A stretch of DNA of 33,752 nucleotides from an uncultured Verrucomicrobiota bacterium (GTDB taxonomy: Bacteria; Verrucomicrobiota; Verrucomicrobiae; Opitutales; Opitutaceae): positions 1 to 33,752 of the forward strand of contig CAMLQS010000013.1 in NCBI GenBank assembly GCA_946482165.1, written 5' to 3'. The stretch's first letter is position 1. Every line of letters begins with the position of its first letter. A program made the position numbers and the translations under genes. The notes under the pieces were generated by a model. That model worked only from the letters and a program-made list of their open reading frames with translations. It did not search any database and was not told the origin of the DNA. Below, piece by piece: positions 1-33,752 of this stretch.

Positions 1-254
1 CGCCGAAAATGTAGGCCAGACCGCCGGCCTGGCTTCCGCCGCCCGCGCCCAAACCACCCGACCAACGGTCTGGCCTTCATCGAGACCGTGGCGGCACGCC
101 GCGGCCGGCGTCCGCGCCGCCCGCCTTCTTCCCTCACGTCGACGGAATCGCAAATAAGTGGCCCCGAAGCCTGAAGAGCTCGACATTGATGTGTCGTTAA
201 ATCATCTCATTTCAAGGCACTCCCCGGCCCATCACCCCACCCCAATAACACCCC
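1..254. other. Left-edge stretch with no convincing gene
   Basis: No reading frame here looks like a real protein. A 10-base inverted repeat (GGCCAGACCG at 14-23 and CGGTCTGGCC at 66-75) could form a hairpin with a 42-base loop. It could be the tail of a terminator for a gene lying outside the window, but there is no T-run. The AT-richer part at about 165-230 is the likely promoter region for the PEP-CTERM gene starting at 255; I could not fix a -35/-10 pair. Confidence 0.4.
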
Positions 255-950
255 ATGAACCCCTCGTTCTCCTCCCTTCGTCGTGCCCGTATTCTGGCAT
301 TGGCTTTCTCGGGCGCTTTCCTCGTTCAGGCCGCCTGGGCCGACGCGCAGCTGACTTCCTTCGAAAGCGGCCTCTCTCCTTGGTTTGGAAACGGTCCGAG
401 CGGAACGGTTCACTCCATCAGCGCTGTCAGCTTCACCGATGGCGCCGCCAGCGCGCAGTCCGTATTTTCGCCCACCGGCGGCGTCTTCACCGACATCATC
501 TCCGTCCCGGTGAGCAACTACGCGGCGACCCTTAACTCCGGCGCCACGGGGATTCAGGCGGATGTCTATTTCGAGTGGGCCGGCAAGCCCCCCACCACCG
601 GCGGCGGCGGCGCCTATTACGGACTCCCTTTCAATCTTAACTACCAGGGAGGCTATGAGACCATCAACCCCACATCGGGCGGGCTTGTTGAAAACGGCTG
701 GAGCACCATCTCCTGGGAGCTCACGCCGGCTCAAATCGCGGCCATCACCGATGGCGGCCTCAGCTACTCCAACTTCGGCTTCCTGCTAAACGCGGGCGTC
801 TACGGCGACGCCGTGATAGGCGGCACCATCACGCTGAGATTCGACAACGTGGTCGCCGTCGGCGCCGTCCCCGAACCCTCCTCCTACGCCCTGATCGTCG
901 GCGGCCTCGCCCTCGCCGGCGTCGCCTGCCGCCGCCGTCGCCGTTCCTAA
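255..950 (+). CDS. PEP-CTERM sorting domain exported protein
   Basis: A 231-residue exported protein of unknown function. Residues 1-30 form a Sec signal peptide: an Arg-containing n-region (SLRRAR), a hydrophobic core and a cleavage-type AWADA end. The C-terminus is a textbook PEP-CTERM signal: the VPEPSS motif near residue 205, a hydrophobic helix, then an Arg cluster (CRRRRRS) ending the protein. In this family the exosortase/EpsH system recognises the signal, and such proteins usually go to the envelope or the exopolysaccharide matrix. The middle is Gly/Ser/Thr-rich with likely beta structure (LTSFESGLSPW near the start, LRFDNVVAVG before the tail), as in carbohydrate-binding-like PEP-CTERM proteins, but no named domain is evident. 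No exosortase is in the window. It stands alone and converges on the LytTR gene. Confidence 0.9.
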   Translation: MNPSFSSLRRARILALAFSGAFLVQAAWADAQLTSFESGLSPWFGNGPSGTVHSISAVSFTDGAASAQSVFSPTGGVFTDIISVPVSNYAATLNSGATGIQADVYFEWAGKPPTTGGGGAYYGLPFNLNYQGGYETINPTSGGLVENGWSTISWELTPAQIAAITDGGLSYSNFGFLLNAGVYGDAVIGGTITLRFDNVVAVGAVPEPSSYALIVGGLALAGVACRRRRRS

Positions 951-1039
951 ACGACGCCTTTGGGTTGCGTGAAGCGCTGCTCGTCCGCGACACCCGGACC
1001 CGGGCCCTGCCCCCTGCCGCACGGTCTCTGGCCAGATCC

Positions 1040-1786
1040 TCACCCGCCCTTCAGCCGCTCCTGCACCTCGCGCACGCCGCGGGTCAGGGGCAGCTCGACG
1101 CCGCCGGCCAGCGTCACCGCCGCGGGCGCCTCCCCCTGCGCCGGGCGCACCGCGCGCACCAGCGCCAGCCTCACGATCGCCCCGCGGTTTATCCGCATGA
1201 ACTCGTTCGGCGGAAGCGACTCCTCCAGCGCAACCATCGTCTCGCGCAGGATGTGGTTTCCCGCCGCCGTGTGCAGGATCGCGTAATTTCCCGCCGCCTC
1301 GATCCACTCGATCTCCGACACGCCCACCACGCTCACCCGGTTCGAGCCGCGCACCACGAAACGCCGCTCCGCCTGCGGCTCCATCGGGCGCGTCGCCGCC
1401 GTCTGCATCGCTCGCCGCTCGCGCGCCCGCGCCAGCGCCCGCGCCAATCGCGGCGGCGCCACCGGCTTCAACAAATAGTCCAATGCGCAGGCCTCGAAGG
1501 CTCGCACCGCGTGCTGATCGAACGCCGTCACGAACACGATCGCCGGCGCGTAATCCACCGGGAGCGCGCGCAGCACCTCGAAGCCGTCCATGCCCGGCAT
1601 CTGCACGTCAAGCAGGAGCAGGTCGGGCCGCAACAACTCCGCCGCGGTCACCGCCGAGAGTCCGTCGGCGCACTCCGAGACGATCGTCAGACCCGGCTCG
1701 GCCTCGAGCAGGCGACGCAGCCGCACCCGCGCGGCGCGCTCGTCGTCGACCATCAACACGCGAAGCGGAGCGGGATCGGCGTTCAT
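1040..1786 (-). CDS. LytTR-family response regulator
   Basis: A 248-residue DNA-binding response regulator of the LytR/AlgR class. The receiver domain spans residues 8-122, with the acidic pair D14-D15, phosphoacceptor D60 (LLLLDVQMPGMDGFE), T87 and K107 (LLKP). The LytTR DNA-binding domain spans about 142-245 and carries the family signatures IEWIEAAGNYAILHT and FMRINRGAIV. It overlaps the upstream histidine kinase by 4 bases (ATGA), so the two are translationally coupled and almost certainly partners. It is the last gene of the six-gene minus-strand set beginning with CotH. Regulators of this class usually control cell-envelope, autolysis or export genes; control of its own CotH/VTC/HlyD operon is an inference from position. 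Confidence 0.95.
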   Translation of the reverse strand: MNADPAPLRVLMVDDERAARVRLRRLLEAEPGLTIVSECADGLSAVTAAELLRPDLLLLDVQMPGMDGFEVLRALPVDYAPAIVFVTAFDQHAVRAFEACALDYLLKPVAPPRLARALARARERRAMQTAATRPMEPQAERRFVVRGSNRVSVVGVSEIEWIEAAGNYAILHTAAGNHILRETMVALEESLPPNEFMRINRGAIVRLALVRAVRPAQGEAPAAVTLAGGVELPLTRGVREVQERLKGG

Positions 1787-2925
1787 GCGGAGGTTCGGAA
1801 CGGAAGCTCGAGGACCACCACGCAGCCCCGCCCGCCCGCGCGCAACTCCATCGTGGCGCGATCGCCGTGCAGGGCCCGCAAGCGCGCCCGCGTATTGGCC
1901 AGGCCTATGCCTTCGCGCGCCGGCCCGCCCCCGCGCAGACCCGCCCCGTCGTCGGACACCTCGATCCGCAGGCGATCGGCCTCGCGCCGGGCGGCGATTT
2001 TCACCGTCCCCCCTTCCGACAGCGGCTCCAGCCCGTGGCGCACCGCGTTCTCGACCAAGGGCTGCAAAATAAACGCGGGCACCAGCGCCTCGCGCGCCTC
2101 CGGGGCGATGTCCACCACGCTCCTGACCCGTTCCTCGAAACGCGCCTGCATGATCGCCACGTAGGCCTCCACCAGCCGCATCTCCTCGCGCAGGGGCAGC
2201 TCCCGCTTCTCGGAAGTCTCCAAGGTGAGCCGCAACAGATCGCCGAGCGCCGTGATCACCGCGTCCGCCCGGTCGGGCTCCGTATGCACGAGGCCGGAGA
2301 TCGTGTTGAGCGTGTTGAAGAGGAAGTGCGGCTGCAGCTGCGTTCGCAGCGCCTCCAACCGCGCGGTGGCCAGGCTCGCCTCGCGCTCCTTCGCCCTCCG
2401 ATAGAAGAAGATCGCGTGCGCCGCGCTCGCGAGCACGAGGTAGGTCGAAAGCACCCGCCCGAGAATCCGCGGAAAGCTGCCCGGATCTCCCGGACCGTCG
2501 AATTTCCCCGAACCGGCGGGCCCGCCCGGCCGCGGTCCGCGATCATCCGGAGGGGACTCCAACCGGGAAAACCGCTTCTCCATCGACCCGCCAAAGCGGT
2601 CGAATCCCGGCCCATAGCGGATGTCGAGAAACTTGGCCCACCCCCAGGCGAGCGACGTGATCAAGGCCAGGGCGACCACTTGCGCCGCGATCCGCCCCGG
2701 CCAGCGCTCGCGCTCCAGCGGACGCCGATCAACGAAGCGAAAGAGCAGCGGCGCGGCGAGCGTCCACGGCAGCCAGTCGCGCACCGGCGCCTGCATGACC
2801 TCGACCCAGGTCAGCGGCGTGTTCGCCACGACCGCGAAGGACACCACGAACGCCAGCGCCACCCAGACGGCGAGCGCCAGCAGCCACCCGAGAAGCAGGG
2901 GGCGCAGCGGAGTGAAAAATGTCAT
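1783..2925 (-). CDS. LytS-type sensor histidine kinase
   Basis: A 380-residue membrane sensor kinase of the His_kinase (LytS/YehU) class. The N-terminus has hydrophobic segments at about 8-35, 50-64, 80-98 and 157-176, separated by a Pro/Gly-rich stretch at 105-155. The phosphoacceptor is H200 in LQPHFLFNTLNTISGLVH, the family hallmark. The HATPase_c domain follows, with N box LQPLVENAVRHGLEP, G box SDDGAGL and EGIGLANTRARL. The open frame continues upstream to 3930, but that part is an Arg/Gly-rich shadow of the HlyD-like gene. I chose ATG at 2925 because it starts a membrane segment and overlaps the HlyD-like stop by 4 bases. The stop overlaps the response regulator start. There is no obvious periplasmic sensor domain, so the signal is unknown. 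Confidence 0.93.
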   Translation of the reverse strand: MTFFTPLRPLLLGWLLALAVWVALAFVVSFAVVANTPLTWVEVMQAPVRDWLPWTLAAPLLFRFVDRRPLERERWPGRIAAQVVALALITSLAWGWAKFLDIRYGPGFDRFGGSMEKRFSRLESPPDDRGPRPGGPAGSGKFDGPGDPGSFPRILGRVLSTYLVLASAAHAIFFYRRAKEREASLATARLEALRTQLQPHFLFNTLNTISGLVHTEPDRADAVITALGDLLRLTLETSEKRELPLREEMRLVEAYVAIMQARFEERVRSVVDIAPEAREALVPAFILQPLVENAVRHGLEPLSEGGTVKIAARREADRLRIEVSDDGAGLRGGGPAREGIGLANTRARLRALHGDRATMELRAGGRGCVVVLELPFRTSA

Positions 2926-4034
2926 CTCAGAACCGCGGGTCCGGAAGCCGCGTCCAGCATCACGTCCACGAACTCCCCGGGACGCAATGTCAGCTCCGGA
3001 GGCAGGGAAATATACACCCGCAGCCCGAGCTCGGGGATGTCGGAGCGGTCGATCAACGCGAGCTGCGTCGTCGGCACCGGCTCCAGCACGCGGCCCACCG
3101 CCAGCACGCGGCCCTGGGCGGATCGACGATCCGGGCGACGGCTGCGCAACTCCACCGCCATGCCGGCGCGCGGCTCCAAGGGGAGCGGTTGACGCAGCCA
3201 GCCGACGAGCCGGCGCGGCTCCGGCGCGGCGATCTCCAGAAGCGGTTCTCCCGCCACCACCGTTTCCCCGGCGCGGCGAAACACGCGCGTCACCACGCCG
3301 TCCATCGGCGCGACCAGCGCTTCGGGCGCGAGCCGGGCCTCCGCCCAGCGGAGCTGGGCCTCGGCCACGCGCAAGGCCGACGCCAGCGCCGCGTCCGCCT
3401 CGGGGGCGCCGGACTCCGCCGCGGAGGCCGGCTCCAGCGTGGCGACCAGCCGCTCCTGCTCGGCGACCTGCGCCATCAGCCGTTCGCGCAGGAGGCGGGC
3501 GGTGTCGTAGGCCTCCTCGGTCGCCACCGCGCGGGCGCGCAGCGAGTTTTGCCGGGCGAGGTCGGTCTCGGCCTGCAACAGCTCCACGCGCAGCGCCGCC
3601 AGCGCGGTGCGCTCGCGCATCCATTCGAGGCGCAGGCGGTCGGCGTCGAGGGCGAGGCGGCGGCCGGCGATCACGGGCTCGCGGCCGATCCGCACCGCGT
3701 CGAGCTCGGCGCGCAGGGCCGCCAATTCCGCCGCCACGACGGCGGGGGCCTCCGCGCGCACCCGGCCGATCACCTCGCCGGCGCGGACCACGCGCATCGG
3801 CTCCGCGGCGAGCTCGAGCACGGTGCCGCCCTGCGCGGAGCGGAGCTCGGCCTGCGTCAACTCGGCCTCGGCCGTGAGCGCGGGCGCCACCGCCGTGTCG
3901 CGCCAGAGAAAGGCGATCAGCCCGGCGCACAACGCGAACGCGAACAGCGGCAGCAGCTCGATGCGAAACGCCCGCCAGCGCTGGTTCGCGGGCGTGGGGA
4001 TGGGTGGAAGCGGGGAAGCGGGGGATGGGGACAC
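2922..4034 (-). CDS. HlyD/RND-type membrane fusion (adaptor) protein
   Basis: A 370-residue periplasmic adaptor. After a Pro-rich N-terminus comes a single membrane segment at about 28-44 (LLPLFAFALCAGLIAFLW). A split biotinyl-lipoyl domain follows: first half near 60-90 (GGTVLELAAEPMRVVRAGEVIGRV), a long Ala/Glu/Arg-rich coiled-coil hairpin at about 95-230, and second half APMDGVVTRVFRRAGETVVAGEPLLEI. Beta-barrel domains complete it. Such adaptors link an inner-membrane pump to an outer-membrane TolC-type channel, yet neither partner is encoded nearby. The start is GTG and uncertain, because the first 18 residues come from a low-complexity G-rich stretch. It sits 24 bases downstream of the DUF4956 gene and overlaps the kinase start by 4 bases. 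Confidence 0.88.
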   Translation of the reverse strand: MSPSPASPLPPIPTPANQRWRAFRIELLPLFAFALCAGLIAFLWRDTAVAPALTAEAELTQAELRSAQGGTVLELAAEPMRVVRAGEVIGRVRAEAPAVVAAELAALRAELDAVRIGREPVIAGRRLALDADRLRLEWMRERTALAALRVELLQAETDLARQNSLRARAVATEEAYDTARLLRERLMAQVAEQERLVATLEPASAAESGAPEADAALASALRVAEAQLRWAEARLAPEALVAPMDGVVTRVFRRAGETVVAGEPLLEIAAPEPRRLVGWLRQPLPLEPRAGMAVELRSRRPDRRSAQGRVLAVGRVLEPVPTTQLALIDRSDIPELGLRVYISLPPELTLRPGEFVDVMLDAASGPAVLR

Positions 4035-4058
4035 GGGGAAAGGGGAGGCGGAACGGTG

Positions 4059-4745
4059 CTAGACTTCGGTTTCCTGGGCGGCCTCGATCCCGTGAAGGTC
4101 GGCGACGCCGGCCAACGCTCCCAGCTCGTGCAAGAGTTCTCCGGAGCGGGCCGGGTCGCGCAGCAACAGGTGGTAGGAGAGATCGGACGAGCCTCTCTCG
4201 CCGCCCTCGCGCCGTCGGGCCAGTCGCACGCGACGGCCGTGCCGCGCGAGCAAGCGGTCCAGGTCGCCGAGCTCGGCCGCCGAGCGGGTCCAGCGCAGGC
4301 GCAGGATGAAATCGTAACGCCAGCGGCTGCCGAAATGCACGAAGCGCGCGTAGATCATGATCGCGGCGATGATGAAGCCGCCGAGCACCGCCGTGGCGAA
4401 TTTCTGCGTTCCGCAGGCCATTCCGGCCACGAGGCCGGCGAGGACGTGCGCGGTGTCGAGCGTGTCGCGGAGCACGTTGCGAAAACGCACGATGGCGAAG
4501 ACAGCCATGAGGCCGAAGGCGGCCACGAGGTTGTGCGACAGCACGAGCATCACCAGCGCCACGATGACGGGGAGCAGGAGCAGCGAGACGACGAAGGCGC
4601 GCGAGTAGGACAGGCTGTCGTGCGTGGCCATGTAGACCCAGGCGAGGAGCTGCCCGAGCGCGAAGGCGAGGAGCAACGCGAGCGCGATGGTGCCGAGGGG
4701 CGTGGGGGCGAGGGCGTGGTCGCCGCGAAGAAAGCTGTCGAGCAT
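4059..4745 (-). CDS. DUF4956 family membrane protein
   Basis: A 228-residue protein of the DUF4956 family. About four hydrophobic segments occupy the first 120 residues (TIALALLLAFALGQLLAWVY, FVVSLLLLPVIVALVMLVLS, and FGLMAVFAIVRFRNVLRDTL, which carries the family's FxxVRFRxxxRD-like motif, then FIIAAIMIYARF). A soluble, Arg-rich cytoplasmic tail of about 100 residues follows. DUF4956 proteins are typically encoded beside VTC-domain and CotH proteins, exactly as here, and their biochemical role is unknown. I chose ATG at 4745 because it gives a short hydrophilic N-terminus (MLDSFLRGDHA) before the first membrane helix; longer in-frame starts give Arg-rich, non-family sequence. It lies 65 bases after the VTC gene. 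Confidence 0.9.
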   Translation of the reverse strand: MLDSFLRGDHALAPTPLGTIALALLLAFALGQLLAWVYMATHDSLSYSRAFVVSLLLLPVIVALVMLVLSHNLVAAFGLMAVFAIVRFRNVLRDTLDTAHVLAGLVAGMACGTQKFATAVLGGFIIAAIMIYARFVHFGSRWRYDFILRLRWTRSAAELGDLDRLLARHGRRVRLARRREGGERGSSDLSYHLLLRDPARSGELLHELGALAGVADLHGIEAAQETEV

Positions 4746-4810
4746 GGGGGGTGCGAAAAAAGGACGGGGGCGAAGCGGAACGAACGATGGGTAAGCTATG
4801 GGGGCGAGGT

Positions 4811-5623
4811 TCAGCCGGGGGAGCCTAAAAACCCGGCGATATCGCCGAGGGCGGTGCGCGCGGAGGCGGAGCGCACGCCGTTCCGCCCGAGCACGGCGCC
4901 GCTCGTGGCGAGTCCGTCGGCGTATTTCGCCGCGCTTTCCTGACGGAGCGAAAACCGGGCGACAAGCTGGTGCAGCCAGGCGGGGAAACGGTCGGTGAAC
5001 TTGATCTCGAGGATGACGCCGCCGGCAAAAACCGACGCCGGCGCCTGGAAGGCGGTCTGAAGGCGAAGTTCGGTCACGGGTTCGCAGCGCACGGCGCGGT
5101 CGAAGGTGACGCGCACCGCGCCGTCGCCGGCGCTGAGCCAGGCCTCGCGCTCGTAGGCGATGTGCGCGCTGGGGCGGGCATCCACGCGGCGGACGAGGTC
5201 GCAAAACGCCAGAAGGTCGTCGAAGCCGCGCGGCGAAGGGTTGGCGAGGTCCGAGAGGGCGGGCGTTTTCCCGGCGACGAGGTCGGCGACGGCGTCACGG
5301 CGCACGAAGGCGCGGCGCTTGCGGATGCAGCGGTCTTCGCGGCGCTTGATCTCGCACGTGACGGGCGCGAGGGCGTCGTCGTCGTAGTAGCGGACGCGGA
5401 GTTTGAAGCGGTTGCGCTCGCCGTGGAGCGTGGCGCGGCAGAGCACGTAGTCGGGCGAGTCGAGGTAGAGGCTGTGCACCGAATAGATCGGCAGCTCGGG
5501 GCTGGCTCCGTAGTCGTCGGGCTCGAGGTGGAGGCGCAGCACGCGGCGGATGGCGTGCGCGATGCGTTCGTCGACGTGATACTTCAGCTCGAAGCGGCGG
5601 GTTTGGAGACGGTCGGTAAACAT
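4811..5623 (-). CDS. VTC-domain (polyphosphate polymerase-like) protein
   Basis: A 270-residue VTC-domain protein of the triphosphate tunnel metalloenzyme fold. Visible tunnel-type motifs are RRFELKYHV (residues 9-17, basic/acidic pair at the start), YSVHSLYLDSPDY, NRFKLRVRYY, CEIKRRED, HIAYEREAW, VRVTFDR and the terminal VILEIKF. These alternating Arg/Lys/Glu strands match VTC4-type domains, which in yeast make polyphosphate from ATP. Activity of bacterial members is less well established, so polymerase function is inferred. No SPX domain or membrane helices are present. It follows the CotH stop by 15 bases and precedes DUF4956, the conserved CotH-VTC-DUF4956 grouping. Confidence 0.9.
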   Translation of the reverse strand: MFTDRLQTRRFELKYHVDERIAHAIRRVLRLHLEPDDYGASPELPIYSVHSLYLDSPDYVLCRATLHGERNRFKLRVRYYDDDALAPVTCEIKRREDRCIRKRRAFVRRDAVADLVAGKTPALSDLANPSPRGFDDLLAFCDLVRRVDARPSAHIAYEREAWLSAGDGAVRVTFDRAVRCEPVTELRLQTAFQAPASVFAGGVILEIKFTDRFPAWLHQLVARFSLRQESAAKYADGLATSGAVLGRNGVRSASARTALGDIAGFLGSPG

Positions 5624-5638
5624 GGCGCGGCGCGGGAG

Positions 5639-8600
5639 CTATTCGACGAGAACGACGCGCGTGAAAAAGCGCGCTTCGCCGCCCGTGGGGACGTCGACGG
5701 TTTTAGTCCCGTCGGCGGTGGCAAGAATGGTGGAGGCGGTGGTCCAGGCGACCAGGTCCGCGCTCGTGCGAATCTGATAGAAGCGGCCCGCGACGGTCGC
5801 CCAAGTAACCGTAATAACCGGCTCCCCCGAAACCGTGGAGAACGATTGCGAAGTGATGGCAAAAACCGAGCCGTTGTTTTGCGGATCGGTGCCGGCGAGG
5901 AACTCGGCGTAGTTGCTCTGGCCGTCGCCATCGCTGTCGAGAGTGGTGTCGTTGGTCGACGCGCCGACGGTGAGGCCGTGGGCGGTTTCCCAGGTGTCGG
6001 GAATGCCGTCGGCGTCGGTGTCGGTCGCGCTTAGGATGTCGATCGCGGCCGAGTTGCCGACGTAGGTCGAGGCGTAGGTCGAGGTGAGGATGGCGTCGTC
6101 GGCCGCGGTGGCGACGGCGAGATAGCCGAGGAATTCGCCCGACGCGAAGGTGGCGTTGGTCGGCGTGGTGGTGAGTGCGATGGAGGTGGCGTAGGGCAAC
6201 GCGAGGCCTGTGTTGGCCGTGCCGAAGGAAGCGGCGTTGTTGGACCACGTCCAGTTGGCGGAAGTGTTGCCATCGCTCGTGCCGGTGCGGCGCCAGGAGT
6301 CGGGCGTGTTGGCCACGACACCGCGCGTGCCGGCGGCGAGTCCGGCGCCGGACCACTGGCCGAGGGAAAGCGGGGCGACGGTCGTGGAGTTGACGGTGAG
6401 CGAGAGCGAGGCGAGCTCGGCGGCGGTCCAGCCGAAGGCGACGAAATCGCGCAGGGTGTTGGTGGAATCGAAGAGCATGACCCAGCCGCGCGGGGTGGTG
6501 TTGGTCCAGGCGATGGCGTTGCCGAAATAGACGCGGCCGGCGCTGTTGGATTCGGAGACGCGGAGGAGCGCGCCGGAAGCCATGCTGGCGGGCAGCGAGT
6601 AGGTGGCGGTGTTGCGCGAGGAAACGGTCGTGGTGCTGTCGCCGATGATGGCGAACCAACCGGTGGTGTTGACGGTCGAGGAGGAGACGTTTTGCAGCTC
6701 GAACTGGTCTTCGCCCTCGTCGGTCAGCTCGGTGATCAGGATGGGCGAGACGGCGGGGTTGACGCGCGCGGAGGTGATCGCGGAGACGCCGGAGAAGGTT
6801 TGCACGCGTCGGCCGCCGGCGTCGCGGGCCGAGACGAGCACCGGGAAATTTTTCCCGGCGTAGGCCGAGGCGGGGAGATATTCCCAGGTGAAATGGTCGA
6901 GCGAGCCGTGGGCGGCGACGGTGACCGTGAGAGTGGCGCTGACCGACGCGGTGGCGTTGGCCGCGCCGATGGTGACGGTGGAGGTGCCGGCGGCGACAGG
7001 CGTGCCGGAGACAAGGCCGGTGACGGTGTCGATGGAGAGGCCGGCGGGCAGGCCGGCGGCGGAGTAGCTCGTGGGGGACTTGGTCGCGACGACGCGGTAG
7101 GAAAAGGCGTCGCCGACGATGCCGGTGGCGGCGAGGCCGGAGGTGATAGAGGGCGGGTCGCCGGCGCCGGGCGAGCCGTATTGGACGGCGGAGGGAATCC
7201 AGTTGGCGCTCTGGCCCCAGACGCGGGCGGGCGTGCCGGCGGCGTCGCGGGTCGTCAGCGAGTAGCCGAAGTCGGCGCTGGCGGTGGTCGGATACCAGGC
7301 GGGCGAGTAGCTGAAGCGGAGGACGTTCAGAAGATAGGGGAAGGGCAGCGTGAGGGCGATCTCCTCGCCGGAGTTGTCGAGCGAGCCGGAGGAAGAGCCG
7401 GCGGCGAGGGCGTTGACCGCGGCGGTGGCGGTGTAGCGGGCGAGGTAGGTGGAGCGTTTTTTGCAGACGACGACGTAGGCGCCGGGCGCGAGGGTGGCGC
7501 CGCTGGCGAAGGTGTAGTCCATACCGGCGGTGAAGCGGACGCCGGAGAGATCGAGCGTCACGGTGGAGCTGATGTTCTGGAGCTCGACATACTCGTAATC
7601 GCCGCCGCCGACGGGCGCATACATGACCTCGGTGATGCGGAGGTAGTCGCGGAGGTTGATGTAGGCGGCGGGGGCGGCGGTGGTGTTGGATAGGCCCGGC
7701 GTGGGGAGGCTGAAGTTCGTCCAAGTGGCGCCGCCGTCGGTGGAGCGGCCGGTGGAGTAGTCGGCGAACTGGGCGGTGACGTCGGCGCGGTCGATGACGG
7801 CCGCGTTGGCGCCGACGAGCCAGAGGTCGTCGGAGTAGGCGTTGAGGCTGAAGCCGAGGATGTCGGCCTCGACGGCGGTGAAGCCGGAAGCGGCGATGTA
7901 GCTGAGCGCGGGGAAGGTGTAGCGCGTCGGGTAGGTGGAGAGGTTGTCGGTGATGACGAGGCCGCCGAGCGGGACGACGACGGCGGAGGGGTTGTAGATC
8001 TCGACGAAGTCGGCGGTGAGGCGGAAATCGATGTTGCCGGCCCACTCGTTGAGCTTGAGCGCGGAGGCGTGGGTGGCGCTCGTGCCGAGGGCGAGCGCGG
8101 CGCCGTTGGCGGCGCCGGGCGTGGGCGCGGCGAGGCCCCAAGTGTTGGCGTTGGCGGAGAGACGCGCGATGGATTTGTCGGCGAGCTGCGGGCCGAAAGT
8201 GACAGTGTCGAGGACATTGGCCGAGGCGTCGGCAAGGGTCACGGTGTCGCCGTCGGTATCGAGGGCGAAGCCGAGGGTGTCCGACGTGAGCAGCCGATAG
8301 GCGCCGGCGGCTAGCGTGGTGCCGGAGGGAAAGGTGTAGGCGTGCCCTTCGGCGTCGGAGATCGTGTAGCCCGAGAGCGAGACGGAAGAGGCGCTGGAGT
8401 TGTGGAGCTCGACGAGATCGGGATAGACGGAGCCGACGGCGTAGGCGCTGGTGTTGAGCGCGAGGATTTCGTTGAGGCGGACGGCGCCGGCGGGCGCTGA
8501 GGTGAGCGTGCCGGCGCCGGTGGCGGCGGCGGCCGGTGCGATCTTGGCCGCGCCGACGAGGCCAAGCAAATAGGCCTGGCGGTTGGTCATGAAGGTCTTG

Positions 8601-10771
8601 ATCGCGGTGCGGGCGGCGAGCGCGGTGGAATTGGTGGCCGGCATCCACTCGGAGAGGTGGTTGTCCACGAACTGGTAGAAGGGCGGATTGCTGTTGGAGC
8701 TGGTGTCGGCGTCGCAGATGGAGCCGAAGAGCTCGCGGATGGCGGTAAGGTATTTGGCGCGGAAGGCGGCGTTTCCGGGCTGCGAGGTGGTGCCGAGGAG
8801 GGGCTGGAGCGGCTTCATGCTCATGGCGCCCATCAGTCCGACGGAGCCGCCCTCGGAGGCGTCGTAGAGCGTGATGAAGTTGTAGGCCTTGGCGGATTCG
8901 CCGGAGCCGAAGGTGGTGTCCATGTCATGAGGAACCGGATACATCCGCCTGTTCGCGCCGTCGTTCACGAAGACGGCGGCGTAGTCGTCGTCCTCGCCGT
9001 TGGAGATGTTCTCCTCGGCGTTCGGCATGATCGTCATGACCGCGAGCCAGCGGGCGAGGTAGTCGAGATCGACGACGGTGGAGAGCGTGGCGACCTCGGC
9101 GTCGGTGAAGGCGACGCCGTTCCAGGCGCCGGAGGCGACGTTGCCGGCGGTGGCGCCGGTGAAGTGCGAGGCGGCGAGGTTTTGCCAGACGGTGGTGAAA
9201 TTGACGACGTCGGACCAATCGTTGGCGGCGGCGTCGGTTTGTTTGTCCCAGCCGGAGTAGGTGCCGTCGGGCGTGGTGGGCGCGGTGTAGAGCGAGGACC
9301 AGTTGGTGATGGCTACCTTGCGGTAGATCTGGGCGGAGACGGCGCCGGGGAAATGGTTGCTCGCGTAGTCGGAGTTGAAGTCCTCGACGCGACAGAGGCG
9401 TCCGTGGTCGGCGGTGGAGCCGGAAGAGACGGTGTATTCGACGCCCTGGCGGCGGACCTCGACGGGCATCGCGTCGGCGGCGACGAGACCGGCGGCGCGC
9501 TGGAGTTTGTGGGCGAGAAACTGCACGGGGGCGCCACGCGGGCCGATGAGGAAGGACGACACGCCGTCCCACTTGTCGTCGTGGGGGAAGTTCACGCGCA
9601 GAGGCTTGATGGTGTAGTTGCGCGAGGAGTTGCCGCGGATGCGCATGCCGGCGCGGTAGCGGATGGTGGTGTCGTCGCCGTGGGTGGCGACGAGCGTGAG
9701 CGCGAAGGTGCGGTCGCTCTGGGCGTTGACCGAGGTGAAGGCGGCGTTTTCCGCGGCGGTGAGGATGAGTCGGTAGGCGGGCGCGCTGCCGGAGATGGTC
9801 TCGTTGTCGACCTGGTAGGCGCAGTTGGTGGTCTGGCCCTCGGAGTTTGGCGCGGGCCAGGTGCGCGAGAGCGCGCCGTCGCTCGCGGAGACGTAGAACT
9901 CGACAATGGTGAGGGCGGTCTTGGCGGCGAGCGTGGCGGAGAAGCGACCGGTGCCCTCGCTCGTCATGGCGACGGATTGGAAAGCTCCGGGCGAGGTCGA
10001 GGTGGCCTCGCGCCACCAAAGCGTAGCGGAAAGGGCGGAGACGGCGGACTCGTCGGCGAGCTGGCAGGAGATGGTGACCACGTCGGTGCTCTTCGGCACG
10101 GCGGGCGAGTGCTTCACCGAGGAGATGATCGGGGCGACGTTCGAAACGCGGAGGGTGTTGGCCGCGCCGGGCGTGCCTCCGACGGCGGTGGAGGCGCCCC
10201 AGTTTTGGCCGGAATCGACGGCGAGGAGGGGGTTGCGACGTTCGAAGGAACAGCCGCCGCCATTGGACTGCGTTATCCAGGACCAGCCGCCGAGAGAGTC
10301 GCGAGTGCGGGTCGCCCAATCGCCTTCGTCGGCGTAGGTGACGCGGTCCACGCGGGTGAAGCCGCCGGAGCCGTCGGGGGAGGAGAGAGTCACGTCTTCG
10401 CCGTCATTGGAGAGCTTGTCGCCGGTCTCCCAAGGGCCGTAAACGAGCGACGACGAGAGAGCGGAGTGGGCGGCGACAAGGGCGGTGGAGTTGGCCGCGA
10501 CGACGAGGTAGCCGCCGCCGGCTAGCGTGGTGCCGGAGGGGAAAACGTAGTCGACGCCCGTCGTCAGCGCCCAGCCGGAGAGGTCGACTGCGGTGGCGTC
10601 GGGATTGTGGACCTCGACGAATTCGAGAGCGGTGTTCTCGGGGTAGCCGGTCCCTGGGCGATACATGATCTCGTTGATCACCGGCGAGGCGGCCAGGGGG
10701 CCGGCGCCGACGGATAGGATGAGAAGCAAGGACGGGATCAGATCTCCACGCGAAAGCGGCGGGGTAGGCAT
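5639..10771 (-). CDS. Giant secreted CotH kinase-family protein with lamin-tail domains
   Basis: A 1710-residue exported protein. A signal peptide covers residues 1-28 (LIPSLLLILSVGAGPLAAS). Domains in order: a lamin-tail-like domain (about 28-150, SPVINEIMYRPG, FVEVHNPDATAVDLSGWAL); a CotH spore-coat-kinase-like domain (about 325-700, RYRAGMRIRGNSSRNYTIKP and later YPVPHDMDTTFG); lamin-tail repeats near 760-875, 904-1024, 1041-1175 and 1338-1458; a putative-Ig (He_PIG-like) domain near 1208-1290 (AAGLPAGLSIDTVTGLVSGT); and an Asp-rich thrombospondin-3/EF-like calcium segment near 1581-1631 (DTDADGIPDTWE, DSDGDGQSNYAEF) before a beta-rich C-terminus. CotH proteins can phosphorylate proteins, but activity here is unproven. 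The open frame extends upstream to 11515; I chose ATG 10771 because it opens the signal peptide. It is first in the six-gene operon and divergent from mlaE. Confidence 0.92.
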   Translation of the reverse strand: MPTPPLSRGDLIPSLLLILSVGAGPLAASPVINEIMYRPGTGYPENTALEFVEVHNPDATAVDLSGWALTTGVDYVFPSGTTLAGGGYLVVAANSTALVAAHSALSSSLVYGPWETGDKLSNDGEDVTLSSPDGSGGFTRVDRVTYADEGDWATRTRDSLGGWSWITQSNGGGCSFERRNPLLAVDSGQNWGASTAVGGTPGAANTLRVSNVAPIISSVKHSPAVPKSTDVVTISCQLADESAVSALSATLWWREATSTSPGAFQSVAMTSEGTGRFSATLAAKTALTIVEFYVSASDGALSRTWPAPNSEGQTTNCAYQVDNETISGSAPAYRLILTAAENAAFTSVNAQSDRTFALTLVATHGDDTTIRYRAGMRIRGNSSRNYTIKPLRVNFPHDDKWDGVSSFLIGPRGAPVQFLAHKLQRAAGLVAADAMPVEVRRQGVEYTVSSGSTADHGRLCRVEDFNSDYASNHFPGAVSAQIYRKVAITNWSSLYTAPTTPDGTYSGWDKQTDAAANDWSDVVNFTTVWQNLAASHFTGATAGNVASGAWNGVAFTDAEVATLSTVVDLDYLARWLAVMTIMPNAEENISNGEDDDYAAVFVNDGANRRMYPVPHDMDTTFGSGESAKAYNFITLYDASEGGSVGLMGAMSMKPLQPLLGTTSQPGNAAFRAKYLTAIRELFGSICDADTSSNSNPPFYQFVDNHLSEWMPATNSTALAARTAIKTFMTNRQAYLLGLVGAAKIAPAAAATGAGTLTSAPAGAVRLNEILALNTSAYAVGSVYPDLVELHNSSASSVSLSGYTISDAEGHAYTFPSGTTLAAGAYRLLTSDTLGFALDTDGDTVTLADASANVLDTVTFGPQLADKSIARLSANANTWGLAAPTPGAANGAALALGTSATHASALKLNEWAGNIDFRLTADFVEIYNPSAVVVPLGGLVITDNLSTYPTRYTFPALSYIAASGFTAVEADILGFSLNAYSDDLWLVGANAAVIDRADVTAQFADYSTGRSTDGGATWTNFSLPTPGLSNTTAAPAAYINLRDYLRITEVMYAPVGGGDYEYVELQNISSTVTLDLSGVRFTAGMDYTFASGATLAPGAYVVVCKKRSTYLARYTATAAVNALAAGSSSGSLDNSGEEIALTLPFPYLLNVLRFSYSPAWYPTTASADFGYSLTTRDAAGTPARVWGQSANWIPSAVQYGSPGAGDPPSITSGLAATGIVGDAFSYRVVATKSPTSYSAAGLPAGLSIDTVTGLVSGTPVAAGTSTVTIGAANATASVSATLTVTVAAHGSLDHFTWEYLPASAYAGKNFPVLVSARDAGGRRVQTFSGVSAITSARVNPAVSPILITELTDEGEDQFELQNVSSSTVNTTGWFAIIGDSTTTVSSRNTATYSLPASMASGALLRVSESNSAGRVYFGNAIAWTNTTPRGWVMLFDSTNTLRDFVAFGWTAAELASLSLTVNSTTVAPLSLGQWSGAGLAAGTRGVVANTPDSWRRTGTSDGNTSANWTWSNNAASFGTANTGLALPYATSIALTTTPTNATFASGEFLGYLAVATAADDAILTSTYASTYVGNSAAIDILSATDTDADGIPDTWETAHGLTVGASTNDTTLDSDGDGQSNYAEFLAGTDPQNNGSVFAITSQSFSTVSGEPVITVTWATVAGRFYQIRTSADLVAWTTASTILATADGTKTVDVPTGGEARFFTRVVLVE

Positions 10772-10836
10772 GGCTGGGATGGCTCCGTTTGCGTCGCATG
10801 GCGGCTCCCATCCACCCCGCAGGGACGAAGACGGGC

Positions 10837-10842
10837 TAAAAT
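10837..10842 (+). promoter_or_regulatory. Possible -10 element upstream of mlaE
   Basis: TAAAAT, a 5-of-6 match to the bacterial -10 consensus, lies 61 bases upstream of the mlaE GTG in the 132-base gap between divergent cotH-like and mlaE genes. No good -35 hexamer is found 16-18 bases upstream, so this is a weak call. The rest of the gap holds no other recognisable site. Confidence 0.22.
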
Positions 10843-10903
10843 GGGACGAACCCGGACCAGGCGGGGCCGCGCTTTTCCGTTCGCCTTTGGGCCCGCAACC
10901 TAA

Positions 10904-11704
10904 GTGATTGCCGGGTTTCCTCGCCCCGTGCTCTCCGCCCTTGGTCAATCCACGCTTCGAACCCTTGCCGAATCCGGCAACTTCGCCCGCTTCACGACGC
11001 GCGGCTTCGTCTCCGCGATCGGCTCGCGCCGGCTCGGACGGCGCCTCGTGCGGGCCGTCTACGAGCAGGGCGTGCGCTGCCTGCCGGTCATCCTGATCGT
11101 CGGCCTGTTCACCGGCCTGGTTCTCGGCCTCCAGGGTTACCACACCCTCAACCGCTTCGGCTCCTCCGCCCTTCTCGGCCAGCTCGTCGCCCTCACCCTC
11201 GTCCGCGAACTCGCCCCTGTTCTGGCGGCGCTTATGCTCGTCGGCCAGGCCGGCTCCGCGCTCACCGCCGAGCTCGGCATCCAGCGCAATTCGGAACAGA
11301 TCGACGCCCTCGAAACCATGGGCATCGATCCCTACGGTTTTCTCGTCGCGCCGCGTCTCCTCGCCGCCCTTCTCGTCTACCCGATGATGACCGCCTTCTT
11401 CTCGCTCATCGGGTTGATAGGCGGCTGGCTCTCCGGCTCCGTCCTCCTCGCGCTCGAAGGCGGCGTCTACTGGTCGAGCGTCCACCGGGCCGTCCAGCTC
11501 CACGACGTCGGGCAATCCATGCTAAAGGCCTTCGTCTTTGGCGGCCTCACCGTCGCCCTCTGCTGCCACAACGGCTTCAACGCCCACCGTCGCACCGGCT
11601 CCACCGGCGCGCGCGCCGTCTCCGCGTCCACCACGCGCGCGGTCGTCTTCTCCTGCATCGCCGTGCTCGCCTCGGACTACCTGATCACCTCGCTCCTGGT
11701 CTGA
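10904..11704 (+). CDS. mlaE: MlaE-type lipid ABC transporter permease
   Basis: A 266-residue inner-membrane permease of the MlaE/YrbE family, part of the machinery that moves phospholipids between the membranes. Family features are the amphipathic N-terminus (TTRGFVSAIG), membrane segments from about residue 58 (LPVILIVGLFTGLVLGLQGY), and the highly conserved central stretch LVRELAPVLAALMLVGQAGSA followed by TAELGIQRNSEQIDALETMG. Later helices include LLAALLVYPMMTAFFSLIGL and a C-terminal SCIAVLASDYLITSLLV. The length is normal for the family. The start is GTG just after an in-frame TAA; no Shine-Dalgarno sequence is visible. It is the first gene of mlaE-mlaF-mlaD and 55 bases upstream of mlaF. 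Confidence 0.94.
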   Translation: MIAGFPRPVLSALGQSTLRTLAESGNFARFTTRGFVSAIGSRRLGRRLVRAVYEQGVRCLPVILIVGLFTGLVLGLQGYHTLNRFGSSALLGQLVALTLVRELAPVLAALMLVGQAGSALTAELGIQRNSEQIDALETMGIDPYGFLVAPRLLAALLVYPMMTAFFSLIGLIGGWLSGSVLLALEGGVYWSSVHRAVQLHDVGQSMLKAFVFGGLTVALCCHNGFNAHRRTGSTGARAVSASTTRAVVFSCIAVLASDYLITSLLV

Positions 11705-11759
11705 GATCCCGCCGACGCCCGCCTTTCGCATTCGCCACGCCTGCCCTCGGCACCCTCCG

Positions 11760-12575
11760 ATGTCCGAACCCGCCTCCGCCCCCCTTCTCGCCACCCGCTC
11801 GATGCAAAAGCGCTTCGGCGAACGCGTCGTGCTCGCCGACGTGACCCTCGAGGTCGACCGCGGCGAAGTCCTCGCCATCGTCGGGAAATCCGGCACAGGC
11901 AAATCCGTCTTGTTGAAGTGCCTCGCCGGCGTCCTTCGGCCTGACTACGGCACGGTCCTTTTCGACGGACAGCCGCTCTCGCGCGACGACGCCCCCGCCC
12001 TCGCCGCCTTTCGCAGCCGCTGCTCCTATCTTTTTCAAGGCAACGCCCTGCTCGACTCGCTGACCGCCTGGGAAAACGTCGCCCTGCCGCTTGAGCAAAC
12101 CACCCTCCTGCCCAAGCCCGAGATCCGCGACCGCGTCGCCGACGCCCTCCGCCGACTCGAACTCGAAAACGACGCCAAGCGCTATCCTTCCCAGCTTTCC
12201 GGAGGCATGCAAAAACGCCTCGCGTTGGCTCGCGCCCTCGTCACCCGTCCCGAGCTCGTGCTCTTCGACGAGCCCACCGCCGGCCTCGATCCCCTTCGCC
12301 GCAACGCCGTCTTCACGCTGATCGCCCACGCCCGGCGCGAGTTCGGCTTCACCGCCGTCATCGTCACGCACGACCTTCCGGAGGCCCTCGTGGCCTGCGA
12401 TCACCTCGCGTTTCTCGACCACGGCCGTATCCACTTTTCAGGCACGCCGGCCGATTTCACCGCCACGGACGACCCCGTAGTCGCCGCCTTCCGCGACAGC
12501 CCTGCGGCCCTCGCCCGCTCCGTCCAGCAACTCCGCGCCGGCGGCCCCCTCGAACCCGCCGACGACCTCGGATAA
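11760..12575 (+). CDS. mlaF: MlaF-type ABC transporter ATP-binding protein
   Basis: A 271-residue ABC ATPase that would power MlaE. Walker A is GKSGTGKS (residues 42-49), the Q-loop is at CSYLFQGNALLDSLTAWENV, the signature is LSGGMQKR, Walker B plus D-loop is LVLFDEPTAGLDP, and the H-switch is VIVTHD. LFQGNALLDSLT and LSGGMQKR are typical of the MlaF/Ttg2A subgroup rather than of generic ABC proteins. The C-terminus (about 245-271) is a short Ala/Leu-rich tail. It lies between mlaE and mlaD on the same strand, with 55- and 68-base gaps. Confidence 0.95.
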   Translation: MSEPASAPLLATRSMQKRFGERVVLADVTLEVDRGEVLAIVGKSGTGKSVLLKCLAGVLRPDYGTVLFDGQPLSRDDAPALAAFRSRCSYLFQGNALLDSLTAWENVALPLEQTTLLPKPEIRDRVADALRRLELENDAKRYPSQLSGGMQKRLALARALVTRPELVLFDEPTAGLDPLRRNAVFTLIAHARREFGFTAVIVTHDLPEALVACDHLAFLDHGRIHFSGTPADFTATDDPVVAAFRDSPAALARSVQQLRAGGPLEPADDLG

Positions 12576-12643
12576 CTCCCGCCCTTCGCTCCGTCCTCTG
12601 TCGCTCCGTCCCTCTGTCGCTCTCCCGTTCTGATTCCGCCGCC

Positions 12644-13120
12644 ATGCAGCCCACGCCCGTCAAATACACCCGCATCGACCTCGCGGTCGGCACCTTCGTC
12701 CTCGCCGGCCTCGTCGCCATCGTCTGGCTCGCGCTGAAGATCGGCGCGGGCGCCCTGGTCGGCGGCGCCACCACCACGGTGCGCGCGCGTTTCTCCAACC
12801 TCGGCGGCCTCGCCCCCGGCGCCAGCGTGCTCATCTCCGGCGTCGCCGTCGGCAAGGTCGAGAAAGTCGAGCTCGACGAGCGCTACGCCGCCATCGCCAC
12901 CCTGCGCGTGCGCAAGGACGTGAAGCTGCCTTCCGACACCATGGCCGCGATCCGCAGCAGCGGCCTGATCGGCGAGAAGCACATCGCCCTCAGCCCCGGC
13001 GCGGACGACACGCTGCTCGAGCCCAACGAGCTGATCACCGACACCGAAAGCGCCGTCGACCTCGAGTCTCTCATCAGCCGCTTCGCCTTCGGCGGCGTGA
13101 AGTCGGAAGAGAAGAAATAG
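12644..13120 (+). CDS. mlaD: MlaD-type MCE-domain protein
   Basis: A 158-residue MCE (mammalian cell entry) protein. It has a short cytoplasmic N-terminus, one membrane anchor at about residues 13-31 (LAVGTFVLAGLVAIVWLAL), then an MCE domain at about 42-125. The domain shows VRARFSNLGGLAPGASVLISGVAVGKV, split here for length into FSNLGGLAPGASVLISG and VAVGKVEKVEL, and the IRSSGLIGEKHIALSPG strand. E. coli MlaD forms a hexameric ring on the permease and shuttles lipids. The length is somewhat short for the family, with little after the MCE domain. No periplasmic carrier (mlaC) or STAS subunit (mlaB) follows; the next gene converges from the other strand only 11 bases away. Confidence 0.93.
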   Translation: MQPTPVKYTRIDLAVGTFVLAGLVAIVWLALKIGAGALVGGATTTVRARFSNLGGLAPGASVLISGVAVGKVEKVELDERYAAIATLRVRKDVKLPSDTMAAIRSSGLIGEKHIALSPGADDTLLEPNELITDTESAVDLESLISRFAFGGVKSEEKK

Positions 13121-13131
13121 GCCGCCCACGC

Positions 13132-14631
13132 CTACTCGGGGAGATCCTCCGCCATCTCCAGGCGCACCTCGGTGCTGAGCGCGCCATCCGCCCCGGGCGC
13201 CTGCGGAATGACGCCCAGCCGCAACCCCCTGAATTCGCCGCTTTCATTCTCCTGTCCCACCTGGATCTCGCCCGCGTTTCCCGCAAGAAGGGTGATTTTC
13301 GGGGAAGCAAGGATGTCCACGCCGGGCGCGCTTATTCTAAGACGTTCCAGCACCCGCGCCACCTCGTCGGCGGTCCAGACTTCTCCATGTTGGAGCGTAT
13401 TGGCGGCGCCGGTGAGCAGGCCATCCAAACCCAGCTCTTTCGCGACCTCGTCCGGCATAGCAAGAAATCTGCCTCCGACCTCCACCTGAGTCCCCTTCCC
13501 ATTCGCCAGTGGCAGGGCCCGGGGGTCAACAAAGGCGAAAAAGCGCTTCCCGTTCGCGGCCCGCGAGCCGCCGGTCACGATGACCTCCCCCGGCTTGGTG
13601 GACACCTTCAGGTTGGAACTCACCAAATGGGTGTTCCCGGGATCCAGGGGCCGGCGCAACTCCGCCAACGCCTCTTTCGCGCGTTTCAGCTCCGCGGTGC
13701 GCTTATCCAACTCCGCGGCGGCCTCGGCCAGGCGAGCGCGAAGATCCGCGTTGTCCCGTTCGAGTCCTGCGGCGCGCTCGTCACGCGTGTTCATGGGTGC
13801 GCGCAGGGTCGCCTCCGCCGGGGCGCGAATATCGCTCTCGACCGGAGGCGGAACGGGGCTCTGCGGACGCAGGCAAAGATAAGTCGCAAAACTCGCGAGC
13901 CCGGCGGCCGCCACCGCGACCGCGCCGATTTTGATTTTGCCCATAAAAAGCAGCGTGAGCCCGGCACCGAGTTTCGCGGCTCCACCCGCCGTCGCCACGA
14001 ACGAGATGACGGACGGCCCAACCGCCGCCGGAGCCGCCATCATGCCGTGCGCGCCAAGCGCCACGCCCAGCGCCTCGGAGGTGGACCGCACGCCGCGCCG
14101 CACCAAGACCGCACGCAGCTTCTCCAGCGCCCGCTCGGTGCGCATCCGCGCCGCGTTCTCGCCCATGCCCAGGGCGGCGCCGACCTCCGCGAAGCTGCGC
14201 TGCTGGAAAAACCGCAACACCACCGCCGCGCGGTCCTTCTCCCGCAAGCCGGCCAAGGCATCGTCGAGACACGGCGCGATACGCTCCCATTCACCGCCGC
14301 CCGACTCATCGATCTCCGCGACCGCGCCGGCATCGCGCACCGCGCAATCCTCGCGAACCACGCGCCGGAGATCAGCCGTGCGCAGCTTGGCGGACGAGAG
14401 CCGCGTGCTCTGGAAGAGCCAGGCCGCGAGCACCCGATGCTCGGCAAGAGCGCCGGCCTTGCGCGCGAGCGCGAGAAAGACGCTTTGCGTGACCTCCTGC
14501 GCCCGGTGGTGGTCGCCGACCTGGCGTCGCGCGGCGGAATACACGAGGTCCGCGTGGCGCCGCACCAGCTCCGAAAACGCCGCCTGGTCGCGGTTCATCG
14601 CATAAGAACGGAGAAGAGTGCGGTCATCCAT
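13132..14631 (-). CDS. ECF sigma factor with membrane anchor and secretin-like C-terminal tail
   Basis: A 499-residue protein. Residues 1-170 are an ECF sigma factor: region 2 (AFSELVRRHADLVYSAARRQVGD, split as AFSELVRRHADLVYSA and ARRQVGDHHRAQEVTQ, then SVFLALARKA) and region 4 helix-turn-helix (LDDALAGLREKDRAAVVLRF, FAEVGAALGMGENAARMRTE). A single hydrophobic segment near 229-250 (KIKIGAVAVAAAGLASFATY) is followed by a coiled coil (about 280-325, DNADLRARLAEAAAELDKRT). A C-terminal domain then carries VDILASPKITLLAGNAGEI, similar to the motif of secretin-type domains. Normal ECF sigma factors are about 200 residues. Such long fusions occur in Verrucomicrobiota and Planctomycetota; the tail may act as an anti-sigma or sensor module. 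No separate anti-sigma gene is adjacent. Confidence 0.88.
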   Translation of the reverse strand: MDDRTLLRSYAMNRDQAAFSELVRRHADLVYSAARRQVGDHHRAQEVTQSVFLALARKAGALAEHRVLAAWLFQSTRLSSAKLRTADLRRVVREDCAVRDAGAVAEIDESGGGEWERIAPCLDDALAGLREKDRAAVVLRFFQQRSFAEVGAALGMGENAARMRTERALEKLRAVLVRRGVRSTSEALGVALGAHGMMAAPAAVGPSVISFVATAGGAAKLGAGLTLLFMGKIKIGAVAVAAAGLASFATYLCLRPQSPVPPPVESDIRAPAEATLRAPMNTRDERAAGLERDNADLRARLAEAAAELDKRTAELKRAKEALAELRRPLDPGNTHLVSSNLKVSTKPGEVIVTGGSRAANGKRFFAFVDPRALPLANGKGTQVEVGGRFLAMPDEVAKELGLDGLLTGAANTLQHGEVWTADEVARVLERLRISAPGVDILASPKITLLAGNAGEIQVGQENESGEFRGLRLGVIPQAPGADGALSTEVRLEMAEDLPE

Positions 14632-14831
14632 GAGGCTTGCGAAGACTTACACCCGCCGCCGACGCCAACCGCACAAAAATCCGTCTTTCACGCGGCCACT
14701 TAACACCTCGGTTCGGCCCGCTGTTACCAGCGAGTTAGGGGCGTTTAACTTTGACCCGTGGTTTACGCACGGCACCGTGCCCGCTCAAGTTGCGTCACAT
14801 TCCGACACAAACCTGCGCAAGCGCTCTTCAA

Positions 14832-15293
14832 ATGCGGAGTTCCTCGGTGGGCGAATTCGGCTCCCGTCCGAACAACCCGGAGACCAGTCCGAGGCGCCAC
14901 GGAGCGACGCCGATCCTGGCCCTGTTGATTCGTCACCGGCTCCTCGGCCTCGTCGCGCTGATCGCGGCGGCTTCTCATTTCATTCTGAAAACGACCGGGG
15001 GTGCCGGGCTCCCCTGCCCGGCGCGAGAACTCCTCGGCGGGACTTGTCCGGGCTGCGGCCTGGGAAGCGCGATTCTCCGGCTCGCCGGCGGCGAGTGGCG
15101 CGAAGCCCTGGCGCATCACGCATTCGCCCCCGTGTTCGCGGCGATCCTGCTCTTGCTGGCGGGCGTCCAAACGCTGCCGGCCGCGATCCGCCTGCGCGTG
15201 GCGGATCGTGTCGCCGCATGGGAGGGGCGAACCGCCGCGGGGCCGCTTCTGCTGATCGCGTTGACCGCCTATTGGCTGCTTGGCCTCCCCTGA
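14832..15293 (+). CDS. DUF2752 family membrane protein
   Basis: A 153-residue membrane protein of the DUF2752 family, function unknown. It has the family's cysteine motif GGTCPGCGLGSAILRLAGGEW (C72 and C75, with C62 in GLPCPAR before it), then the conserved helical stretch EALAHHAFAP. About three hydrophobic segments are present: residues 37-53, 99-115 and near the C-terminus (LLLIALTAYWLLGL). I preferred ATG at 14832 because the 27 residues encoded upstream look like non-coding promoter DNA. It lies 60 bases before the DUF4190 protein gene and may be the first gene of the ubiquitin-like operon, or only a neighbour. Divergent from the sigma factor, with a 200-base gap in which I could not place a promoter. 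Confidence 0.8.
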   Translation: MRSSSVGEFGSRPNNPETSPRRHGATPILALLIRHRLLGLVALIAAASHFILKTTGGAGLPCPARELLGGTCPGCGLGSAILRLAGGEWREALAHHAFAPVFAAILLLLAGVQTLPAAIRLRVADRVAAWEGRTAAGPLLLIALTAYWLLGLP

Positions 15294-15353
15294 GCCGCGC
15301 CCGGACTTTCCCAGCCTTTCCTCCAGAATCTCCGCTTCACTCGCACTCCATCC

Positions 15354-15752
15354 ATGCAATGCAAAAACCATTCCTCCACCGCGGCGGTTGATCGCTGCAC
15401 CGGCTGCGCCGAACCTTTCTGCGGCGATTGCCTGGTCGAGATCCAAGGCCAAAAATACTGCGGCGCCTGCAAGGTGATGGCCCTGAAAGGCCGGCCGGTG
15501 GTGGTGGAGCAAGGCAGCGTGCCGTGCAAGGAAGCCGGCGAAGCGCTCACGATGGCTATCATCAGCCTCTTTTGCTTCGGATTCATCCTGGGCCCCCTCG
15601 CGATAGCCAAGGCATCGAAAGCAAAAGCGCTGATCGAGGCGGACCCGGAGCTCACCGGCTCCGGCAAGGCGACCGCGGCGCAGATCATCGGGGGACTCGC
15701 GCTCGCCTTCTGGATCCTCAGTCTCGCGGCAAAAATGTCCTCCACCCGCTGA
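15354..15752 (+). CDS. B-box-like zinc finger and DUF4190-like membrane protein
   Basis: A 132-residue protein. The N-terminal 40 residues form a zinc-finger module with ligand-type residues C3, H6, C15, C18, C23, C26, C36 and C39, a B-box-like spacing (CKNHSSTAAVDRCTGC, FCGDCL, KYCGAC). Two hydrophobic segments follow at about 64-84 and 107-126, separated by a helical loop containing GPLAIAKASKAKAL, typical of DUF4190-type two-helix proteins. The finger would face the cytoplasm. In eukaryotes B-box fingers accompany RING E3s; here the link is only by analogy and neighbourhood, since the gene sits 10 bases before another zinc-finger membrane protein and heads the ubiquitin-like gene run. Confidence 0.75.
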   Translation: MQCKNHSSTAAVDRCTGCAEPFCGDCLVEIQGQKYCGACKVMALKGRPVVVEQGSVPCKEAGEALTMAIISLFCFGFILGPLAIAKASKAKALIEADPELTGSGKATAAQIIGGLALAFWILSLAAKMSSTR

Positions 15753-15762
15753 GCCGCCCGCA

Positions 15763-16494
15763 ATGGACCTGATCTGCCCGACCTGCCGAGGTTCCTTGAC
15801 GCGAGAGGGGCCCGTCGCGCGATGCCTCTCCCACGGGGGAACTTTTCAAGTGCTGTATTTCCGCGAGCCCGCACCCGCGCCCGTGGCGGCGACGGCGAGC
15901 CCGGTCGAAGCCGACGCCGCGCCACCGCCTCCCTCCGATCCCGTCGATTCCTCCGTCCCGCCACCGATCAAGAGCCCCGTGCGGCTTACCCTCGCGCCGC
16001 GCGCCCCTCTGCCATCGCCCCCCGCGGAGGTGTCCCCCCGGTTCGCGAACATGCGCTGCGTGCAACACCCCTCGGTGACCGCCGCCGCGCAATGCTGCTC
16101 CTGCGGAGCCTATGTGTGCGCGACCTGCGATTTCGCGCTGCCCAACAACCTTCACGTCTGCCCCGCCTGCGCCGTCGCTTCGCAGAGCGGGCTGAGCCCG
16201 AGGCGCAAACGCGGCCTGTGGTGGTCGCTCGGGCTCGCGATCTGGTCCAGTGTTGTCATGGCGGCGCTTTTCGCCGCCGCAGTGGCAGGCTCCATGGAAT
16301 CCGAAGCCGCGCAGGCCGGCTTCGGGGTTCTGCTCACCATGCTGGCGTTCGTGCCCTCGGTGATCGGCTTCGGCATCGGCTTGAGCACGGTCGACCGCCG
16401 TCTGGCGAATCCGCCTCTCCTCTGGGTGGCAACAATCTGGAACGCGCTGATCGCGGCCGGCTATTTGCTGCTGGCCATGATCGGCGCCGACTAA
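15763..16494 (+). CDS. Dual zinc-finger membrane protein of the ubiquitin-like locus
   Basis: A 243-residue protein without a named function. It opens with a C4/C3H-type zinc ribbon (C5, C8, C21, H24: LICPTCRGSL, RCLSHGGTF). A Pro/Ala-rich linker covers about 35-90. A second, B-box-like finger spans roughly 95-140 (MRCVQHPSVTAAAQCCSCGA, YVCATCDF, HVCPAC). Three hydrophobic segments end the protein (about 150-176, 184-205 and 217-240). The second finger closely resembles that of the preceding gene, suggesting the pair arose by duplication or acts together. It is 18 bases before the next gene. Confidence 0.75.
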   Translation: MDLICPTCRGSLTREGPVARCLSHGGTFQVLYFREPAPAPVAATASPVEADAAPPPPSDPVDSSVPPPIKSPVRLTLAPRAPLPSPPAEVSPRFANMRCVQHPSVTAAAQCCSCGAYVCATCDFALPNNLHVCPACAVASQSGLSPRRKRGLWWSLGLAIWSSVVMAALFAAAVAGSMESEAAQAGFGVLLTMLAFVPSVIGFGIGLSTVDRRLANPPLLWVATIWNALIAAGYLLLAMIGAD

Positions 16495-16512
16495 GCCCAC
16501 CAAAACCGAGCC

Positions 16513-16782
16513 ATGGCCAATCCCATCATCCAAGTCGGCGGAACCTTCTCGGACCATTTTATGGAGGTGACGTTTTTTCACCTTCGCCTCTCGGCGCCTC
16601 ACGGGCCCTACGAAGGCGGCCGGACGATCAGCTACCGAGACGTGAACTGCGTGCTCGTCTCGCCGTCCCACGAGCTGACGCTGCAGATCGGCAAGCATCT
16701 CTTCAGCATCCCGATCGGCCCCGCAAACCCCGAACACCAGAAAGCGCTCTCCGCCTTGCTCGAGGCGCTGGCGCGCAACTGA
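16513..16782 (+). CDS. Small beta-rich protein, possibly PH-like
   Basis: An 89-residue soluble protein I do not recognise. Alternating hydrophobic strands (MEVTFFHLRLSA, GRTISYRDVNCVLVS, HELTLQIGKHLFSIPIG) end in a single amphipathic helix (EHQKALSALLEALARN). That pattern, many strands then one C-terminal helix, with ISYRDV where bacterial PH domains have a similar turn, suggests a minimal PH-like fold. This is inference only. It sits between the zinc-finger membrane protein (18 bases) and the ubiquitin-like protein gene (36 bases), so a role as adaptor or substrate in that pathway is likely. Confidence 0.7.
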   Translation: MANPIIQVGGTFSDHFMEVTFFHLRLSAPHGPYEGGRTISYRDVNCVLVSPSHELTLQIGKHLFSIPIGPANPEHQKALSALLEALARN

Positions 16783-16818
16783 GCCGCAACCCGCCGCTTC
16801 GCCGGCCCTTTTTCACCT

Positions 16819-17109
16819 ATGGGTATGATCAAAATGCGAGTGTCCGACATCTCCGGCAGCCGGATGACCGAGGTCGAGGCGCCGGATGACGTGGCGATAA
16901 ATCGGCTGCTGGCGGTGCTCGTCGAGCGCATGAACCTGCCGCTCAACAGTCCCGACGGACAGTTGATGAGTTACAAACTGCACCACCGGCGCACCGGTTC
17001 CCAGCTCCTCGACAACCAGACCCTGCAACTCGCCGGCGTGCTCGACGGGGACGAACTGCGTCTGCAGCCGGAGATCACGGCCGGCGCCGCCCCGACTCTC
17101 CGCCACTGA
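16819..17109 (+). CDS. Ubiquitin-like protein (YukD/EsaB-like)
   Basis: A 96-residue protein with the beta-grasp pattern of YukD/EsaB-type ubiquitin relatives. It shows a first beta hairpin (MIKMRVSDISGSRMTEVEAP), a helix with the DDVAINRLLAVLVERMNLP stretch, then LMSYKLHHRRTGSQLLDN and the ubiquitin-like final strand TLQLAGVLDGDELRLQPE. The order strand-strand-helix-strand-strand and the 'L-D-G-D-E-L-R-L' end are typical of the family. The C-terminus is EITAGAAPTLRH. It does not finish in Gly, so conjugation would need processing, for example after the AG pair. Next to E1, JAMM protease, RING and E2 genes, it is the likely modifier. Some YukD proteins are type VII secretion parts instead, but no ESX genes are here. 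Confidence 0.85.
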   Translation: MGMIKMRVSDISGSRMTEVEAPDDVAINRLLAVLVERMNLPLNSPDGQLMSYKLHHRRTGSQLLDNQTLQLAGVLDGDELRLQPEITAGAAPTLRH

Positions 17110-17129
17110 CCGAGCGCGCCGCCTCCGCC

Positions 17130-18326
17130 ATGTCGATCATCATCCCCGCAAAGGACGGTCGCTTCGCCCGCCTGGAGGCGATCGAGTGGTGGGATCAGGC
17201 ACGCCTCGCACGAGCCCGCGTTCTGGTCGTCGGCGCGGGCGCCCTCGGCAACGAGGTGATCAAGAACCTCGCGCTGCTCGGGGTCGGGCATATCGCCGTC
17301 GCCGACATGGATCGCGTGGAGTTGAGCAACCTGAGCCGCTCCGTCCTCTTTCGCGAAACCGACGAAGGCCGGCCAAAGGCGCAATGCGCGGCCGAGGCCG
17401 CCCGCCAGATCTTCGGCGGGATAAACATCGTGCCGCTCGACGGCAACGTCCTCGCCGATCTCGGGCTCGGCTGGTTTCGCTGGGCGGAAGTGGTGATCGG
17501 GGCGCTCGATAACCGCGAGGCCCGCGTCTTTCTCAACAGCGCCTGCGCCCGCGTCGGCCGTCCTTGGTTCGACGGAGGCATCGAGGTCCTGCACGGCGTG
17601 GTGCGCGGTTTCTCGCCGCCCGCGACCGCCTGCTACGAATGCACGATGAGCCGGATCGACTGGGATCTGCTCAACAAGCGTCGATCATGCTCCTTGCTGG
17701 CCCGCCGCGCGATAGCCCATCAAGGCACTCCGACCACGCCCACCACCGCCTCGATCATCGCGGCGATGCAGGTGCAGGAAGTCGTCAAATGGCTGCACGG
17801 CCGGCCCGCCCTGCTCGGGCGCGGCTTCGTCTTCGACGGGGCGGAGCACGGCTCCTACCCCGTGAACTACCCGATCTCTCCCGATTGCCCGTGGCACGAG
17901 GCGCCCGCGCCGATCAAGAGCGTGCCTTGGTTCCGCTCCGACACGCCCTTCCGTCGGATTTGCGAAGAAGCCGCGCGCCGGCTCGGCGGGCTAGACGCGA
18001 TCGATTTCGCACGCGAAATCGTCGAGCGGCTCGACTGCCCCGCCTGCGGCCGCCCGGAGCCAATCTTTCAAGCGATCGAAAAGGTCGCGCCCGAACACGT
18101 GCCCTGCCCGAGCTGCCGCGCCGAACGCATTCCGGCCTTCATTCATTCCCTTTCGCCGGACAGCCCCCTGCTCGACCGCACGCCCCGCGAACTGGGGCTC
18201 CCGCCATGGGAAATCGTCTGGGCCCGGCACGGCGCCGAAATCATCGGCTTCGAGATGAGCGGCGACAATCCCTTCACCCCGGACAACCCGGCGCCCGCCT
18301 CCTCCCTCGCCATTCCCCACCCCTGA
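17130..18326 (+). CDS. E1-like ubiquitin-activating enzyme (ThiF fold)
   Basis: A 398-residue ThiF/MoeB/E1-superfamily adenylating enzyme. The Rossmann nucleotide loop is VVGAGALGNE (G35-G40), followed by VADMDRVELSNLSR (D59, D61, N67, R70), R81-P-K83 and GALDNREAR (D127). Next comes CYECTM (C168, C171), a zinc-ligand pair placed as in the NEDD8 E1 UBA3, and RRSCSLL (C187), where UBA3 keeps its catalytic cysteine. TTASIIAAMQVQEVVKW matches the conserved E1 helix. The C-terminal part has CPAC (C303, C306) and CPSC (C326, C329), enough to complete the zinc site and possibly form a further ribbon. It would adenylate the upstream ubiquitin-like protein and form a thioester with it. MoeB/ThiF metabolism is unlikely given the E2, RING and JAMM neighbours. 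Confidence 0.92.
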   Translation: MSIIIPAKDGRFARLEAIEWWDQARLARARVLVVGAGALGNEVIKNLALLGVGHIAVADMDRVELSNLSRSVLFRETDEGRPKAQCAAEAARQIFGGINIVPLDGNVLADLGLGWFRWAEVVIGALDNREARVFLNSACARVGRPWFDGGIEVLHGVVRGFSPPATACYECTMSRIDWDLLNKRRSCSLLARRAIAHQGTPTTPTTASIIAAMQVQEVVKWLHGRPALLGRGFVFDGAEHGSYPVNYPISPDCPWHEAPAPIKSVPWFRSDTPFRRICEEAARRLGGLDAIDFAREIVERLDCPACGRPEPIFQAIEKVAPEHVPCPSCRAERIPAFIHSLSPDSPLLDRTPRELGLPPWEIVWARHGAEIIGFEMSGDNPFTPDNPAPASSLAIPHP

Positions 18327-18328
18327 CC

Positions 18329-19450
18329 ATGCCGAATCCCGACAAGCGCGCGCCGGCCTCCGGCTCCCTCACCGTTCGCCCGCTTTCCTCCGAGGCCAAG
18401 CCCGTGCGCCGCGACTTCCCCGGGCCGCGGCAAGCGGACGCGCCGCTGCGGGTCGCCATCGACCGCGCCGCCTACGCCGATCTCATCGCCTACGCCAAAA
18501 GCTCTCTCGACGCCGAGGTCTGCGGCGTCCTCGTCGGGCAAGTCTGCGAGGACGCCGCCGGCGTCTTCGTGCACGTCGAGGCGCTTATCCGCGGCAACTC
18601 CGCCGCTCAGGCCGCGACTCACGTCACCTTTACCCAGGCCACTTGGGACGCGATCCATCAGACGCTCGAACGCGAACACCCGAAGCGTCGCATCGTCGGC
18701 TGGTATCACACCCACCCCGGCTTCGGCGTGGAGTTCTCCGAGATGGACCTGTTTATCCAGCGCAACTTTTTCCCCGGCCCGACACAGATCGCGCTCGTCA
18801 CCGATCCCATGAGCGGAGCGGTCGCCATCCTGACCAACATCCAGGGCGAGATCTCGTATCTGCCCCGCTTCTGGGTCGACGGCCGGGAGCAGACCGGCGT
18901 GCGCCCGACGGGCGCGAGTTCCTCCGCCAACCCCGAGCCCGCCGCCTCCGCTCCCGCCGCCTCGCCCGACGCCATCAAAAATCTCGAGTCGCGCATCGGG
19001 CAGCTGATCCAGGCCAACGACGAACTGCGCGCGCTCTTTCATCGCGTCATCCTTACCGTGGGCCTCGCGGCCTGCCTGGGGATCATCGCGACGGCGGGTT
19101 ATGTAATTTACCGCCAATACGCCGCTCCGCTGGAACCTCCCCGCCTGAACAGCTTCGCCCCCGTTCCCGTGCGCATCGGCGACAAAACCGTGCTGCTCGG
19201 CGTCGGAGTCGTGGAGTGGCAGATTCCGAAGGAGCTCGATGCGCTGATGCTCGATCTCGCGGAACAAGACCGCGCCCGCGCCGCGGCGGACAAAGACAAG
19301 GCGGAGCCCGGAAAAGCCGGCGTCAATCAACCTCCCTCCGCGCCACCCGCCTCGCCGGACGCCTCGCCAAACGCGAACCCGGGCGCGGTCGCGCCCCAGC
19401 CCGCGGTCGACGCCCAACCCGCGCCCGCATCCACCTTGCCCAAGCCATGA
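18329..19450 (+). CDS. Membrane-anchored JAMM/MPN+ deubiquitinase-like protease
   Basis: A 373-residue protein. Residues 40-185 form an MPN+/JAMM domain with all metal-site residues: E63 (DAEVCGVLVG), H127 and H129, S137 and D140 in GWYHTHPGFGVEFSEMD. The GWYHTHPGFG stretch strongly resembles eukaryotic Rpn11/CSN5. A short coiled coil (about 214-238) leads to one membrane helix (about 239-261, ILTVGLAACLGIIATAGYVI). The rest is a Pro/Ala-rich region on the far side of the membrane, so the protease would face the cytoplasm. JAMM enzymes cut isopeptide bonds or trim ubiquitin-like precursors. The open frame runs back to 17564, but that part shadows the E1. I chose ATG 18329, 2 bases after the E1 stop; the stop overlaps the next start by 4 bases. 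Confidence 0.92.
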   Translation: MPNPDKRAPASGSLTVRPLSSEAKPVRRDFPGPRQADAPLRVAIDRAAYADLIAYAKSSLDAEVCGVLVGQVCEDAAGVFVHVEALIRGNSAAQAATHVTFTQATWDAIHQTLEREHPKRRIVGWYHTHPGFGVEFSEMDLFIQRNFFPGPTQIALVTDPMSGAVAILTNIQGEISYLPRFWVDGREQTGVRPTGASSSANPEPAASAPAASPDAIKNLESRIGQLIQANDELRALFHRVILTVGLAACLGIIATAGYVIYRQYAAPLEPPRLNSFAPVPVRIGDKTVLLGVGVVEWQIPKELDALMLDLAEQDRARAAADKDKAEPGKAGVNQPPSAPPASPDASPNANPGAVAPQPAVDAQPAPASTLPKP

Positions 19451-20835
19451 ACGACGATTTCTCCGGCGTGATTCGCATCACCAAAGAAGACGCGACGAGC
19501 GCGCACGTCGACGGCTTGCTCAAGCGCCAGATGAGCATGCGGGGCGATCCCGGCGTCACGCGGGACCGTCGCCGGCGCTGGTATGCCCAGAACTGGCTGC
19601 TTCTCGCCATCGCGGGCATGATCGGAGCCATCCTCGCCTGGGCCCTCCTCGAGCCTTTCTTCGACGACCAGCTCTACGTGCAAGGACCCGTGGCCGAGCT
19701 CAAACTGCGAGATCGCCTCCCGGATCGCGTCGTGGACGAGGACACCGGCGAAGCGTTGGACGCGAGCGTCCTCGGCTCGCTCTCGATCAACGGGGAGCGG
19801 ATTTTGCTGTTCAAAGGCACCCGCGAGATCACTCCCGGCGGAAATCGCCGGCTGAATGTCCGGGACCTGAAGGAAGGCGAGACGCTTGGACTCCACGTCG
19901 AATACGTGCGCAGAGAGGAGCAAGACCTCGTCTTCGCCGTCTTCGTGGAACGCTCGCCGAAACCCCTCGAAGCGTCGCGGGCCGCGATGACGTTGAGCCA
20001 GTTGCAGGCGAGATCGCGCGCCGCCTCGATCTTCCTGTTTCCGCTGGTCGCCGGACTGATCGGATTGTGCATCGGCGCGGTCGACGGCCTGATCTGCCGC
20101 CTGCCCCGCCGAGCCCTGGTGTGCGGCGGCGTCGGCCTCGTTGTCGGGGTCACCGGCGGCTTCGTTTGCAGCATCCTCGCGAACCTCGCCTACGCGCCGC
20201 TGCACGATCTCGCGCTGCGCCAAATGGACAAAGGCGGCACGGCCCTCGGCGCCTTCGGGTTCCTCGTTCAAACCGTCGGCCGTTCGCTGGCATGGGCTTT
20301 GGCCGGCATGGCCATGGGACTCGGGCAGGGCATCGCCCTTCGCTCGCAACGCCTGCTGCTCTACGGCTTGTTCGGCGGCGTGCTCGGCGGCCTCTTCGGC
20401 GGCCTCCTGTTCGACCCGATCGACACCATCCTGCTGGGGCCGGATAAACCCAGCGCGCATCTGGCGCGACTGATCGGCTTTGCCGTGATCGGCCTCGGCG
20501 TCGGAGGAATGATCGGCGTGGTGGAACTGCTGGCCCGAGACGCCTGGCTGCGGATGACCCAAGGGCCGCTGACCGGCAAAGAATTCCTGCTGTTCAAGGA
20601 CACGATGAACATCGGCGCGTCGCCACGCTCCGACCTCTACCTCTTCAACGATCCCTTGGTCGCGAAGCAGCATGCCGTCATTCGGGCCATGGGCGACGAA
20701 TGCGAACTCGAGGCGCTGGAGACCACCTCGCCCGTGCTGCTCAACAACCGCCCGGTGCGCCGCGCGCGTTTGCGTCACGGAGACAACATCACCATCGGGC
20801 GGACCTCCTTTGTGTTCCAACGCCGGAAAGGCTGA
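19447..20835 (+). CDS. Multipass membrane protein with C-terminal FHA domain
   Basis: A 462-residue protein. An N-terminal cytoplasmic stretch with RRRRW leads to a first membrane helix (about 50-69). An extracytoplasmic domain follows (about 73-190, beta-rich: ELKLRDRLPDRVVDEDTGEA, GERILLFKGTREITPGG). Five more hydrophobic, Gly-rich segments span about 194-364. The C-terminus (about 376-460) is a forkhead-associated domain with IGASPRSDLYLF, KQHAVIRAMG and LLNNRPVRRARLRHGDNITI. Six membrane helices with a cytoplasmic N-terminus place the FHA domain in the cytoplasm, where it would bind phosphothreonine. No Ser/Thr kinase is in the window. Start chosen by the 4-base overlap with the JAMM gene; the frame upstream to 18643 shadows that gene. 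Confidence 0.88.
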   Translation: MNDDFSGVIRITKEDATSAHVDGLLKRQMSMRGDPGVTRDRRRRWYAQNWLLLAIAGMIGAILAWALLEPFFDDQLYVQGPVAELKLRDRLPDRVVDEDTGEALDASVLGSLSINGERILLFKGTREITPGGNRRLNVRDLKEGETLGLHVEYVRREEQDLVFAVFVERSPKPLEASRAAMTLSQLQARSRAASIFLFPLVAGLIGLCIGAVDGLICRLPRRALVCGGVGLVVGVTGGFVCSILANLAYAPLHDLALRQMDKGGTALGAFGFLVQTVGRSLAWALAGMAMGLGQGIALRSQRLLLYGLFGGVLGGLFGGLLFDPIDTILLGPDKPSAHLARLIGFAVIGLGVGGMIGVVELLARDAWLRMTQGPLTGKEFLLFKDTMNIGASPRSDLYLFNDPLVAKQHAVIRAMGDECELEALETTSPVLLNNRPVRRARLRHGDNITIGRTSFVFQRRKG

Positions 20836-20839
20836 CCGC

Positions 20840-21436
20840 ATGAGCGCAGACCCCATGCCCGCCGGCCCAAGCACCGGCTCCTGCCCGTTCTGCCTCGGGG
20901 CGCTGGGCGCCGATGAAGCGACCCACGGCTGCCCCGCATGCCGCGCCGTGCATCACAAGGAGTGTTGGGACGAAAACGGCGGATGCTCGGTCTATGGCTG
21001 CGCCTGCGTGCCCGCGGTCGAGGCCCGAAGCGCGCTGGAGGTGCCCGTCTCCTATTGGGGCCAGGAGCACAAGCCCTGCCCCGTCTGCCGCCAGGAGATC
21101 CTCGCGGCCGCCGTGCGTTGCCGGCACTGCGGTTCGACCTTCGCAACCGCTCGGCCGGAAAACAGCGCCGAGTTCGAACAACGCGCCGCCCTGGCCGACC
21201 GGTTGCCGGGAGTGCGCCGAATGGTCGTCGTTATCTTTGTCCTTGGCATACTCCCGGGCCTCTCGCCGATCGCCGCCGTCTGGGGCCTTGCCTGGGGCAA
21301 GACGAAGCAGGAGGACATCCTCGCCCTGCCGCCCATCTACGGCGCGCTGCACCGGATCGGCTTGGTCGCATCCTGCGCGCTCACCCTCGTCCTGATCCTG
21401 GTCATGGTGCTTTACGCGCTCGTGCGCGGAAGCTGA
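20840..21436 (+). CDS. RING-like zinc-finger membrane protein, candidate E3
   Basis: A 198-residue protein. Its N-terminus has a RING-type cross-brace ligand pattern: C15-x2-C18, C31-x2-C34, H38/H39, C42, C49 and C54 (CPFC, HGCPACRAVHHKEC, GGCSVYGC). This resembles the prokaryotic RING fingers predicted from comparative genomics, which lie beside E1/E2/JAB genes. A separate C4 zinc ribbon follows (C80-x2-C83, C94-x2-C97). Two hydrophobic helices (about 128-151 and 173-195) anchor it in the membrane with the fingers probably cytoplasmic. As the only RING-like gene beside an E2, it is the candidate ubiquitin-like ligase. The start ATG is 4 bases after the FHA-protein stop and follows a GGAAAGG stretch, one of few possible ribosome sites in this operon. 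Confidence 0.85.
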   Translation: MSADPMPAGPSTGSCPFCLGALGADEATHGCPACRAVHHKECWDENGGCSVYGCACVPAVEARSALEVPVSYWGQEHKPCPVCRQEILAAAVRCRHCGSTFATARPENSAEFEQRAALADRLPGVRRMVVVIFVLGILPGLSPIAAVWGLAWGKTKQEDILALPPIYGALHRIGLVASCALTLVLILVMVLYALVRGS

Positions 21437-21460
21437 TTGGCCCATCCGATTTTGCCCTCC

Positions 21461-21925
21461 ATGCAAGCCCGCCTGCGCCGCCTTCACGCCGACCACGCCC
21501 AAGTCTCGGCCCGTTTCGCGAATCATCCGCGCATCCGTCTGCTGCAGGCGGACGGCACGCCTCCCGACAAATACACCGTCGAATTCCTGGTGCCGTCCTT
21601 GGTGCCGTCGGGCGAGGACGGCTGCTCTTTCGCCGACGCCCATCGGGCCGAGTTCTTCCTGCCTTTGGATTATCCGCGGCGTCCGCCCTTCTGCCGAATG
21701 ACCACCCCCGTTTTCCATCCCAACATCGACCCGCAGAAAATCTGCATCGGCGATCATTGGAGCGCGGGACAATCGCTGGCGGAGATGATTACGCGGGTCG
21801 CCGAAATGCTCTGTTACCAGAGCTACAACGTGAAAAGCCCGCTCAACGCGGCGGCCGCGGCCTGGGCGGAGCTTAACATCGCGCGGCTCCCCCTGCTAAA
21901 AGAGGACCTTTCCGCCGCCTGGTGA
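21461..21925 (+). CDS. E2 ubiquitin-conjugating-like enzyme (UBC fold)
   Basis: A 154-residue UBC-fold protein, normal size for an E2 core. It carries the conserved LPLDYPRRPPFCRM (the Y-P-x-x-P-P strand), the HPN motif (H86-P87-N88 in VFHPNID), the catalytic-position cysteine C95 in KICIGDHW, and WSAGQSLAEMI as in canonical E2s (W-S-x-x-x-x-x). The end, VKSPLNAAAAAWAE, matches the E2 'P-L-N-x-x-A-A' helix. It would take the ubiquitin-like protein from the E1 at C95 and work with the RING protein. It is the last gene of the locus. I chose ATG 21461 over a TTG at 21437, since the ATG opens the typical N-terminal helix. C78 and C118 are other cysteines but lie outside the motif. Confidence 0.93.
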   Translation: MQARLRRLHADHAQVSARFANHPRIRLLQADGTPPDKYTVEFLVPSLVPSGEDGCSFADAHRAEFFLPLDYPRRPPFCRMTTPVFHPNIDPQKICIGDHWSAGQSLAEMITRVAEMLCYQSYNVKSPLNAAAAAWAELNIARLPLLKEDLSAAW

Positions 21926-21953
21926 GACGCGCGGCGCTTTGGAATTTTGGTGA

Positions 21954-21975
21954 ACGGGCGGGTCCCTCCGCCCGT
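21954..21975 (+). terminator. Hairpin after the E2 gene
   Basis: An 8-base perfect stem (ACGGGCGG / CCGCCCGT) with a 6-base loop lies 28 bases after the E2 stop. There is no T-run on the plus strand, so Rho-independent ending is weak; it may still stabilise the mRNA 3' end of the ubiquitin-like operon. Confidence 0.4.
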
Positions 21976-22060
21976 GGCTCGATCTTCAGGAAGCGGGGCA
22001 AGGACGCGCCTCCGCCGGGGGAAGTCTAAACGCCCAAAGTCCCAAACAAGGACAACAAAA

Positions 22061-22092
22061 AGCCCGCCCCCGCGTGACGCGGGAAGCGGGCT
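22061..22092 (-). terminator. Rho-independent terminator of the desaturase gene
   Basis: Inverted GC-rich arms AGCCCGC...GCGGGCT with an inner GCG/CGC pairing flank a short loop. On the minus strand it is followed by TTTTTGTTG (plus-strand 22053-22061), a clear T-run. It lies 28 bases after the desaturase stop and between two convergent transcription units. Confidence 0.75.
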
Positions 22093-22119
22093 CATCGGCG
22101 CTAATCGCCTACGCTTGGG

Positions 22120-23409
22120 TCAGACGACCGGGGAGTCGCCGCCTTGGGAAGCGGGCTTGGCCGCCGGATTCGGCTTCACCATCTCGCCGCTCAGGTCCTT
22201 GTGGATCGCAGGGCCGTCCGCCTTCTTCGGCATATCGCCATGGGCTGCGGTCGCGGTCGCGACCGCGATCGCCGCCGCGGTCGGGAGCACCGTGCGCAGC
22301 GGGGATACGAGCGAACCCTCCTCGGCGCGCTCGGCGGAACGCTGCGCCGCGGCGATCGACTTGTGGTGATCGGCGTGCATGCCTTCCTCGAGGATGGACT
22401 GCGGCACGTCCTTCAGGCCCCAGATCAGACCGGTGTAAGAGAGAAGCTTGAGCCCGTAGTAGGTGAGGTCGATTTCCCACCAGTAGAACCCGTTGCGCGT
22501 GCAGCTCTGGTAACGATGGTGGTTGTTATGCCAGCCCTCGCCGAGGCAGATGATCGCCAGGATAAAACTGTTGCGCGAGTCGTCGTCGGTCTTGAAACGA
22601 CGCTTACCCATCAAGTGGGCCATCGAATTGATGCAGGCCGTGCCGTGGAAGAGCGCGGTCGTGCTGACGAAGAAGCCCCAGATGAGCATCTGCCAGCCAT
22701 TGGTGCCCAGCCCGGGCGCCCAGCGTTCGAGAGCCGCGCCCAGCCCCAACATGGAGGCGGCGAAAAGAATCGGCACCACGAGGTCGAAGCGATTGAGCCA
22801 CACAAGCTCGGGGAACTTGGCCAAGTCCTTCACCTTCGAGTAGTCGGTGGGAAAATTGCGGCGCGAGGTGATCCAGCCGATGTGCGACCAAAGGAAGCCA
22901 TGCACATGCGGTGAATGTGCGTCCTCGGGATCATCCGAGTGCTGATGATGATGGCGATGATGGTAGGCCCACCAGAGTCCGCCGCGCTGCACCGTGGTGG
23001 CGCCCCAGAGAGCCAGGAGAAACTGGCCGAAACGCGAGGTGGAGTAGGTCTTGTGCGAGAAGTAGCGGTGGTAGATGCCGGTCACCGCGAACATGCGCAG
23101 GAAGTAAAGGGCGACGGCCGCCCAAGCGGCGAAGGCGCTGACACCCACCCAAAGGATGCCCAAGCAGCCGAGGTGAAGAATCACAAAAGGCATGACGCGC
23201 ACCCAGTCGACTTTGTCGGGCTCGTTGCGCATTTTCTCCGCCCCGTCAGGGCAGTAATCGGAATCCACCCACTGAACTACGGCAGTCTGAAGGCGGCGGA
23301 AGATAGACGGACGAACTGAATTTGCGGACACAGGAACTATAAGGGACGGAGTTATAAACGCGCTGAGAGCTGAATGAGACCGCCTAGCTTCTTCTTGCGA
23401 CTCATTCAC
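22120..23409 (-). CDS. Acyl-CoA (stearoyl-CoA-type) fatty-acid desaturase
   Basis: A membrane di-iron desaturase of up to 429 residues. The histidine boxes are HRYFSH (114-119), HHRHHHQHSDD (150-160, followed by DAHSP) and GEGWHNNHH near residue 300, the class that inserts a delta-9 double bond into acyl-CoA. Hydrophobic segments lie at about 75-107 and 210-250. The C-terminal 90 residues are Ala/Ser/Lys-rich and not part of the core. The start is uncertain: ATG 23409 gives a long N-terminus whose DNA contains AT-rich promoter-like sequence, while ATG 23232 (residue 60) has a GGGGCGGAG Shine-Dalgarno-like stretch just upstream. It stands alone, preceded upstream by rnpB. Confidence 0.9.
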   Translation of the reverse strand: MNESQEEARRSHSALSAFITPSLIVPVSANSVRPSIFRRLQTAVVQWVDSDYCPDGAEKMRNEPDKVDWVRVMPFVILHLGCLGILWVGVSAFAAWAAVALYFLRMFAVTGIYHRYFSHKTYSTSRFGQFLLALWGATTVQRGGLWWAYHHRHHHQHSDDPEDAHSPHVHGFLWSHIGWITSRRNFPTDYSKVKDLAKFPELVWLNRFDLVVPILFAASMLGLGAALERWAPGLGTNGWQMLIWGFFVSTTALFHGTACINSMAHLMGKRRFKTDDDSRNSFILAIICLGEGWHNNHHRYQSCTRNGFYWWEIDLTYYGLKLLSYTGLIWGLKDVPQSILEEGMHADHHKSIAAAQRSAERAEEGSLVSPLRTVLPTAAAIAVATATAAHGDMPKKADGPAIHKDLSGEMVKPNPAAKPASQGGDSPVV

Positions 23410-23616
23410 GCAAGCGGAGTTTCGCGATCATTCGCGCGAACCGTGAATCTACTCAGCCGGGATTACGCGATGCGCCCCAGAGCAGTTTCGCCTGCTTACG
23501 CTTCACGAACGGCTCGCGCGGGCGCCCACCCAATGTTTTGCGGACTTCGGATCGTCCTCCGCATCTTCGCGCCAAAGTCCGGCTCCCGCCGACGGGCTTC
23601 GTGCTCGTTTAAATAA

Positions 23617-24109
23617 GTCTGATCCCGGGGCTGTAAGCCGGATTATGTCCCCCGGCGTCTTGCGACACCGGATCGACGCTCATTTTTCTCCACGCCCGCC
23701 TCGCGACGAACGGGTTCCTCGGTGCCGCGCGTGCGGTTGCCCGACGCGCGCGACCTCTGGAATGCGGCATACCCGCGACTAATGGACGAGCCGCCCAGTC
23801 GCCTATTTTGCCTTGCACCGGACGGGGTTTACCCTGCCGCCGACCTCGCGGTCGGCGCGGTGGGCTCTTACCCCACCTTTTCACCCTTACCCATGAGTTT
23901 CCTCTCAGGCGGTATATTCTCTGTGGCACTGTCCGTCGACGCGCCTTGACGCGCGCCGCCTGAACTTGGCGCTCGCGCGCCTTGTCCAGCGTCCTGCCCT
24001 GCGGTGTCCGGACTTTCCTCTCCGACCGAGTCTCTGCCTGGCGCCGCGTTTCCGTGGCGCCGTGGGATGCGAAAGAACATCGGAGCGAGCATCCGCCCCG
24101 GGATCAGGC
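23617..24109 (-). ncRNA. rnpB: RNase P RNA (bacterial type A)
   Basis: The catalytic RNA that trims tRNA 5' ends. On the minus strand, GAGGAAAGTCCGGAC (plus 24006-24020) is the universal first conserved region. Further hallmarks are CACAGAGAATATACCGCC (within 23909-23930), GGTGGGGTAAGAGCCCACC near 23860-23880 with GGTAAGGGTGAAAAGG beside it, and ATAATCCGGCTTACAG at 23631-23647 before the 3' end. Helix P1 closes it: CTGATCCCGGGGC at the 5' end (plus 24095-24107) pairs perfectly over 13 bases with GCCCCGGGATCAG at the 3' end (plus 23619-23631). About 490 nt is somewhat longer than the usual 350-420, with extra hairpins between P1 and the first conserved block. Open frames drawn across it are shadows. 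Confidence 0.95.
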
Positions 24110-24157
24110 CACCACCCAATCGCCCCGCGCACCGCCGCACAACCGCCAATTCCAAAG

Positions 24158-24182
24158 TGGCACGAGCTTCCAGCTCGTGTGT
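24158..24182. repeat. REP-like palindrome
   Basis: CACGAGCT-TCC-AGCTCGTG (24161-24179) is a perfect 8-base inverted repeat with a 3-base loop between rnpB and the zinc-ribbon gene, which ends at 24217. It could end transcription of that gene or be a dispersed palindromic repeat; only one copy was noticed in the window. Confidence 0.4.
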
Positions 24183-24216
24183 GCCGGTCCGGCGTCTCGC
24201 CCGCTACATCCCCGAC

Positions 24217-24960
24217 TCAATTCGTGTCCCAATACAGCACGCGTCCGCACTGGTCGCAGATGCCGAGTTTGAGCGGATCGGCGCTGCGCGAGCCCGACTC
24301 GGCCTCGCTGGAAACCTTGAGATGGCACCCGCCGCACTTGCCTCCGCGCAGCGGCACCACCGCCGGCCAATGTCTCACGGCCACGCGGTCGTAGACGCGC
24401 AACGGAATCTCCGGCACGCCCGTCCGCGCCGCCGCGATCGCGGCCTTCGCCTCGACCAGCTCGGCGGCCAGATTCTTTTCGCGATCGGCCAGCGTCGCGA
24501 TGCGCGCCTCGTGCTGGGAAATGTTGCCCTTCAGCTTGGCCTCGGCGGCGGCGAAGCGCTTCTTCGCCTCGTCGATTTGAAACATGATGCCGAGCTCCTG
24601 CTCTTCGAGCGCGCCGATCGCCGTGGACATCGTTTCGATTTCCTTCCCCAGCGCCTGATACTCGTCGTTTTTCTTCACCGAGAGCTGCTGCGTGCGATAC
24701 TTGGCGAGCTTCGTTTCCGCCGAACCGATCTCGGTTTCGAGGAGCTTTTTCTTCGTCTCCAGCTCGCGGAGCTCGTTTTTCGCCGCCTCGATCGCCGCCT
24801 TTTCGCCGGCGATCTCCTTCTCCACCCGCGCCCGGTCCCCGGGAACCGCAGCGAGCTGCTGCTCGAGCTGGCGACGACGGGCGTCGCGATCCTGCACCAC
24901 GAGCAACTGGGTCAAAACAGCATGCGGCATGAACATCTGCATGCCCGCCCGCGCCCCCAT
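24217..24960 (-). CDS. CdsZ (CT398)-like coiled-coil zinc-ribbon protein
   Basis: A 247-residue protein of the CdsZ/CT398/HP0958-like group. Residues 15-185 form a long antiparallel coiled-coil hairpin, rich in Leu/Glu/Lys/Ala heptads (ELETKKKLLETEIGSAETKL, VKKNDEYQALGKEIETM). The C-terminal C4 zinc ribbon has GKCGGCHLKV and GICDQCGRVLYW. Family members link to RNA polymerase sigma factors or flagellar/secretion chaperones in some bacteria; a nucleic-acid-binding role is possible here. Upstream ATGs at residues 7, 9 and 11 could be the true start (the last is MPHAVLTQLLVVQDRD). It is monocistronic, with the Rrf2 gene further upstream on the same strand. Confidence 0.85.
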   Translation of the reverse strand: MGARAGMQMFMPHAVLTQLLVVQDRDARRRQLEQQLAAVPGDRARVEKEIAGEKAAIEAAKNELRELETKKKLLETEIGSAETKLAKYRTQQLSVKKNDEYQALGKEIETMSTAIGALEEQELGIMFQIDEAKKRFAAAEAKLKGNISQHEARIATLADREKNLAAELVEAKAAIAAARTGVPEIPLRVYDRVAVRHWPAVVPLRGGKCGGCHLKVSSEAESGSRSADPLKLGICDQCGRVLYWDTN

Positions 24961-25063
24961 TTCAACGTCCGATTACCCGCCACCCCACATCACTCACCCG
25001 CGACCCATATCACCGCGACCCGCGCCGATGCCCGGGCATTGGTCATTCATCCGAGCGCCGCGC

Positions 25064-25477
25064 TCAGATGTAATACATCTCGCCGCCCGACTTCGCCGCC
25101 AGCTTCTCCAAAGTGATCTCGCGGCACTTCGCCTCCAACACGCCGCGCACCTCGCGCCAGGCCTGCGCCACGCGCTTTCCCGACTGACCCTCGATGGCCG
25201 AACCGAGCTCCAACACGTCGCCCTCGATCAACGACACGATGTCGAAAAGCGTGATCTCCGCAGGGGGACGGGCCAGCGCGTAACCGCCCTGCTTGCCGCG
25301 GCGGCTCGTCACCAGACCGCCGTTGCGCAGCTCGCCAAGGATTTGGACAAGGTAGGTCGCGGGCACCGCCTCGATCGTCGCCAGCTCCTCGATGTGCGCG
25401 AGTTCCTCACGTCCGCGCTGACGCGCGAGCTGAACAAGCACACGACATGCGTAATCGACTTTGACAGAGAGTTTCAC
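25064..25477 (-). CDS. Rrf2-family transcriptional regulator
   Basis: A 137-residue winged-helix regulator. The N-terminus MKLSVKVDYACRVLVQLARQ and the recognition region VPATYLVQILGELRNGGLVTS with SRRGKQGGYALARPP are family hallmarks (the conserved RGxxGGYxLxRP wing). Residues 80-137 form the dimer helix. The three-cysteine iron-sulfur cluster site of IscR/NsrR is absent (one Cys, in LEAKCREI), so it likely senses something other than an Fe-S cluster, as in CymR-type members. The start is GTG. No Fe-S or cysteine genes are adjacent, so its targets are unknown. Confidence 0.9.
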   Translation of the reverse strand: MKLSVKVDYACRVLVQLARQRGREELAHIEELATIEAVPATYLVQILGELRNGGLVTSRRGKQGGYALARPPAEITLFDIVSLIEGDVLELGSAIEGQSGKRVAQAWREVRGVLEAKCREITLEKLAAKSGGEMYYI

Positions 25478-25559
25478 GGAAGGGCGGGGCGGTAAGGCGC
25501 CGCACCGTGGCGCCCCTCCCGCCCCTCCGCAAGCCCGCGCGTGGTTACGCTCAATGTCG

Positions 25560-28500
25560 CTACTCCACCACGATCAGAAGTTCCGGTGCATTCGCCGCCG
25601 ACACGTCCGCAACAGGAAACTCCATCCCGCGCGAAGCCGCATGACCGGCGACCATGAATCGCAATCGTCCCGGCGGCAGATTCGTAAACCGAAACCGCCC
25701 CTCCGCATCCGTCTTCTCCTCGGCATGCGCCGCAGGGAGCCGCTCGCCCGCTTCGTTTTCCCAATCCGCGAAAAACGCCAAAGGCCGAACCCCCGAGACC
25801 GCGCCGCCATCCGCCCGCGCCACTCGCCCCGTCAACCGCAGCCCGGGCTTCACCGTCAGCACCCACGGTTCCGGCTCGTTTCCGGTGAACTTCGTCCGCA
25901 CCGGTTGCCAATCCCGATCAAACGTCACGTGCAGATCGCAGGCCACCCCGTCCAAACGCCGCAGCCCTTCGATGCGAAACATCCCTTCGTCGTTCGTGCG
26001 GAAACTCGCCAAGTCCCAATTCTCGGAACCGGGATCTCGCCGGCCTACGCTCAGCCTGGTCCCCGCGACCGGCCCGTCCCCCGGCCCCGCCACACGCACG
26101 ACGACCTCCTTCGCCGGATAGAACCGCAGCGCCACGTCCGCGACAGGCTTGGCCGCGGTCAACGTGATGGGCTCGGACTGCACCCGCCGTCCTCCATGAG
26201 TCGCGATAACCCGACGGCTACCGCCGAGGGACACCGATCCGAAGACGCCCTTGAAACTGCGCGCAAATTCATCGCGGTTCTCCAAACTCCGCACCGTCGA
26301 CAAGGCGTCCGCCTCCGTCAGCACGACGCGGGCCCCGATCAAGGGAGTTCCATACTCGTCTCGCACCTCCACCCGGATCGCCCCCGCGGGCGAGAGCTTG
26401 ATCGCCCGTCGCTGCACTCCGGCGCCCGCCTCGACCAAGAAGTCCTGCGCCTCCGCGATGTAACCCGGAATCTCCGTCTGCGACCGGACGCGCACACGCG
26501 TGCCCGGCGCCAAACCCGGGAGCTCGATCCGTCCGCCCTTCACCCTGTGGAACCGGTGGGAGACGACATTTCCGTCCTGATGGTCGCCGGTTCCCGGCGG
26601 CTCGATCGCAACCAGAAGGTTCCCATCGGGCACGGCGCCGCCGTCCGTCGCGGCGAGGTCGAGAACGACCCCGCGCCCGTGCAAGGCCCTCGCTTTGCCG
26701 GCCTCTCGCCAGTCGTCGGCCAACCACAACCATTCCTCGTCCATCACCAACTCCACATCGTCGCGATCTTTCTCCAGATTCACCTTCGCCCGGCTTCTCA
26801 CCACGGGGATGCCCAGCACGAGTTCCCCTTCGGGCAGGTTGGAGAACGCGAACGCATATCCGTCGCGATCCCACTCCGGCAGCAACGACTCCAACGTGAC
26901 GAGCACCGTCTCACCACTCTCGTGCCTGACCGCCCGCTGCACCCGCACGCACCGCTTGAACATCGGCTCCTCCGTCGCCCGCTCCAGGCGAACACGCCCG
27001 CTCAAACGCAAGCCGCCCTTCTTCAACGCCACGTCCAACACATCTCCCGAACGCGCCAGCAGCGCCTCGCTCACATAGCCGTCCCGATTGAACACATGCC
27101 CGTGAACCTCGTCGTCCTCCCACCCCGGCATCACGAAGCGGCCGTCCACATCGGTTCGCCAAAGCGAGGGCGGAAGGGGAAAATAGATAGCCGAATCCCA
27201 CGGCTCGCGTAGCGAGATCGCCACGCCCGCGATCGGCTTTCCGTCCTCCGCGTCCACCACCCGCCCCGTGATCGTCCGATTCTTTGGCAAGACCCACTCC
27301 ACCAGCTCCGCGCCGGGATGTCCTCGCCACGCGCGCCGAGCCGTCCGGCGCCCCACCGCCGTCGCTTCGAGTTCGTAAACAAACTCCGGGGCCACGTGCG
27401 GCAAAATCACGAGCCCGTCCGCGCTCGTGCGCAAAATCGCCTGCCGGTGTTCCAACCCGTGGTATTCGGTCCTGATTCGCACCGACACCGGCACATCGGC
27501 AAGCGGCGCGCCCGCCTCGTCTCGAACACGCAGCGTCAACGGTCGCCCCTTCCGTAAGGTCAGCGCCGGCATGACCAGCTCGCCTTCGCCTTCCACCGGC
27601 TCCCGCTCATACGCCACCGCGGGCGCCCAGCCCTCGGGCACCGCCAGAACCGACGCCAGGCCCAAGGGAACCTTGAGGCTCGCCCTGCCGTTCACCCACT
27701 CGAAACCCATGCTTGAAACGCCTCTTCCATTCGCGGCCAGATAAACACCCGGCACCCGCTCCGGCACCGAAGTTCCATCCTCCGTGCGCAGCTCGCTCAC
27801 GAGAGTGACGGCCCGCTCCGGGTAGACCGGCTTCGACCAAGATCCGCCACGCGGACGCCCCGCCTCCATCGCCTCCTTCACCACCTTTGTTCGCTCCTGC
27901 GGCGACATCACTTGCGCCACGATTACCGGCGAAGCCGCGAACAACGCCGCATACGCCATCAGCGCGCCGATCACCAGCCACCCTCCCGGAGCCCAGTTCA
28001 CGCGACTCGTCGCCGGCCGCCCCAGCAAACGCCCGATCCGCGCACGCAGATCGCCCGGCTCATGCCCGTCCGCCGCCAACACGCGGCTCCCCGCGGTCGG
28101 AGTCGAGGGCAAGGCCCCCGCCAGCGTCGCCAACGCTCGCGCATAGCCGAGCGAATCGCGCGTCCATTCCACCGCCAGATCGTCGCAGGCCCGCTCCCGC
28201 TCGCGCCGGATGTGCGAATTGAACGCATGCACCGCCGGATGAAAAAAGAACACCGCCTCCGCCACGCTCTGCAGCACGTTCAGCCAAAAATCCCGCCGCA
28301 CCAGATGCGCCAGCTCGTGCGCCAGCACCGCCTCCACCTGCGCCGCCGGCAAGCCTGCCACAAAACCGGCGGGCAACAAAATTACCGGCGCCCAGCCACC
28401 GAGCACCTGCGGCACCCGCGCCAGACTCGTCTCGCCGATCCGCGGCAACCCGAGCCCCGGGGCGCAGCGCGCGCACAAGGCCGCGAAACGATCCCTCCAC

Positions 28501-29009
28501 TCCGGCGAAAGTTCCACCAGCGGCACGCGCCGCAGCCGCCGCAGCGCCGCCCACTGCCGCGCATGACGCCCAAGCCCGAGCGCCACTCCCGCCGCCCACG
28601 CGCCCACCAGCCACGGCATCGCCGACCGCACGCGCTCCCGCCATCCTCGTTCATTGGAGGGCGGCGCTCCGTCGCCGCCGAGGCCGCGCACTTCCGCGCC
28701 CCCCATCATGCCGTCCGTCACCCGCGTCTCCGTCGCCAGTCCGGGCACGCTCTCCGATGAAATCTTCGCCACCGCCCCGACGCGCGTATCCGCCATCGCT
28801 CCCGCCTCCCGCCCCAACCATCCATAAGTCCCCGCAACCGACAGAACGAACAACAGCAACGCCCCGCCCGCCAGCCGCCCGCGCGCGCGCGGCGAGGTCA
28901 ACCCCGGCCATGCGAGCGCCGCCTCGAGCAACAGCCACAACGCCGCCCCCTGCCACAGCGAGTGAAGCAGCGCCCACCCCAAGTCCTCGATCTGCGCGTG
29001 CGCGTTCAT
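25560..29009 (-). CDS. BlaR1-like M56 metallopeptidase with beta-sandwich repeats
   Basis: A 1149-residue membrane sensor-protease. The N-terminal 280 residues match M56/BlaR1: hydrophobic segments at about 13-33, 46-64, 131-147, and the zinc motif HELAH (231-235) with downstream RRERERACDD. BlaR1 normally ends in a penicillin-binding sensor. Here the region after a further membrane helix near 345-365 holds about 780 residues of carboxypeptidase-regulatory-like beta domains, with repeated patterns such as ITGRVVDAEDGKPIAGVAIS, LRLSGRV and LRLTGRVARADGGAVSGV. It would detect an envelope signal and cut the paired BlaI-type repressor. The start overlaps the repressor stop by 4 bases, and GAGGGGGG upstream is a likely ribosome site. 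Beta-lactam sensing is therefore not supported. Confidence 0.88.
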   Translation of the reverse strand: MNAHAQIEDLGWALLHSLWQGAALWLLLEAALAWPGLTSPRARGRLAGGALLLFVLSVAGTYGWLGREAGAMADTRVGAVAKISSESVPGLATETRVTDGMMGGAEVRGLGGDGAPPSNERGWRERVRSAMPWLVGAWAAGVALGLGRHARQWAALRRLRRVPLVELSPEWRDRFAALCARCAPGLGLPRIGETSLARVPQVLGGWAPVILLPAGFVAGLPAAQVEAVLAHELAHLVRRDFWLNVLQSVAEAVFFFHPAVHAFNSHIRRERERACDDLAVEWTRDSLGYARALATLAGALPSTPTAGSRVLAADGHEPGDLRARIGRLLGRPATSRVNWAPGGWLVIGALMAYAALFAASPVIVAQVMSPQERTKVVKEAMEAGRPRGGSWSKPVYPERAVTLVSELRTEDGTSVPERVPGVYLAANGRGVSSMGFEWVNGRASLKVPLGLASVLAVPEGWAPAVAYEREPVEGEGELVMPALTLRKGRPLTLRVRDEAGAPLADVPVSVRIRTEYHGLEHRQAILRTSADGLVILPHVAPEFVYELEATAVGRRTARRAWRGHPGAELVEWVLPKNRTITGRVVDAEDGKPIAGVAISLREPWDSAIYFPLPPSLWRTDVDGRFVMPGWEDDEVHGHVFNRDGYVSEALLARSGDVLDVALKKGGLRLSGRVRLERATEEPMFKRCVRVQRAVRHESGETVLVTLESLLPEWDRDGYAFAFSNLPEGELVLGIPVVRSRAKVNLEKDRDDVELVMDEEWLWLADDWREAGKARALHGRGVVLDLAATDGGAVPDGNLLVAIEPPGTGDHQDGNVVSHRFHRVKGGRIELPGLAPGTRVRVRSQTEIPGYIAEAQDFLVEAGAGVQRRAIKLSPAGAIRVEVRDEYGTPLIGARVVLTEADALSTVRSLENRDEFARSFKGVFGSVSLGGSRRVIATHGGRRVQSEPITLTAAKPVADVALRFYPAKEVVVRVAGPGDGPVAGTRLSVGRRDPGSENWDLASFRTNDEGMFRIEGLRRLDGVACDLHVTFDRDWQPVRTKFTGNEPEPWVLTVKPGLRLTGRVARADGGAVSGVRPLAFFADWENEAGERLPAAHAEEKTDAEGRFRFTNLPPGRLRFMVAGHAASRGMEFPVADVSAANAPELLIVVE

Positions 29010-29410
29010 CGTTTGCCCCCCTCGCCCGTGCGTTTCCCGGCCTCCGCCTCCTCGATCAGTTCACGGATCGCCCGCAGCTCCTCCGTCGGCAGCGCCTCCT
29101 CGCGCAACGCGTGCAACACCAGATCGCGCGTCGAGCCGCCGAAAGCCTGCTCCGCCAGCGAACGCAACAAGCCGCGCTTCGTGTCCGCCTCGGCGATCGC
29201 CGCCGAGTAGACGTGCGTCACCTCGCGCGCGTCGCGCTTCACCAGCCGTTTCTCGAACATGATCTGGAGAAACTTCAGCACGGTGGTGTAGCCGGACTTC
29301 TGTCCGAGCTCGTTCCACACTTCGCGAACGGTCGAGGGACCGCGCCGCCACAAGACATTCAAGATCGACAACTCCGCGTCGGTCGGCGCGGGGACTTTTT
29401 TCGGGGCCAT
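29006..29410 (-). CDS. BlaI/MecI/CopY-family repressor
   Basis: A 134-residue winged-helix repressor. It has the family N-terminus PAPTDAELSILNVLWRRGPS, then STVREVWNELGQKSGYTTVL and KFLQIMFEKRLVKRDA. VTHVYSAAI is the conserved strand at which BlaR1-type proteases usually cut nearby. A C-terminal dimer helix follows (about 95-134). I chose ATG 29410; a TTG/ATG at 29431 would place the start inside the promoter. It is transcribed first, with the M56 gene overlapping by 4 bases, and is likely autoregulated by the operator in the entry below. Confidence 0.92.
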   Translation of the reverse strand: MAPKKVPAPTDAELSILNVLWRRGPSTVREVWNELGQKSGYTTVLKFLQIMFEKRLVKRDAREVTHVYSAAIAEADTKRGLLRSLAEQAFGGSTRDLVLHALREEALPTEELRAIRELIEEAEAGKRTGEGGKR

Positions 29411-29417
29411 GCGCCAA

Positions 29418-29460
29418 AACCTACGATACATTTCGTATCAGTCAACGAAAGACTTCGTAG
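29418..29460 (-). promoter_or_regulatory. Promoter and operator of the blaI-like/M56 operon
   Basis: On the minus strand TTGACT (plus 29440-29445) and TAGGTT (29418-29423) are a -35/-10 pair with a 16-base spacer. The spacer contains the inverted repeat TACGA-N6-TCGTA (29422-29437), and CTACGA/TCGTAG arms recur at 29421-29426 and 29455-29460. Repeats of this form are typical BlaI-type operators, so the repressor would block its own promoter. The predicted transcript starts about one base before the ATG, so the mRNA would be nearly leaderless. Confidence 0.6.
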
Positions 29461-29687
29461 GCATGCGCGCCCCCCGATCCCCTTTCACGTCGCCCTCACG
29501 AAGGTCACGCCCGCGTCTCCTTTCGGTTACGTCGTCGCCGCCATTTTTCCGCCGTGTCGCTTGCGCCACGCCGCCGCCGCTTACGGCACCGAAGCTTTGC
29601 AATGCCCGCCTTGCGCCCCCCCTCGGCGATTCCGCTGGGTGAAGCGCGACCCGTTTTAGCGACCACCAACCGATCACCTCCGCGCCC

Positions 29688-32228
29688 ATGCAAACCAGCC
29701 TCCGCACCCTCGGCCTCGCCGCCGTCTCCCTCGCCGGCCTCGCCGCCGCCCCCGCCGCCCACGCCTACGACGTCTGGGCCGTCAACACCGCCAACGAGCT
29801 CGTCCGCTACGACAACGCCGCACCCGGCTCCGCGCTCTCCTCGGCCGGCATCACCGGCCTCAGCGATATCAACGCCTGGGTCACCGACATCACCTTCGCC
29901 AACGGCTCCCTCTACGCCGTCGATAACAACGCCAACCTCTACACGATCAACACCGGCACCGGCGCGGCCACCCTCGTCTCCGCCACCTTCGCCCCCGCCG
30001 GCTACGATCTCGGCATCGCCTACGACTCCTTCACCGGCGGTCTCCGCGTCGTCACCGACGACGGCGAAAACTTCTCCGCCACCCTCGGCGGCGTCTTCAC
30101 CGCCGGCTCCGCGGTCTCCGTCGTTTCCGGCTTCGGCGACGTGAATGAGGGCGCCTCCCTCGCCTTCGGCGGCGTCGCCATCGATATCGATTTCGGCACC
30201 GGCTACGCCTTCGACGCCAATCTCGACACCCTTTTCGTCACCAACGACGGACTCTTCGAGGTGTTCTCCACCGTCGGCGCCCTCGGCGGCGACTTCACCG
30301 CCATGGCCTCCTTCGACTTCGTCGATGGCAACACCCTCCTCGCCGCCCTCTCCACCGACGGCGTCAACTCCGGCCTCTACGCGGTGAATCCCGCCACGGG
30401 CCAGGCCGCTCTCGTCGGCAACTTCGGCACCGGCATCCAGGCCATCGCCGTCGATCCGAGCGCCATCCCCGAGCCCTCCAGCTTCGCCGCCCTCGCCGGC
30501 CTCGCCGTCCTCGGCCTCGCCGTCTCCCGCCGCCGGCGCGCCGCGCAAACGCGCCGCCGCCCTTCGTATCCATTCTTCACGACAGCGTTCCCTTTTCCCT
30601 CCCGACCAGACCAATCCACGACCATGCGCAACACCCTCCTCACCCTCGCCGCGTCCGGCCTCTCCGCCGCGACCGCGTTCGCCGGCTTCGTCACCTCCGA
30701 GCCCAGCTACATCAACGCCCCCGTCGGCGGCGACTACGAGTTCACCCCGATCGTCACCGTCGGCGACTACGTCCCGCGCACCGGCGGTTCGCCCGGGGAT
30801 CTTTTCACCCTCACCGGTCTCCCCGACGCGATGGGCATCTACAAGGACCCCGTCACCCAGGAAAACATCCTCTTCGTCGCCCACGAGACCGGCGGCTCCG
30901 GCCTCACCACCCCCTATTTCGGCGGCACCGCGCTGAAGGGCGCCTTTGTCTCCCGCCTCGTGCTCGACTACACCGGCGGCGTCGTCTCCGTGACCTCGGG
31001 CGCGGTCGCCCACGGTGAATTGCTCAACGAAACCACCTTCGTCGCCGCCACCCCGCCCACCTCCGGCGCCGCCTTCACCCGCTTCTGCTCCGGCTCCTTC
31101 GCCGGCCCGGCCCACGGCATGGATCGCCCCATGTTCATCACCAACGAGGAGTCGGCCTCCGGCACCTATGATGCCAACGGCGCCCAGACCGTGGCCATCA
31201 TCGACGGCAAGATGCACATGCTGCCCGACCTCGGTCGCATCGCCCGCGAGACCACGCTCGTCATGCCCCGCCGCGATGCCATCACCGCCATCATCTCCAC
31301 CGAAGACGAAGGCACCCCGTCCTACGTCTATCTCTATGTCGGCCAGAAACAGCGCCGCTCCGCCGACGTGCTCGCCAAAAACGGCCTCGTGAACGGCAAG
31401 ATCTACGTGCTCGCCGGCCGCGCCGCCGACGCCGGCAAGGACGAGTCCTCCTTCACCACCGGCACCGCCCAGATGCAGTGGATCGAGATCCCCGGTGCGG
31501 CCGCCCTCACCTCCGCCCAGCTCGCCACCCAGGCGGGCGCCGTCGGCGGCTTCGGCATGGTTCGCGTCGAAGACACCGAGTTCGATCCCCTCGCCCCCAC
31601 CCGCACCTTGTTCGTCGCCTCCACCGGCGGCAGCGGCGTCAACCGCCTGGGCCGTCTCTACAAGGTGAACTTCAACCCGACCAACCCGGTCGCCAACGCC
31701 ACCATGGATGTCGTCTATAATGCCGACCTCATGGTCACCCCCGGTGGCACCTACTCCGGCGCCCTCGTCGGCGGCACCTACTCCGGTGGCGACATCAACG
31801 TCGGCGTCGATTTCCCCGTCTCGGTGGACAACATCGCCGTCACCGCCGACGTCATCGTCATCCAGGAAGATCGCAACAGCCCCGCCGACGCCGTCTTCGC
31901 CAAATACGCCCGCAACGGCGGCCTCTGGACCCTCGACCGCAACAACGCCTACGCCGCCAAATACCAGGGCGACTTCAACTACGCCTACACCAACACCCGC
32001 GACGGCGTCACCCGCACCGCCGGTCTCTGGGAGTCCTCCGGCGTGATCGACGCGTCCGCGCTGTTCGGCCCCGGCTCGTTCATCATCAACGTCCAGGCCC
32101 ACGGCTCCAGCCCGTCCCATGACCGCAGCAACGTCGCCATCCCCACCGGTGGCACCTACACCAAGGCCCAGGCCAACACCCTCTTCGGCGAGGACGGCCA
32201 GGTGCTCCTCATGAAGCTCAAGCCCTGA
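29688..32228 (+). CDS. PEP-CTERM DUF4394 protein in frame with a PhoX-like exported protein
   Basis: One open frame of 846 codons that reads as two exported proteins. Part 1 (1-312): signal peptide (1-26, ending AAHA), then a DUF4394 repeat-type beta protein (YDVWAVNTANELVRYDNAAP, GNFGTGIQAIAVD) and a PEP-CTERM tail at 260-284 (IPEPSSFAALAGLAVLGLAV then SRRRR). No stop follows: about 28 residues of odd sequence lead to M313. Part 2 (from ATG 30624): a new signal peptide (NTLLTLAASGLSAATAFAG) and a DUF839/PhoX-like domain (FVAHETGGSGLTTPY, AFTRFCSGSFAGPAHGMDRP, MFITNEESASGTYD) of about 534 residues. PhoX proteins are calcium/iron phosphatases, but activity here is unproven. Probably two genes whose intervening stop was lost. 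Confidence 0.85.
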   Translation: MQTSLRTLGLAAVSLAGLAAAPAAHAYDVWAVNTANELVRYDNAAPGSALSSAGITGLSDINAWVTDITFANGSLYAVDNNANLYTINTGTGAATLVSATFAPAGYDLGIAYDSFTGGLRVVTDDGENFSATLGGVFTAGSAVSVVSGFGDVNEGASLAFGGVAIDIDFGTGYAFDANLDTLFVTNDGLFEVFSTVGALGGDFTAMASFDFVDGNTLLAALSTDGVNSGLYAVNPATGQAALVGNFGTGIQAIAVDPSAIPEPSSFAALAGLAVLGLAVSRRRRAAQTRRRPSYPFFTTAFPFPSRPDQSTTMRNTLLTLAASGLSAATAFAGFVTSEPSYINAPVGGDYEFTPIVTVGDYVPRTGGSPGDLFTLTGLPDAMGIYKDPVTQENILFVAHETGGSGLTTPYFGGTALKGAFVSRLVLDYTGGVVSVTSGAVAHGELLNETTFVAATPPTSGAAFTRFCSGSFAGPAHGMDRPMFITNEESASGTYDANGAQTVAIIDGKMHMLPDLGRIARETTLVMPRRDAITAIISTEDEGTPSYVYLYVGQKQRRSADVLAKNGLVNGKIYVLAGRAADAGKDESSFTTGTAQMQWIEIPGAAALTSAQLATQAGAVGGFGMVRVEDTEFDPLAPTRTLFVASTGGSGVNRLGRLYKVNFNPTNPVANATMDVVYNADLMVTPGGTYSGALVGGTYSGGDINVGVDFPVSVDNIAVTADVIVIQEDRNSPADAVFAKYARNGGLWTLDRNNAYAAKYQGDFNYAYTNTRDGVTRTAGLWESSGVIDASALFGPGSFIINVQAHGSSPSHDRSNVAIPTGGTYTKAQANTLFGEDGQVLLMKLKP
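30624..32228 (+). CDS. PhoX/DUF839-like exported protein, internal start of the fused frame
   Basis: The second half of the fused frame, listed separately because it has its own start and signal peptide (residues 1-21). At 534 residues it looks complete. The HGMDRPMFITNEES stretch and the DLGRIARETTLVMPR / YLYVGQKQRRSADVLA region resemble DUF839 proteins (beta-propeller phosphatases). The ATG 30624 follows CCAATCCACGACC, the same Shine-Dalgarno-less style seen upstream of other genes here. Gene-level evidence favours two proteins; the reading frame alone favours one. Confidence 0.6.
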   Translation: MRNTLLTLAASGLSAATAFAGFVTSEPSYINAPVGGDYEFTPIVTVGDYVPRTGGSPGDLFTLTGLPDAMGIYKDPVTQENILFVAHETGGSGLTTPYFGGTALKGAFVSRLVLDYTGGVVSVTSGAVAHGELLNETTFVAATPPTSGAAFTRFCSGSFAGPAHGMDRPMFITNEESASGTYDANGAQTVAIIDGKMHMLPDLGRIARETTLVMPRRDAITAIISTEDEGTPSYVYLYVGQKQRRSADVLAKNGLVNGKIYVLAGRAADAGKDESSFTTGTAQMQWIEIPGAAALTSAQLATQAGAVGGFGMVRVEDTEFDPLAPTRTLFVASTGGSGVNRLGRLYKVNFNPTNPVANATMDVVYNADLMVTPGGTYSGALVGGTYSGGDINVGVDFPVSVDNIAVTADVIVIQEDRNSPADAVFAKYARNGGLWTLDRNNAYAAKYQGDFNYAYTNTRDGVTRTAGLWESSGVIDASALFGPGSFIINVQAHGSSPSHDRSNVAIPTGGTYTKAQANTLFGEDGQVLLMKLKP

Positions 32229-32265
32229 TCGGCGTAAGTCCTCCGCGACTGCCTGATTAGCATTG

Positions 32266-32297
32266 TATCCGGTCGGGCCCTACGGCCCGGCCGGATA
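32266..32297. terminator. Terminator hairpin after the PhoX-like gene
   Basis: TATCCGGTCGGGCC (32266-32279) pairs with GGCCCGGCCGGATA (32284-32297) over 14 bases with one G-T pair and a 4-base loop. It is followed by TTACGTTTT, a weak T-run. It lies 38 bases after the stop and before the HflK-like gene, so it probably ends the upstream transcript. Confidence 0.6.
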
Positions 32298-32326
32298 TTA
32301 CGTTTTCCGCGCCTGCCTTCGCCTCG

Positions 32327-33752
32327 ATGTCCGCCGCCCCTCTCGCTCCCGCGCTTTTCCTGCTCGCCGCCGCTCTCGCCGCCGCCTTGGCCGGCGCCAT
32401 TGCGCAGCCCTCGCCATTGCTCGCCGCGCTCGTCGCCTGGTGCGCCTGGACGAGCGCCCTCGCCCTCGGCTGGACGTCCACGTCCCCGGGCCGCTTCCGC
32501 CGCGCCCTGCGCCGCACCGCCCTCGCCGCGCTGCTCGTCCTCACCGCCGTCGCCCTTCTCCGCGCCTTCTCTTTCTTTCAGGTTTCAGGTCTCAGCGCTC
32601 ATCCTTCTGCTCTCCTTCCCCTCCTCGTCCTCGCCGCCTTCGCCGGCTTTTTCCTTCAAACCTACGCCGGCCTCCGCGCCGTCTCCACCACCGCCGGCCC
32701 CATCGCTTGGGCACCCGCTTTCTCCGCCGCCGTCCTTCGCGCTACCACGCTCGCCGCCGCCACCCTCGCCTCGCTCCTCATCGCCCAATCGCGCTTCGGT
32801 TTTCACCTCCACCGACCCACGGCATGGACGCTCGCCGGCCTCGTCTCCGTCTGGGCCTTGGAAACCCTTCTCCGCGCCGCCGCCCGCTCCTTCCAACCCG
32901 CCCGCCACGCGCGCCTCCTTCCTCCGCTCGGCGGCTCCTGGTTGCTCGTCCCCTTTCTCCCCGCGCCGCTCCGCACCACTTGGCAAAACCCACCCGCCTC
33001 CGACGCGCCCACCCTCGCCCTCGCCGATCTCTGGTTCATTCCCACGCTCCGCCGCCTGCTCCTCCCTCTCGTCGCCAGCGCCGCCGCGCTTCTCTGGCTT
33101 TCGTCCACGCTCCACGAGGTCCCGCACGGCGGCCTCGGCCTCGAAACCCGCCTCGGCCGCGCCACCGCCGCACCGCTCGCGCCCGGTCTGCACGCCACCT
33201 GGCCCGCGCCCTTCGCCTCCGTGCAAGTCCTCCCCGCCGAGCGCCTCCAATCCGTCGTCCTCGGCGCCGCGGCCGACACCGGCAAACCCATCCTCTGGGA
33301 ACGCGACCACTACATCGACGAAGAGGCGCGCCTCGTCGGCGGGGGCGAGGAGCTTCTCACGCTCTCGGTCCCGATTTTTTACCACATCCGCGATCCCCTC
33401 GCCTACGCCCGCCACACCGGCGACGCCGCCCGCCTCGTGCGCGATCTCGCCGACCAGATTCTCCAGACCGAGACCTCCCGCCTCCCCGCCTTCGCCATAA
33501 TGACCGCCGAGCGCGAGCGCCTCTCCTCCACGCTCCACGCCCGCCTCCAGGCCGAGCTCGACCGCCGCCAAACCGGCCTCGCCATCGCCTTCGTCGCCCT
33601 GCGCGACATCCATCCGCCCGTCGCCGTCGGGCCCGCCTACCAGGACGTCGTCAGCGCCCTCGAGGACCGTGAAACCTACCGTCACGAGGGCGAGCGTCTC
33701 CGCGCCGAGACGCTCCCGCGCGTCTCCGGCGAAGCCGCCAAACTCCGCACCG
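32327..33752 (+). CDS. HflK-like SPFH/band 7 membrane protein (cut by right edge)
   Basis: An incomplete gene of at least 475 codons, open at the right edge. I read it directly in the frame starting ATG 32327. The first 270 residues are Ala/Leu-rich with several hydrophobic segments (APALFLLAAALAAALAGAIA, LLVLAAFAGFFLQTYAGL and others), more than HflK normally has. The rest is a band 7 domain: FASVQVLPAERLQSVVLGAA, YHIRDPLAYARHTGDAARLV, then IAFVALRDIHPPVAVGPAYQ and DVVSALEDRETYRHEGERLR. HflK/HflC control the FtsH protease in the inner membrane, and the LPRVSGEAAKL end is typical of HflK. An HflC partner may lie beyond the edge. Other open frames here are Arg- or Pro-rich shadows. Confidence 0.85.
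   Translation, partial: MSAAPLAPALFLLAAALAAALAGAIAQPSPLLAALVAWCAWTSALALGWTSTSPGRFRRALRRTALAALLVLTAVALLRAFSFFQVSGLSAHPSALLPLLVLAAFAGFFLQTYAGLRAVSTTAGPIAWAPAFSAAVLRATTLAAATLASLLIAQSRFGFHLHRPTAWTLAGLVSVWALETLLRAAARSFQPARHARLLPPLGGSWLLVPFLPAPLRTTWQNPPASDAPTLALADLWFIPTLRRLLLPLVASAAALLWLSSTLHEVPHGGLGLETRLGRATAAPLAPGLHATWPAPFASVQVLPAERLQSVVLGAAADTGKPILWERDHYIDEEARLVGGGEELLTLSVPIFYHIRDPLAYARHTGDAARLVRDLADQILQTETSRLPAFAIMTAERERLSSTLHARLQAELDRRQTGLAIAFVALRDIHPPVAVGPAYQDVVSALEDRETYRHEGERLRAETLPRVSGEAAKLRT

What the first reader, a model, noticed from the sequence alone, without database searches (positions are those of the whole stretch)
16513..21925. A complete-looking bacterial ubiquitin-like conjugation pathway in one operon
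Seven genes in one orientation, with gaps of 2-36 bases or 4-base overlaps, encode a YukD-like ubiquitin fold, an E1 (GAGALG, CYEC, RRSC), a JAMM protease (E63, H127, H129, D140), an FHA membrane protein, a RING-like finger protein and an E2 (HPN, C95), plus a small PH-like protein. Every step of conjugation and removal has a candidate. Known bacterial systems such as Bil and type II CBASS are more compact and mostly soluble. The membrane and FHA elements make this arrangement unusual, and possibly undescribed as a system.
Basis: partly seen in the sequence, partly recalled or inferred. Interest (0 to 1): 0.93.

Follow-up and report, generated by a model that had tools for sequence, protein, structure and literature searches.

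The report
Membrane-anchored bacterial ubiquitin-like conjugation operon
A bacterial gene cluster encodes a small ubiquitin-like protein whose tail glycine is kept in all 119 close relatives listed, together with all the enzymes predicted to attach it to other proteins and remove it again, several of them predicted to sit in the cell membrane; it is a richer, likely membrane-based version of bacterial ubiquitin-like systems that had been predicted but, as far as I could read, not tested.

Summary
Seven co-directional genes (16513-21925) encode a PH fold, a YukD-type ubiquitin-like protein (Ubl), E1, JAMM peptidase, FHA membrane protein, RING protein and E2. Two B-box membrane genes (15354-16494) belong upstream. 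Gene order is conserved in 9 of 14 homologous loci; 3 are cut by contig ends but agree, 2 lack part of it. New evidence: the Ubl ends in EITAG in all 120 best database copies (of 1556), followed by nothing (10) or a variable tail (110, 99 different), the mark of a modifier matured by a peptidase, as in archaeal CsUb/CsRpn11. The E1 model has a C-terminal domain where several eukaryotic E1s carry their E2-docking domain. E2 copies that lost the catalytic cysteine (7, in 6 genomes) come only from genomes in which I found neither this Ubl nor this E1. The type is rare, seen in four phyla. Related operons in Planctomycetes were predicted in 2011 (seen only as a citation), so this is a membrane-bound, FHA-linked variant of a known kind. 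Conjugation, targets and biological role are untested.

The parts
14751..15293 (+). DUF2752 membrane protein (mechanical ORF; true start probably further in); probable associate
   Evidence: Pfam DUF2752 2e-10. A DUF2752 gene lies just downstream of the E2 in L001, L005, L007, L010, L013 and near it in class B loci L038, L040, L041, L043, L045, L046; in the window it lies upstream.
15354..15752 (+). B-box-like zinc finger + DUF4190-like two-TM protein, first conserved gene of the cluster
   Evidence: ANCHR-like B-box 5.1e-4 and DUF4190 1.6e-6, both below the curated cut-offs; 8 Cys/His ligands invariant in 10 of 10; present in 9 of 9 complete loci
15763..16494 (+). B-box-like zinc finger membrane protein
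   Evidence: no Pfam family above cut-off; C99 H102 C111 C114 C119 C122 C133 C136 invariant in 10 of 10; three hydrophobic segments; 9 of 9 complete loci
16513..16782 (+). small PH-fold protein, fast evolving, optional
   Evidence: AlphaFold pLDDT 89.8, Foldseek PH domains; counterparts found in 5 of 9 complete loci
16819..17109 (+). YukD-type ubiquitin-like modifier; G89 is the predicted mature C-terminus, residues 90-96 the predicted pro-tail
   Evidence: Pfam YukD 1.1e-10 over residues 7-82; EITAG in 120 of 120 listed copies (window's own included), tail absent in 10 and variable in 110
17130..18326 (+). E1: ThiF-type adenylation domain, Zn site, C187, C-terminal domain (about 259-379) with four-Cys zinc ribbon, predicted UFD-like
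   Evidence: ThiF 1.5e-51; C168, C171, C187 invariant in 35 of 35 rows of classes A-C; model pLDDT 90.7; 15 of 50 listed structural alignments (UBA1, UBA6, UBA7, UBA3, SAE2 entries) reach residue 377-379
18329..19450 (+). JAMM/JAB metallopeptidase with one C-terminal TM segment
   Evidence: JAB 2.3e-11; E63 35/35, H127, H129, S137, D140 36/36; best PDB sequence match an Rpn11-like protein 3e-11 (6fjv); hydrophobic 235-261
19447..20835 (+). polytopic membrane protein with a C-terminal FHA domain; start overlaps the JAB stop by 4 bases
   Evidence: FHA 1.8e-10 and Yop-YscD_cpl 7.6e-13; hydrophobic segments 49-72, 190-250, 303-364
20840..21436 (+). RING finger (C4HC3) + zinc ribbon + two TM segments, E3 candidate
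   Evidence: Prok-RING_1 2.6e-8 above cut-off; eight ligands C15 C18 C31 C34 H39 C42 C49 C54 invariant in 13 of 13 class A rows (C15 in 12 of 12)
21461..21925 (+). E2 conjugating enzyme, HPN and catalytic Cys (C95 from this ATG; an alternative TTG start lies at 21437)
   Evidence: UQ_con 1.4e-11; HPN and C[IV]GDHW in 120 of 120 listed relatives; PDB match to E2s, best 7.6e-9

Best explanation
This operon encodes a ubiquitin-like protein and matching E1, E2, RING and JAMM proteins that are predicted to attach the ubiquitin-like protein to target proteins at the inner membrane and to take it off again. Predicted steps: (1) The membrane-anchored JAMM peptidase trims the variable tail after the invariant Gly89 of the Ubl (inferred; where the tail is absent this step is not needed). 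(2) The E1 adenylates Gly89 and passes the Ubl to its C187 (inferred from the ThiF-type fold and invariant residues). (3) A C-terminal domain of the E1, placed where eukaryotic E1s carry their ubiquitin-fold domain, presents the E2, whose Cys (C95) takes the Ubl (inferred from a model). (4) The membrane RING protein brings charged E2 to membrane or membrane-near targets (inferred; no E3 activity shown). (5) The FHA protein links the process to Thr phosphorylation, and the B-box, PH and DUF2752 proteins help assemble it at the membrane (least certain). (6) The JAMM enzyme also removes the Ubl. What is shown: the genes, their conserved order, the invariant active-site residues and the invariant glycine with its variable tail. 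The biological role is most likely regulated marking of membrane proteins under stress, with phage defence the main alternative.
Against: No conjugate has been shown for any member I could read about. B. subtilis YukD is reported not to be conjugated (PMC1779556, passage). The Ubl ends in a single Gly (AG), not Gly-Gly. The 120 Ubl copies are close kin. Two loci break the order: L004 (E2 and a C-terminal piece of the RING gene, no FHA in 1.9 kb upstream) and L007 (E2 and DUF2752 only, E2 without its N-terminus, scaffold with N runs); a YukD search found none in the genomes of L004, L005, L007 and L010 (8 of 12 genomes matched). Two genomes keep the E2 Cys but show neither Ubl nor dedicated E1 (G052, G172). 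One class C Ubl (L097) ends IIAA, and one of two tandem Ubls on a Crinalium plasmid lacks a terminal Gly. A JAMM gene is kept next to tail-less Ubls, so tail removal cannot be its only task. In one search, 35 of 50 rows, among them UBA3, UBA6 and SAE2 entries, do not align the C-terminal domain to its end. Membrane side and topology are inferred from hydropathy alone. The FHA role is inferred from its domain only.
Confidence: 0.72

Rival explanations
1. The Ubl works without covalent attachment, as a structural part of a membrane complex (as YukD/EccD in type VII secretion), and the E1/E2/JAMM proteins modify something else or are regulatory.
For: The Ubl belongs to the YukD family, and B. subtilis YukD is reported not to be conjugated (PMC1779556 passage). 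FHA and membrane proteins are neighbours.
Against: Gly followed by a variable tail in 120 of 120 listed copies; adjacent active-site-complete E1, E2 and JAMM; no type VII ATPase or WXG100 family among the Pfam families shown for 47 flanking ORFs (25 of 60 families listed).
Confidence: 0.1
2. The system is a phage-defence operon comparable to Bil or Bub: conjugation of the Ubl blocks phage development.
For: Patchy distribution across phyla; a compact relative sits on a mobilizable plasmid; bacterial Ubl operons are said to act mainly against phages (PMC12687455 passage).
Against: PADLOC names only ThiF, JAB and E2 type models for the operon (E1-E2 5.8e-15, BilD 4.5e-7, JAB 2.4e-7) and two weak zinc-finger matches. 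The flanks show no clear defence island, but this is inconclusive (mad3 matched 2 of 47 ORFs, best 1e-30, not followed up). Most parts are membrane proteins. No match to the E2 in 50,697 phage records, which says little either way.
Confidence: 0.25
3. It is a sulfur-carrier pathway (ThiS/MoaD type) in which the Ubl Gly becomes a thiocarboxylate.
Against: E2 and a RING protein in every complete locus, the E2 with HPN and Cys; E1 with an extra C-terminal domain that aligns with E2-docking E1s in 15 of 50 rows; no sulfurtransferase or biosynthetic family among the operon's ten proteins.
Confidence: 0.04

Closest known systems
Prokaryotic RING/E2/E1/JAB/Ubl operons of Burroughs, Iyer and Aravind 2011 (Mol BioSyst; not held, seen only as a citation; its text recalled)
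   Same: E1, E2, RING, JAB and Ubl in one operon, including Planctomycetes (PMC4197634 passage); as recalled, YukD-like Ubls were proposed there to be conjugated
   Different: I could not check whether that paper describes the FHA, B-box, PH-fold and DUF2752 members or the Gly-plus-tail pattern
Caldiarchaeum subterraneum ubiquitin operon (CsUb, E1, E2, srfp RING, CsRpn11)
   Same: complete E1/E2/RING/JAMM set; modifier made as a precursor with a tail cut by the JAMM enzyme (PMC5654768, PMC6043591 passages); the window JAMM's best PDB match is an Rpn11-like protein (6fjv; CsRpn11 by recall)
   Different: archaeal, Gly-Gly modifier; no membrane, FHA or B-box members reported in the passages read
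Bil (BilABCD)
   Same: Ubl, E2, JAB and E1 in one operon (PMC11354881 passage)
   Different: BilA has two Ubl domains; BilD has an inactive and an active adenylation domain; BilB carries CEHH; four genes, no RING named there. Only a weak BilD match here (4.5e-7)
Bub operons (Gong 2025; Ye 2026)
   Same: bacterial Ubl conjugation operons, putative immune or stress systems (PMC13373217 and PMC12687455 passages)
   Different: the defining papers are not held; 219 of 544 Bub operons carry CapW or CapH+CapP regulators; no such regulator was named in the operon here
Type VII secretion YukD/EsaB/EccD
   Same: Pfam YukD domain
   Different: no E1/E2/RING beside it in the 2006 survey's YukD row, and YukD reported not conjugated (PMC1779556 passages)

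Membership tests
Bacterial Ubl conjugation operons with RING (Burroughs 2011 kind) | E1, E2, RING, JAB and Ubl encoded together | tested here: met
   all five in 9 of 9 complete loci and in the window
Bacterial Ubl conjugation operons with RING (Burroughs 2011 kind) | active-site residues of E1, E2 and JAMM intact | tested here: met
   E1 C187, 35 of 35; JAMM residues; E2 HPN and Cys in 120 of 120 listed
Bacterial Ubl conjugation operons with RING (Burroughs 2011 kind) | covalent conjugation of the Ubl | not testable with these tools
   needs biochemistry
Caldiarchaeum-type ubiquitin operon | modifier precursor with residues after the reactive Gly | tested here: met
   110 of 120 listed copies carry a tail after EITAG, 10 end there
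Caldiarchaeum-type ubiquitin operon | C-terminal Gly-Gly | tested here: not met
   the conserved end is ..ITAG, a single Gly
Bil (BilABCD) | two tandem Ubl domains in BilA | tested here: not met
   96-aa protein with one YukD domain
Bil (BilABCD) | E1 with an inactive and an active adenylation domain | tested here: not met
   398 aa, one ThiF domain 17-238
Bub | family-defining sequences and architecture | not tested
   defining papers not held
Type II CBASS | cyclic-nucleotide synthase beside an E1-E2 fusion and JAB | tested here: not met
   no nucleotidyltransferase match in the operon, E1 and E2 are separate genes
Type VII secretion YukD | WXG100 protein and FtsK/EssC-type ATPase beside YukD | tested here: inconclusive
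   none in the operon; flanking ORFs: 25 of 60 families shown, none of these

The most novel reading that the evidence does not exclude
A YukD-family protein, thought of as a secretion-system part, is a true covalent protein modifier: it is made as a precursor, trimmed after a single invariant glycine by a membrane-bound JAMM protease, and attached to membrane proteins by a bacterial E1-E2-RING cascade that is gated by Thr phosphorylation through an FHA membrane protein. It would be a self-contained bacterial counterpart of membrane-associated ubiquitination, passed between phyla as one block.
Probability: 0.4. Interest if true: 0.85.

Novelty: new variant of a known kind. Interest (0 to 1): 0.62.

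Why it matters
If true, bacteria own a full membrane-bound ubiquitin-like cycle (precursor processing, E1, E2, RING, removal) with a phospho-reading partner, built on a modifier family whose best-known member is reported as not conjugated. It gives a compact set of genes for asking how E2 docking, RING ligases and pro-tail processing arose before eukaryotes, and each step can be tested in vitro. It also hands over a clean marker, a fixed Gly followed by a variable tail, for finding conjugated members among YukD proteins.

Tried and rejected
Claim that the E1 is closer to eukaryotic E1s than to ThiF/MoeB: dropped. With one sequence UBA7 and SAE2 rank above ThiF, but UBA7 sums two adenylation domains; with the profile the scores are similar (ThiF 146 bits, SAE2 142, best single UBA7 domain 119.5) and VIA-align puts MoeB/ThiF first over the catalytic half.

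Horizontal transfer: weaker than it first looked. The E1 tree makes the window type one clade (100/100), but inside it rows sort partly by phylum: three Verrucomicrobiota, the window and one Planctomycetota row (L003) group at 90/93, five Planctomycetota at 88/72. The clearest cross-phylum pair is in class B (L037 and L079, 100/99).

Defence-island reading of the flanks: 47 of 99 candidate flanking ORFs were scanned. DUF2752, ABC_tran, AAA_21, SMC_N and AXE1 recurred, in 2 ORFs each (Pfam). PADLOC gave 53 families, 25 shown, most in one ORF; mad3 (best 1e-30), AriA and mad8 in 2 ORFs each, not followed up. Inconclusive.

PH protein by sequence: a search of 5.8 billion proteins found only itself; its counterparts were found in the loci. 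PDB by sequence for the Ubl: nothing significant. Promoter/terminator scan: one promoter-like site, on the - strand; 11 terminator-like sites against 5.6 expected; no conclusion. Phages: no match to the E2. Plasmids at E 1e-20: one match to the E1, a compact class C operon. Viral, metagenome and E. coli collections were not scanned.

A UFD in the E1 rests on aligned ranges in 15 of 50 rows; the C-terminal domain was not searched alone.

Rows dropped: L056 is apparently the same contig as L012 (same length, same hits) and was left out of the E2 count (53 of 54 rows), but it is still in the JAB and Ubl column counts. L007 was not in the E2 alignment. Four weak Ubl hits (L081, L083, L089, L098) were not in the 33-row Ubl count; their ends are QHGC, EGGLR, IEAGA and VDAGAGGEAR. 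L081 counts as 'Ubl present' on a weak hit (2e-5). Ubl copies were not checked for being cut by contig ends.

Literature: searches (8 of 10). No paper was found in that library that describes this operon with its FHA and B-box members; the library lacks most subscription papers, so this is no proof of absence. Papers read as passages only: PMC1779556, PMC11354881, PMC4197634, PMC5654768, PMC6043591, PMC13373217, PMC12687455, PMC7203096 (the last gave nothing of use). Not held: Burroughs 2011 (tried by DOI, and by PMC id), Ye 2026, Gong 2025, Chambers 2024. Recalled, from no call: the UFD name and its place in eukaryotic E1s, thiocarboxylate chemistry, that 6fjv is CsRpn11, and the content of Burroughs 2011.
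Full report
On the + strand, 16513-21925, seven genes lie 2 to 36 bases apart or overlap by 4. Pfam recognises YukD, ThiF, JAB, FHA, Prok-RING_1 and UQ_con above the curated cut-offs. The small first protein has no Pfam or NCBIfam match, but its AlphaFold model (pLDDT 89.8, seven strands and a terminal helix) matches PH and PH-like domains in PDB (best E 6.2e-4, the only row under 0.001).

The unit is larger than stated. A pattern scan of the genome collection with the E2 gave 14 loci, by record title in Planctomycetota, Verrucomicrobiota, an Acidobacteria MAG, a Fibrobacter MAG and one unplaced bacterium. In 9 of the 14 the neighbourhood is complete, and in 9 of these 9 the order is B-box 1, B-box 2, (PH), Ubl, E1, JAB, FHA, RING, E2; the PH gene was seen in 5 of 9. 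Three loci (L005, L010, L013) are cut by contig ends and agree. Two do not show it: L004 has the E2 and only the C-terminal part of the RING gene, with no FHA in 1.9 kb upstream; L007 has the E2 (without its N-terminus) and DUF2752 in a scaffold with N runs. A Pfam YukD search of 12 of the host genomes found it in 8; the four without are those of L004, L005, L007 and L010. DUF2752 follows the E2 in L001, L005, L007, L010 and L013, overlapping it in three of them by the starts I chose; in the window a DUF2752 gene lies upstream.

The strongest new evidence concerns the modifier. The YukD domain ends at residue 82, yet residues 83-89 (QPEITAG) are invariant in 10 of 10 class A rows. Of 1556 database hits the best 120 were listed (the window's own protein and 119 others, 81-100% identical). 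All 120 carry EITAG; 10 stop there and 110 go on for 2 to 40 residues with 99 different tails. In more distant relatives the residues before it differ (LLLTSTFVAG, LIVYPEIVAG) but the Gly stays in 32 of 33 rows of classes A to C. A fixed reactive Gly followed by a free tail is what precursors of ubiquitin-type modifiers look like. In Caldiarchaeum the pro-ubiquitin has nine residues after Gly-Gly, cut by the JAMM enzyme CsRpn11 (PMC5654768 and PMC6043591, passages), and the best PDB sequence match of the window JAMM protein is an Rpn11-like protein, 6fjv (3e-11; CsRpn11 by recall). Here the end is a single Gly, which differs from CsUb.

The enzymes look active. E1 C168, C171 and C187 are invariant in 35 of 35 rows of classes A to C; JAMM E63 in 35 of 35 and H127, H129, S137, D140 in 36 of 36, the eight RING ligands (C4HC3) in 13 of 13 class A rows (C15 in 12 of 12); HPN plus C[IV]GDHW in 120 of 120 listed E2 relatives (the best of 1104). 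A review describes prokaryotic RING fingers as C4HC3 with a longer spacing in the last pair (PMC11354881 passage), as here. The E1 model (pLDDT 90.7) aligns with MoeB and ThiF over residues 7-258. In 15 of 50 listed rows (UBA1, UBA6, UBA7, one UBA3 and one SAE2 entry) the alignment runs on to 377-379 with 295-308 residues and rmsd 3.8-7.5; the other 35 rows, among them further UBA3, UBA6 and SAE2 entries, stop earlier. I read the extra domain as an E2-docking ubiquitin-fold domain with a zinc ribbon; this is an inference from aligned ranges.

A natural test of coupling: in 53 distinct E2 sequences (54 rows, one duplicate dropped), 46 keep the catalytic Cys and 7 have Tyr, His or Asp there. Of the 46, 42 have the Ubl or the dedicated E1 in the locus or genome. 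Two (G052, G172) have neither anywhere found; two (L004, L005) lie on short contigs, and their genomes gave no YukD hit either. The 7 lie in 6 genomes, and 0 of 6 has the Ubl or an E1 of this family (best E1 scores 83-139 bits against 352-558 in the five genomes of that call that have it). Fisher p 2e-6, not corrected for kinship. So the Cys seems to be kept for this Ubl and E1.

Relatives fall in three arrangements: class A as in the window; class B, with Ubl, E1, JAB, FHA, one to three RING genes and E2, often DUF2752, in Planctomycetota and Verrucomicrobiota; class C, compact E1, Ubl, E2, JAB without an FHA gene in line. A class C operon sits on a mobilizable plasmid of Crinalium. In evenly drawn genomes any relative of the E2 occurs in 31 of 294 Planctomycetota, 4 of 288 Verrucomicrobiota, 12 of 199 in the phylum of L005, 4 of 100 in that of L010 and 7 of 99 in that of L004 (the last set overlaps the L005 set). 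The window type itself is nearly confined to the centre genomes, which were chosen because they have it; the one other is G280, apparently the genome of L012. In the E1 tree class A is one clade (100/100) that holds Planctomycetota and Verrucomicrobiota, but its rows sort partly by phylum; the clearest cross-phylum pair is in class B (L037 with L079, 100/99). Patchiness suggests transfer as a block; the tree gives it only modest support, and I set the novel case at 0.40 instead of 0.45 for that reason.

Mechanism. I commit to membrane-coupled reversible conjugation of the Ubl: tail removal by the JAMM protein, activation by E1, transfer to E2, RING-assisted delivery near the membrane, removal by the JAMM protein. 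The JAB, FHA, RING, B-box and DUF2752 proteins carry hydrophobic segments, while Ubl, E1, E2 and PH do not. The FHA domain suggests a link to Thr phosphorylation. All reaction steps, topology, partner contacts and targets are inferred. Phage defence is the main rival for the role.

Known or new. Related bacterial operons were reported in 2011 according to PMC4197634 (passages); the 2011 paper itself was not held. Bil differs by a double Ubl and a two-domain E1 (PMC11354881 passage); Bub could not be compared. I therefore file it as a new variant of a known kind.

Noticed in passing
L047, L050, L054, L085, L086, L087, L088: E2-fold proteins with HPN but Tyr, His or Asp instead of the catalytic Cys, in longer open frames (zinc-ribbon-like or repeat-like ends), in genomes without the Ubl: likely pseudo-E2s with a new role.
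   Followed up: partly
L105 6168-6745: Two tandem Ubl-like genes in a compact E1-Ubl-Ubl-E2-JAB operon on a mobilizable Crinalium plasmid; one ends EGGY, the other lacks a terminal Gly.
   Followed up: partly
L009 and L037 (genome G001): One Planctomycetes genome carries both a class A operon and a class B operon about 0.6 Mb apart.
   Followed up: no
L040, L041, L043, L044, L046: Class B loci have two or three RING-like genes in a row, and the E2 often lies in a longer open frame (1067 aa in L042).
   Followed up: no
L043 (G172) and L039 (G052): E2 with intact Cys but no Ubl or dedicated E1 found in the genome.
   Followed up: partly
window 5639-11515 (-): Very long open frame (1958 aa from a TTG) upstream of the operon on the other strand; not identified.
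   Followed up: no
window 11760-13120: ABC ATPase and MlaD protein genes upstream of the operon.
   Followed up: no
window 13132-14631 (-): Sigma-70-like factor (regions 2 and 4) with a long C-terminal part, divergent from the operon.
   Followed up: no
window 25560-29009 (-): Large BlaR1-type M56 peptidase with carboxypeptidase-regulatory and Ig-like domains.
   Followed up: no
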